Assembly: GCF_025061645.1 (NCBI RefSeq)
Contig: NZ_JANYMP010000048.1
Location: 5,787-51,416 of the forward strand
Direction of reading: 5' to 3'
DNA: 45,630 nt
DNA from: Umezawaea endophytica
Lineage (GTDB): Bacteria > Actinomycetota > Actinomycetes > Mycobacteriales > Pseudonocardiaceae
The position numbers and the translations under genes are program-made. The notes under the pieces are model-generated. The model searched no databases and was not told where the DNA came from. It saw only the letters and a program-made list of their open reading frames with translations. Below, piece after piece: positions 1 to 45,630 of this stretch. Position 1 is the first letter of the stretch, and each line of letters starts with the position of its first letter.

Positions 1-30
1 CCCCACCGCCGCGCCCGTCCGGTGATATCC

Positions 31-65
31 TTGACCCGGTCAACGACTCTGTTGAGGTGGTCAAC
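31..65. promoter_or_regulatory. Probable MarR-type operator pair upstream of the MarR-GNAT gene
   Basis: Two inverted repeats lie directly before the ATG at 67: TTGACC-C-GGTCAA at 31-43 (near-perfect) and GTTGA-N5-TCAAC at 51-65. MarR proteins usually bind dyads of this size and repress their own gene, and the second dyad covers the ribosome binding site (GAGGTGG, 54-60). Autoregulation is inferred from position. Confidence 0.5.
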
Positions 66-66
66 G

Positions 67-975
67 ATGACGGTCGCCGACGTGCGCGCGTTCACCCGCT
101 TCTACACCCGCGTGATCGGTCTGCTGGACCGCTACCTGGGCTCCCCGTACTCCGCGACCGAGGTCAGGGTGCTGTTCGAGCTGGTCTACCGCGACCGGTG
201 CGAGGTCGCCGACCTGCGCGGCGACCTCGACCTGGACGCCGGCTACCTGAGCCGCATCCTGACCCGCTTCGAGGCCGACGGCCTCGCCGTGCGCGCACCG
301 TCGCCGACCGACCGCCGCCGCCAGCTCGTCCGGCCGACCGACCACGGCCGCGCCGTGTTCGCCGACCTGGACGCGCGGTCGTCGGCCGAGGTCGCAGCGC
401 TGCTGGCGGACGTGCCCGAGACCGACCGGCGCGGGCTCGTGACCGCCATGACCACGATCCGCCGCACGCTGGGCGACGCTCCCCCGCGGGCGTACGTGCT
501 GCGTCCGCCGCGACCCGGCGACCTGGGGTGGATCGTGCACCGGCACGGCGCCCGGTACGCCGAGGAGTGCGGGTACGACACGACGTTCGAGGCGCTCGTC
601 GCGGGTGTCGTGGCGGACTTCGGCGCGGGCCACGACCCGGACCGCGAGGCGGCGTGGATCGCGGAGGTCGACGGCGAGCCGGTGGGCTCGATCCTGTGCG
701 TGCGGCAGGACGACGAGACGGCGAAGCTGCGCCTGCTGCTGGTCGAGCCGTCCGCGCGCGGCCTGGGCATCGGCGCGCGGCTGGTGGACGAGTGCGTTCG
801 CTTCGCCCGGCGTTCGGGCTACCGGCGGATGGTGCTGTGGACCGTGGCGGGCCTCGACCAGGCACGGCGGATCTACCAGGCGCAGGGGTTCGTCCTGGTG
901 GACGAACGACCCCAGCGGCTGTTCGGACGGGACGTGATCGGCCAGAACTGGGAGTACCGGTTCCAGGGCGAATAG
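67..975 (+). CDS. MarR-family regulator fused to GNAT N-acetyltransferase
   Basis: The product is a 302-residue protein with two domains. Residues about 1-145 form a MarR winged helix, with the wing signature DRRRQLVRPTDHGRAVF. Residues about 155-300 form a GNAT acetyltransferase, with the acetyl-CoA loop ARGLGIGARLVDE and the usual C-terminal YQAQGFVLV strand. This MarR-GNAT architecture is common in actinobacteria; the acetyl substrate is usually unknown. The ATG at 67 is chosen because GAGGTGG lies six bases upstream; an in-frame GTG at 22 has no ribosome binding site and would sit inside the operator. The gene is followed by a 102-base AT-richer gap before the large regulator, so it is probably its own transcript. 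It could be a self-regulated resistance acetyltransferase for the neighbouring cluster, but nothing in the sequence proves this. Confidence 0.85.
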   Translation: MTVADVRAFTRFYTRVIGLLDRYLGSPYSATEVRVLFELVYRDRCEVADLRGDLDLDAGYLSRILTRFEADGLAVRAPSPTDRRRQLVRPTDHGRAVFADLDARSSAEVAALLADVPETDRRGLVTAMTTIRRTLGDAPPRAYVLRPPRPGDLGWIVHRHGARYAEECGYDTTFEALVAGVVADFGAGHDPDREAAWIAEVDGEPVGSILCVRQDDETAKLRLLLVEPSARGLGIGARLVDECVRFARRSGYRRMVLWTVAGLDQARRIYQAQGFVLVDERPQRLFGRDVIGQNWEYRFQGE

Positions 976-983
976 CGTCCATA

Positions 984-999
984 GGGGTTCCGCATTTGC
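984..999 (+). promoter_or_regulatory. Weak match to the cluster operator, upstream of the LAL regulator
   Basis: GGGGTTCCGCATTTGC resembles a shortened form of the operator seen at 6579-6599 and 7225-7244 (GGG-N-TT-N-CCCCCATGCTGCG). It lies about 80 bases before the LuxR-type regulator start, in an unusually AT-rich gap. It may be an autoregulatory site, but several bases are missing, so the call is tentative. Confidence 0.25.
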
Positions 1000-1077
1000 A
1001 CTGATCGACAGGTCTTGATCAGTCACTTAAGATCACTTTTTCCGACTCCGCATAAATCGGAATCGAGGAGATCGCGA

Positions 1078-3897
1078 GTGGTGAATGCCGCCGACCCGGA
1101 CGCCTCCCCTACCACAGGTGGAACGAAAACAGCAGGCAGACGGGTCGAGATAGGCAAGTTCACCGAGATATTGCGCCGATTGCCGCATAACCGGCCGCAG
1201 GTCGTGGAGATCCACGGCGAGACCGGAATCGGCAAGACCCGATTACTGGACGAACTCGCCCGAATGGCCGTAGACCACGGAATGGAATTGGTATCAGGCC
1301 GGGCGGGCGAATACGAGCGCGACGTCCCGTTCGGCATGGTCGGGGAGGCGCTGGAACGGCTCGCGGGCGTTGACGACGACGAGGCGCGGACGGTGCTGGA
1401 CGCGCTGTCCCCCGACCTCGCCGCGGGCCTGGCGGGCGGGGCCGAGCGCTACCGGCTGTACCGGGCGGTCCGCCGGGTGGTGGCCCGGTTCGCGAAACCG
1501 CCGGGCCTGGTCGTGCTGCTGGACGACCTGCACTGGGCGGACGAGGCGTCGCTGGAACTGGTGGAACACCTGCTCCAGGACATGCCGAGGGTCCCGCTGC
1601 TGGTCGCCGTCGCCTACCGCGGCCACCACGTGCCGCCGGGGCTGCCCGCCGCGCTCGCCAGGACCAGGGCCGACGTGACCCGCCTGGCACCCGGCCCGCT
1701 CGGGGCGGAGGACGTGGCGGAACTCCTGCCGGACGCGTCCGAGCGCCGCCGCGGGCTGCTGCTCGCCGCGAGCGGCGGCAACCCGCTGTACCTGGACGCG
1801 CTGGCCCGCGTGGACGACCGGACCGTCGCGGCGCTCGCCGACCCCGGCCACGCCGACCCGGACGAGATGCCGCGACGGCTCCAGGCGCTGCTGATGACCG
1901 AGCTGCGCTCGCTGGACGCCGTGCGGCGGCTCGTCGCGCAGGCCGCGGCCATCGCGGGCGACCCGGCCGAGCTGGACCTGGTCACCAGCATCGCGGACGC
2001 CCCGGAGGACGAGGTGTTCCACGCGCTGGACGACCTGGTGGCGCTCGGCGTCGTGCACGTGGCGGGCTCGCGGTTCCGCTTCCGGCACCCGCTGGTGCGC
2101 GCCGCCGCCTACCAGTCGGCCGGTCCCGCGTGGCGGATCAACGGCCACCGCCGGGCCGAGGAGTACCTGCGGGCCCGCGGCGGCCCGCTGCCGCTGCGGG
2201 CGCACCACCTCAGCCGTGCGGCCCGGCGCGGTGACGACGACGTGATCACCACGCTGGTGGAGGCCGCGACCGCCGCGCTCGACAACGCTCCCGCGCACGC
2301 CGTCGAGTGGACCCGGACCGCGCTGCGGCTGCTGCCCGAGCGCGCGCCACGGCGGGCGGAGGTCTTGCTGCTGCTGGCGAGGGCGCTGGGGCTGACCGGC
2401 AGGCTGGAGGAGAGCCGGGAGATCCTGCACGAGGTACTGGAGGAGTCCGGTCCGCTGCGCCCGGTGGCCGTGCGGTTCTGCGCGGTCGTGGACCGGCTGC
2501 TCGGCAGGCTGGACGAGGCCCGCGCGCTGCTGGAGGCCGAGGCGTCGGGTGATCCCGCCGAACGCGGCCGGATCGTCGTCGAACTGGCCGCGACCGACCT
2601 GCTGCGCGGTGACCTGCCGGGGTGCGCGGCGCACGCGCGCACCGCCGTGGCCACGGCTGCGGGCGACCGGGGCCAGCGGGCCGCGGGCACGACCGTGCTC
2701 GGCATGGCGGCGTTGCAGGGCGCGGAGATCGCCGAGGCGCGCGAGCACCTGGCCGACGCGGTGCGGCTGGTCGACGGCCTGTCCGACACCGAACTCCGCG
2801 ACCACCTGCACGTGCTGCCCCCGTTGGCGTGGCTCGAACTGCACCTGGAGCACCACGCCGACAGCTCCCGGCACCTCGGGCGCGGCCTGTCCATCGCCAG
2901 GGCCAACGGGCAGACGCACGTGCTGCCGTACCTGCTGATCGTGGACTCGGCGCTGCACGCCCGCGCGGGCAGGCTCTCGCAGGCCCGGCGGCGGGCGGAG
3001 GACGCGCGCGAGACGTCCGCGCTCATCGGCAGCCCCGAGACCTCCGCGATGGCGAACGCCGTGGAGCTGCGCTCCGCGCTGTGGCAGCGCGGGCCGGAAG
3101 CCGCACTGCCGCTGGCGGCGGTCCGCGCGAAGTCCCGGTGGTGGGCCGAGGAGGCGGACCTGTTCGTCCCCGTCGTCCACCTGTTCGCCGACCGGCCCGC
3201 GCAGGCGGTCGAGCACATCGCCCCGCACGTCGGCGACGACCCGATGGACGTGGGCGGCCTGCACGCCGTGCGGTGGTGCGGGTCCCTCGCCGTCGCGAAG
3301 GCGCACCTCGGTTCGCTGGACGAGGCGCTGGACCTGTCCGAGCACGCGCTGGTGCTGGCCTCCGCGCTCGACCTCCCGTTCCTGCGCGGGTTCGCCCACC
3401 TCGCCCGCTCCCGCGTGCTCGCCGAGTGCGGCCAGTTGCCGCTGTCGGTCGACGAGGCGGAGACCGCCGCCCACCGGTTCGCCGAGGCCGGGGCCCCGCT
3501 GTACCGGGCGATGGCCCACGACGTGGCCGCCGTGGCCCTGTCCGCGGCAGGCGACCTGCAACGCGCGCGCGTCGAGTTCGGCCGCGCCAAGACCGGCTAC
3601 GCCGCCTGCGAGGCGTCCTGGCTGCTGACCCGCGTGCGCAACAGCGAGAGCAGGCTCGGCGCCCGCGCTCCCCGGCCCCGCCGCCCGGACGCGGTCGGCA
3701 CCGTGGACGCGCTGTCGGTGCGGGAACGGGAGATCGCCCGACTGGTCGCGGACGGGCTGACCAACCGCGAGATCGCCGCGCGGCTGTTCCTGAGCGCGAA
3801 GACCGTGGAGGCGCACCTGGCGAGGATGTTCACCAAGTTGGGGGTGAAGTCCCGTGTCGGGGTGGCGCAGCGGCTGTCGGGCGCGGAGTCCGGTTAG
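1078..3897 (+). CDS. LAL-type (large ATP-binding) LuxR-family transcriptional regulator
   Basis: The product is a 939-residue protein with an N-terminal AAA/STAND ATPase and a C-terminal LuxR helix-turn-helix. Walker A is GETGIGKT at about residues 47-54, Walker B LLDDLHWAD at about 147-155, a TPR-like helical middle follows, and the HTH (LSVREREIARL...TNREIAARLF) spans about 879-938. The GTG at 1078 is preceded by GAGGAG with a seven-base spacer; the next codon is also GTG. LAL proteins are typical pathway-specific activators of antibiotic clusters. A rare TTA codon at 1243-1245 (residue 56) suggests bldA-type tRNA control. The first 200 or so coding bases are AT-richer than the rest. The likely targets are the two promoters with a shared operator near 6.6 and 7.2 kb; this is inferred from position and from known LuxR-HTH sites, not shown. 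The gene ends 14 bases from the convergent GNAT-SET gene. Confidence 0.9.
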   Translation: MVNAADPDASPTTGGTKTAGRRVEIGKFTEILRRLPHNRPQVVEIHGETGIGKTRLLDELARMAVDHGMELVSGRAGEYERDVPFGMVGEALERLAGVDDDEARTVLDALSPDLAAGLAGGAERYRLYRAVRRVVARFAKPPGLVVLLDDLHWADEASLELVEHLLQDMPRVPLLVAVAYRGHHVPPGLPAALARTRADVTRLAPGPLGAEDVAELLPDASERRRGLLLAASGGNPLYLDALARVDDRTVAALADPGHADPDEMPRRLQALLMTELRSLDAVRRLVAQAAAIAGDPAELDLVTSIADAPEDEVFHALDDLVALGVVHVAGSRFRFRHPLVRAAAYQSAGPAWRINGHRRAEEYLRARGGPLPLRAHHLSRAARRGDDDVITTLVEAATAALDNAPAHAVEWTRTALRLLPERAPRRAEVLLLLARALGLTGRLEESREILHEVLEESGPLRPVAVRFCAVVDRLLGRLDEARALLEAEASGDPAERGRIVVELAATDLLRGDLPGCAAHARTAVATAAGDRGQRAAGTTVLGMAALQGAEIAEAREHLADAVRLVDGLSDTELRDHLHVLPPLAWLELHLEHHADSSRHLGRGLSIARANGQTHVLPYLLIVDSALHARAGRLSQARRRAEDARETSALIGSPETSAMANAVELRSALWQRGPEAALPLAAVRAKSRWWAEEADLFVPVVHLFADRPAQAVEHIAPHVGDDPMDVGGLHAVRWCGSLAVAKAHLGSLDEALDLSEHALVLASALDLPFLRGFAHLARSRVLAECGQLPLSVDEAETAAHRFAEAGAPLYRAMAHDVAAVALSAAGDLQRARVEFGRAKTGYAACEASWLLTRVRNSESRLGARAPRPRRPDAVGTVDALSVREREIARLVADGLTNREIAARLFLSAKTVEAHLARMFTKLGVKSRVGVAQRLSGAESG

Positions 3898-3911
3898 GGC
3901 TCGCGGTCGGG

Positions 3912-4832
3912 TCAGGACCGGATGCGGTCCAGCAGCGGCGGGCTCCAGTGGTCGCCGTAGGCGTGCCGGAGGTCCGGTAGGCGCCAGTCCGCGCCGGACA
4001 CGCTGCCCCGGCACGCGGAACTGCCGCAGCGGCAGGGCATCCGCCACGACTCGACGCCGGTGTGCGTGGCGTAGTCGAGGGTCAGTTCTGTGCCCACTCG
4101 GACGCGGGTCCGCGCGACGACGGTGGTCGCGTCCACGTGCCACAGCGTCGGGTCGCACGAGTGGTTGCCGTAGCGGACCGGGTGGGCCGGGTCCAGGAGC
4201 AGGTGGCAGGCGACGCCGACGGTGAGGCTGCTGTACGGCGGGGTGAGCGCCGCCAGGTCGGTGTCGTCGATGAGGCGGCCGCCCAGGCGCAGCACGACCT
4301 CGCCCGCAGCGATCGGTTCGGTGGCGAACAGGCCCAGGCCCTCGATGGGCGAGTCGCGGACCTCCGCCTTCGGCGTGAGCCACGAGCCGGTCGGGTGGCG
4401 GACCAGCCGCCGTTCGCCGTCGCCGCTCGGGCCGTCGTCCACGAAGCCGTGCCGTCGGTACAAGGCCGCGGCGGCGTGGTTGGACTCCTTCACCGCCAGG
4501 GAGACGGTGCCGTCCGCGCGGTCCACGACCGCGTCGACCAGCGCATCGCCGACCCCTCGGCCGCGGGCGAACGGGGCGACCCACATCGAGATCAGCTCGA
4601 CCCCGTGCCCGTTCGGCATCCCGCTCACCATGCCCGCGGGCTCGCCGTCCAAGTACGCCAGCACGTTGTGCACGCCGTCGAGGCGGTCGCGCCAGCGCCG
4701 CTCGGTGTCGCCCGCGCCCTGCCACTCGGCGAGCTTCGCGCCGAACGCCTCCGGCGCGTCGCGCAGCGCCGCGAGCCTCAGCTCCCGCCAATCCGCCCAG
4801 TCGTCGACCTCTAGTTCCCGGAGCACGACCAC
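3912..4832 (-). CDS. GNAT acetyltransferase fused to a SET-domain protein
   Basis: The 306-residue product joins two enzyme families in one uninterrupted reading frame. Residues 1-145 are a GNAT domain (acetyl-CoA loop ARGRGVGDALVDA near 89-101; YRRHGFVDDG near 125-134). Residues 157-306 are a SET domain with the opening motif EGLGLFA (164-170), the SAM/substrate motif NHSCDPT (223-229), the Tyr of LDYATH (254), and a Cys-rich post-SET tail (C267, C269, C274). SET proteins are SAM-dependent lysine methyltransferases in eukaryotes; bacterial single-domain versions have few known substrates. One chain that could both acetylate and methylate amines is unusual. The start is GTG at 4832; a downstream GTG is also possible. 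It lies 40 bases after the condensation-domain gene on the same strand and may be co-transcribed with it. Substrate unknown. Confidence 0.8.
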   Translation of the reverse strand: MVVLRELEVDDWADWRELRLAALRDAPEAFGAKLAEWQGAGDTERRWRDRLDGVHNVLAYLDGEPAGMVSGMPNGHGVELISMWVAPFARGRGVGDALVDAVVDRADGTVSLAVKESNHAAAALYRRHGFVDDGPSGDGERRLVRHPTGSWLTPKAEVRDSPIEGLGLFATEPIAAGEVVLRLGGRLIDDTDLAALTPPYSSLTVGVACHLLLDPAHPVRYGNHSCDPTLWHVDATTVVARTRVRVGTELTLDYATHTGVESWRMPCRCGSSACRGSVSGADWRLPDLRHAYGDHWSPPLLDRIRS

Positions 4833-4872
4833 CGCACCACCTTCGGCGAGGACCCGCCCCGGCGCAACACGA

Positions 4873-6525
4873 TTACCGGCCGGTGCCCTCCGCCAGCACC
4901 GGCATCGACCGCCAGGCGTCCAGGTCGTCGAGGTCGTCCGGCGCGGCGGCGCACACGACGTACCTGCCCGGCGCCATCGCCGTGTACCGGCCGGGCAGCA
5001 GCGCCACGCACTTCTCGTGGATCGCCTGCGGCTTCTCGTCCGCCACGACGTACCCGACCAGCTCGTCGGAGCCGAACACCGCCGCCTGCCCGCCGGTCGC
5101 CTCCGCGAGCACCCTCCTGACCTCGGCCAGCTCCACCCAGCACGAGTCGACGCACACCCAGCCGTCGCCGCGGTCGACCGGCACGATCCCGGTGATCGCC
5201 GGGACCTCCGCCACCGGCACCTCGCGGGCGGCGGACGCGACGAGCAGCGCCTCGACCCCGCGCAGGAACCCCTCGATGTCGGCGGGCGGCAGGTAGCGGG
5301 TGTCGGCGTAGAGCGCCAGCCGCACGTCGCTGCCCGCGCTGATCACGGTGAAGTAGAACGCCACCGGGTACGAGGTGGCGGGCAGCCAGGAGAACGAGGA
5401 CTGCTGCGCGGCGAGCGCGACGGCGGTGGGCGGCGTGGGGTCGATCACCCGCACCTCGCCGTGCGCGCCGACGTCGTTGAACACGCAGTCGCGCTGGAAC
5501 CTGGTGCCGCGCTCGGTCGCCACGCGGTCCATCACCGGCCACAGCCGCCGCGCCTCGAACTGGCTGTACCGGTAGGCGTTCATGGTGGCCACCTGCACAC
5601 CGCGGATCACCGCGTCCACAGTGGACTCGCCGAGTTCGAACGGCACCAGCGCGTCCTGCGCGATCGTGCCGACGTAGTCGGCCATGCCGGGCCGGAACCG
5701 GTTGCCGCAGATGGACACCAGCGCGCCGCGGGCGTTGCCGGTGCGCACCGCGAGCAGGGTCGCCGCGGCGGCGAGCAGGACGGTCGAGTGGCTGACCCCG
5801 GTCCGCGCCACGATCGCGGGCAGCGCCAGCCCCGCGGCGGGTGAGCTCAGGTACCCCTCCCGACAGCCCTCCTCCCCCGCGGCGGGCACGGAGAACACGC
5901 ACTGCGGCATCCGGCGCAACTGGTTCTCCCAGAACCGCACCGCCGCACCGGCCCGCCGCCGAGCGGGTTCGGTGGCCTCCAGCGCGGCCTGGTCGAGCGG
6001 CTGGTGCGCGGTCGGGCCGACCACGCGGAGCGCGGGATCGGCCATCATCGCGGCGAGTTGGGCGGCCACCAGCGAGATGCTGGCGAAGTCCGTCGCCAGG
6101 TGCGACAACGCCAGCGCGACCAGGTGCGGCACGCCGTCACGGGTGGCGACGGCGACCCGCACCGGCAAGTCCTCGGCGTAGTCGAACGGTTGGCCCGCCA
6201 GGCTTTCCCGCAGCAGCGGCTCCACGTCCGGGCCGTCCAGCTCGGTCAGCTCGACGGTCAGCGAGCCCACGGCCGTCACGACCTGCCTCGCGCGCTCGCC
6301 GGGGACGATGGTGGTGCGCAGCGCCTCGTGCCGCGCGATCAGCACGGCCAGCACCTCGCCGATGTCGGCCGCCGTCACGCCGACAGGCACCGGAACGAAG
6401 CGGCACAGGATGTCCGAGCGCTCCTGGCGCTGCGCGCCGATCCACTCCAGCACGTTGCCCTGGCCGAGGGTCACCGGTCCCTCACCACCGCGAGCACCGG
6501 TGAAGTCGACGCGCAGTTGTCCCAT
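4873..6525 (-). CDS. Free-standing condensation-domain enzyme
   Basis: The 550-residue protein has the two-lobe chloramphenicol-acetyltransferase-like fold of NRPS condensation domains (family-typical segment VLIARHEALRTTIV at about 61-74), with no adenylation or carrier domain. The catalytic HHxxxDG motif reads SHLATDF at residues 141-147: the second His (H142) and the Asp (D146) remain, while the first His and the Gly are replaced. The second His is the essential one in studied domains, so catalysis is possible. The ATG at 6525 has GGGAGG upstream. A well-formed promoter lies at 6558-6599 and shares its operator with the operon promoter at 7225, tying this gene to the aminoacyl-carrier pathway. 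The likely job is amide or ester formation between the carrier-bound acyl chain and a second molecule; this is inference. It could also act as an acyltransferase like PapA-type enzymes. Confidence 0.8.
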   Translation of the reverse strand: MGQLRVDFTGARGGEGPVTLGQGNVLEWIGAQRQERSDILCRFVPVPVGVTAADIGEVLAVLIARHEALRTTIVPGERARQVVTAVGSLTVELTELDGPDVEPLLRESLAGQPFDYAEDLPVRVAVATRDGVPHLVALALSHLATDFASISLVAAQLAAMMADPALRVVGPTAHQPLDQAALEATEPARRRAGAAVRFWENQLRRMPQCVFSVPAAGEEGCREGYLSSPAAGLALPAIVARTGVSHSTVLLAAAATLLAVRTGNARGALVSICGNRFRPGMADYVGTIAQDALVPFELGESTVDAVIRGVQVATMNAYRYSQFEARRLWPVMDRVATERGTRFQRDCVFNDVGAHGEVRVIDPTPPTAVALAAQQSSFSWLPATSYPVAFYFTVISAGSDVRLALYADTRYLPPADIEGFLRGVEALLVASAAREVPVAEVPAITGIVPVDRGDGWVCVDSCWVELAEVRRVLAEATGGQAAVFGSDELVGYVVADEKPQAIHEKCVALLPGRYTAMAPGRYVVCAAAPDDLDDLDAWRSMPVLAEGTGR

Positions 6526-6557
6526 CGCTTTGCCTCCCGAGGCCGACACCCGTGCCG

Positions 6558-6599
6558 ACGGTAGAGCGGGCCCCGAACCGCAGCATGGGGGAAAACCCC
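6558..6599 (-). promoter_or_regulatory. Promoter and shared operator of the condensation-domain gene
   Basis: Read on the minus strand, the palindromic GGGGTTTTCCCC continues into CATGCTGCG (6599 down to 6579), followed after 15 bases by a TACCGT -10-like hexamer (6563-6558) within TACCGTCGGC. The same arrangement occurs before the KAS III gene at 7225-7266. LuxR-HTH regulators such as PimM bind GGGAWWTCCC-type dyads, so the LAL regulator at 1078 is the obvious candidate activator. The predicted transcript would start near 6551, leaving a short leader with a good ribosome binding site. Confidence 0.65.
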
Positions 6600-6667
6600 T
6601 CTTCCGCCCAGTAATCCCGGCTCGCGGCGTGGACCGGCACGGCTCCCGGCGGACAGGATCGGGCGTC

Positions 6668-7225
6668 ATGAGACCAGTGACGCTGCGCCGCCGCGACGCG
6701 GAGGAGACGCGCGCGGTGCTGGACGAGGCCGTGCGCGTGCACGGCGAGGTCCACGCCGTGCCGCCGTTCGCGGGCATCCCGTACTACGCCGACGACCGGT
6801 TCCGCGACCGGCTGGTCATCGCGTCGCGGCAGCCGGGGTTCGGCCTGCTCGCGGCCGAGGACGGCGACGAGACGGCGGGCTACCTCTACGGCTTCGCCCT
6901 GCCCGGCCACACGCGCTGGTGGTCGCCGCTGAAGGACGTCCTGCCCGCCGAGATCACGGCGGAGACGGGGGCCCGCACGGTGTTCATCCAGGAGATCATG
7001 GTGCGCGAGCGGTGGCGCGGCAGGGAGATCGCGCGCACCCTGCACGACGAGTTCCTGCGCTCCCGCACCGAGGAGCGCGGCCTCATCTGCGTCGAACCGG
7101 GCAACGACCTCGCCCGCTCCGCCTACCTGCGCTGGGGCTGGACGCCGATCGCCACCACCGCGTTCACCCCCACCGGTCCCGCGTTCGACTGCCTCCTCAA
7201 ACCCCTCGGTAGGGTGCGGGTGTAG
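6668..7225 (+). CDS. GNAT-family N-acetyltransferase
   Basis: The product is a 185-residue single-domain acetyltransferase. The acetyl-CoA binding region is FIQEIMVRERWRGREIARTL, with a degenerate pyrophosphate loop, and the C-terminal half holds the GNAT strand-helix NDLARSAYLRWGWTPIATT. The ATG at 6668 gives a normal-length GNAT, but no strong Shine-Dalgarno sequence is seen. It is divergent from the condensation-domain gene across 142 bases containing one copy of the shared operator, and its stop codon touches the operator of the downstream KAS III promoter. That packing suggests it belongs to the cluster, as a tailoring or self-protection enzyme acetylating a free amine. The substrate cannot be read from the sequence. 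Confidence 0.75.
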   Translation: MRPVTLRRRDAEETRAVLDEAVRVHGEVHAVPPFAGIPYYADDRFRDRLVIASRQPGFGLLAAEDGDETAGYLYGFALPGHTRWWSPLKDVLPAEITAETGARTVFIQEIMVRERWRGREIARTLHDEFLRSRTEERGLICVEPGNDLARSAYLRWGWTPIATTAFTPTGPAFDCLLKPLGRVRV

Positions 7226-7266
7226 GGATTCCCCCCATGCTGCGACCCGGCCGACCTCCCTAACGT
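7225..7266 (+). promoter_or_regulatory. Promoter and shared operator of the KAS III-to-exporter operon
   Basis: GGGATT followed by CCCCCCATGCTGCG occupies 7225-7244, and TAACGT at 7261-7266 lies 16 bases later. The last 13 bases of the operator are identical to those before the condensation gene, and the downstream ACGTCGGC resembles that promoter's CCGTCGGC. The ATG of the next gene is only seven bases after the -10 hexamer and has no clear ribosome binding site, so the transcript is probably leaderless. The operator overlaps the expected -35 position, as for a class II activator. Confidence 0.65.
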
Positions 7267-7273
7267 CGGCGGC

Positions 7274-8233
7274 ATGTCCAGTCGGGTCACCACCTTGGAG
7301 CGGATCGCCGCCTACACACCGAGCAACTCGGTCCCCATCGAGGCCGTCGGGGAATCGCTGGGGCTGCACAGGTACGTCGTGCGGATGTTCCGCAACATCC
7401 ACGGTTTCGACCGCCTGCACGAGGACGCCCAGCTCGACCTGTTCGGTCTCGTCACGGCCGCCGCCGACCTGGTGGTCAAGGCGACCCCGGACCCGAGCGT
7501 GATCAAGTACCTGCTGTTCGCCCACACCGTGCTCGACGTGACGCCGTCGCACGTCGACGCCGCCGACGTGATCCGCGAGGCGCTCGGGCTGGCCGACGCC
7601 GACGCGTTCGCGGTCACCCAGCAGCACTGCGCGAGCGGTCTGGCCGCGATCGACATCGCGGGCGAGCTGCTGCGCTCCGAGGACGACCCGACGGCCCGCG
7701 CGCTGGTGATCACCGGGGAGAAGCCCGTCACCGCGAGGTTCCGGGTCGTCAACAACACCACCATCCTCGGTGAGGCGTCGACGGCGTGCCTGGTCGGCGC
7801 GGGCGGCACCGGCGACGTGGTGCGGGCGTACGGGACCAAGACCCAGGTGCTGCTGTCGGACGGCGTGTACCTGGCCGAGGACCTCGTCACCGAGTTCAAC
7901 GACAACTACACGGCGTTCCTGGCCGAGGCGATCCACAAGGCCCTGTCCCAGGCCGGGCTCACGCTCGACGACATCACCATGCTGGTGCCGCACAACGTGA
8001 GCAGGCTGCTCTGGTGGCGCACGCTCGACGAGCTGGGCATCGACCGGTCGCGGGCGTTCTTCGACAACATCGGGCGCTACAGCCACTGCTGCTGCGCCGA
8101 CCCGTTCCTCAACTACGCCACCCTCCGCGACGAGGGACGGCTGGTCGAGGGCGGCCTGTACCTGCTGACGTCGGTGGGCCTGGGGGCCACCTACGCGGCG
8201 ATGGTGATCGAGCACCGCGGAGGGACGGCATGA
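7274..8233 (+). CDS. KAS III-like (FabH-fold) ketosynthase or acyltransferase
   Basis: The product is a 319-residue thiolase-fold enzyme. The nucleophile motif QQHCASGLAAID puts Cys at about residue 119, and the His motif LVPHNVSRLL at about 240. Where canonical FabH has Gly-Asn-Thr-Ser with the third catalytic residue, this protein reads GRYSHCCCADPF (267-278): Arg replaces Asn and three Cys follow a His. Housekeeping FabH for fatty-acid initiation is therefore unlikely. Divergent KAS III proteins in secondary metabolism either elongate unusual starters or transfer acyl groups to O/N nucleophiles (CerJ-type). As first gene of the operon, overlapping the ligase gene by ATGA, it probably acts on the acyl chain carried by the ACP at 10851. 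Whether it makes a C-C bond or an amide/ester is not decidable here. Confidence 0.85.
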   Translation: MSSRVTTLERIAAYTPSNSVPIEAVGESLGLHRYVVRMFRNIHGFDRLHEDAQLDLFGLVTAAADLVVKATPDPSVIKYLLFAHTVLDVTPSHVDAADVIREALGLADADAFAVTQQHCASGLAAIDIAGELLRSEDDPTARALVITGEKPVTARFRVVNNTTILGEASTACLVGAGGTGDVVRAYGTKTQVLLSDGVYLAEDLVTEFNDNYTAFLAEAIHKALSQAGLTLDDITMLVPHNVSRLLWWRTLDELGIDRSRAFFDNIGRYSHCCCADPFLNYATLRDEGRLVEGGLYLLTSVGLGATYAAMVIEHRGGTA

Positions 8234-9579
8234 CCACGGACTACCTGCGGGGTATCAAGAAGGCGCTCACCGGGAGCGAGGACACCCCGCTCGTGCTGGT
8301 GTGCAACTTCGAGGCGGAAGCCCTGTGGGCCAAGGGTCACGTCGGCCTGCCCGCCGTGCCGTTCTCCGGCTCGACGCGGCTCGTGCGGCGGATGGAGGAG
8401 CTGGGCGTCCTCCTGGCGGGCCCGGACGACTTCCTGGTGCTCTCCGAGGCCCTGGACCCCGGTTTCCGGCGCTACGCGGAAGAACTCGGCTTCGCGCTGC
8501 CGACCGTGCTGGTCCCGGAGAACGTCGACCCGAGCCGGTCCACCGCGGAGGACGCGCTGGACTCCCCTGTGCTGTTGGAAGCGCTGCGGTCGACGGCGGG
8601 CGTGCTGCTGCCGATGGGCACGACGGTGCTGGAGCAGAAGCTCGCCGAGGCGACGGGGCTGCCGCTCGCCGTGCCGGGCGCCGAGGTGTTCGAGCGGGTC
8701 AACAGCAAGATCTACGGCAGGCGCGTCGCCGTGTCGGCCGGACTGCGCCCCGTGCCCGGCTTCGAGTGCGAGACGGTCGCCGAGTTCCTGGCCGTGCTCG
8801 ACGAGGTCGAGCCGCTGGTGGAGCAGGGCGAGCGGGTCGTGGTCAAGGACGCGTACGGCGTGTCCGGCAAGGGACTCGTGGTGCTGGACGGCAAGGTCAA
8901 GGCCTCGGGTCTCCGCAAGCTCGTCACCAGGCGGGCCGCCCGCAGCGGCGACGACCGGCTGCACGTCGTCGTGGAGCGCTGGCTGCCCAAGAGGTTCGAC
9001 CTCAACTACCAGTTCACCGTCGGCCGAGACGGCGCCGTGGTGTTCGACTTCGTCAAGCAGGCCCTCACCGCGGACGGGGTCCACAAGGGCCACCTGGTCC
9101 CGGCCGAGCTGGAGCCGCGCCACCACGACGAGCTGCGGCACGCCGCTTCGGTCATCGGGGAGCGGCTGCACGCGGACGGGTTCAGCGGCGTCGCGGGCGT
9201 GGACGCGATCCTGGGCCTGGACGGAGTGCTGCACCCGCTGCTGGAGATCAACGCGCGGCTCAACATGTCGACCTACCAGGGCGGCGTCACCGAGCGCCTG
9301 CTGCCCGACGGCAGCGCCTGCCTCGCGAAGCACTACACCCTGCGGCTCGCCGCCCGCACCCCGTTCGACGCCGTCCGCGCGGCACTCGGTCCGCTGCTGG
9401 ACGACCGCGACGGCGAGCGCGTGGTGATCACCTGCGCGGGCACGGTCAACGCGAACGCGGCCGACGACGCGCCGTTCGAGGGACGCCTGTACGCGGTCCT
9501 CGTCGCTCCCGACCGGGCGCGGCTGGCCGGGTTGGACGCCGCCACCGAGACCGCACTCACCACGCTGGAGAGCCGATGA
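8230..9579 (+). CDS. ATP-grasp amino acid:carrier-protein ligase (BtrJ-like)
   Basis: The product is a 449-residue ATP-grasp ligase. Visible features are the adenine/phosphate-binding Lys segment VVVKDAYGVSGKGLVVL (about 200-216) and the metal-binding LEINARLNMSTYQGG (E339, N341). ATP-grasp enzymes activate a carboxylate as acyl phosphate and pass it to a nucleophile. In butirosin, BtrJ loads L-glutamate onto the phosphopantetheine thiol of BtrI. Here the next two genes are a PLP decarboxylase and an ACP, the same trio, so loading an amino acid on the ACP at 10851 is the best prediction. The amino acid could be Glu, Asp or another diacid or diamino acid. The start ATG overlaps the previous stop by four bases and the stop overlaps the next ATG in the same way, indicating tight translational coupling. 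Confidence 0.85.
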   Translation: MTTDYLRGIKKALTGSEDTPLVLVCNFEAEALWAKGHVGLPAVPFSGSTRLVRRMEELGVLLAGPDDFLVLSEALDPGFRRYAEELGFALPTVLVPENVDPSRSTAEDALDSPVLLEALRSTAGVLLPMGTTVLEQKLAEATGLPLAVPGAEVFERVNSKIYGRRVAVSAGLRPVPGFECETVAEFLAVLDEVEPLVEQGERVVVKDAYGVSGKGLVVLDGKVKASGLRKLVTRRAARSGDDRLHVVVERWLPKRFDLNYQFTVGRDGAVVFDFVKQALTADGVHKGHLVPAELEPRHHDELRHAASVIGERLHADGFSGVAGVDAILGLDGVLHPLLEINARLNMSTYQGGVTERLLPDGSACLAKHYTLRLAARTPFDAVRAALGPLLDDRDGERVVITCAGTVNANAADDAPFEGRLYAVLVAPDRARLAGLDAATETALTTLESR

Positions 9580-10841
9580 CGAGCGAGTACACCGTGCAGG
9601 GCCACCCGATCAGCGCGTTGGCGGAGGAGTTCGGGACACCCCTGTACGTCTACGACGGCGACGTGCTGCGGGACGTGTACCTGTCGCTGCGCGAGCGCCT
9701 CGACCCGCGCGTCGACATCCTCTACTCCGCCAAGGCGAACCCCAACGTCAGCGTGTGCGCGGTGCTGCGCTCGCTCGGCGCGGGGATCGAGGTGTCGTCA
9801 CTGGTGGAACTGGTGACGGCGAAGCAGGCGGGCGCCGCGCCGGACGACGTGATCTTCCTCGGGCCCGGCAAGTCCCTCGACGAGCTGATCGCGTGCCTCG
9901 AACTGGGGGTGCACGCGATCGTGGCGGAGTCGTTGGAGGAGCTGGAGCTGCTCAACGACATGCGGGTGCCGGGCGGCGCCCGTGTGATGCTGAGGGTCAA
10001 CCCGTCGTTCGAGTCGAAGGGCGCCCGCCTGGCGATGGGCGGCAAACCCCGCCAGTTCGGCGTCGACCAGGACGTGCTGCTGCGGTCCCGGTCGTTCCTG
10101 AGGTCGTTGCGGCACGTCGAGGTCATCGGGATCCACGGCTACATGGGCACGCGCATCCTGGACGCCGAGGACGTCGTGCACAACACCCGCGGCATCCTCG
10201 CCGCCGCCGAGGAGCTGTCGGCCGCGCTCGGGTTCGAGCTGCGGACCGTGGACGTCGGCGGCGGGCTCGGCGTGCCGTACTTCGACAACGAGAAGGACCT
10301 CGACGTCGACCTGCTCGCGACCGGCGTGAACACCGCGGTCGCCGAGTTCCTCGACCGGCGGCCGGGCTGCCGGGTGATCACCGAACTGGGCCGCTACCTC
10401 GTCGGCTGGTGCGGGACGTACGTCGTGCGCGCCCGGTACGTCAAGGAGTCCATGGGCGAGTGGTTCGTGGTCGCCGACGGCGGCACCAACCACCACATGG
10501 CCGCGGTCGGCATCGGCAGCTTCGTGAAACGCAACTTCCCGGTGCGGTCGCTGACCCGCTACACCGAGCCCGCGCTCCGGCCGTACAACATCACCGGTCC
10601 GCTGTGCACGCCGAACGACGTGGTGGCCAAGCAGGTCGCGCTGCCGGAGGTGCGGCCCGGCGACCTGCTCGGCGTCGAGCGGTCCGGCGCGTACGGCCCC
10701 ACCGCCTCCCCCGGCCTGTTCCTCAGCCACGGCTTCCCGGCCGAGGTGCTGGTGCTCGACGGCACACCGCACCTGGTGCGCCGCCGCGACACCGTCGACG
10801 ACCTGCTGGGCAAGCAGGAGCTCATCGCTATCGGAGACTAG
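9576..10841 (+). CDS. PLP-dependent carrier-bound amino acid decarboxylase (BtrK/VinO-like)
   Basis: The 421-residue protein is a fold-type III (alanine racemase-like) decarboxylase of the DapDC/ornithine decarboxylase superfamily. The PLP Schiff-base Lys is in ILYSAKANPN (K53), the phosphate-binding loop is DVGGGLG (about 226-232), and a candidate active-site Cys lies in GPLCTPND (C344). Free-substrate DapDC normally sits in lysine biosynthesis. Here the gene lies between an ATP-grasp ligase and an ACP, as BtrK does; BtrK and VinO decarboxylate an aminoacyl group while it is attached to the carrier. The predicted product is an omega-amino acyl-ACP, for instance 4-aminobutyryl-ACP if glutamate is loaded. 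The gene is coupled to the ligase by an ATGA overlap, and its stop lies within the ACP ribosome binding site. Confidence 0.87.
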   Translation: MTSEYTVQGHPISALAEEFGTPLYVYDGDVLRDVYLSLRERLDPRVDILYSAKANPNVSVCAVLRSLGAGIEVSSLVELVTAKQAGAAPDDVIFLGPGKSLDELIACLELGVHAIVAESLEELELLNDMRVPGGARVMLRVNPSFESKGARLAMGGKPRQFGVDQDVLLRSRSFLRSLRHVEVIGIHGYMGTRILDAEDVVHNTRGILAAAEELSAALGFELRTVDVGGGLGVPYFDNEKDLDVDLLATGVNTAVAEFLDRRPGCRVITELGRYLVGWCGTYVVRARYVKESMGEWFVVADGGTNHHMAAVGIGSFVKRNFPVRSLTRYTEPALRPYNITGPLCTPNDVVAKQVALPEVRPGDLLGVERSGAYGPTASPGLFLSHGFPAEVLVLDGTPHLVRRRDTVDDLLGKQELIAIGD

Positions 10842-10850
10842 GAGTCCACA

Positions 10851-11108
10851 ATGGATCGTTCGAGCGTGGTCAAGACCATCACCGGGGCGCTGTCGGACAT
10901 CATGCAGCGGGAGTACTCGGACGTGACCGAGGAGACCCGCCTGTTCGAGGACCTGCACCTGGACTCCACGTCCGTCCTGACGCTGCTGATGGCGCTGGAG
11001 GACCAGACCGGCATCGAGGTCGACCCGGAGTCGTTGCAGATGGAGAACTTCCAGACCATCGGCACGCTGGCCGACTACATCGAGGGCAACCTCGACGTCT
11101 CGGTTTGA
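10851..11108 (+). CDS. Discrete acyl carrier protein of the aminoacyl pathway (BtrI-like)
   Basis: This is an 85-residue carrier protein with the phosphopantetheine attachment motif LHLDSTSV, the modified Ser being residue 39. It is acidic and helical as expected. Its ATG at 10851 is served by AGGAG at 10840-10844, overlapping the decarboxylase stop. Its place after the ligase and decarboxylase and before KAS-like and acyl-CoA dehydrogenase proteins makes it the shared tether on which the amino acid is loaded, decarboxylated and oxidised. The AcpS-type transferase at 13629 would supply the phosphopantetheine arm. A housekeeping fatty-acid ACP is unlikely, because the usual fab neighbours are missing. 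Confidence 0.92.
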   Translation: MDRSSVVKTITGALSDIMQREYSDVTEETRLFEDLHLDSTSVLTLLMALEDQTGIEVDPESLQMENFQTIGTLADYIEGNLDVSV

Positions 11109-11109
11109 C

Positions 11110-11922
11110 GTGGCGCTGACGCTCCGGTCGGCGAGCGCCTACGTCGCCGACCACCGCCACCCCTACCAGCGCGACGACTGGCTGGTGTCCTACCAGCAGG
11201 ACCTGCTGGCGCCGTTCGACGTGCCGTTCGACGAGAAGTTCCTGAAGCAGGGCGCGAACATCGGGTTCCAGGAGCTGGCCGAGCGCGCGCTGGACGGTCT
11301 CGGTGAACGGCCGGAGCCGGACCTGGTCGTGATCGCCCACGGCCTGCCCGACCACTACCCGTTCCGCTCCATCGGCGGGCACGTCGACAAGCTGGTCGGC
11401 GGGGGGTCGGAGAACTTCGCGATCTCCGACCAGGGCCTGCGGGCGCCGTTCACCGCGCTGCGGATCGGCAACGCCTACGCGAGGTCCGGCCGCTGCCGGC
11501 AGGCGGCGGTGGTCGTGGTGGAGCAGTCGACGTTCGGCCAGGACGAGCCGCTGGCGCGGGACGGCAAGCTCGCGGACTCGGCCGCGGTCCTGGTGCTGGA
11601 CAACGGTTCCGGACGCTGGGAGGTGGCCGCCGTGCCGCCGGCGGGCCACCTGCGCGCCCTGCTCCGCGACACCGTCGAGGGCGAGCACCCGCTCGTGGTG
11701 GCCGGGCCGTGGACCGACGCCGAGCAGGTCGCGGCGACCGGGCTGGCCGACCACCGGGTGGCGCCCGGCTCGTACTGCACGAGCCTGTGGCTGGACCTGG
11801 CCCGGCACCACGAGGAGTGGGCGGACCGCCACGACGCGGTCGTCCTGTGCGACACCGACCCGCGCACGGGTCGCAGCCACGCGGCGCTGCTGCGCCGCCG
11901 AGACACGGAGGGCACCACGTGA
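11110..11922 (+). CDS. KAS-like protein lacking the nucleophile cysteine
   Basis: The 270-residue product resembles the N-terminal half of a thiolase-fold ketosynthase: DLVVIAHGLPDH (strand near the dimer face), then NFAISDQGLRAPFTALRIGNAYARSGR, then VVVVEQ and ADSAAVLVLDN. At the position where KAS III enzymes have Cys in a C-x-G context, this protein reads DQGLRAPF, so the nucleophile is absent. The C-terminal half is short and poorly conserved. The start GTG at 11110 is one base after the ACP stop. It may be a non-catalytic partner of the KAS III-like enzyme at 7274, comparable to chain-length-factor subunits, or a dedicated ACP-binding scaffold. Both are inference; a distant acyltransferase using other residues is also possible. 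Confidence 0.7.
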   Translation: MALTLRSASAYVADHRHPYQRDDWLVSYQQDLLAPFDVPFDEKFLKQGANIGFQELAERALDGLGERPEPDLVVIAHGLPDHYPFRSIGGHVDKLVGGGSENFAISDQGLRAPFTALRIGNAYARSGRCRQAAVVVVEQSTFGQDEPLARDGKLADSAAVLVLDNGSGRWEVAAVPPAGHLRALLRDTVEGEHPLVVAGPWTDAEQVAATGLADHRVAPGSYCTSLWLDLARHHEEWADRHDAVVLCDTDPRTGRSHAALLRRRDTEGTT

Positions 11923-12446
11923 GCTACCCGGCGCTGCTGGACGCGCTGCACGACCGCACGGCGGGCGACCACCTCGTCGCCTCGGCGTCGGGCGTCGTCG
12001 TCGCCTCCCGCGACACCGCCTCGGGCGACAGCCCACTGGCCAGGTTCGGCCTGGGGGTGGACCGCTCGGAACCGGACCGGGCGGCCGTGCTCGACCGGTT
12101 CGCCGACGGCCTCCTGGACCTGCACCGCCACGTGCTGCGGGACGGCGTCGCCCACGCCCTGGAGCACCTGAACAGCCGCACCTCTGTCGGCACGACGCTG
12201 CTGGACCGCCAGCTCGTGCAGGCCTCGCTGGCCGACGTGGCCATCGAGATCCGCGAGAGCGAGGCGCTGCGGCCGCACGACGCGGCGACCCGGTGGCGCG
12301 CCCACCAGGGCCTGGTCCGGGCCGGTCGGCTGCTGCTGACCCTGTTGGGGGCGAGCAGCTTCCTCGTCTCCGGTCCCGGCGGCGACCTGCACCTGGCCGA
12401 GGTCACCGGCAACGTCTACCTGCACCCCGGCGAGGAGGACCGATGA
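11919..12446 (+). CDS. Lone C-terminal helical domain of an acyl-CoA dehydrogenase
   Basis: This 175-residue protein matches only the C-terminal four-helix bundle of acyl-CoA dehydrogenases: ALEHLNSRTSVGTTLLDRQLVQASLADVA resembles the flavin-contacting RxxFGxxLxxxQ helix, and GASSFLVSGPGGDLHLAEVTGNVYLHP resembles the helix that normally holds the catalytic base region. The N-terminal helical and middle beta domains are missing. The GTG start at 11919 overlaps the previous stop, and the stop overlaps the complete dehydrogenase's ATG. Actinobacteria use alpha2-beta2 acyl-CoA dehydrogenases made of two unlike chains in sterol breakdown, so a heteromeric complex with the product of 12443 is plausible. 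The frame is open and flush with both neighbours, arguing against a decayed gene. Confidence 0.7.
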   Translation: MSYPALLDALHDRTAGDHLVASASGVVVASRDTASGDSPLARFGLGVDRSEPDRAAVLDRFADGLLDLHRHVLRDGVAHALEHLNSRTSVGTTLLDRQLVQASLADVAIEIRESEALRPHDAATRWRAHQGLVRAGRLLLTLLGASSFLVSGPGGDLHLAEVTGNVYLHPGEEDR

Positions 12447-13645
12447 CCGGCCTGTTGGGCCACGACGTCGAGCGCGGCGGCGAGGCGCTCGCCGAACCGC
12501 TGCGGCGCCTGCACTCCCAGTGCCGCGAGGTGTCGCCGACGTTCCGCGAGGTCGGGATCGCGCTGGACCGCGACCCGGACTCGATCCGCGACTTCCTGCA
12601 CCTGCCCGCGTTCGGGGTGCTGGGCCAGATCTTCACCCCGCCGGAGTTCCAGACCGGCGACCCGGTCGTGGACCCGTTCAACCCGACCTGCACCGCGCTG
12701 TGCGTCGTGCTGGAAGCGCTGTCGCACGGCGACCCCGGCGCGATCCTGGCCGGTCCCGGCGCGGGCCTGTGCCGGGACGTGGTGCGGGAACTGGGTGACG
12801 ACGGGCAGCGGGAGGACTTCTTCGGCCGGGTGAACGACGGTCCGAAGTGGACGTTCTTCGGCCTGACCGAGCCGGGCAAGGGTTCGGCTGCGCTGGAGCT
12901 GGAGACCCGGCTCGTGCCCGACGGCGACGACTGGCTGCTGCACGGCGAGAAGAAGTACATCGGCAACGGCGCCCGCGCGCAGCTCGGTGTCGTGTTCGCC
13001 CGCCGCGCGCCGGGCCCGTGGGGCATCGAGGCCGTCGTGGTCGACCCGTCCGACGAGGGCTTCACCGGCGAGCTGCTGCCGATGATCGGCCTGCGCGGCG
13101 CGCGGATCAGCCACCTCAGTTTCGACGGGGTGCGGATCCCGGCGGAGCGCGTGCTGGGCAGGCACCGCCCGCCGAGCCGCCGGGGCATCTACGGCGCCCT
13201 GCACGCCCTGCTGCGGTTCCGGCCCGGCCTGGGCGCGATGACGCTGGGCCTGACGCAGGCCGCTGTCGACTACCTCGCCGAGCACCGCCCGGTGCTGCCG
13301 AAGGCCGACCAGGCGCGGGTGGACGCGCTGAACGACCGCATCGCCGCCGTGCGGAGGCTGATGTACGAGGTCGCCGCGGACGTGGACCGGAACGTGGTGA
13401 ACGCGCACCGCATCGGCTCGGTGAAGATGCGCGCCGCGCAACTCGGTGAGCAGGCGACGATCCTCGCCGCCGAGCTGCTCGGCCCGGCGTCGCTGGTCGA
13501 GCACCCGTGGCTGGAGAAGGCCTACCGCGACCTGCGGGCGTTCGAGTTCATGGAGGGCACCAGCAACCTGCACCGGCTGTCGGTGTTCCAGGGCCTGTTG
13601 AAGAGCGACTACTTCCCGGTGGACGTCGATGCGCCTCGGTATTGA
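12443..13645 (+). CDS. Acyl-CoA (acyl-ACP) dehydrogenase family flavoenzyme
   Basis: The 400-residue protein has the full three-domain acyl-CoA dehydrogenase layout. The flavin-binding strand FFGLTEPGKGSAALELET (about 138-155) matches the usual TEPxxGSD motif with altered last residues, and the C-terminal FEFMEGTSNLHRL carries Glu at about residue 371, the usual catalytic base position. In this operon the substrate is more likely the ACP-bound amino-acyl chain than a CoA ester, as seen for dehydrogenase-like enzymes acting on carrier-bound prolyl or acyl groups in other pathways. Desaturation of a decarboxylated aminoacyl-ACP would give a 2,3-enoyl or imine-type intermediate. It begins with an ATGA overlap and runs 17 bases into the AcpS gene. 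Confidence 0.85.
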   Translation: MTGLLGHDVERGGEALAEPLRRLHSQCREVSPTFREVGIALDRDPDSIRDFLHLPAFGVLGQIFTPPEFQTGDPVVDPFNPTCTALCVVLEALSHGDPGAILAGPGAGLCRDVVRELGDDGQREDFFGRVNDGPKWTFFGLTEPGKGSAALELETRLVPDGDDWLLHGEKKYIGNGARAQLGVVFARRAPGPWGIEAVVVDPSDEGFTGELLPMIGLRGARISHLSFDGVRIPAERVLGRHRPPSRRGIYGALHALLRFRPGLGAMTLGLTQAAVDYLAEHRPVLPKADQARVDALNDRIAAVRRLMYEVAADVDRNVVNAHRIGSVKMRAAQLGEQATILAAELLGPASLVEHPWLEKAYRDLRAFEFMEGTSNLHRLSVFQGLLKSDYFPVDVDAPRY

Positions 13646-13997
13646 CCTGCTGACCCGCCACGAGCTGGACGGGTTGCTGAGCCGGACGTGGTTCCGCCGC
13701 TTCGCCTTCGCCGACGCCGAACTGGCGCACGCGGAGACGCTGGCGGCGGACCGGGGCGGCGAGTTCCTGGCGGGCCGGTTCGCCGCGAAGGAGGCCGTGC
13801 TGAAGGTGCTGGGCACCGGGCTGTTCCAGGGCGTGGTGCCCAGCCACATCTCGGTGGTCCGCGACGGCTCGGGAGCGCCGTCGGTGTCGTTGCGCGACAG
13901 CGCTTCGACCGCGGCGGAGGCGGCCGGGATCACGCACGTGACCGTGTCGATCACGCACAAGCGGGAACTGGTGGCGGCCGTGGCGGTGGGCTGGTGA
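13629..13997 (+). CDS. AcpS-type 4'-phosphopantetheinyl transferase
   Basis: The product is a 122-residue holo-ACP synthase-like enzyme. The first motif MRLGIDLL holds the Mg-binding Asp (residue 6) and the second, GRFAAKEAVLKVLG, holds the conserved Glu and Lys; the third, SITHKRELVAAVAV, closes the fold. The small AcpS class is trimeric and normally serves fatty-acid ACPs. Its position inside the operon indicates that it converts the operon's own ACP to the holo form. The ATG at 13629 lies within the end of the dehydrogenase gene, and the stop overlaps the GTG of the exporter ATPase, so production is translationally coupled. Confidence 0.9.
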   Translation: MRLGIDLLTRHELDGLLSRTWFRRFAFADAELAHAETLAADRGGEFLAGRFAAKEAVLKVLGTGLFQGVVPSHISVVRDGSGAPSVSLRDSASTAAEAAGITHVTVSITHKRELVAAVAVGW

Positions 13998-14935
13998 TCA
14001 TCGACGCGCGCGGGCTGCGGCGGTCGTTCGGCGAGGTGGAGGCCGTGCGCGGCGTGGACCTGGGGGTGGAGGCGGGCGAGACCGTCGGCCTGCTCGGTCC
14101 CAACGGGGCGGGCAAGACCACGACGCTGCGGATGCTGACCACGTTGCTGCGCCCCACGTCCGGCACCGCCACCGTCGCCGGGGCGGACCTGCTGACCGAG
14201 CAGGCCCTGGTGCGGCGCAGGATCGGGTACGTCGCGCAGAGCGGCGGCACCGAGGCGCGCTGCCGGGTCGGCGAGGAACTGGTGCTCCAGGCGGAGCTGT
14301 ACCGGCTCGACCGGACGACCGCCCGCCGCCGGGCCTCCGAGCTGTGCGAACTCCTCGGGCTGGCGGGTTTGGAGAACCGCGCCGTCGGCACGCTCTCCGG
14401 CGGCCAGCGGCGCAAGCTCGACATCGCGCTCGGCCTGGTCCACTCCCCCGCGCTGCTGTTCCTGGACGAGCCGAGCCTGGGCCTCGACCCGAGCAGCCGC
14501 GACGACCTGTGGGACCACCTGCGGGCGTTGCGCGGCACGACGGTGCTGCTCACGACCCACTACCTCGACGAGGCCGACGCGCTGTGCGACCGGCTGCTGG
14601 TCGTGGACCGCGGGGTCGTGGTCGCGCAGGGGACCTCGGACGAACTCAAGCGCGGGTTGGCGGGCGACGTCGTCACGGTCGACGTCGACCGCGCCGCCGT
14701 GCGGGTCCTCGCCGCCCACCCGTCGGTGCACACGGTGACCGACGACGGCACCGCGCTCAGGCTGACGGTCGGCGACGGCGACCGCGTGCTGGCCGAACTC
14801 CTGCGGCTGCTCGACAGCGCGGGGTACGCGCCGAGGTCGATCCAGTTGCACCGGCCCACCCTCGACGACGTGTTCCGCGCTGTCACCGGCACGCCGTTGA
14901 CCGACGACGTCCCCGCCCGCACGGCGATCGGCTGA
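13994..14935 (+). CDS. ABC exporter ATPase, DrrA-like
   Basis: The 313-residue nucleotide-binding protein has Walker A GPNGAGKT (35-42), signature LSGGQ (134-138), Walker B LLFLDEPSLGLDP, and an H-loop in LLTTHYLDEADAL. A C-terminal extension of about 80 residues ends in PTLDDVFRAVTG, the DrrA-family hallmark. It would power the permease encoded ten bases downstream. In antibiotic clusters such pairs export the product and protect the producer. The GTG start overlaps the stop of the AcpS gene, so the exporter is made with the biosynthetic enzymes. Confidence 0.92.
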   Translation: MIIDARGLRRSFGEVEAVRGVDLGVEAGETVGLLGPNGAGKTTTLRMLTTLLRPTSGTATVAGADLLTEQALVRRRIGYVAQSGGTEARCRVGEELVLQAELYRLDRTTARRRASELCELLGLAGLENRAVGTLSGGQRRKLDIALGLVHSPALLFLDEPSLGLDPSSRDDLWDHLRALRGTTVLLTTHYLDEADALCDRLLVVDRGVVVAQGTSDELKRGLAGDVVTVDVDRAAVRVLAAHPSVHTVTDDGTALRLTVGDGDRVLAELLRLLDSAGYAPRSIQLHRPTLDDVFRAVTGTPLTDDVPARTAIG

Positions 14936-14945
14936 GGAGACCACC

Positions 14946-15683
14946 ATGCGCGACACCGCGCTCATCTTCCGCAGGCAGCTCTCGACGTCCCTGCGCAGTC
15001 CTCTGTGGATGGTGGTCGGCCTGGTGCAGCCGGTGGTGTACCTGGTGTTCTTCGGCCCGCTGCTGGCGGGGCTGAACCTGGGGGCGAACTCCTGGCAGGT
15101 CTACATCCCCGGCCTGCTGGTGCAGCTCGCGCTGTTCGGGGCGGCGTTCGTCGGCTTCTCGGTGATCGCCGACGTCCGCTCCGGAGTGATCGAGCGGATG
15201 CGCGTCACGCCGGTCAGCCGGGTCGCCCTGCTGCTCGGCCGGGTGCTGCGCGACGTCGTGCTGCTGGTCGCCCAGACCGTCGTGCTGCTGGTGGTGGCCT
15301 TCGGCTTCGGGCTGCGCGCCCCGATCGGCGGCGTCCTGCTCAGCCTGGTGCTGATCGCCCTGCTCACCACGAGCCTCGCCGCGCTGTCGTACACCTTCGG
15401 TTTGGCCACGAAGAGCGAGGAGTCGTTGGCACCGCTGCTGAACACGGTCACCGTGCCGCTGCTGCTGCTCTCCGGGATCCTGCTGCCGATGTCGCTCGCG
15501 CCCGCGTGGCTCGACGTCATCTCGCGCTTCACCCCGCTGCGGTACGTCGTCGACGCGATCCGCGACGCCTTCCTCGGCCACTACACCTCGACGACCACGC
15601 TCACCGGCCTCCTGGTCGCCGCGGGCCTCGCCGGGATCGCCATCGCCTGGGGCTCAAGGGTGTTCCGCCGCGACAACGCCTAG
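14946..15683 (+). CDS. ABC-2 type exporter permease, DrrB-like
   Basis: The product is a 245-residue membrane protein with about six hydrophobic segments, including LALFGAAFVGFSVIADV and LLLLSGILLPMSLAPAWLD, the latter a typical ABC-2 signature before a final amphipathic and membrane segment. It follows the DrrA-like ATPase with GAGGAG before its ATG and is the last gene of the operon that starts at 7274. Its final 30 bases overlap the convergent TetR gene tail to tail. The most likely role is export of the cluster's product. Substrate unknown. Confidence 0.9.
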   Translation: MRDTALIFRRQLSTSLRSPLWMVVGLVQPVVYLVFFGPLLAGLNLGANSWQVYIPGLLVQLALFGAAFVGFSVIADVRSGVIERMRVTPVSRVALLLGRVLRDVVLLVAQTVVLLVVAFGFGLRAPIGGVLLSLVLIALLTTSLAALSYTFGLATKSEESLAPLLNTVTVPLLLLSGILLPMSLAPAWLDVISRFTPLRYVVDAIRDAFLGHYTSTTTLTGLLVAAGLAGIAIAWGSRVFRRDNA

Positions 15684-16298
15684 TCCGCTCGCGAGCTGGG
15701 CGAAGCCCGCCTCGGCCGCCGCGACGGCGTCCGGGTAGACGGCGTCCGCGCCCGCACCCGCCACGACCGCTTCGCGGTTGGCCAGCGACAACGTCCACAC
15801 CACGGCCATGACCTGCGCGGCGGCGAGCCGCGCGGTGAAGTCGGGCAGGCCCGCCGTGTCGCGCAGCGCCTCGGCCAGCGCGCGCTCGCCGTTGTCCTTG
15901 AACTTGAGCATCCCCCCGGCGAGCGAGGGCGTCTCCAGGATCAGCCGGTACAGCATCAGCGCGGGCTCCAGGTCGGTCAGCCCGGTGATGGGGTCGCGCC
16001 GGGCCAGCCCGTCGAGGTAGTGCTCGCGCAGCGCGTCCAGCGGCGACTGGCCGGACGGCCGTCCGCGCACGACGCGCGCGCTCTCCGTCTCGTGGTCGGC
16101 CAGCCGGTGCGTGACCAGGTCCTCCTTGCTCGGGAAGTAGCTGAACAGGGTCCGCCTCGACACCTCGGCCGCGTCGGCGACCTGGGTGATCGACACCTGG
16201 TCGTACCCGTGCTCGAAGAACAGCGCGATGGCCGTGTTGGAGATCGTCTCGTGCGTCCGCTGCTTCTTCCGCTCGCGCAAGCCGTTCTGCTGGGTCAC
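15654..16298 (-). CDS. TetR-family transcriptional repressor
   Basis: The product is a 214-residue TetR regulator. The N-terminal helix-turn-helix runs about residues 12-58 (THETISNTAIALFFEHGYDQ, then DAAEVSRRTLFSYFPSKEDLV), followed by a variable ligand-binding helical domain. It is divergent from the FAD monooxygenase at 16372 across 73 bases that contain repeated sites, the classic arrangement for a repressor controlling itself and the neighbouring oxidoreductase. Its stop overlaps the exporter permease by 30 bases. It could also sense the cluster's product and tune the exporter, but the exporter has no separate promoter visible. Confidence 0.92.
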   Translation of the reverse strand: MTQQNGLRERKKQRTHETISNTAIALFFEHGYDQVSITQVADAAEVSRRTLFSYFPSKEDLVTHRLADHETESARVVRGRPSGQSPLDALREHYLDGLARRDPITGLTDLEPALMLYRLILETPSLAGGMLKFKDNGERALAEALRDTAGLPDFTARLAAAQVMAVVWTLSLANREAVVAGAGADAVYPDAVAAAEAGFAQLASGLGVVAAEHP

Positions 16299-16320
16299 CC
16301 GCCAAGACTAGCGCCGAACT

Positions 16321-16364
16321 CGCACTCGGGTATAACTTGCACTCAGTCTACTTATGCACTGAGG
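16321..16364. promoter_or_regulatory. Repeated TetR-type operator between TetR and FAD monooxygenase genes
   Basis: Three related decamers, CGCACTCGGG, TGCACTCAGT and TGCACTGAGG, start at 16321, 16338 and 16355, exactly 17 bases apart. The last two also form the inverted repeat CTCAGT-N10-ACTGAG (16342-16363). TATAAC at 16331 could be a -10 element. The last copy overlaps the ribosome binding site (GAGGAG) of the monooxygenase. These are the likely binding sites of the adjacent TetR protein. Confidence 0.6.
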
Positions 16365-16371
16365 AGAGTTC

Positions 16372-17781
16372 ATGGACGTCATCGTGATCGGCGCCGGTCC
16401 GACCGGCCTGGTGCTCGCGCACGAGCTGGCACTCGGCGGCGCGCGCACCGTCGTCGTCGAGCGGCTGGCGGAACGGATCAGGCAGGTCAAGGGCGGCACC
16501 ATCCAGCCGCGCACGGCCGAGCTGCTCGACGCGCGCGGCCTGCTCGACGCGATCGAGGCCCGCGCGCTGGAACGCCCGTCCGTCGGCGGCCACTTCGCGG
16601 CCCTGCCGGTGCCGCTGGACTGCTCGGGGTGGAACACCCGGCACCCGTACCCGATCGCCGTCCCGCAGTGGGCGATCGAGGACGCGCTGGCCGAAGCGGT
16701 GGTCGCGCGCGGCGTCGAGGTCGCGCGCGACCACCCGGTCACCGCCGTCGAGCAGGACGACACGGGCGTGACCGTCACCGCGGGCGGCACCGAGTTCCGC
16801 GCCGCCTACGCCGTGGCCTGCGACGGCGCGCACAGCACCGTGCGCCACCTGCTCGACGTCCCGTTCCCCGGCAGGCCGGGCAGCTACCGGGCCGTGCTCA
16901 CGGACGTCCGGCTGACCGCCGTGTCCGACCAGGTGCCCACCACCGCCGGGCACATGAGCACGCTGACCAAGCACGCAGGCGGGTTCTTCGGGATGCTCGT
17001 GCCGGTCGGCGGCGACGAGTACCGGTTCACCTACGGCGCCACCGGGTCCGAGCCCGCCTCGGACACCCCGGAGGGCGTGCAGCGCGCGCTGACCGCCGTC
17101 TACGGCGAGGGCACGGTGCTGGGCGAGGTGCTCACGTCGTCGTGGTTCGGCGACGCCACCCGGCAGGTGGAGCACTACCGGCACGGCCGGGTCCTGTTCG
17201 CGGGCGACGCGGCGCACATCCACCCGCCGTGGGGCGCGCAGGGCCTGAACCTCGGGGTGCAGGACGCCGTGAACCTGGGCTGGAGGCTCGCCGCGACCAT
17301 CGCGGGGTGGGCGCCGGGCGACCTGCTCGACGGCTACGAGACCGAGCGGCACCCGAAGGCCGCCCACGTCCTGCGCCACACGTCCGCCCAGCGCCTGCTG
17401 GCCAACCCGAACACCGACGAGGACGTGGCGGCGTTGCGCGAGGTCCTCACCGACCTCCTGCGCGTGCCCGAGGCCAACCACCACCTGGCCGGGATGATGT
17501 CCGGGCTGGACGTCGACGGCCGCGTCCCCGACCTCGACCTGGTCACCGCCGACGGCCCGACCCGCCTGGCCGAACTCCTGCGCACCGGCCGCGGCCTGCT
17601 GCTCGACCCGACCGGCGCGCTCGACCTCCCCGACGGCTGGGCCGACCGCGTGGACCTGGTGCGGGTGAAGTGCGCGGAGGACATCGGCCCGCTGCTGCTC
17701 CGCCCCGACGCCGTCGTGTGCTGGTCGGGCGACGGCTCCCTCACCGACGCGCTCGCGGGCACGTTCGGTCAGGCGAGCTGA
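16372..17781 (+). CDS. FAD-dependent aromatic monooxygenase (PgaE/TetX-like class A)
   Basis: The product is a 469-residue flavoprotein hydroxylase. The dinucleotide-binding GAGPTG (7-12) is near the start, the NAD(P)H/FAD DG motif is VACDGAHSTVR, and the FAD ribose motif is FAGDAAHIHPPWGAQGLNLGVQD with Asp at 279. A thioredoxin-like C-terminal domain (about 390-469) ends it, as in phenol hydroxylase and polyketide hydroxylases. Such enzymes hydroxylate aromatic polyketides, rifamycin or tetracyclines. The TetR gene and repeated operators upstream suggest induction by a small aromatic compound, which may be xenobiotic and unrelated to the aminoacyl-ACP cluster. The ATG at 16372 has GAGGAG upstream. 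Its end overlaps the next, convergent gene by 13 bases. Confidence 0.9.
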   Translation: MDVIVIGAGPTGLVLAHELALGGARTVVVERLAERIRQVKGGTIQPRTAELLDARGLLDAIEARALERPSVGGHFAALPVPLDCSGWNTRHPYPIAVPQWAIEDALAEAVVARGVEVARDHPVTAVEQDDTGVTVTAGGTEFRAAYAVACDGAHSTVRHLLDVPFPGRPGSYRAVLTDVRLTAVSDQVPTTAGHMSTLTKHAGGFFGMLVPVGGDEYRFTYGATGSEPASDTPEGVQRALTAVYGEGTVLGEVLTSSWFGDATRQVEHYRHGRVLFAGDAAHIHPPWGAQGLNLGVQDAVNLGWRLAATIAGWAPGDLLDGYETERHPKAAHVLRHTSAQRLLANPNTDEDVAALREVLTDLLRVPEANHHLAGMMSGLDVDGRVPDLDLVTADGPTRLAELLRTGRGLLLDPTGALDLPDGWADRVDLVRVKCAEDIGPLLLRPDAVVCWSGDGSLTDALAGTFGQAS

Positions 17782-18431
17782 GGCTCCGGCTGCCGCACGC
17801 TCCGCACCAGCAGCCAGAGCAGCAGCGACACCTCGGCGACCGAGGCCAGGCCGAGCAGGACCGGCGACAGCGCGGACCGCACGTCCGGCGACAGCAGGCC
17901 GACGACCAGGTCGCCGAGGTATCCGGCCGACCCCGCCATCACCAGCACGCCGAGCGCCCTCGGGAACCACCCCGACCGGAACACCAGGTACCCCAGGGGG
18001 AACAGCCAGAGCCCGAAGAACACCTGCGCCACGAGGTACCCGTCCGCGTGCGCCACCAGGTACTGCAACACCAGCGCGTCGGAGGTGCTCGCGGCCCGCA
18101 GCGCGCCGACGTGGTTGACCATGTTCACGCCCATGATCGCCACCGCCACCGCGTTGAACACCACCATCGCCAGCGCGACCGACCGGTCCACCTCGCCCAG
18201 CACGGCGTGCAGGAGCATCGCCACCAGCAGGAAGCACACGATGTTCAGCACGTCGGTCGCGAACGCGACCCGGAACAGCGTCGCCGACGCCCGGACGTTG
18301 GCGGCGGTCGCGGCGGCGTCACCGGGCACCAGCGCGCCGGCCCGCACGTACAGCTCGCTGAAGCCCCCGCAGACCGCGAGGACGAGGTAGAGCAGCCCCG
18401 CGACCCGCGCGAGACCCACCTTGGACGCCAT
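17769..18431 (-). CDS. DUF4386-like integral membrane protein
   Basis: The 220-residue protein has about six predicted membrane helices (for example ARVAGLLYLVLAVCGGFSEL near the start, DVLNIVCFLLVAMLLHAVL, and LASVAEVSLLLWLLVRSV at the end). The N-terminal ARxAGLLYL segment and GxPxRxG-less loop pattern fit the DUF4386 family, whose function is unknown. It starts one base after the stop of the small membrane protein upstream, so the two are co-transcribed. The pair resembles operons of small actinobacterial membrane proteins controlled by a compact helix-turn-helix regulator, but no such regulator is adjacent here. Confidence 0.75.
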   Translation of the reverse strand: MASKVGLARVAGLLYLVLAVCGGFSELYVRAGALVPGDAAATAANVRASATLFRVAFATDVLNIVCFLLVAMLLHAVLGEVDRSVALAMVVFNAVAVAIMGVNMVNHVGALRAASTSDALVLQYLVAHADGYLVAQVFFGLWLFPLGYLVFRSGWFPRALGVLVMAGSAGYLGDLVVGLLSPDVRSALSPVLLGLASVAEVSLLLWLLVRSVRQPEPQLA

Positions 18432-18432
18432 G

Positions 18433-18852
18433 TCAGAACCCCCTTCGATAGCCGACGATCTTCACGACCGCCGAGGCGAACGCGGACAGCACGAACGCCA
18501 GGTAGATCGCGTTCGCGATCCAGAAGTGCTCGACCCCGGCCATCGCCAGGCCGAGCGGTACCAGTGCCACGAGGCTCATCACGTGGAACCCGACGTACTC
18601 CCCGCGCCGGTCGAGTCCCACGTCGCGCTCGTCCTTCGGCAGGACGTCCTTCGGCGAGGCGGCGCCCGCCGCGATCGTCGCCACCATGTTCAGGAGCATC
18701 GCGGCGCCGGTGGCGATCAGCAGCGGCCACACGTACGCGACGTCCGCGACCGCCGCGTCCCGCAACCGGCCGAGCACGACGGCGAAGTACACGACGGGCA
18801 CGCCGAGCGCGATGACCGCGTAGATCCACGCCCGCTTCTCCTCGAATGACAT
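18433..18852 (-). CDS. Small four-helix membrane protein of unknown function
   Basis: The 139-residue product has a short basic N-terminus (MSFEEKRAW) and about four membrane segments: WIYAVIALGVPVVYFAVVLG, a central GAAMLLNMVATIAAGA, and two after the cytoplasmic loop PKDERDVGLDRRGEYVGF. That DERD-RGEY loop recurs in a family of unnamed actinobacterial membrane proteins. The ATG at 18852 has a strong GGGGGAG eight bases upstream. It leads a two-gene operon with the DUF4386-like gene. The promoter region contains direct and inverted repeats. No function is assigned. Confidence 0.75.
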   Translation of the reverse strand: MSFEEKRAWIYAVIALGVPVVYFAVVLGRLRDAAVADVAYVWPLLIATGAAMLLNMVATIAAGAASPKDVLPKDERDVGLDRRGEYVGFHVMSLVALVPLGLAMAGVEHFWIANAIYLAFVLSAFASAVVKIVGYRRGF

Positions 18853-18864
18853 GCCACTCCCCCT

Positions 18865-18926
18865 GTAAAGCAAACTTGACACCATGAAGGTAAAGCAGCG
18901 TTGACAGGGTGTCAATGATTCTTGAC
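18865..18926. promoter_or_regulatory. Direct and inverted repeats in the promoter of the membrane-protein operon
   Basis: GTAAAGCA-N3-TTGACA occurs twice, at 18865-18881 and 18890-18906, offset by 25 bases. TTGACACC (18876-18883) is the reverse complement of GGTGTCAA (18908-18915), and GTCAA-N6-TTGAC follows at 18911-18926. The repeats lie just upstream of the minus-strand gene starting at 18852 and about 100 bases before the plus-strand lipoprotein gene. They look like a regulator binding region; the regulator is not identified. Confidence 0.5.
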
Positions 18927-19022
18927 TACGACGAACACGATCGCATCACTTTCGGGTTCGCCTGCCGGGTGAGGGGATCCGCGAGGGCGATGCTCCCGTC
19001 CATCACGGACATGAGGAGAACG

Positions 19023-19595
19023 ATGAGACGCACCGCGGGCCTGCTGCTCACCACCGCCGCCCTCTGCCTGACGGCCACCGCGTGCGCCGCGACCGGCACC
19101 CCGACCGCGGCGACCGGCGCGCGAGCGGCGGGCACGACGACGTCCGCGGGCACCACCGGCACCCCGGACGGCGACTGCCCGCTGAACGCCTCCGACCTGT
19201 CCACCGCCACCGGCCTGGTCTTCGAACTGGCCGACATCCGCAAGGACCACGCGCTGGAGACCCAACCGGACGTGAAGGCCCTGGTCTGCGTCTACACGTC
19301 GTCGGCCAAACCACAAGACGCGGGCGACCCGCTCGTCCTGCGGGTCGACACCGTCAACGGCGCGAACGCCGCCGCGACACGGGCCAGGTTCGAGAGCAGT
19401 TGCACGGACAACAACGGCACGCTCGGCGACTCCACCGTCACCAACGCGAAGACCTGCACCCGAGGGGGCACCACGATCGAGGGCGACATCACCGCGGGTG
19501 ACCGCACGGTGGACGTCTACTTCGTCAACGCCACCACGGACACGGCAGCGGAACTCACGCGCGCGTTCGACAAGGTGCTGGCTTCGGTGGCGTGA
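19023..19595 (+). CDS. Secreted lipoprotein of unknown function
   Basis: The 190-residue product has a lipoprotein signal: basic MRRT, a hydrophobic stretch GLLLTTAALCLTA and a lipobox ending TAC (Cys at about 20). A Thr/Ala/Gly-rich linker follows, then a compact domain of about 140 residues with three spaced Cys that may form disulfides and alternating strands typical of DUF3558-like actinobacterial lipoproteins. The ATG at 19023 is chosen because AGGAGA at 19014-19019 precedes it; an ATG 12 bases upstream would place that sequence inside the gene. It sits alone between the membrane-protein operon and the NACHT gene. Confidence 0.75.
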   Translation: MRRTAGLLLTTAALCLTATACAATGTPTAATGARAAGTTTSAGTTGTPDGDCPLNASDLSTATGLVFELADIRKDHALETQPDVKALVCVYTSSAKPQDAGDPLVLRVDTVNGANAAATRARFESSCTDNNGTLGDSTVTNAKTCTRGGTTIEGDITAGDRTVDVYFVNATTDTAAELTRAFDKVLASVA

Positions 19596-19645
19596 CATTT
19601 TTGCGGTGGTGATCGGCGTCCGGTCGGTTATACCTCCAGCCAAAC

Positions 19646-19661
19646 GGAGGAGGCGACCATC
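19646..19661 (+). promoter_or_regulatory. Ribosome binding site pointing at an ATC codon, NACHT gene
   Basis: A strong GGAGGAGG lies at 19646-19653. The best-spaced in-frame codon is ATC at 19659-19661, five bases downstream. The first conventional start, TTG at 19668, is 14 bases away, too far for normal pairing. Initiation at a rare ATC codon is possible, giving three extra residues (Met/Ile-Val-Gly). A TTATAC hexamer at 19628-19633 may be the -10 element. Confidence 0.45.
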
Positions 19662-19667
19662 GTCGGT

Positions 19668-22600
19668 TTGGAGAAGCCAGCCCTCACGCTCGGCACCACC
19701 ATCGCGACCCAGGCGGCGAAGTCGTGGATGCGACGCCGGAAAGCGCGCTTCGAACGCGGCGCATCCCTGGCGGAACTGGCCCAGGCCGAACTGAAGGGCC
19801 CGCTCCAGCAGCGCAAGCTGGAGAACCTGGTCGACCGCATCGGCCAACAGGTGGCCGAGCAACTCGTGCCCGTGCTGGAGCAGCGCTTCGGCGACCTGCC
19901 CGACAACGAGGCCCAAGCCGCCATCCTCGGCGTGGTCGACGTGCTGGAGGACGTCGACCTGTCGGACAAGGCCCTGCTGGCGGCCGACGCGGACCCGGAG
20001 GTACTGGCCAAACGCGTGCGCGGGCAGTTCCCCCAGCGCGCGGCACTGCTCACGCCGAAGGCCGAGCAACTGCACGAACTCGCCTTGGACCAGGCCTGTC
20101 GTCACCTGGTCCAGGTCGTCCGGTACCTGCCGTCGTTCCAGTCCGCCGCGCTGGCCGAGGTGCTCGCCAGGCTGACCGGCCAGTCCGAACAGCTCGACGC
20201 GCTGCTGTCCCGCGTCCCGGTCACCGGCCTCTACGCGCCACGGGGCGTCGACCGCGATGAAGCCTTCCGGACGGAGTACCTGGCCAAGCTCGCCGCGATC
20301 CTCAACCGCCTCGAACTGCTCGGCTTGCCCGGCGACGAGCAGCCGACCCTGGCGCTGACCGTGGCCTACCTCAGCCTGAACGTGTCGGGCAAGAACAAGC
20401 GCAGAGGGCGGCTCCAGCCGGAGAACTGGATCGACATGCAGGCGCGGATCGGCACCCGCGCGGCCGAGGGGCTGCCGGTCGAAGCCGCGATCGGCGGCGA
20501 ATCACGGGTCCTGCTGCGCGGTGACGCGGGCTCGGGCAAGACCACGCTGCTCAACTGGCTGGCCGTCCAAGCGGCAACGGGCAGGTTGAGCGGCGACCTG
20601 TCCGGCTGGAACGACTGCGTGCCGTTCATCGTCCGGCTGCGCACCTTCGCCGAAGGCGACCTCCCGGCGCCGGAGCGGTTCGTCTCCCAGGGCACGCCGA
20701 TGATCGCCGAGATCACGCCGGACGGCTGGGCCCACCGGCAACTCAGGACAGGGAAGGCCCTGCTGCTGGTGGACGGCGTGGACGAGGTCCCGTCATCCCG
20801 GCGACGTGCCGTGAAGACGTGGCTGCGCGAACTGCTGTCCACCTTCCCCGACACCAAGGTGGTGGTCACCGCCCGCACCGCCGCCGCCGACAGCCGGTGG
20901 CTCGCGGAGGAGGAGTTCCGCGCCGTCACGCTCGAACCGATGAACCCCGCCAACATCCTGGAGTTCGTCGAACGATGGCACCACGCCGCCGAACTGTCCG
21001 GTGCCAAGGTCGGCAACGCGGAACACCGGATGAGAGGCCAACTGGAGCGCCCGCACCTGCGCCAACTCGCCGCGAGCCCACTGCTCTGCGCGATGCTGTG
21101 CGCGTTGAACCTCGCCCACCGCTCCGAACTCCCACGCAACCGGATGGACCTCTACGCCAAGGCGCTGGCCATGCTGCTGCACTTGCGCGACCTCGAACGT
21201 CACATCGCGTTCCTGCTGGGCGACACCGAGAAGCGCGTCCTGCTCCGCGATCTGGCGTGGCGGCTGACGTTGGCCAACAAGGTCGAATTCCCCACCGCCG
21301 ACGCGCTCGATCACATCACCCGAAAGCTGTCGGGAATGCCGAACGCCGACGGCGACCCGGAGCAGATCTTCAACCACCTGCTCGAACGCAGCGGCGTTCT
21401 CCGCGAGCCCGTTCCGGGCCGAGTCGATTTCGTGCACCGGACGTTCCTGGAGTACCTGGCGGCGGATGAGGCGATCCAGCAGCACCACGTCGACACCCTC
21501 ATCGCCCACGCCCACCACGACACCTGGTGGGAAACGATCGTGATGGCCTGCGGCCACGCCACGACCACCCAGGCCAGCCAATTGCTGACCGGCATCCTCG
21601 ACCACGTGGAGAAGTTCCCGACCAAGGCCCGCCACCTGCGCCTGCTCGCGGCGGCCTGCCTCGAAACGGTGCGCGACATCGCGCCGGAAGTCAGCACCCG
21701 CGTCGACACGATGGTTCAGGAGAACCTGATCCCACCGAGGTCCCTCAACGAGACCGGCTCGTTGATGTCGGTGGGTCATCGCGTTCTCCGCTACCTGCCG
21801 GACAGCCTCGAAGGCTTGTCCAAGGCGAAAGCGGTGGCCACGGTCCGCACCGCGGCGTTGGCGGGCACCTCGGACTCGCTTCCCCTGCTGGCTTCCTACG
21901 CCCAGGACCCGCGCTCGGACGTCCACCGGGAACTGCAATCGGCTTGGCGCTACTTCGATCCCGCGCGCTTCGCGGAAGTCGTGCTCGCGAACTCACCACT
22001 GGACAACGGCAGTCTGGAAGTAACGTCCCTCACGCACCTGCCATACGTGCACCATCTCCCGGCGGTGACGTCATTGCGGGTGAGGCTGGATTGGCGCAGA
22101 CCCGTCGACAGCCTTGACATCATCGCCGGGCTACCCGGCCTGGAAGTGCTGGATATGCGACTGGACGAGACGACGACGCAGGACCTTGGGCCACTGACTG
22201 AACACCAGCGGATCAATAGCTTGAACCTCAGCGGACTCCGAACTACGGCCAACTTATCGACACTAAATGACCTCCCCGCACTAAATTATCTCTCATTGGA
22301 GAGATATCGAACCGAAGCACTATGCACCTTGTCGCAGTTGACCCAGGTGACAACCCTAGTCCTCCTCGACCCAGTGGATAACTACGAGATCATACAAGTA
22401 CCCAGCAGATTTCCGGCAATTTCCGGGCTAGGCTTGGCCGGATTTCACCAACTGAACCTGGCACCAATGGCGAGCATCAAACTACTGAAAGTTCTAGTAT
22501 TGCAGGATTCAAACTTCGACAAAATCGATCACTTGGCAATGGTGACCACAATCAGAGTACTCGACATAACATCCGACGTACACTTCGACTACAATCTTGC

Positions 22601-22697
22601 CCCATTGTCGACGTTAAATCTAGAGCGCATAAAATTGGACTCCAACCAGTCTTATGTAGGCCTCGAGAAACTGACGGCAGAAATTTTCTTCACCTAA
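19668..22697 (+). CDS. NACHT-LRR NTPase, bacterial NLR-like immune protein candidate
   Basis: The 1009-residue product has three parts. Residues 1 to about 270 are helical, resembling the helical N-domain seen before bacterial NACHT modules. Residues about 280-640 are the NACHT NTPase, with Walker A GDAGSGKTT (285-293) and Walker B LLLVDGVDE (about 365-373), the D-G-x-D-E form typical of NACHT. Residues about 790-1009 are leucine-rich repeats (LPGLEVLDMRL, INSLNLSGL, LNYLSLE, TTIRVLDIT). Bacterial NACHT proteins (bNACHT/Avs relatives) detect phage and trigger cell suicide or dormancy. No separate effector domain is obvious, so the N-domain would have to act. The gene is solitary. From about 22200 the composition drops to near-even GC with codons rare here (TTA, ATA, AAT, CTA). 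The start is uncertain: TTG 19668 or ATC 19659. Confidence 0.88.
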   Translation: MEKPALTLGTTIATQAAKSWMRRRKARFERGASLAELAQAELKGPLQQRKLENLVDRIGQQVAEQLVPVLEQRFGDLPDNEAQAAILGVVDVLEDVDLSDKALLAADADPEVLAKRVRGQFPQRAALLTPKAEQLHELALDQACRHLVQVVRYLPSFQSAALAEVLARLTGQSEQLDALLSRVPVTGLYAPRGVDRDEAFRTEYLAKLAAILNRLELLGLPGDEQPTLALTVAYLSLNVSGKNKRRGRLQPENWIDMQARIGTRAAEGLPVEAAIGGESRVLLRGDAGSGKTTLLNWLAVQAATGRLSGDLSGWNDCVPFIVRLRTFAEGDLPAPERFVSQGTPMIAEITPDGWAHRQLRTGKALLLVDGVDEVPSSRRRAVKTWLRELLSTFPDTKVVVTARTAAADSRWLAEEEFRAVTLEPMNPANILEFVERWHHAAELSGAKVGNAEHRMRGQLERPHLRQLAASPLLCAMLCALNLAHRSELPRNRMDLYAKALAMLLHLRDLERHIAFLLGDTEKRVLLRDLAWRLTLANKVEFPTADALDHITRKLSGMPNADGDPEQIFNHLLERSGVLREPVPGRVDFVHRTFLEYLAADEAIQQHHVDTLIAHAHHDTWWETIVMACGHATTTQASQLLTGILDHVEKFPTKARHLRLLAAACLETVRDIAPEVSTRVDTMVQENLIPPRSLNETGSLMSVGHRVLRYLPDSLEGLSKAKAVATVRTAALAGTSDSLPLLASYAQDPRSDVHRELQSAWRYFDPARFAEVVLANSPLDNGSLEVTSLTHLPYVHHLPAVTSLRVRLDWRRPVDSLDIIAGLPGLEVLDMRLDETTTQDLGPLTEHQRINSLNLSGLRTTANLSTLNDLPALNYLSLERYRTEALCTLSQLTQVTTLVLLDPVDNYEIIQVPSRFPAISGLGLAGFHQLNLAPMASIKLLKVLVLQDSNFDKIDHLAMVTTIRVLDITSDVHFDYNLAPLSTLNLERIKLDSNQSYVGLEKLTAEIFFT

Positions 22698-22702
22698 CCA
22701 AA

Positions 22703-22734
22703 CGGGGCACCTCCGAAGTTCCGGAGATGCCCCG
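22703..22734. terminator. Hairpin terminator between the NACHT gene and prcA
   Basis: CGGGGCA-x-CTCCG and CGGAG-x-TGCCCCG form a stem of about 12 base pairs with one internal mismatch and a short AAGTTC loop. It lies between two convergent genes and lacks a long T-run on either side, so it may end transcription from both directions. Confidence 0.75.
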
Positions 22735-22750
22735 CTCGACTCGAAAAACC

Positions 22751-23563
22751 CTACGCCTTGTCGTCGTTCGGCGGCAGGTTGATGTCCTTCGTGGGCTTCG
22801 CCGGGCCGCCCTTGCCGGACGTCGGCGCTTCCGAGGCGGGCTCGTCGTCGGCCGGCGGGTCGCCCGGCAGCATCGCGTCGAGTGCCGCGCCGACGATGCG
22901 GCGGAACGCGCGGCGGGGCCTGTCGCGTTCGAGGACCGCGACCTCCAGCTTGGCGCGGTCCAGCAGGTCGGGCTTGCCGTTGCCGGTCGACGTGGAGCCC
23001 GCGCTGAGGCCGCGGACGGCCACGCCCACGGCGTCGGCCAGGGCCAAGCCGTCGGTGAACAGGTCCTTCAGCGCGGTGGTCGTGGCTTCGGCCTGGCCGC
23101 CCATCACGACGTACTGCGGCTCGTCGACGATCGAGCCGTCGTAGGTGAGCCGGTACATCGTGTCCTGCTCGGGCAGGTTGCCGACCTCGGCCACGCAGAT
23201 CTCGACCTCGAGGGGCTTGATCTGCTCGGTGAAGATCGACCCCAGCGTCTGGGCGTACACGTTGGCCAGTGAACGGCCGGTCACGTCGCGCGGGTCGTTC
23301 TGGTACCCGCGGATGTCGGCGAACCGGATGCCTGCCTGGCGGAGGTTCTCGAACTCGCTGTACCGGCCGACGGCGGCGAAGCCGATGCGGTCGTAGATCT
23401 CGGAGACCTTGTGCAGCGTGCTCGACGGGTTCTCGGCGACGAACAGGATCCCGTCGGCGTACCTGAGCACGACGACGCTGCGGCCCCGGGCAATACCCTT
23501 CCTGGCGTACTCCGAGCGGTCGCGCAGGATCTGCTCGGGGGAGGCGTACAACGGCATCGTCAC
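22751..23563 (-). CDS. prcA: 20S proteasome alpha subunit
   Basis: The 270-residue protein forms the outer rings of the actinobacterial 20S proteasome. It opens with the gate segment [25 protein letters not shown] and the alpha-subunit strand [20 protein letters not shown], and it has no catalytic Thr. The C-terminal 50 residues are a charged Pro/Lys/Asp tail. GTG at 23563 is preferred because AGGAG lies eight bases upstream; ATG at 23557 would shorten it by two residues. It follows prcB by 40 bases in the dop-pup-prcB-prcA order. Downstream, where many relatives have pafA nearby, there is only a terminator and the convergent NACHT gene. Confidence 0.97.
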
Positions 23564-23603
23564 TGGCGCGGCTCCTGACCTCGGCGGATGGTGGTGGGCA
23601 CGG

Positions 23604-24443
23604 CTAGACCCGGCGGCCTTCGACGACGGCTTCGGCGACCGCGGCCGTCTGCTCCTCGGACAGGGTCACGGCGCCCTCGGCCGCGGTGATCGTGACGATC
23701 ACCGGGTAGATGCGCCGCACGGTGTCCGGTCCGCCGGTGGCCGTGTCGTCGTCGGCCGCGTCGTAGAGCGACTCGACGGCGGCACGGGCGGCGCCGTCGG
23801 CGTCCGCGTCGGGGTCGTAGAGCTTCTTCAGCGCCGACTTGGCGAACAGCGAGCCGGAGCCCACGGCCTGGTAGCCCTGGTTCTCCTCGTAACGGCCGCC
23901 GGTGACGTCGTAGGACACGATCCGGCCCGCGCGGTCGGGGTCGGGGGCCTCGGTGTCGAAGCCCGCGAACAGCGGCACCACGGCGAGACCCGCCATGGCG
24001 GCGTCGAGGTTGCCCCTGATCATCGCGGCCAGGCGGTTGGCCTTGCCGTCGATCGAGAGCGAGACGCCCTCGATCTTCTCGTAGTGGCGGAGCTCGACCG
24101 CGAAGAGGCGCACGATCTCGATCGCGATGCCCGCGGTGCCCGCGATGCCGACGGCGGAGTAGTCGTCGGTGACGAACACCTTCTTCATGTCGCGCTGGGC
24201 GATCACGTTGCCCATGGTCGCCCGCCGGTCGCCCGCGATCAGCACACCGCCCTTGAAGGTGACGGCGACGATCGTCGTCCCGTGCGGGGCCTGGACGTGG
24301 CTGCCCTCGGGCAGCTTCCGCCCCGACGGCAGCAACTCGGGCGCTTGGGCGCGCAGGAAGTCGGTGAACGACGATGACCCCGGCGTCATGTACGCCGGGG
24401 GCAACGACGCGGACGGGTACCGCCCGGACGAGCTGTTTTCCAT
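23604..24443 (-). CDS. prcB: 20S proteasome beta subunit (catalytic)
   Basis: The 279-residue precursor carries a propeptide of about 55 residues. Self-cleavage at HG-TTIVAV would free Thr56 as the catalytic nucleophile. The mature part begins [21 protein letters not shown], holding the Asp and the conserved GDRRA core, followed by SVGI-like [15 protein letters not shown]. It assembles with PrcA into the four-ring protease that degrades pupylated proteins delivered by Mpa. It follows pup by 51 bases and precedes prcA by 40, so the three are co-transcribed. Confidence 0.97.
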
Positions 24444-24494
24444 GTGTGGCTTCGTCTCCTGTCCCCGAGTCGGCTGGTTGGCGGCAGTGACCGC

Positions 24495-24689
24495 CTACTC
24501 GCCGCCCTTTTGCACGTAGGCCCGCACGAAGTCTTCGGCGTTCTCTTCCAGAACGTCGTCGATCTCGTCCAGGATCGCGTCGACGTCCTCGCCGAGCTTC
24601 TCGCGTCGTTCCTGACCGGCGGCGGCCGCGCCGTCGCCGCCGTCGTCTCCGTCACCGCCGCCTTGGCGCTGAACCTGTTCCTGTGCCAT
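24495..24689 (-). CDS. pup: Prokaryotic ubiquitin-like protein Pup
   Basis: This is a 64-residue, highly acidic, disordered protein ending KGGE. The conserved C-terminal half (KLGEDVDAILDEIDDVLEENAEDFVRAYV) is the helix that Mpa's coiled coil grips. Mycobacterial Pup ends in Gln and must be deamidated by Dop; this one already ends in Glu, so it can be ligated by PafA directly and Dop would serve only for removal. The N-terminal Gly/Asp/Ala-rich segment is the flexible threading end. It sits 92 bases after dop and 51 before prcB. Confidence 0.97.
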   Translation of the reverse strand: MAQEQVQRQGGGDGDDGGDGAAAAGQERREKLGEDVDAILDEIDDVLEENAEDFVRAYVQKGGE

Positions 24690-24781
24690 CTCAGCCTCCC
24701 GCGTCGACCCCTGGTGAAGGGGTCATCACCAACATTACCCAGCAGGACCGACAATTAGTGCCTGCCACACGGGTTCGATGA

Positions 24782-26287
24782 TCAGCCCCTGGTCAGGGCG
24801 TCCACCAGTTGTTCGGCCGTCTCCGCGGCCTCCAGGAGGGCTCCGACGTGGGCTTTCGTGCCCCGCAGGGGTTCGAGGGTGGGAATCCGGACGAGTGATT
24901 CACGACCGAGGTCGAAGATCACCGAGTCCCACGACGCGGCGGCCACGGACTGCGGGTAGCGCTCCAGGCACCGGCCGCGGAAGTACGCGCGGGTGTCCTC
25001 CGGCGGCGACTTGATGGCCGCGAGCACCTCGTCCTCGCTGACCAGGCGCTTCATCGAGCCGCGCGCGACCAGCCGGTTGTAGAGGCCCTTGTCCAGCCGC
25101 ACGTCGGAGTACTGGAGGTCGACGAGCTTGAGCCGGGGCGCGCCCCAGGCCAGGTTGTCGCGGGACCGGTAGCCCTCCAGGAGCCGCAGCTTCGCCACCC
25201 AGTCGAGGCGGTCCGCGCACTCCTGCGGGTCGCGGGACAGCGCGTCCAGCACCTCGCCCCAGATCCGCAGCACGTCGCGGTCGGCGGCGTGGTCGCCCGC
25301 CGTGTCCTCCTCGACGAACTTCACCGCGCGCTCGTGGTAGGCGTACTGGATCTCCAGGCCGGTCAGCTTGCGGCCGCCGGTCAGCTCGACCTTCACCTTG
25401 AGGGTCGGGTCGTGGCTGATCTGGTGCACCGCGCGGACCGGGTCGAGCAGCCGCAGGTCGTCGAACCGGCGACCGGCCTCGATCATGTCCAGCACGACGG
25501 AGGTGGTGCCGACCTTGAGGAACGTCGAGTACTCGGCCAGGTTCGCGTCGCCGATGATGACGTGCAGCCTGCGGTACTTGTCCGCGTCGGCGTGCGGCTC
25601 GTCGCGGGTGTTGATGATGCCGCGCTTGAGCGTCGTCTCCAGCCCGACCTCGACCTCGATGTAGTCCGACCGCTGCGAGAGCTGGAAGCCCTCGTCGTCG
25701 CCGGTCGGCCCGATGCCGACCCGGCCGGAACCGGTGATGACCTGCCGGGACGCGAAGAACGGGGTGAGGCCCGCGATCACCGCGGTGAACGGCGTGCTGC
25801 GGGCCATCAGGTAGTTCTCGTGGGTGCCGTAGCTGGCGCCCTTGCCGTCGACGTTGTTCTTGTAGAGCTGGAGCCGGGGCTGGCCGGGGACGCTGGCGGC
25901 CTTGATCGCCGCCTGCTCCATGATCCGCTCGCCCGCCTTGTCCCAGATCACCGCGTCGCGCGCGTTCGTGACCTCGGGCGCGGAGTACTCGGGGTGCGCG
26001 TGGTCGACGTAGAGCCGCGCGCCGTTGGTGAGGATGACGTTGGCCGCGCCGAGGTCCTCGACGTCGGTGTCGATCGGGTGGTTGCCCGGTACGCCGAGGT
26101 CGAACCCGCGCGCGTCGCGCAGCGGCGACTCCACCTCGTAGTCCCACCTGGCCCGCCGGGCGCGCGGGATGTCGGCGGCCGCCGCGTAGGCCAGCACCAC
26201 TTGTGTCGAGGTCAGCACCGGGTTCGCCGTCGCATCCCCCGGCACCGAGATGCCGTACTCGACTTCGGTTCCCATGATCCGCCTCAT
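24782..26287 (-). CDS. dop: Depupylase/deamidase Dop
   Basis: The product is a 501-residue member of the carboxylate-amine/glutamine-synthetase-like family shared by Dop and PafA. The start [18 protein letters not shown] carries the metal-binding Glu residues of the GTEVEYG motif. The Dop-type loop following residue 40 and the segment [22 protein letters not shown] are present. The length and MGTEVEYGI opening fit Dop rather than PafA, whose start reads MxRRIxGxExE(F/Y)G and which lacks this loop. Because Pup here ends in Glu, depupylation is the expected role. The gene is divergent from a flavin monooxygenase (87-base gap) and leads into pup, prcB and prcA. Confidence 0.95.
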
Positions 26288-26327
26288 ACCAGCAGCCTAC
26301 GGCGTCCGCCCCTGCTCGGGGCTATAT

Positions 26328-26338
26328 GGCGTTGCCAA
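26328..26338. promoter_or_regulatory. Small palindrome in the dop / monooxygenase divergent promoter region
   Basis: TGGC-GTT-GCCA lies in the 86-base gap between dop and the monooxygenase, in an AT-richer patch (GGCTATATGGCG...CCAATAC) that probably contains the promoter elements for both directions. A regulator site is possible; the dyad is short. Confidence 0.3.
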
Positions 26339-26373
26339 TACTCTGCGTTTCGCCACGGACGAAAGGACCCGCG

Positions 26374-27534
26374 TTGAGCCCTGTCGAGGTGCCGCTGCTC
26401 GTCGTCGGAGGCGGGATCGGCGGGCTCGCCACCGCGCTGTCCGCCGCCCGCCGCGGCCTGCCCGCGCACGTGCTGGAGCGGTCCGCCGAGTTCGGCGAGA
26501 TCGGCGCGGGCCTCCAGCTAGGCCCGAACGCGAGCCGCGCGCTGGACGAGCTGGGTGTGCTCGACGACGTCCTCCCGCTGGCAGTGCGGCCGGGTGCGGG
26601 GGTGCTGCGGGACGCGGTGAGCGGCCGTGAGCTGACCCGGCTCGACCTGGGCGCCGCCTTCCGCGCGAGGTACGGCTACCCGTACCTCGTCATGCACCGC
26701 GGCGACCTGCTCGACGTGCTGCTCGAGCACTGCGAGGCGCACCACCTGATCACCCTCGAAGCCGGTCGCGCGGTCGTGTCGTCCGAGGTCCGGGCCGACG
26801 GCGCCGACGTCACGTGCGCCGACGGGACGACGTACCGGGCCGGGACGCTGCTCGCCGCGGACGGGCTCGGGTCCGGGTTGCGACGGCACCTGAGCGACGA
26901 CGACCCGGTGTGCAGCGGGTACGCGGCCTACCGGGGCACGGCGCCGCGCGACGAGGACGCGTCCGACGACGTGGTGCTCTGGATCGGCCCCGGCCTGCAC
27001 CTCGTGCGCTACCCGGTCCGGGCGGGTGCGCTGGTCAACCAGGTCGCGGTGTTCCGCAGCCCCCGCTTCCACGCGGGTGAGGCCGAGTGGGGCGGGGTGG
27101 ACGAGCTGGACGAGGCGTTCGCCGGAACGTGCGGGCCCGTGCGGGACGCCGTGGCGCGGGTCGGGCGCGACCGGCACTGGGCGATGCACGACCGGGAGCC
27201 GCTCGACACCTGGGTGACCGGGCGGCTCGCGCTGCTCGGCGACGCGGCCCACCCGATGCTCCAGTACCTCGGCCAGGGCGCCTGCCAGGCGTTGGAGGAC
27301 GCGGTCGCGCTGGGCCGGGTGCTGCCCGGCGGCGACCTGGAGGCCTTCCAGCGCGCCCGCCTGCCCAAGGCCGTGCGCTGCCAGACGTCCGCGCGGCCGT
27401 GGGGCGACCTCTGGCACACCGCCGACCCGCTGCTCACCGCCGTGCGCGACCGGATGTTCGCCCTGCGGGCCCACGACGACTACACCGAGCTGGACTGGCT
27501 GTACGCGGGGCCGGACGGTCCCGGCCCCGCGTAG
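26374..27534 (+). CDS. FAD-dependent monooxygenase (3-hydroxybenzoate 6-hydroxylase / salicylate hydroxylase-like)
   Basis: The 386-residue class A flavoprotein hydroxylase has GGGIGG at 12-17, the DG motif LLAADGLGSGLRR and the GD motif LLGDAAHPMLQYLGQGACQALEDA. The GEIGAGLQLGPNA segment and HPMLQYLGQGACQALED stretch are typical of 3-hydroxybenzoate 6-monooxygenases and salicylate hydroxylases. The TTG start is chosen because GAAAGGA lies six bases upstream. No other aromatic-degradation genes (maleylpyruvate isomerase, gentisate dioxygenase) are adjacent, so the exact substrate is open. It faces away from dop and ends three bases from the convergent protease gene. Confidence 0.85.
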   Translation: MSPVEVPLLVVGGGIGGLATALSAARRGLPAHVLERSAEFGEIGAGLQLGPNASRALDELGVLDDVLPLAVRPGAGVLRDAVSGRELTRLDLGAAFRARYGYPYLVMHRGDLLDVLLEHCEAHHLITLEAGRAVVSSEVRADGADVTCADGTTYRAGTLLAADGLGSGLRRHLSDDDPVCSGYAAYRGTAPRDEDASDDVVLWIGPGLHLVRYPVRAGALVNQVAVFRSPRFHAGEAEWGGVDELDEAFAGTCGPVRDAVARVGRDRHWAMHDREPLDTWVTGRLALLGDAAHPMLQYLGQGACQALEDAVALGRVLPGGDLEAFQRARLPKAVRCQTSARPWGDLWHTADPLLTAVRDRMFALRAHDDYTELDWLYAGPDGPGPA

Positions 27535-27537
27535 GGC

Positions 27538-30500
27538 TCAGCTCAGCCGGTACGCGTCGAGGATCGTCTGCTCGACGGTGTTCCCCTCGCGATCGGTCGT
27601 CTTGGCCCGCAACGACACCGAGGTCGCGCCGTGCGGGTGGTGCAGCACGACCAGCGAGCGGCCCAGGAGCAGCGTCGGCCACCAGGTCTTCCCGCTGTCG
27701 TAGGACACCCGCACGGTCAACGCCTTCGCCGCGACCCCGGTCTGCGAGGTCACCTCCACCGGCACGGTCACCGTGCGGCCTGCCTTCGCGTCGGCCGGAT
27801 CGGGGCTGAACCGGACCGCCGACAGCGGCAGCGCCGTGGTCCGGTCGGTGTGCCGCGACCGGAACGTCCACGTCGACGACACCGTCGAGCCCGCGTGGGT
27901 CCCGGACGTGGTGAGCCGGTAGTTCCCCGGCTCGGCGGGCAGGGTGAGGTCGGCGGCGGTCGTCCCGGTCACCTCGCCGATCTTCCTGCCGTCGCGGTGG
28001 AGCACGGTGGTCCGGGGGTTCACCGCCGAGAACCCCGCGTTGCCCTCCTGATCGCTGAACAGCGGCACGTCGACGCGCAGCGCGTCCCCGGTCCGGGCGA
28101 CCCACGCGTCACGGGTCGGCGGGAACGCCGGGCCGAGCACGCCCCGGCCGGGGTGCTCGACGTACGTCTTGCCGGGCCGGTAGTCCTTGACCTGCCCACG
28201 CCGTTCGAACGTCGTGGTGAACCCGTCCTCCGCGATGTCCCGGCCGTCGATCCGCCACACCGTTCCCTCGGTGCTCAGGTACTCGTCGCGCGGACCGTCC
28301 ACGGGCAGCGCGAGCCCGTGGTCCGCCACCGGTCCACCGGTCCTGGGGTACGGCTTCACCAGCCTCCTGCCCGACGTGACCTCGGCCCGCACGTGCGCCA
28401 GCTCGGACTTCGCCGGAGCGCGGGTGAAGCCGTTCGGCCACGAACCCGTGCCGTGCCACGCCAGCCCGTAGAAGGAGCCGTTCTCCCCGGCCCACTGGGT
28501 GCTGATCAAACTCCGGAACGTCGGGTCCGACGACCCGACGTTGGCCACCCGCATCCGCCTCAGGCTCGAATCGCCGCCGGACAGGGAGCCCTTGCCGACC
28601 ACGGCGCCGGTGCCGAGCCGGTGGTCGTAGACGACCGCCGCCCCGCGCACGAACGCGGTCGGGTCGGGCGCGGAGATCGTGATCGGCTGGGCGGTCCGGA
28701 AGTCCAGGTCGACCACGGTGTCCTTCTCCAGCACCAGGGACGGCTGGACGAGCCAGTCGAACGTGGGCCCGCCCGCGGTGCTGTCGATCAGGTACCGGCC
28801 CTTCGGCAGCCGGACCGTGACGCTGCCGTCCGGCTCGTAGGGCTGGATCGCGTCGCCGGTCGCGTTGTCGGTCACGGTGGTGCTGTAGTTGCCCGACGGC
28901 GCTCCGGGCCGCTGGACGTGGTTCAGCGTCAGGTTGTAGCTCTCGGCCTCGCGGACGATCGCGATCGGCGTGCGCACGGTCGTTCCGCCGCCGGTCGCGA
29001 CGACAGCGCCGTGGTACGTGCCGTCGGCCGTGTCCACGCCGGTGAACCCGGTGAGGGACGCGGTCGCCTCGCCGCCCGCGGGCACGGTGAGCCGGGCGGG
29101 CGCGAGGGTGAACATCCCGGCGGGCGCGGTGGCGTCCACGGCGAGGTCCAGCAGGACGTCCGCGGTGCCGGAGTTGCGGTAGGAGAAGGACTTCGTCACC
29201 GGCTGGTCGTCGTCGTGCGGGTAGACGTGCGTGCCCAGCGACACCGACGACGGCACCGTGCCGACCGCCTGGGTGATCACGCGGGCCACGTCGACCCGGC
29301 CCGCGCCCTGCTCGAACGGCGTGAGGCCCGCCGTCGGCTTCGCGGACGCGGTGAGCGCCGACTTGAGCTGGGGCCCGGTCCAGTCCGGGTGCTGCCCGGC
29401 CAGGACCGCCGCCGCGCCCGCGACGTGCGGCGTGGCCATGGACGTGCCCGACGCGGACACGTAACCGGGCTCCACCGGTGTACCGATCCGGCCGTTGGCG
29501 GCCTTGGCGGCGACGATCCCCACGCCCGGCGCGGTGATGTCGGGCTTGATCCCCCCGTCGCCGACCCGCGGTCCACGGCTGGAGAACGGGGCCAACGAGT
29601 CGTCGCGGTCCACCGCGCCGACGGTCAACGCGGCGTCCGCGCTGCCGGGCGAGCCGATCGTCGTGGCGCCAGGACCGGAGTTGCCCGCCGCCACGACGAA
29701 CAGCGTCCCGTACTTGGCGGACAACGTGTTCACGGCCTCCTCGACCGGGTCCACGGTGTCCGAGTCGGTGGTGCCGAGGCTCATGTTGATCACCCGCGCG
29801 CCCTGCTCGGCGGCCCACTGCATGCCCCGCAGCACGTCGGACTCGGACCCGCCGCCCGCGTCGTTCAGCACCTTGCCGTCCAGCAGTCGAGCACCTGGCG
29901 CGACGCCCCGGTACTTGGCCCCGTTGCTCGCGATGGTCGAGGCGACGTGGGTGCCGTGGCCGTACCTGTCAACGTTGTCGGCGGCCGTGCTGAAGTTCTG
30001 CTCGGCGATCTCCTGCCCCACCAGGTCGGGGTGCGTCTGGTCGACGCCGGTGTCCAGCACCGCGACCTTCACGCCCTCGCCCGTGAACCCCGCGTCCCAC
30101 GCCGCGGGCGCGCCGATCTGCTTCGTGCTGCGGTCCAGCGACGCCGTCACCTTCCCGTCCAGCCACACCTTCCGCGCACCGCCGTCGAGCAGGCCCCGCC
30201 ACGCCGACCCGTCCGCGGCGGCCTCGACCGTGCTCGCGCCGATCGCCGTGAGGTCCGCGACGTGGAACGCCCCCGGCGGGTAGCTTACGATCAGCGGCAC
30301 CGGCCGCCCGGCCGCGCCGTACCCCGCGTCCCGCAGCGCCGTGACGTCGAAGATCCGCTCGTCCAGCCGCCCCTCGCGGAGCGGTCCGAGCGCGTCCTCC
30401 GGCACCACGTACCGGTGCCCGGCGCGCTGGTAGGTGGAGAACACCAGCGCCTCCCGCCCCGGCCCCGGCTCCACCGCGCTCACCGCACCTCCCGCACCGA

Positions 30501-30636
30501 CGACCACCCGGTCCCCGGTGAGCAGCGTGAGCCCCTTGTCCTCCAACGGATCCGCGCTCGCCACGGCGACCTGCACCGTGGCGAGCGCGATCACTCCGGC
30601 AACCGCCAGACCGCCAACCTTCGTCACTGGGTTCAC
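27538..30636 (-). CDS. Secreted subtilisin-like (S8) serine protease with long C-terminal region
   Basis: The product is about 1032 residues. A signal peptide follows the GTG (K then LAVAGVIALATVQVAVASA), then a propeptide of about 150 residues. The S8 catalytic triad is D195 (VAVLDTGVD), H230 (YGHGTHVAS) and S399 (SGTSMATPH), with the oxyanion Asn at 319 (AAGNSGPG). The remaining 550 residues are beta-rich, as in large actinomycete extracellular subtilases. GTG 30636 is preferred because it puts the signal sequence at the N-terminus; the reading frame extends 34 codons further without a better start. No strong ribosome binding site is seen. A 16-base palindrome lies five bases upstream of the start. 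It probably degrades extracellular protein during mycelial growth or feeding. Confidence 0.88.
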   Translation of the reverse strand: MNPVTKVGGLAVAGVIALATVQVAVASADPLEDKGLTLLTGDRVVVGAGGAVSAVEPGPGREALVFSTYQRAGHRYVVPEDALGPLREGRLDERIFDVTALRDAGYGAAGRPVPLIVSYPPGAFHVADLTAIGASTVEAAADGSAWRGLLDGGARKVWLDGKVTASLDRSTKQIGAPAAWDAGFTGEGVKVAVLDTGVDQTHPDLVGQEIAEQNFSTAADNVDRYGHGTHVASTIASNGAKYRGVAPGARLLDGKVLNDAGGGSESDVLRGMQWAAEQGARVINMSLGTTDSDTVDPVEEAVNTLSAKYGTLFVVAAGNSGPGATTIGSPGSADAALTVGAVDRDDSLAPFSSRGPRVGDGGIKPDITAPGVGIVAAKAANGRIGTPVEPGYVSASGTSMATPHVAGAAAVLAGQHPDWTGPQLKSALTASAKPTAGLTPFEQGAGRVDVARVITQAVGTVPSSVSLGTHVYPHDDDQPVTKSFSYRNSGTADVLLDLAVDATAPAGMFTLAPARLTVPAGGEATASLTGFTGVDTADGTYHGAVVATGGGTTVRTPIAIVREAESYNLTLNHVQRPGAPSGNYSTTVTDNATGDAIQPYEPDGSVTVRLPKGRYLIDSTAGGPTFDWLVQPSLVLEKDTVVDLDFRTAQPITISAPDPTAFVRGAAVVYDHRLGTGAVVGKGSLSGGDSSLRRMRVANVGSSDPTFRSLISTQWAGENGSFYGLAWHGTGSWPNGFTRAPAKSELAHVRAEVTSGRRLVKPYPRTGGPVADHGLALPVDGPRDEYLSTEGTVWRIDGRDIAEDGFTTTFERRGQVKDYRPGKTYVEHPGRGVLGPAFPPTRDAWVARTGDALRVDVPLFSDQEGNAGFSAVNPRTTVLHRDGRKIGEVTGTTAADLTLPAEPGNYRLTTSGTHAGSTVSSTWTFRSRHTDRTTALPLSAVRFSPDPADAKAGRTVTVPVEVTSQTGVAAKALTVRVSYDSGKTWWPTLLLGRSLVVLHHPHGATSVSLRAKTTDREGNTVEQTILDAYRLS

Positions 30637-30640
30637 GTGA

Positions 30641-30656
30641 TCCAGAATGGTCTGGA
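30641..30656. promoter_or_regulatory. Palindrome at the protease start, DasR-like
   Basis: TCCAGAATGGTCTGGA has perfect 6-base arms and lies immediately upstream of the protease GTG. Read from ATGGTCTGGACAAG it matches 10 of 12 bases of the DasR (GntR-family) core TGGTCTAGACCA, which controls chitin and N-acetylglucosamine-related secreted enzymes. Regulation by DasR or another repressor is inferred. Confidence 0.45.
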
Positions 30657-30691
30657 CAAGTGAGGCGCGGTGACGGTCATTCAGTCGAACA

Positions 30692-33193
30692 TCACCCCGA
30701 CGCGAGCCCGGCGGCCGGTCGGATCTTCGAGGCCCCACGAGCCGGGCCGAAGGCCGACAGCACCGCGAGCACCACCACCGCGAGCCCGCCCAGCGCCAGC
30801 GAACCCCAGTCCGCGCTGGGGAACGTGGACACCCCGGCCGCGGCCATCGTCAACTGCGCGTAGACCACCCCGACCACGCCACCGCCGAGCACGCCCACCA
30901 GGGACAGCAGCACCGCCTCGGCCACGATCCCGTGCTGGAGACCGCCCTTCGTGACGCCGAGCGCCCGCCGCAGCGCCAGTTCCTTGCGCCGTTCCTGCAC
31001 GGAGATGGTGAGCGTGGTGCCGATGCCGGTGACCGCCACGGCCACGGACAGGCCGAGCAGCACCATCAGCATCACCGTGGCCAGGTCGAGGTAGCGCTGG
31101 TTCTGCGCGGCCTCGTCGACGGCGGTCTCGACCAGGACGGTGGGCGCGTTCGACAGCCCGGCCCGCACGGCGTTCCGGTAGGCCGCCGCGTCGGCGCCCG
31201 GCTTGAGCGCCACCACCACGCTGCTCGCCGGTCCGATGGACGGGTCGGCGACCACGACACCGGCGTAGCCGACGAAGTCGCCCGGAACGGTGCCCACGAT
31301 GGTGACCGTGCGCGGCCCGCCCGCGAGGCCGTCGAGCGCCACCTGCTGCCCGACGGCGGTGTTCCACGAGGTCAGCACCCACTCGGACACCAGTGCGGTG
31401 CCCTCGCGGAAGTCCGCGATCCCCGTGGCGCCGGTCTTCTCGGCGTTCAGCCACTCGGTGAGCTGCTTCGGGTCGGCGCCGACGGCCGTGAAGGTCTCGC
31501 CGTCGGGCCGCTTGCCCTGGGCGCGGTGCAGGACGGCCCGGCCCTCCACCTCGGGACGGGCGGTCAGCGCGCCGACGTCACCGGGCAGCGGCCGTTCGCC
31601 GACGTCGGACACGACCACGTCCGGCCGGGGGTTGTCCGACAGCGCCGCCTCCAGCTCGCGGGCCGTGCCGACGGTGACCGCGAAGAACGTGACCATCGCG
31701 GCGGCCAGCACGAGCGGCATCGCGACCGACGCCGACCGCTGCGGCTCCCGGCGCACCTCGGCCGCCGCGAGCTTCCAGTGCGCTCCACCGACCTTCGCCG
31801 CGAGCCCGCCGAACACCCTGCTCAGCGCGGGCACGGCGATCGGTCCGAGCGCGCCGAACAGGCCGAGGACGCCGATGATCCCGGAGAACAGCACCAGGAA
31901 CATCGCGGGGACCGTGCCCTTGGCCGCGACCGCGAGCGCTCCCATGCCCGCCGCCACGAGCACGAGGAAGACGCCGAACACGGTGCGGCGGCGGGCCACC
32001 GCCCGGTCCGGCGTGGCGCCCTCGGACGTGCGCAGCGCGGCCAGCGGCGACACGCGGGAAGCGGCCAGCGACGGCCGGAGGGCGGCGAACATGCTGAGGA
32101 ACCCGGCCACGCACGCGCCGAGCACGACGTAGCCCGTCGTGGGCAGCAGGGACGGGTTCAGCGCGACCGTGCCGAACAGCTCGGAGATCCCCGTGGCGTC
32201 GAAGACCTTCGACAGCCCCATGGCGACCGGTCCACCGGCCAGCGCGCCGAGCACACCCGCCACCGCGCCGGTGAACAGCGCCTCGACCAGGTTCGCCACC
32301 ACGAGCGGTTTGCGGTTCGCGCCGAGGCAGCGGAGCAGCGCTGTCTGGCGCTGGCGCTGGAGGTACACGGCGCGGAACGTGGCCGCGGCGACGAAGGACG
32401 CCGTGGCGAGCGCGAGGATCGCGAACAGGATCAGGATCGCGGCCAGCGACCCGCTGTCGCCGGTGGACCCCTCCCGGCGGTCCTCGTCGAGCACCTGGGA
32501 CACCCGGTACGTCGGCCCGACCGCCGCGGCGACGGCCGCCTCGTCACCGCCGACGACCTGCAACTCCCGCACCGTCGGCTTCGGGTCCAGCTTGAGGGCC
32601 AGGTCCTCCCCGACCACGAGGGCCGCCTCGTCGGCCAGCCCGCCCCGCTTGGTGATGCCGCTGACCACCACGTCGAGCGGCTTGCCCTGCGCGTCGGCGA
32701 CCTCGACGGTCGACCCCGGCACCAGGCCGTGCTTCGCGGCGGTGACCTTGTCGATCGCGATCTCCCCGTCGGCGGCGGGCGAGCGCCCCTCCCCGATCGG
32801 GACGCGCCGCAGGCCGTCGCGGTCCACCTCCACGTCACCGGTCGCCCGCCGGTTGCCCGCGCGGCCGTCGGTCAGCAGCAGGTCGACCTGGACCTGCCGG
32901 ACCGGCACGACCCGCTCCACACCGGCCACGGCCGCGACCCGGTCCGCCGCGGCCTGGTCGAGCTTCGGCTGGGCGTCGAACGCCAGGTCGGGGTCGTGGA
33001 CCACACCGACCTCCAGCGTCACCGCCGAGGGGACGACCGGGGCGCCCGCCTCCGCCGAGTCGACGATCACGTCGCTCAGCACCAGCGAGGCGGTCAGGCA
33101 CGCCACCCCGACGATCAGGGCGACACCGGGCAGCAGCGCGCGGCCGGGGCGGTGGCGGAACTCGGCGAGGCCGAGTCCGATCGTTGTGGGCAA
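30692..33193 (-). CDS. FtsX/MacB-type ABC transporter permease without a partner ATPase
   Basis: The 833-residue membrane protein has an N-terminal helix, a large periplasmic domain (about 45-250), a block of FtsX helices (AILILFAILALATASFVAAATFRAVYLQRQRQTALLRCLGA is the signature region), a second periplasmic domain, and a second FtsX block with the family motif QERRKELALRRALGVTKG near 745-760. The TTG start at 33193 is supported by GAGGAGGAG just upstream. These permeases move lipids or peptides or signal to cell-wall enzymes, and normally sit beside a MacB/LolD-like ATPase. None is adjacent; the upstream gene is divergent and the downstream one is the protease. It shares no overlap with the protease (55-base gap). 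Confidence 0.88.
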   Translation of the reverse strand: MPTTIGLGLAEFRHRPGRALLPGVALIVGVACLTASLVLSDVIVDSAEAGAPVVPSAVTLEVGVVHDPDLAFDAQPKLDQAAADRVAAVAGVERVVPVRQVQVDLLLTDGRAGNRRATGDVEVDRDGLRRVPIGEGRSPAADGEIAIDKVTAAKHGLVPGSTVEVADAQGKPLDVVVSGITKRGGLADEAALVVGEDLALKLDPKPTVRELQVVGGDEAAVAAAVGPTYRVSQVLDEDRREGSTGDSGSLAAILILFAILALATASFVAAATFRAVYLQRQRQTALLRCLGANRKPLVVANLVEALFTGAVAGVLGALAGGPVAMGLSKVFDATGISELFGTVALNPSLLPTTGYVVLGACVAGFLSMFAALRPSLAASRVSPLAALRTSEGATPDRAVARRRTVFGVFLVLVAAGMGALAVAAKGTVPAMFLVLFSGIIGVLGLFGALGPIAVPALSRVFGGLAAKVGGAHWKLAAAEVRREPQRSASVAMPLVLAAAMVTFFAVTVGTARELEAALSDNPRPDVVVSDVGERPLPGDVGALTARPEVEGRAVLHRAQGKRPDGETFTAVGADPKQLTEWLNAEKTGATGIADFREGTALVSEWVLTSWNTAVGQQVALDGLAGGPRTVTIVGTVPGDFVGYAGVVVADPSIGPASSVVVALKPGADAAAYRNAVRAGLSNAPTVLVETAVDEAAQNQRYLDLATVMLMVLLGLSVAVAVTGIGTTLTISVQERRKELALRRALGVTKGGLQHGIVAEAVLLSLVGVLGGGVVGVVYAQLTMAAAGVSTFPSADWGSLALGGLAVVVLAVLSAFGPARGASKIRPAAGLASG

Positions 33194-33298
33194 AGCTCCT
33201 CCTCGTGACGGTGTGCGTCACGACGGTAGGAATCGACCGCGTCGCCGGGCGTCGGCCCGTGGTAGCAATGGTGTGTACGACCACAGGAGGACAACCGG

Positions 33299-33814
33299 GT
33301 GACATCGGCACAGGAACTGGTCGCGGTCTTCGACGAGGACGGCCGCCCGCGGCCGGGCGTGCCGCGCGGACGGATGCGCGAGGGCGGCCTGTGGCACGCG
33401 TGCGCCACGATCCTGGTCCGCTCCCCGGACGGGCGGCGGGTGTACGTGCACCGCCGCACCGACACCAAGGACGTCTACCCCGGCCTCTACGACTGCTGGG
33501 CGGGCGGGGTGCTGGCCGACGGCGAGACCTCCGACGCGTGCGCGGAACGGGAACTGGCCGAGGAACTGGGCGTGCGGGGTGTGCCGCTGACCCGGTCGTT
33601 CGTGGCCAGGTTCGTCGACCCGCCCATCCGCTACACCGCCCACGTCTACGAGGTCCGCACCGACGGCCCGTTCACCCACCAGCCGGAGGAAGTGGCCGAG
33701 GGCTGGTGGATGGACCTGGACGACCTGCGCGGGAAGGTCGACGACCCGGACTGGCCACTGGTGCCCGACGGCCGGGCCCTGTTCCACCAGTGGCTGGCGA
33801 GGCAGGGGGCCTGA
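33299..33814 (+). CDS. Nudix hydrolase (IDI-like/YfcD-like)
   Basis: The product is a 171-residue Nudix enzyme. The Nudix box G-x5-E-x7-REL-x-EELGV is complete at residues 70-92 (GVLADGE...RELAEELGV). WHACATILVRSPDGRRVYVHRRT before the box and the DCWAGG motif match the YfcD/isopentenyl-diphosphate isomerase-like branch, which hydrolyses nucleoside diphosphate-linked or similar substrates. The GTG at 33299 has AGGAGG eight bases upstream. It is divergent from the permease gene (105-base gap) and is followed by the DUF6191-like gene after two bases. Confidence 0.9.
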   Translation: MTSAQELVAVFDEDGRPRPGVPRGRMREGGLWHACATILVRSPDGRRVYVHRRTDTKDVYPGLYDCWAGGVLADGETSDACAERELAEELGVRGVPLTRSFVARFVDPPIRYTAHVYEVRTDGPFTHQPEEVAEGWWMDLDDLRGKVDDPDWPLVPDGRALFHQWLARQGA

Positions 33815-33816
33815 CC

Positions 33817-34128
33817 GTGGGAACGCTGTTCGCGCTGTCCCTCCCCGGCCTGGTCTGCCTGCTGTTCCTGCTGGCCGTGGGCGAGCGCCTGGTCCGCCGG
33901 GTTCGCCGCCGCCGAGGTGGGGCGCCCGTGCTCAGCGGCGCGGCCTTCGACCAGGTGACGCTGCTCTTCTACGCCACCAAGCAGGCCGAGCTGGACCAGC
34001 GGCGGACGGAGTCGATGCTGCGCGACGAGGAGGACGGGGCCGCTCCCCCGCGCGGCCCGGTCGACCTGGACCGCGGTGTCGTCAGGCTTTCGCCAGCAGC
34101 CCCGCGGCGGCGCCCGCCAGCCGGGTGA
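33817..34128 (+). CDS. DUF6191-like small membrane protein
   Basis: The product is a 103-residue protein with one N-terminal membrane helix (ALSLPGLVCLLFLLAVGERLV), a basic RRVRRRRGG linker, and a cytosolic acidic tail containing FDQVTLLFYATKQAELDQRRTESMLRDEEDGAPPR-like sequence. This layout matches the small actinobacterial DUF6191 family of unknown function. It begins two bases after the Nudix stop, so the two are probably co-transcribed. Its last 47 bases overlap the convergent lipoprotein gene; the extra basic tail (RRRPPAG) may be a consequence of that overlap. Confidence 0.65.
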   Translation: MGTLFALSLPGLVCLLFLLAVGERLVRRVRRRRGGAPVLSGAAFDQVTLLFYATKQAELDQRRTESMLRDEEDGAAPPRGPVDLDRGVVRLSPAAPRRRPPAG

Positions 34129-34756
34129 CGACGTCCTGCGCCCTGGCGACGCTGATGGTCTCCATCCGCAGCGTGATCACCAGGTCGTCCTTGGCCAGCA
34201 CCGCGGTGCACGCGCCCCGACCGCCTGCCAGCTCCTCGCACCAGCCCACGGCGTCGTCCACTCCGGACAGTCGGCCCAGCTCGACCTCACCGCACGACAG
34301 GGCTTCGCGGACCTCCGTCGCGACGGTCTCGGCCTTGCCCTTCGGGTAGGCCGCGATCCGCTGCTCCAGCTTGCTGGCGCCGCTCTGGCTGCGGGTGGCG
34401 ATCCGGTACCCGTCCGCCGCCCGGCCCGGAGCGCTGACCTGCTTGCCGCACACCGACTCCGCGGCCGAGGGCGCGGCGGCGGCCGACTCGCGCACGTCCA
34501 GCCCGTCCTCGGTCAGCGCGGCCTGCGGCAGCGCCAGCGCGGCGAACTCCGCGACGGGCCGGGCCGCGGCGCTCGGCGCGGCCGACGACGAGGTCGCGGG
34601 CGCGGCCTTGGCCGTCGGCGACGCGGACGTCGACGTGGTGGTGGGGATGGCCGGGTCGTCCTGGGCGAACCCCCGGCGCAGCGGACGCTGCTCCAGGGAG
34701 CACGAGGTCAGGACGAGGGTGGTCGCGACCACGACCGCGACGTGCGCGCGACGCAA
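34082..34756 (-). CDS. Lipoprotein with Ser/Thr/Ala-rich linker
   Basis: The 224-residue product starts with a lipoprotein signal (MRRAHVAVVVATTLVLTSC, Cys at 19, lipobox LTSC). A low-complexity Thr/Ser/Ala/Pro linker covers about 35-70, and a globular domain with four Cys follows (VCGKQV, LSCGEVELG, GWCEELAGGRGACTAVL), suggesting two disulfides as in extracytoplasmic PknH-sensor-like domains. The TTG start is supported by GGAGGA six bases upstream. Function unknown. It converges on the DUF6191-like gene. Confidence 0.75.
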   Translation of the reverse strand: MRRAHVAVVVATTLVLTSCSLEQRPLRRGFAQDDPAIPTTTSTSASPTAKAAPATSSSAAPSAAARPVAEFAALALPQAALTEDGLDVRESAAAAPSAAESVCGKQVSAPGRAADGYRIATRSQSGASKLEQRIAAYPKGKAETVATEVREALSCGEVELGRLSGVDDAVGWCEELAGGRGACTAVLAKDDLVITLRMETISVARAQDVVTRLAGAAAGLLAKA

Positions 34757-34827
34757 GGCTGTCCTCCAGGCTCGGTGATCTCCGAGAACCTAGCGGTTTG
34801 CGCCGCGCGCGGAACGCGCGGGTCACC

Positions 34828-35595
34828 TCACGCGTCTCGCCGCACCAGCGCCACCGCGCCCGCGACGAGCGCCACGACCGGGTACGCGAGCAGCACCGCC
34901 AGCGCCCAGCCGGGCGTCAGCGGGGCCCTCTCGATCGACCCGGAGAACTGCGGCGTCAGGTACAGCAGCGTCACCGACACCAGCCGGTTGTTCCACGGGG
35001 CGGGCAGGAACACGGCCACCATCGGCACGACGAACATCAGGAAGCACAACGTCGTCAGCGCGCCCGCCGTGGACCGCAGCAGCATCCCGAAACCCAGTCC
35101 CACCAACGCCACCACGGCGATCGAGAGCCCGTTGGCCAGCACCGACGGCAGCGCGTCGCCGAAGGTGGCGAACTGCGCCAGCGGCGCGGGCCGGTCACCG
35201 ATGATCACCACCCCGACGCCGTAGGACAGGAACGACACCACCCCGCCGAGCGCCAGGGCGCTCCCGCCGACCACGGCGATCTTGGCCACCAGCAGGGTCA
35301 CCCGCCGCGGCACGGTGACGAGCACCGTCCTGATCATCCCGCCGGTGTACTCGGACGTGATCGCCAGCGCCCCGATCACCCCGGCGGCGAACTGCGTGAA
35401 CGGCATGACGAACACGCTCGGGTCGGCCGAGGCGAACGCCGCTCGCAACTCCGGGGGAGACTGGTCGTAGTCCGCCGTCATCAGGTAGGAGACGACGCCG
35501 CCGAACGCCAGCGCCAGCACGGCCGTGAGCAGCAGGTAGTAGGTCGACCGCACGGTACGGACCTTCAACCACTCCGACGCCACCACGTCGATCAT
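34828..35595 (-). CDS. ABC-2 family transporter permease
   Basis: The 255-residue protein starts MIDVVASEWLKVRTVRSTYYLL, the typical N-terminus of the ABC-2 permeases that pair with bacitracin/NatA-type ATPases (the SEWxKxRTVRS motif). Six membrane helices are visible. It overlaps the ATPase gene by ATGA at 35592-35595, so the pair is translationally coupled. The operon is divergent from the histidine kinase/response regulator pair at 36611, which probably controls it. The substrate is likely a cell-envelope antibiotic or peptide, by analogy with such two-component-controlled exporters. Confidence 0.9.
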   Translation of the reverse strand: MIDVVASEWLKVRTVRSTYYLLLTAVLALAFGGVVSYLMTADYDQSPPELRAAFASADPSVFVMPFTQFAAGVIGALAITSEYTGGMIRTVLVTVPRRVTLLVAKIAVVGGSALALGGVVSFLSYGVGVVIIGDRPAPLAQFATFGDALPSVLANGLSIAVVALVGLGFGMLLRSTAGALTTLCFLMFVVPMVAVFLPAPWNNRLVSVTLLYLTPQFSGSIERAPLTPGWALAVLLAYPVVALVAGAVALVRRDA

Positions 35596-36500
35596 CGCGC
35601 GACCTCCTCGGTCCTGAACTCCACGCTGTCCTCGGTCAGTTCCAGGTACGCGTCCTCCAGGGACGCGCTGCGCGGCGTCAGCTCGTGCACCGCGATCCCG
35701 CTCCGGGCCGCCGCGTCGGCGATGTCCGCCGCCTCCAGCCCCTGCACCAGCAGCGCGTCCTCGTCCGGCACGACCACCGCCCCGCCGCGCTCCAGCGCCC
35801 GCCGCAGCCCGGCCGGGTCGGGCGTCCGCACCAGCACGTCCCGCCGGAAGCGCTCGGTCAGCTCCCGCATCGACGTCTCCAGGATCAGCCGCCCGCGCCC
35901 GATCACCACGACCCGGTCGGCGGTCACCGCCATCTCGCTCATCAGGTGGCTCGACACCAGCACGGTCCGGCCCTCGGCGGCCAACCCGCGCATCAGGTCC
36001 CGGATCCACCGGATCCCCTCCGGGTCCAGCCCGTTCACCGGTTCGTCGAACAGCAGCACCCCCGGATCCCCCAGCAGCGCGGCGGCGACTCCCAGCCGCT
36101 GCTTCATCCCCAGCGACATCGCCGCGACCCGCCGCCGGGCCGCCCCGGCCAGCCCGACCTGCTCCAGCACCTCGACGACCCGCTTGTCCCCGATCCCGTT
36201 GCTGCGGGCCAGGCACCGCAGGTGGTTCACCGCGGACCGCCCGCCGTGCACCGCGTTGGCGTCCAGCAGGGCCCCCACCTCGCACATCGGCCGCCGGATG
36301 TCGGCGTACCGGCCCCCGTTCACCAGCGCTTCCCCGGACGTGGGCGCGTCCAGCCCCAGCACCGCCCGCATGGTCGTCGACTTCCCGGCCCCGTTCGGCC
36401 CGAGGAACCCGGCCACGTAGCCGGGTTCGACCGTGAACGACAGCCCGTCAACAGCTCGCACAGCGCCGTAGCGCTTGCTCAACTCCCGCACCTCGATCAT
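35592..36500 (-). CDS. ABC transporter ATPase (CcmA/NatA-like)
   Basis: The 302-residue ATPase has Walker A GPNGAGKS (34-41), a degenerate signature MSLGMKQRLGVAAAL, Walker B VLLFDEPVNGLDPEG, the H-loop SSHLMSEMAV, and a C-terminal SLEDAYLELTEDSVEF segment. Start MIEVRELSKRYG at 36500 is the family norm. The signature SLGMK-Q variant is common in this exporter branch. It is paired with the permease through a four-base overlap and reads away from the two-component system across a 110-base repeat-rich gap. Confidence 0.93.
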   Translation of the reverse strand: MIEVRELSKRYGAVRAVDGLSFTVEPGYVAGFLGPNGAGKSTTMRAVLGLDAPTSGEALVNGGRYADIRRPMCEVGALLDANAVHGGRSAVNHLRCLARSNGIGDKRVVEVLEQVGLAGAARRRVAAMSLGMKQRLGVAAALLGDPGVLLFDEPVNGLDPEGIRWIRDLMRGLAAEGRTVLVSSHLMSEMAVTADRVVVIGRGRLILETSMRELTERFRRDVLVRTPDPAGLRRALERGGAVVVPDEDALLVQGLEAADIADAAARSGIAVHELTPRSASLEDAYLELTEDSVEFRTEEVAR

Positions 36501-36526
36501 GGGGAGAACCCTGGCGAACGGGCGGG

Positions 36527-36586
36527 CGGACCGGATCGGACCACGGACCGGACCCGACATCGGACCACGGTCCGACGCCCCGGACC
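36527..36586. promoter_or_regulatory. Cluster of CGGACC half-sites between the ABC operon and the two-component pair
   Basis: CGGACC occurs at 36527, 36537, 36544, 36549, 36561 and 36581; GGTCCG at 36569 completes a perfect palindrome CGGACC-AC-GGTCCG (36561-36574). Seven half-sites in 60 bases of a divergent promoter region are likely binding sites of the adjacent response regulator. A TACGGT -10-like hexamer at 36599-36604 would make the kinase transcript leaderless from GTG 36611. Confidence 0.6.
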
Positions 36587-36610
36587 GGCACCCGTCGCTA
36601 CGGTCGACCG

Positions 36611-37726
36611 GTGACTGCTCCTCCCCGCCTGGTCAAGTGGCTACCGGTCGCCTACACGGTCGCCGTGGACGTGGCCGCCGCCATCACGGCGACCCTCGTC
36701 TACTTCACCTTCGTGGAACTGACCCACGGCCCCGTGCCGCTCGGCTACGTCGTGGCCTTCTTCGTGGGAGCGCCACTGGCGGTGCGCCGCAGGTGGCCGC
36801 TGGCCGCGTACTCGGTGGTGGTCGTGGCCCAGAACACCGCGACCCTCCTCCACATCACGCTGGAGGTGTACACACCGACCCTGTTCGCCCTGTACCTGGT
36901 CGCCGTGGCCCTGCCGAGACGTCGGTCCACCGTCGCCCTGCTGGGCGGTTTGGCCCTGACGGCGGTGTGCGTGACCATCACCGAACCCTGGCCGGACGAC
37001 CTGGGGATCACCACGTTCGTGTGGCTGCTGATGGTCACCACCTGGGCGCTCGGCTGGACCACGAGGGTCAGGAGGGAGTACGTGGGGAAGAAGGCGGAGG
37101 AGGAGGCCGAGCGCGCCCTCACCGAGGAGCGCCTGCGCATCGCCAGGGAGCTGCACGACATCGTCGCCCACAGCCTCACCATGATCACCGTGAAGGCGGG
37201 CATCGCGAACCACGTGGCCGACGACCACCCGGCCGAGGCGAAGGAGGCGCTCCAGGTGATCGAGAAGACCAGCAGGGCGACCCTCACGGAGATGCGCCAC
37301 CTCCTGGGCGTGCTCCGCTCCTCGGACACGCCAGACCTCACCCCCGTGCCCGGTATGTCCGATCTGCCGACCCTGGTGGACCGCGCGGCGATGGCGGGCG
37401 TGCCGGTGACCCTGACCACGACGGGCACCACCGCCCTGCCGGACGGCGTCGCGCTGGCCGTCTACCGCATCGTCCAGGAGTCCGTCACCAACGTCGTCAA
37501 GCACGCCGCGCCCGCGGAGTGCACGGTCAAGATCACCACCACCGACACCACCGCGACGGTCGAGGTCACCGACAACGGCCGCGGCGAACGCGTCCTGGCG
37601 GGCGGCAACGGCCACGGCCTCGCGGGCATGCGCGAGCGCGTGGCCATGTACAACGGCACCTTCACCGCGGGGCCCGACCCGCGGGGCGGCGGCTTCCGCG
37701 TGGCGGCAGAACTGCCGTTCGCATGA
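36611..37726 (+). CDS. Sensor histidine kinase, HisKA_3 (DesK/LiaS-like)
   Basis: The 371-residue kinase has about five membrane helices in the first 150 residues, a coiled linker, the dimerisation and phospho-acceptor motif RELHDIVAHSL with His182, and a compact HATPase domain (VQESVTNVVKHA, DNGRG, GHGLAGMRERV). No large extracytoplasmic sensor domain is present, so it probably senses a membrane state or works with the divergent ABC exporter, as BceS-like or DesK-like kinases do. It overlaps the response-regulator gene by ATGA. Confidence 0.93.
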   Translation: MTAPPRLVKWLPVAYTVAVDVAAAITATLVYFTFVELTHGPVPLGYVVAFFVGAPLAVRRRWPLAAYSVVVVAQNTATLLHITLEVYTPTLFALYLVAVALPRRRSTVALLGGLALTAVCVTITEPWPDDLGITTFVWLLMVTTWALGWTTRVRREYVGKKAEEEAERALTEERLRIARELHDIVAHSLTMITVKAGIANHVADDHPAEAKEALQVIEKTSRATLTEMRHLLGVLRSSDTPDLTPVPGMSDLPTLVDRAAMAGVPVTLTTTGTTALPDGVALAVYRIVQESVTNVVKHAAPAECTVKITTTDTTATVEVTDNGRGERVLAGGNGHGLAGMRERVAMYNGTFTAGPDPRGGGFRVAAELPFA

Positions 37727-38352
37727 TCAGGGTGCTCATCGCGGACGACCAGGCCCTGCTCAGGGGCAGCTTCCGCCTGCTGGTCGACTCGGCGGCCGAC
37801 CTCACCACCGTGGGCGAGGCGGCCAACGGCAGGGAAGCGGTGGCCCTGGCCGCGACCACCTCCCCCGACGTGGTCCTGATGGACATCCGGATGCCGGAGA
37901 TGGACGGCATCGAGGCCACCAGGCGCGTCGCGGACACCACGAGGGTCCTCATCCTCACCACGTTCGACCTCGACGACTACGTCTTCGCGGCGCTGAGGGC
38001 GGGGGCGAGCGGCTTCCTGCTGAAGGACACGCCGCCCGCGGAGCTGCTGGCGGCGATCAGGACCATCGCGGCGGGCGAGGCGCTGCTGGCCCCGACGGTC
38101 ACCAAGCGGCTGATCAGGGAGTTCAGCACCGCACCGCGACGCCAGCCCGCGAGAGCCCTGCCGGGCGTCACCGAGCGGGAGCGGGAGGTGCTGGTCCTGA
38201 TCGCCAAGGGCCTGTCGAACCAGGAGATCACCGAGCACCTGCACCTCAGCACGGGCACGGTGAAGACCCACATCGGCAGGCTCCTGCACAAGCTCCAGGC
38301 GAGGGACCGGGCCCAGCTCGTCATCGCGGCCTACGAGTCCGGCCTGGTCTAG
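37723..38352 (+). CDS. LuxR/NarL-family response regulator
   Basis: The 209-residue protein has a receiver domain with the acidic pair DD (8-9), phospho-acceptor Asp54 (VVLMDIRMPEMDG), Thr/Lys switch residues (ILTTFD and FLLKDTPP), and a C-terminal NarL HTH (VTEREREVLVLIAKG...SNQEITEHL). It is the partner of the kinase at 36611. The most likely targets are the CGGACC sites in the divergent promoter region. The gene ends at a strong hairpin terminator. Confidence 0.95.
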   Translation: MIRVLIADDQALLRGSFRLLVDSAADLTTVGEAANGREAVALAATTSPDVVLMDIRMPEMDGIEATRRVADTTRVLILTTFDLDDYVFAALRAGASGFLLKDTPPAELLAAIRTIAAGEALLAPTVTKRLIREFSTAPRRQPARALPGVTEREREVLVLIAKGLSNQEITEHLHLSTGTVKTHIGRLLHKLQARDRAQLVIAAYESGLV

Positions 38353-38360
38353 AACACGAC

Positions 38361-38396
38361 GGAGCCCGTCCACCCCCATGGGGATGGACGGGCTCC
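38361..38396. terminator. Strong hairpin terminator between the response regulator and mpa
   Basis: GGAGCCCGTCCA (38361-38372) and TGGACGGGCTCC (38385-38396) form a perfect 12-bp stem; the loop region CCCCCATGGGGA adds a further CCCC/GGGG pairing. It separates two convergent genes and likely ends both transcripts. Confidence 0.9.
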
Positions 38397-38404
38397 ACTC
38401 GTGA

Positions 38405-40204
38405 CTACAGGTACTGCCCGGTGTTCGTGGCGGTGTCGATCGCCCGACCGGACTCGGTGCTCTTCCCGGTGACCAGGGTGCGGATGTACACGATCCGCTC
38501 CCCCTTCTTCCCGGAGATCCGCGCCCAGTCGTCCGGGTTGGTCGTGTTCGGCAGGTCCTCGTTCTCCGCGAACTCGTCCACGATCGCGGCGAGCAGGTGC
38601 CGAACGGACAAACCAGGCTGCTTCGTGTCCAACAAGGCCTTGATGGCGGCCTTCTTGGCCCGGTCCACGATGTTCTGGATCATCGCGCCGGAGTTGAAGT
38701 CCCTGAAGTACAGGACCTCCTTGTCACCGTTGGCGTAGGTGACCTCCAGGAACCGGTTCTCCTCCGACTCCTCGTACATCCGTTCGACCGTGTGCTGCAC
38801 CATGCCCTCGATGCACGCCTTCGGGTCCCCGCCGAACTCGGCGAGGTCGTCGGCGTGGATCGGCAGGTCCGGCGTCAGGTACTTGTTGAAGATGTCCATC
38901 GCGCCCTCGGCGTCCGGACGCTCGATCTTGATCTTCACGTCGAGCCGACCAGGCCTCAGGATCGCCGGGTCGATCATGTCCTCGCGGTTCGAGGCACCGA
39001 TCACGATGACGTTCTCGAGCCCCTCGACGCCGTCGATCTCCGACAGGAGCTGCGGCACGATGGTCGTCTCCACGTCGGACGACACACCGGAACCGCGGGT
39101 GCGGAAGATCGAGTCCATCTCGTCGAAGAACACGATGACGGGCGTGCCCTCGGACGCCTTCTCCCGAGCCCGCTGGAAGATGAGCCGGATGCTCCGCTCG
39201 GTCTCGCCGACGAACTTGTTCAGCAGCTCCGGGCCCTTGATGTTGAGGAAGTAGGACTTGGCCTGCTTCCCGGTCTCACCACGGGCCTCGAGCACCTTCT
39301 TCGCCAGCGAGTTGGCGACCGCCTTCGCGATCAGGGTCTTGCCGCAACCGGGAGGGCCGTACAGCAGGACGCCCTTCGGCGGCCGGAGCTTGTACTCCCG
39401 GAAGAGGTCGGCGTGCAGGAACGGCATCTCCACGGCGTCGCGGATCTGCTCGATCTGACGGCCCAGACCACCGATGTCGGTGTACAGGACGTCCGGCACC
39501 TCCTCCAGCACGAGGTCCTCGACCTCGGCCTTCGGCACCCGCTCGTAGGCGAAGCCCGCCTTCGAGTCGACCAGCAGCGAATCGCCGATCTTCAGCGGCG
39601 AGTCGATCAGCGGCTGGGCCAGCCAGACGACCCGCTCCTCGTCGGCGTGACCGACGACGAGCGCGCGCTGGACGGAGTTCTCCGGTTCGACGCCCTCGAG
39701 GATCTCGCGCAGCGTGCAGACCTCACCGGTCTGCTCGAAGCTGCCGCCCTCGACGACCGTGAGCGCCTCGTTCAGGCGCACCGACTGCCCGCGCACCAGC
39801 GTTGGGGACTCCACCGCCGGGGAAACGGACACGCGCATGCGACGGCCTGAGGTGAACACGTCCACCGTGCCGTCTTCGAACTGCTCAAGGAATACGCCGT
39901 AGCCGCTGGGCGGTTGGGCCAAGCGGTCGACCTCCTCGCGCAGGGCCAGCAGTTGGCCACGTGCCTCTCGGAGGGTGTCGATGAGCTTCGTGTTGCGCTC
40001 GGTCAATTGGCTGACGCGCTCTGACGCCTCGGCCAACCGCTGCTCCAGCAGGCGGACGTGTCGCGGGGACTCCGTCAGCTTGCGGCGCAGCAGCGCGATC
40101 TCATCTTCCAGGAACCTGACCTGCGCTGTCAGCTCATCTGAGTTGTTGCCCGTGTTCAGCTCGCCACCCTCATCGGGTTGGCTGCCGGGATGACCGTGCT
40201 GCAT
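38405..40204 (-). CDS. mpa: Proteasome-activating AAA ATPase (Mpa/ARC)
   Basis: The 599-residue hexameric unfoldase has an N-terminal coiled coil for Pup binding (about 22-75), two OB-fold repeats (about 80-240) and an AAA domain with Walker A GPPGCGKT (Lys289) and Walker [13 protein letters not shown]. It ends GQYL, the C-terminal tail that docks in PrcA pockets. It unfolds pupylated proteins and feeds them to the PrcAB core. ATG 40204 is preferred (GGAGGAGGG upstream) over a slightly longer reading. It is on the same strand as dop-pup-prcBA but 12 kb away; in many relatives these genes lie close together. Symbol arc is also used. Confidence 0.97.
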
Positions 40205-40443
40205 GTCGGCACCCTCCTCCCGTGTTCGTATCAGCAACGGTACCGGCGATCACCGACAAAAGCGGCTATCTCCAAGGTCATCGAGAGTCGTGTGGCGTCG
40301 CCAAGGACACTCCCAAGGGGATGGACTGCTCCATCTCGGTGTCAAGGGGAACCACCTACCCGCTACCGTGCGTCCTGTACTCGTCCACCGGCGTGTTACC
40401 GGGCAGTGTCCACGCCACCAGCGGCAAGTTCTAGGAGAACGTG

Positions 40444-41211
40444 ATGTCCGTCCCGCCGCAGCAGCCTGGTCCTTACGGCCAGCAGCCGGACCCGCATGGC
40501 CAGCAACCTGGGCAATTCGGCCAACAGCCGGGCTTCGGCCAGCAGCCGGGCGGGTATCCTCCGCCGCCGCAGGGTTTCCCACAGGGTGGACAGCAACCCG
40601 GCTACGGGCCTCCTTCCGGCGGTTTTCCACCTCAGCCGTCACAGGGCCAGCCCGGTTACGGCCAGCAGCCCTACGGCACGCAGGGCCAGTACAACCAGCC
40701 TCCGTACGGCCAACCGGGTGGTTTCGGCCAACCAGGGGCTCCCGGCCAGCCCTACGGGCCCCCGAAGGGCAAGAGCCCCGTCCTGTGGATCGTCATCGGC
40801 GTCGTCGCGCTGCTCCTCGTGGGAGGTGGCGCGGCCTTCTTCCTGCTGAGGGGCGGGTCGGCCCAGGCCACCGCCGACACCCTCGTGACCGAGCTCAACA
40901 AGGGCAAGGACATGAACGTCGAGACCCTCAAGTCGCTGAACTGCAAGGCCGACGCGGACAAGATCGCGAAGCTGCCCCAGTCGGTGCCCAGCTCGGCCGG
41001 TGACCAGTTCAAGGACATCAAGACCAAGTTCGCGGTGACCGACGTCAAGGAGTCGGGCGACACCGCGACGGGCACGCTCAAGGTGACGTTCGAGAACGTC
41101 CCGGACGAGTTCAAGGACTTCATCAAGGACGACACGACCACGATGAAGATGATCAAGGAAGACGGGGACTGGAAGGTCTGCGGGACCTTCAACCCGGACA
41201 CCGAGAAGTAG
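40444..41211 (+). CDS. Gln/Pro/Gly-rich membrane-anchored protein
   Basis: The 255-residue protein has a 105-residue N-terminal region of imperfect [10 protein letters not shown]-type repeats facing the cytoplasm, one membrane helix ([25 protein letters not shown], about 112-136) and an extracytoplasmic domain of about 115 residues with two Cys (LNCKAD, KVCGTF) in a small NTF2/DUF4878-like fold. It occupies the place between mpa and trmI where mycobacteria have LppK, suggesting a possible functional counterpart; this is positional only. ATG 40444 follows AGGAGA at 40433 with better spacing than the GTG just before it. It ends at a hairpin terminator. Confidence 0.8.
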
Positions 41212-41217
41212 GCCGGA

Positions 41218-41248
41218 CCGCCGTGCGGGCGCGCAGCCCGCACGGCGG
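41218..41248. terminator. Hairpin terminator between the QPG-rich gene and trmI
   Basis: CCGCCGTGCGGGC and GCCCGCACGGCGG form a perfect 13-bp stem around GCGCA. It separates convergent genes seven bases and six bases from their stops and likely works both ways. Confidence 0.9.
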
Positions 41249-41253
41249 GCGGT

Positions 41254-42129
<876 letters not shown>

Positions 42130-42162
42130 TCAGGGACCGCGATGAGCACCGACACCGGGCGG

Positions 42163-42378
42163 TCAGGTCCAGCGGATGACGCTCCGGGTGCCGAAGAACG
42201 CGAGCAGCCCGCCGACGATCACGAAGGCGATGGCCACGACGAGGCTCATCGGCTCCGGCACGTAGAGCGCGAGGAACCAGCTCTTCGACTGGACGTTCGC
42301 GGCGAGGAAGATGATGGGCAGGATGCCCTGCGGGATCAGCATGACGAACCCGAGGACCTGGGCGACGATGGCGAGCAT
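42163..42378 (-). CDS. Small two-helix membrane protein
   Basis: The product is a 71-residue protein with two hydrophobic segments: AIVAQVLGFVMLIPQGILPIIFLA and SLVVAIAFVIVGGLLAFFG, joined by a short polar loop and ending in a basic RSVIRWT tail. The start ATG 42378 is chosen because AGGAGG lies six bases upstream; a longer reading in the same frame has no ribosome binding site. It is divergent from the second two-component pair (145-base gap) and could be a target or accessory of it. No function is assigned. Confidence 0.65.
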   Translation of the reverse strand: MLAIVAQVLGFVMLIPQGILPIIFLAANVQSKSWFLALYVPEPMSLVVAIAFVIVGGLLAFFGTRSVIRWT

Positions 42379-42523
42379 GACTGCCTCCTGGGCTGTCCGG
42401 TTGTTCGGTGTGTTGCCATCAGCCTGCTCGGATCGCCGCCCCGTGTAGTCCGTCGGTCGTACCGATGGGGTGTCATCACTTCGTAGGACTCGCGCCGCCG
42501 TGACCCTGTGCTGTGATGACCGG

Positions 42524-43657
42524 GTGCGCCGACTCCCCGACCCAGCCCGCGACGCGATCGTCGCGACCGCGTGCTTCACGGGCGGCGCCCTCCTCTACCG
42601 CTTCGACCTCTACGAGCTGTGGGCGGGCCCGTCCGACGTGCCGCTGGGCTGGCGGCTGCTCGTCCTGTCCATCGCCTGCGTCGGCCAACTCCTGCGCACC
42701 CGCGCCCCGCTGGCGGGCGCCTTCATCGCCCTCTCGGCGGCCTCCGTGGACGTGGCGCTCGGCCTCAGCGCGCCGGTGGTCATCGTCCTGATGGACCTGC
42801 TCCACATGGCCACCCTGCGCGGATCCAAGCGCACCGGCCAGCTCATCATCGGCCTGGTCGTGACCACCGCGATCAGCATCGCGGTCGGCATCGCCCTCAC
42901 CGTCGACGGCTGGCGCACCGCCGTCGGCTCCGGCCTCCAGATCTTCTCCGTGCTCGTCATGCCGGTCTGGTGGGCGGTCAACCTGCGCCAGCACCGCTCG
43001 TACACCGAACAGGTGGCGCGGATCGCCCAACTCGACCGCCGCGCCGCCGTGACGGCCGAGCGGTCCCGCATGGCCCGCGACCTGCACGACGTGATCGCGG
43101 GCCACCTGTCGGCCATCGCCATCCAGTCGGAGGCCGTCCTGTCGATGGCCGAACGCGACCCGGAGACGGTGAAGACGGTCCTGAAGTCGGTGCGGGAGAA
43201 CAGCATCCAGTCCCTGGCCGAGATGCGCACCATGATCGACGTGCTGCGCGCCGACGACGAGGTCCCGGACGAGCCCGCGTCGGCCAGGCTGAGCGAGGTC
43301 GGCCGCCTGGTCGACTCCGCGCGGGCGGGCGGGCTGCGGGTCGACCTGACCGGCGAGGCACCGCCCGAACTGCCGGTCGCGGTGGACCTCGCGGCGTACC
43401 GGATCATCCAGGAGTCGCTGACGAACGCACTCAAGCACGCGCCGGGCGCGCACGTCGAGGTGGCCTTGGCCGACACCGGTCGACGCCTGGCCGTTACCGT
43501 GACCAGCGAGTGGCGCGGACCTTCGACGCCGGGAACCGGGAGTGGGCTGGTGGGCATGGCGGAACGGGCGCAAGCGGTCGGCGGCACGTTCGACGCGGGC
43601 CGGGTCGACGACCTGTGGCGCGTCCGCGCCGAACTGCCGCTGGCGGGCACCCCGTGA
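42524..43657 (+). CDS. Sensor histidine kinase, HisKA_3 (DesK-like)
   Basis: The 377-residue kinase has about five N-terminal membrane helices, a linker, the motif ARDLHDVIAGHLSAIAIQ with His188, and a small HATPase (YRIIQESLTNALKHAPG, GSGLVGMAERAQ). It lacks an extracytoplasmic sensor. GTG 42524 is preferred: it gives a normal N-terminus and no ribosome binding site is visible, consistent with a leaderless message; a GTG 54 bases upstream in frame is the alternative. It overlaps its response-regulator gene by GTGA. The HATPase Gly-rich N-box reads VTSEWRGPSTPGTGSGLVG; the usual D-x-G acidic residue of the N-terminal box is not obvious, so ATP binding may be unusual. Confidence 0.9.
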   Translation: MRRLPDPARDAIVATACFTGGALLYRFDLYELWAGPSDVPLGWRLLVLSIACVGQLLRTRAPLAGAFIALSAASVDVALGLSAPVVIVLMDLLHMATLRGSKRTGQLIIGLVVTTAISIAVGIALTVDGWRTAVGSGLQIFSVLVMPVWWAVNLRQHRSYTEQVARIAQLDRRAAVTAERSRMARDLHDVIAGHLSAIAIQSEAVLSMAERDPETVKTVLKSVRENSIQSLAEMRTMIDVLRADDEVPDEPASARLSEVGRLVDSARAGGLRVDLTGEAPPELPVAVDLAAYRIIQESLTNALKHAPGAHVEVALADTGRRLAVTVTSEWRGPSTPGTGSGLVGMAERAQAVGGTFDAGRVDDLWRVRAELPLAGTP

Positions 43658-44316
43658 CGACGGTGCTGGTGGCGGACGACCACTCGGCGATCCGCGCGGG
43701 CCTGGTCATGATCCTCGGCGGCGGCGAGGGCATCGAGGTCGTCGGCGAGGCGGCCGACGGCGCCACCGCGGTCCGCATGGCCCGCGCGCTGAAACCCGAC
43801 GTGGTCCTGATGGACATCCGCATGCCCGGCATGGACGGCATCGCCGCCACGCGGGAACTGGTCGGCGACGGCGTGTGCCAGGTGCTCGTGCTGACCACGT
43901 TCGACATGGACGAGTACGTGCACGCCTCACTGCGCGCGGGCGCGGCGGGCTTCCTCCTGAAGTCCGTCGAGGCCGCCGCGCTGATCGACGCGGTCCGCCT
44001 GGTCGCCGCGGGCGACGGCGTGCTCGCCCCGTCGGTCACCCGCCGCCTGATGCGCGACTTCGCCGCCGTGGCCCCGAGGCAGGTGGAACGACCGAAGCTG
44101 CTGGGCCTGCTGACGGAACGCGAGACCGAGGTGCTCACCTGCCTCGGCGAGGGCCTGTCCAACCAGCAGATCGGCAAACGCCTGCACATCAGCGAAACCA
44201 CGGTGAAGACCCATGTGTCCCGCGTGCTGACCAAACTGGACCTGCGCTCCCGCGTCCAGGCAGCGATCCTCGCGCAGGAAGCGGGCCTAGTCAGCGACGG
44301 TCCAACGCGGCCCTGA
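43654..44316 (+). CDS. LuxR/NarL-family response regulator
   Basis: The product is a 220-residue regulator. The receiver has the acidic DDH pocket, phospho-acceptor Asp54 (VVLMDIRMPGMDG) and Lys in FLLKSVEA. The C-terminal NarL HTH reads LLTERETEVLTCLGEGLSNQQIGKRLHISETTVKTHVSRVL. It partners the kinase at 42524. Its last 26 bases overlap the convergent M50 gene. Likely target: its own divergent promoter region with the small membrane-protein gene. Confidence 0.93.
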   Translation: MTTVLVADDHSAIRAGLVMILGGGEGIEVVGEAADGATAVRMARALKPDVVLMDIRMPGMDGIAATRELVGDGVCQVLVLTTFDMDEYVHASLRAGAAGFLLKSVEAAALIDAVRLVAAGDGVLAPSVTRRLMRDFAAVAPRQVERPKLLGLLTERETEVLTCLGEGLSNQQIGKRLHISETTVKTHVSRVLTKLDLRSRVQAAILAQEAGLVSDGPTRP

Positions 44317-45421
44317 GATCCTCCCGCCGCAACACCCCGGCAGGCCGCCCTTCCAGGTCCACGACCAGGAACTGCCAAGCAGCAGTCCCCTGAACCCGCT
44401 CCACGATCTCCTCACCCGGCTCATCAGCCAGCAGCACGGTCTCCGGCCGAATCGGCTCGGCAGCCTGCTCAGCAGGCGCGTGCGGCGACCGCGAACTCAA
44501 CCGCCGCGCCAAGTCCTGATCCAACAACCCCACAGCCACCCCATCAGCCCGCACCAACACCACCCCACGCCCAGCCGACGCCGTCAACGCCCCTGACACC
44601 GGACTCTCGGCAGGAAGCTGAAGCACCGGCTGCACCAACTCGGCGAGCGTCAGCCCTTCAGGCCAGGTACGCCGCCGCTCGGCAGACATCTCCCCCCGAG
44701 CACCAGCGACGACGAACCAGGCAGTCAGAACACAAACTCCAAACCGGACCCAAGCATCCTCATCCCCCTGCAAAATCCCCCACAACGCCCAAGCCACCAA
44801 CAGCGCCGCAACAACACCACCACCAAGAACAGCCGCCCTGGTCCCCGCAGCACGCCGCCCGGTAACCGCCCAGATCCCCGCCCGCAGAATCCGCCCACCA
44901 TCCAACGGCAACCCCGGCAACAGGTTGAACACCGCCACAGCCGCATTAGCAAACGCCGTCTGCGCAACAACAAGCCACAACGCCGTACCAGGATCCATCA
45001 CCACAGCAGCAACCCCAAAAGCCGCCGCCAACCCCACAGACACAGCGGGCCCGGCAACAGCCACCAACCCTTCCTGCCCAGGCCTAGCGGGCGTCCGCAT
45101 CATCTCCGACACCCCACCGAGCAGGAACAACCGCAACCGCCGAACAGGCAACCCCAACCGAATCGCCGTCAAGCTGTGCCCCAACTCATGGGCCAACACG
45201 GACAACCCGAGGAACAACGTGAACGTGCTCGCGATCAGGAACGCGTTGAGAGCAGCAACACCAGGCAGTATCCGCCCGACCAACGGCGTGTAGATCAACA
45301 CGATCGCCGCGGACCCCAACCACCAAGACGGCGCCAACAACACGGGAACACCGGCAGCGCGAAACAGCAGCACACCGCCATCACGGTCCACCTGCCTACG
45401 CCAACTACCCGTCGTGGCCAT
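44291..45421 (-). CDS. Site-2-type M50 membrane metalloprotease with CBS domains
   Basis: The 376-residue intramembrane protease has the zinc-binding HELGH (78-82) and the third-ligand motif LPLDGG (171-176) within six hydrophobic segments. A C-terminal region of two CBS-type repeats (about 255-376) could sense adenine nucleotides. Such proteases cut anti-sigma factors or membrane signal proteins. The gene's minus-strand codons are unusually rich in TTG, GTT, GGT and AGG instead of the C-ending codons that dominate this window, so its base composition has a strong G/T skew. ATG 45421 lacks a strong ribosome binding site. The M50-next-to-trmI arrangement occurs in related actinobacteria; here a two-component system lies between. 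Confidence 0.9.
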   Translation of the reverse strand: MATTGSWRRQVDRDGGVLLFRAAGVPVLLAPSWWLGSAAIVLIYTPLVGRILPGVAALNAFLIASTFTLFLGLSVLAHELGHSLTAIRLGLPVRRLRLFLLGGVSEMMRTPARPGQEGLVAVAGPAVSVGLAAAFGVAAVVMDPGTALWLVVAQTAFANAAVAVFNLLPGLPLDGGRILRAGIWAVTGRRAAGTRAAVLGGGVVAALLVAWALWGILQGDEDAWVRFGVCVLTAWFVVAGARGEMSAERRRTWPEGLTLAELVQPVLQLPAESPVSGALTASAGRGVVLVRADGVAVGLLDQDLARRLSSRSPHAPAEQAAEPIRPETVLLADEPGEEIVERVQGTAAWQFLVVDLEGRPAGVLRREDLRAALDRR

Positions 45422-45498
45422 CCCAGCAGCCTAGGACGAACGGTGTACGACCGCCGTGACACACACCAGCAGAGGCGACCTGACAACCAACGACCCGA

Positions 45499-45630
45499 CC
45501 ACCCACAAACCGGCGCCCGAACCACCCAACCACCCACGAACCGGCGCCCACACCACCCGACCACCCACAAACCGGCACGCACACCACCCCGACCACCTAC
45601 GAACCAGGACGCCGCCTACGCAGCGTGGCC
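45499..45630. repeat. 31-32 bp tandem repeat upstream of the M50 gene
   Basis: Three full copies (45499-45529, 45530-45560, 45561-45592) and a partial fourth (45593 onward) share CCACCCAC-R-AACCGGC followed by a variable half and ACCACCC. The lengths are 31, 31 and 32. The first two differ at only a few positions. The array is purely C/A-rich on this strand. It lies in the 200 bases upstream of the M50 gene and runs towards the window edge. No gene is convincing here. Confidence 0.75.

Follow-up and report, generated by a model that had tools for sequence, protein, structure and literature searches.

A probable dehydro-beta-alanine cassette in a small gene cluster of Umezawaea endophytica without NRPS modules

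Results

Gene content of the locus

The window, a 45,630-nt stretch of Umezawaea endophytica DNA (contig NZ_JANYMP010000048.1), was mapped by reading frames and domain matches. It carries a ten-gene operon, all on the forward strand at 7274–15683, in the order KAS3, ATPG, DEC, ACP, KASL, ACDC, ACAD, AcpS, ABC ATPase and ABC permease (Table 1). Five of the nine junctions are 4-bp overlaps and one, ACAD/AcpS, is an overlap of 17 bp; the remaining gaps are of 1, 9 and 10 bp. Every gene named in an earlier, sequence-only reading was found, in frame and in the order given there. That reading was right about a compact operon but placed its end at 13997; two ABC genes extend it to 15683.

Table 1. 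Features of the operon and its flanks, in window coordinates
Feature	Position	Strand	Basis
COND, stand-alone condensation-domain-like	4873..6525	-	Pfam Condensation E 7e-9
GNAT acetyltransferase	6668..7225	+	Pfam Acetyltransf_1 E 7.8e-6
KAS3, KASIII-like enzyme	7274..8233	+	ACP_syn_III_C E 2e-15
ATPG, ATP-grasp ligase	8230..9579	+	PreAtp-grasp E 7.6e-13; ATP-grasp_3 E 4.3e-5
DEC, BtrK-like PLP decarboxylase	9576..10841	+	domain match E 3.8e-43
ACP	10851..11108	+	PP-binding E 1.5e-10
KASL, KASIII-fold protein without active-site Cys	11110..11922	+	family profile, hhalign, AlphaFold2/Foldseek
ACDC, lone acyl-CoA-dehydrogenase C-terminal domain	11919..12446	+	domain match E 7.3e-5
ACAD, acyl-CoA-dehydrogenase-type flavoenzyme	12443..13645	+	domain match, Glu371
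AcpS-type phosphopantetheinyl transferase	13629..13997	+	domain match
ABC exporter ATPase, DrrA-like	13994..14935	+	TIGR01188 E 3.1e-89, below curated cut-off
ABC exporter permease, DrrB-like	14946..15683	+	TIGR01247 E 4.5e-25, below curated cut-off
TetR-family regulator	15654..16298	-	TetR_N E 1.9e-14

The reported absence of adenylation and PKS modules was borne out. At E 1e-10 the 51-kb contig gave no AMP-binding match, so the idea of an adenylation domain hidden nearby was rejected, and none of the proteins scanned held a PKS or NRPS module. No PP-binding match other than the operon ACP was listed for the contig, with 150 of 168 first-look candidates scored. Pfam scanning of the operon proteins gave no ketoreductase or cyclase, and neither an AurF-type N-oxygenase nor a nitronate methyltransferase, the mark of enteromycin clusters, was found among the scanned proteins (window 22–18912, and 22754–26287 in part).

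Of the flanking genes, the TetR-family gene possibly encodes a regulator of the exporter or the cluster. The GNAT gene was matched by a counterpart in only three related loci (L045, from Umezawaea tangerina DSM 44720, L046 and L028). Proteasome genes at 22.7–24.4 kb were considered as self-resistance genes and rejected: two matches were found in each of seven genomes (this one and six relatives). As they are the sole pair in their own genome, and likewise in the six relatives searched, we take them as ordinary housekeeping genes.

Loading and decarboxylation

Among PDB entries DEC came closest to BtrK (7ru7 and 2j66, E about 2e-87); a diaminopimelate decarboxylase matched more weakly (E 1.2e-51). 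Lys53 and Cys344 of DEC are present in all 88 ungapped family sequences, and the phosphopantetheine site of the ACP, Ser39, in 89 of 89. A BtrK-homologous decarboxylase thus adjoins an ATP-grasp ligase and an ACP, the combination that makes up the butirosin set; carrier-bound decarboxylation would be common to both. To our knowledge the BtrJ/BtrK/BtrI set works with Glu and GABA, and KASIII and dehydrogenase partners are absent from it. The window cassette has such partners. We read it as an Asp/beta-alanine system: ATPG is proposed to load Asp onto ACP through the beta-carboxyl, and DEC, by analogy, to convert isoaspartyl-ACP to beta-alanyl-ACP. Sequence cannot distinguish Asp from Glu as substrate.

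KAS3 and its Cys-less partner

The candidate catalytic residues of KAS3 are Cys119, His240, His271 and Asp276. In an 89-sequence family alignment, which includes the window's own sequence and five loci fetched twice, Cys119, His271 and Asp276 are each invariant (89/89) and the FabH-type His240 is found in 86. His271 and Asp276 align with the GH....D motif of CerJ (3s3l), where the four FabH chains compared have GNTSAA or GNTSTA; all 89 KAS3 sequences carry His where FabH has this Asn. Because a CerJ-like GH....D stands in place of the FabH GNTS.A, we favor acyl transfer and propose KAS3 as an acyltransferase; Claisen chemistry, which the conserved His240 would allow, seems less likely. The KASIII fold, the Cys and the motif are shared with CerJ-type acyltransferases; overall similarity to them is low, and KAS3 differs in its proposed N-acyl transfer and in having a Cys-less partner. 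The KAS3 profile also matched PqsC (6esz, E 9.8e-9).

KASL had no match in Pfam or NCBIfam. Its family profile matched FabH (4ryb, E 1.2e-6), hhalign aligned it with KAS3 over the N-terminal half (90%, E 1.5e-6), and its AlphaFold2 model (pLDDT 93.1) gave FabH as best Foldseek match (E 1.7e-12, TM 0.66 by query length). Profile, alignment and model thus bear out the sequence-only assignment of a KAS-like partner without Cys: the active-site position lies in a QGL.AP motif from which Cys is absent. An active-site KASIII and a Cys-less KASIII-fold protein are therefore encoded together, an arrangement like that of PqsBC, a pair of active and inactive KASIII proteins. We surveyed relatives at 96 distinct ATP-grasp loci; KAS3, DEC and KASL occurred together in 80, above chance. 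This co-occurrence suggests that KASL is the partner of KAS3 and that the two may form a two-subunit enzyme.

The dehydrogenase pair

The catalytic-base position of ACAD is Glu371, within an MEGT motif; across the family this position is Glu in 68 and Asp in 10 of 85 sequences. ACAD is the proposed desaturase, turning beta-Ala into Dba (dehydro-beta-alanine, 3-aminoacrylate). The ACDC family profile matched SCAD (E 1.8e-6) and gave no significant alignment with the ACAD profile. ACDC was found in 64 of the 96 loci and never without ACAD, so that it may be the partner of ACAD in a two-subunit enzyme.

The condensation enzyme

The COND start codon is uncertain, its reading frame being open to 6777. 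The HxxxD motif is retained (His in 50 and Asp in 51 of 51 aligned sequences, NRPS C domains included). Relatives of the window type share a C-terminal tail of ~120 aa. By eye we suspected a vestigial A-domain C-subdomain there, but the tail had no Pfam match, even at E 10, and outside condensation proteins only one weak match (E 0.095). In 16 others of the 96 loci a COND of this type adjoins the cassette, along with genes for ABC and AcpS proteins; the genera include Umezawaea, Micromonospora, Microbispora, Catenulispora, Plantactinospora and Actinacidiphila. The sequence-only reading gave the condensation enzyme at 4873 a part in the pathway, and this recurrence supports the association of such an enzyme with these clusters.

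Related cassettes

The cassette is spread over many actinomycete genera and one alphaproteobacterium. Ten relatives with KAS3, DEC, KASL and ~9 kb of downstream sequence had neither ACAD nor ACDC. Among AurF-type loci, ACAD was present in 8 of 12 and missing in L075, L089 and L090, which belong to those ten; the sequence of L062 is incomplete.

Streptomyces achromogenes (L066) and S. albireticuli (L078) carry the cassette from KAS3 to ACAD in the same order, at 39–66% identity per gene. Its neighbors in L078 are AurF, a protein resembling amino acid:ACP ligases and a methyltransferase; the AurF-like and methyltransferase protein clusters to which two of these belong are represented in L066 too. 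With an AurF N-oxygenase and a methyltransferase next to the cassette, these two loci are likely enteromycin-type. S. albireticuli is presumably an enteromycin producer, and enteromycin has been published from a different strain of S. achromogenes. In enteromycin, the acrylate half is a single three-carbon unit. Relative to the window, L066 and L078 have in addition the AurF-like N-oxygenase, the methyltransferase, a second ACP and a type II thioesterase; no window-type COND or Drr exporter was found in them. A literature search for the nitronate enzyme returned nothing.

The U. endophytica genome itself has a second cassette, with a four-module NRPS. It does not match enamidonin cleanly: the first and third A domains are 72% alike, the second and fourth differ.

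Discussion

Precedents for carrier-bound Dba

The sequence-only reading called the gene set apparently undescribed and did not recognize it as any known natural-product cluster. For the core chemistry this does not hold, and a lack of any known natural-product logic is rejected: two reports describe the same step logic for Dba, in bolagladins (PMC7756342) and in AFC-BC11 (PMC12186527). In the bolagladin pathway of Burkholderia gladioli the BtrK-like BolN is proposed to act on carrier-bound aspartate; deletion of bolN abolished the product and deletion of bolQ gave beta-Ala analogues (PMC7756342). The enzymes of that pathway (BolO, BolC, BolN, BolM/BolP and BolQ) share with the window a free-standing ACP, a BtrK-like decarboxylase, two KASIII homologues and an acyl-CoA-dehydrogenase-like desaturase, in the same step logic. 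By contrast, Asp is loaded there by a VinN-like A domain rather than an ATP-grasp ligase; both KASIIIs lack Cys (having Ser and Thr), whereas KAS3 has Cys119; and the single Dba unit feeds a four-module NRPS. N-acylation by BolM/BolP is only proposed, one of the two KASIIIs being proposed for C-C elongation of a fatty chain, and the available portion of the account mentions no dehydrogenase C-domain partner (PMC7756342).

For AFC-BC11, also from Burkholderia, AfcQ loads Asp onto the carrier AfcK, where AfcP converts it to beta-Ala by decarboxylation; assembly takes place on one carrier and without NRPS condensation domains (PMC12186527). The Cys-bearing, KASIII-like AfcL makes a peptide bond in vitro: it holds a (beta-Ala)3 thioester and hands the chain to lysyl-CoA. 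The pathway also requires afcO, a further KASIII-like gene. AFC-BC11 differs from the window in its VinN-type A domain, its fatty acyl-AMP ligase and its iterative Dba trimer on one carrier; the ligase AfcA adds the fatty acyl cap, and AfcL works on the opposite end, releasing the chain from carrier to lysine (PMC12186527), whereas we propose that KAS3 caps the amine. A third precedent, autucedine/enamidonin/olenamidonin from Streptomyces olivaceus, is likewise actinomycete; Dba-acyl joining there is proposed for the 3-oxoacyl-ACP-synthase-type AutS/OleH, with AutS joining acyl-CoAs to the ACP-bound unit (PMC11204786). Autucedine A absorbs in the UV at about 266 nm (PMC11204786); for a Dba enamide of E geometry a vinyl coupling near 14 Hz would be expected. 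Those products differ as cyclic peptides with Phe, two Dpr and Gly, and the likeness was drawn from the description, not from gene sequences.

Proposed pathway

The operon encodes a free-standing ACP, a BtrK-like decarboxylase, KASIII-like proteins and an acyl-CoA-dehydrogenase-type enzyme with its catalytic base. As this gene content matches the enzyme classes of published Dba pathways, we read the operon, by analogy and with fair though not full confidence, as a carrier-bound Dba cassette in a small cluster without NRPS modules. AcpS, going by family function, would arm the ACP; ATPG would activate the aspartate beta-carboxyl and load Asp on it; and DEC, as for BtrK, BolN and AfcP, would remove the alpha-carboxyl to give beta-alanyl-ACP. 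KAS3/KASL would then take an acyl group on Cys119 and pass it to the free amine, giving N-acyl-beta-alanyl-ACP, a role suggested by the CerJ-like motif and the proposed roles of BolM/BolP and AutS. ACAD/ACDC would desaturate the C-alpha/C-beta bond, as BolQ may; these two steps are possibly reversed, as written for autucedine. In what is the weakest step, COND may release the Dba acyl group by transferring it to an alcohol or an amine, and the Drr-like ABC pair would export the product. Family membership and precedent thus back the earlier sequence of aminoacyl loading on the ACP, carrier-bound decarboxylation and desaturation. Of its closing alternatives, extension or transfer, the CerJ-like motif and the peptide bond made by AfcL favor transfer.

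Alternative readings

KAS3/KASL could work at the other end, moving a beta-alanyl or Dba chain from ACP through Cys119 to an amine, with any N-cap added by, for example, COND. AfcL does this in vitro with a stored (beta-Ala)3 chain (PMC12186527), the CerJ-like motif suits acyl transfer of any kind, and COND retains HxxxD. Yet AutS and BolM/BolP are proposed as amine acylators, and most cassette loci carry KAS3/KASL without window-type COND (present in 16/96); we think this arrangement unlikely, if worth keeping in view. About equally unlikely, and compatible with our main reading, is an iterative ATPG that would give rise to oligo-beta-alanine or oligo-Dba chains in place of a single unit. The single unit of enteromycin speaks against it. 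So does that of the bolagladins (PMC7756342), while the AFC-BC11 trimer built on one carrier speaks for it (PMC12186527).

True BtrJ/BtrK/BtrI chemistry, in which the Glu gamma-carboxyl is loaded and the resulting GABA-ACP is desaturated to a 4-aminocrotonyl unit, seems to us quite unlikely. It has in its favor that DEC is nearest BtrK among solved structures and that the butirosin set is ATP-grasp, ACP and decarboxylase. The relatives with 39–66% identical cassette genes, however, likely make a product with a three-carbon unit, going by the enteromycin structure. The earlier analogy to BtrJ/K/I points to glutamate, while these relatives point to aspartate/beta-alanine. Carrier-bound aspartate is also the reported substrate of AfcP (PMC12186527) and the proposed one of BolN (PMC7756342).

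Less probable still is C-C bond formation, in which a PqsBC-like or FabH-like heteromer would lengthen the aminoacyl chain into a beta-keto unit. The KASIII fold, His240, the PqsC match and the proposed bolagladin elongator (PMC7756342) would suit it; His at the FabH Asn position, the invariant CerJ-type Asp and the absence of a ketoreductase or cyclase among the operon proteins would not. Least probable is that COND is an unrelated neighbor outside the pathway: it lies on the opposite strand, is very divergent (E 7e-9) and has no window-type counterpart in enteromycin-type loci, but it recurs beside the cassette in the 16 other loci, with HxxxD retained.

Novelty and significance

A literature search on the combined gene set found no description. 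The core chemistry has precedents among other antibiotics; the stripped-down arrangement and its product do not. The new features are ATP-grasp loading on a contig in which no AMP-binding domain was found, the pair of partner proteins and the COND-bearing sub-family (16 other loci). Going further, and only tentatively, we suggest a route to N-acyl enamides (Dba) free of NRPS modules, in which ATP-grasp replaces every adenylation domain, an obligate heteromer of active and Cys-less KASIII makes the amides, the dehydrogenase is split into full and lone C-domain subunits, and tailed free-standing condensation enzymes release the product.

The cassette flags clusters that probably produce enamides (Dba), which are rare and reactive; once its product is known, genomes could be mined with it and a prediction for mass spectrometry made cluster by cluster. 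The recurring pairs, active with Cys-less KASIII and dehydrogenase with lone C-domain, make the role of the partner proteins directly testable. If the NRPS-module-free route is true, two types of two-subunit enzyme would be new, and small enamide metabolites would form a widespread class that has so far stayed hidden.

Probable assignment to a dehydro-beta-alanine cassette

Seven genes, from KAS3 to ACAD (the cassette), lie in a single ten-gene operon that is probably a cassette for dehydro-beta-alanine (Dba, 3-aminoacrylate), an assignment resting on the presence in the window of a candidate for each published Dba step. Genes were assigned from Pfam and NCBIfam matches. Neighboring genes overlap by 4 bp at five of nine junctions and by 17 bp at one, with gaps of 1–10 bp at the other three, confirming the tight coupling claimed in a sequence-only reading. 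The adenylation domain which that reading reported absent was indeed not found: there was no AMP-binding match at E 1e-10 anywhere on the contig. No second carrier protein was among the matches listed for the contig (150 of 168 candidates scored).

Operon and flanking features of the window
Position	Strand	Feature
3912-4832	-	one protein, SET domain fused to N-terminal GNAT domain
4873-6525	opposite to operon	COND, stand-alone condensation-domain-like protein
6668-7225		GNAT gene
7274-15683	+	operon, in order: KAS3 (KASIII-like enzyme), ATPG (ATP-grasp ligase), DEC (BtrK-like PLP decarboxylase), ACP, KASL (Cys-less KASIII-like protein), ACDC (lone acyl-CoA-dehydrogenase C-domain), ACAD (acyl-CoA dehydrogenase), AcpS, ABC ATPase, ABC permease
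16372-17781	+	FAD monooxygenase, rifampin monooxygenase relative (NF033145, E 8.9e-113, below its cut-off)
22751-26287	-	Pup-ligase-family gene and two proteasome subunit genes

Among the best 80 of 225 related loci, the FAD monooxygenase had a match in Umezawaea tangerina (L045) only. GNAT-SET fusions seem to be uncommon in bacteria. The proteasome pair is the sole one found in the genome; these genes are ordinary housekeeping, and apparently adjoin the cluster in U. tangerina too.

For the Dba unit of bolagladin it is proposed that BolO loads aspartate on the ACP BolC, that BtrK-like BolN decarboxylates the carrier-bound aspartate, that BolQ desaturates, and that KASIII homologue BolM or BolP performs N-acylation, either being proposed also for fatty-chain elongation (PMC7756342). 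Deletion of bolN abolished bolagladin, which beta-alanine feeding did not restore, and deletion of bolQ gave beta-Ala analogues (PMC7756342). A single carrier protein serves for the assembly of AFC-BC11, whose fatty acyl cap is added by the ligase AfcA; a second KASIII-like gene, afcO, is also required (PMC12186527). In vitro, the KASIII-like enzyme AfcL, which has a Cys/His/Asp triad, transfers the carrier-bound chain to lysyl-CoA (PMC12186527); that this closest tested KASIII releases rather than caps counts against the Dba reading. For autucedine and olenamidonin, the 3-oxoacyl-ACP synthase AutS/OleH may couple acyl-CoAs with Dba held on the ACP, an acylation that would come after desaturation (PMC11204786). 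The window differs in having an ATP-grasp enzyme where the published Dba pathway has an A domain; in closthioamide biosynthesis an ATP-grasp protein, CtaD, is predicted to load beta-alanine (PMC6772006). In the window pathway aspartate would be the substrate, N-acyl transfer and desaturation would take place in a putative order of steps, and COND may release the product.

Dba chemistry is already known, so the suggestion that the pathway was apparently undescribed fails for the chemistry (PMC7756342, PMC12186527). For the ATP-grasp variant with a Cys-less KAS partner and lone dehydrogenase C-domain, we found no description in the open-access papers searched; work on enteromycin and autucedine may cover the same cassette.

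KASIII-like proteins and catalytic residues

The gene content, conservation and catalytic residues of the cassette were observed directly. KASL had no match in Pfam or NCBIfam, and its active-site Cys is lost. A profile of the KASL family hit FabH (E 1.2e-6) and also aligned to KAS3, and FabH was the top structural match (E 1.7e-12) of the KASL AlphaFold2 model (pLDDT 93.1); we count the KASIII fold of KASL as established.

In family alignments, with counts that include the window's own sequences and five loci fetched twice, KAS3 retains Cys119 (89/89), His240 (86/89), His271 (89/89) and Asp276 (89/89), DEC retains Lys53 and Cys344 (88/88 ungapped), and the ACP retains Ser39 (89/89). On the same basis, ACAD has Glu371 in 68 of 85, Asp in 10, gaps in 4 and other residues in 3, and COND, aligned with NRPS C domains, has His142 in 50/51 and Asp146 in 51/51. 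Retention of His240 counts against the Dba reading, as does the failure of the ACDC and ACAD family profiles to align to each other. The KAS3 profile matched CerJ, an acyltransferase (3s3l, E 1.9e-17), with the family's gH....D falling on CerJ GHVGAGD; FabH, by contrast, has GNTSAA or GNTSTA there in the four chains shown.

Distribution of the cassette

ATPG homologues (E 1e-20 or better) occur in 19 of 397 genomes from the same order, the window's own included and G142 being a remote member. When one genome was scanned for each of 84,980 species, 225 related stretches emerged; the best 80 were retained, and the closest of these is from U. tangerina (85% identity). Judged by record title, the sole non-actinomycete among the 80 is the alphaproteobacterium Telmatospirillum siberiense (L094), with a cassette lacking dehydrogenases. 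For the first set of loci, 20-kb surrounding regions were retrieved, and family profiles were run against all 101 loci. Removal of five loci fetched twice (L025, L026, L027, L029, L032) left 96, a count that does not include the window.

KAS3 and KASL were each present in 82 of the 96 and occurred together in 80; DEC was found in 84, ACAD in 67 and ACDC, always accompanied by ACAD, in 64. KAS3 lacked KASL at L073 and L104, whose contigs end <1 kb from the ATP-grasp gene. Two loci had KASL but no KAS3 by profile search: L083, where tblastn recovered KAS3 (E 9e-59, 38% over 305 aa), and L050, where tblastn found none. Of the 80 loci that combine KAS3, DEC and KASL, 64 had ACAD and ACDC, two had ACAD alone (L113, L039) and 14 had neither. 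Four of these 14 end within about 2 kb (L062, L084, L108, L121); the other ten, with neither gene in ~9 kb (L056, L064, L069, L075, L077, L079, L088, L089, L090, L094), count against the Dba reading and possibly represent saturated beta-alanine versions of the pathway.

Twelve of the 96 loci had neither KAS3 nor KASL, nine of them with opposite-strand ABC and condensation-type genes (L086, L091, L093, L096, L103, L111, L117, L031, L033). These nine represent a different pathway, apparently using diaminopropionate. The nine, at least seven of them Amycolatopsis, have the ATP-grasp family, with DEC and the KASIII pair absent from the fetched flanks; several have FabF-type KS, ketoreductase, ACP and SbnA/SbnB-like genes nearby, judged by sequence clustering and by eye.

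Loci with a fatty-acyl-AMP-ligase-like gene beside the cassette, noted by eye (L082, L083, L092, L095, L099, L101, L106, L107, L115, L119, L120 and others), probably make lipid-capped compounds. Some carry additional acyl-CoA dehydrogenases.

COND sub-family and a second cassette

COND, AcpS and the ABC pair define a sub-family comprising the window and 16 others among the 96 loci, in Umezawaea, Micromonospora, Microbispora, Catenulispora, Plantactinospora, Actinacidiphila and other genera. Two adjacent COND genes occur in five of the 16. Sub-family COND proteins share a C-terminal tail, whose profile matched, beyond its source sequences, only twice-fetched copies and one weak candidate (E 0.095).

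The window's genome (G000) holds a second cassette, L043 (with L125), on contig C16 at about 54–94 kb. Its neighbors include SbnB- and SbnA-like genes and, by eye, a tryptophan-halogenase-like gene; SbnA and SbnB serve 2,3-diaminopropionate synthesis. The L043 NRPS is a single 5298-codon frame with four adenylation domains, the first and third 72% identical. Its product may be an autucedine/enamidonin-like lipopeptide.

Enteromycin-type relatives

Among the best 80 of the 225 loci, an AurF-like family occurs in 12 and a methyltransferase family in 12, with both in 11. In L078, from Streptomyces albireticuli, AurF was confirmed (E 1.8e-32) alongside a second ACP, AcpS, a methyltransferase and a type II thioesterase. 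L078 also encodes a protein that resembles seryl-tRNA synthetases and is nearest to amino acid:ACP ligases (PRK07080, E 1.7e-33, under the cut-off of that family). This gene set is consistent with enteromycin, which contains a 3-aminoacrylate unit and which S. albireticuli presumably makes. Enteromycin biosynthesis includes O-methylation of a glycine-derived nitronate (PMC9967187, PMC11035981). Streptomyces achromogenes var. streptozoticus NRRL 3125 is named in connection with enteromycin (PMC11035981); L066 is from another S. achromogenes strain. ACAD is present in eight of the twelve AurF-type loci; L062 ends early, and absence of ACAD from the fetched flanks of L075, L089 and L090 speaks against a uniform product. 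Cellulosimicrobium regions are given 12% antiSMASH similarity to the enteromycin reference cluster (PMC11204466, PMC12299239), and Cellulosimicrobium loci in our set carry the cassette, which indirectly supports the enteromycin link. These named relatives are the decisive lead to the function of the cassette.
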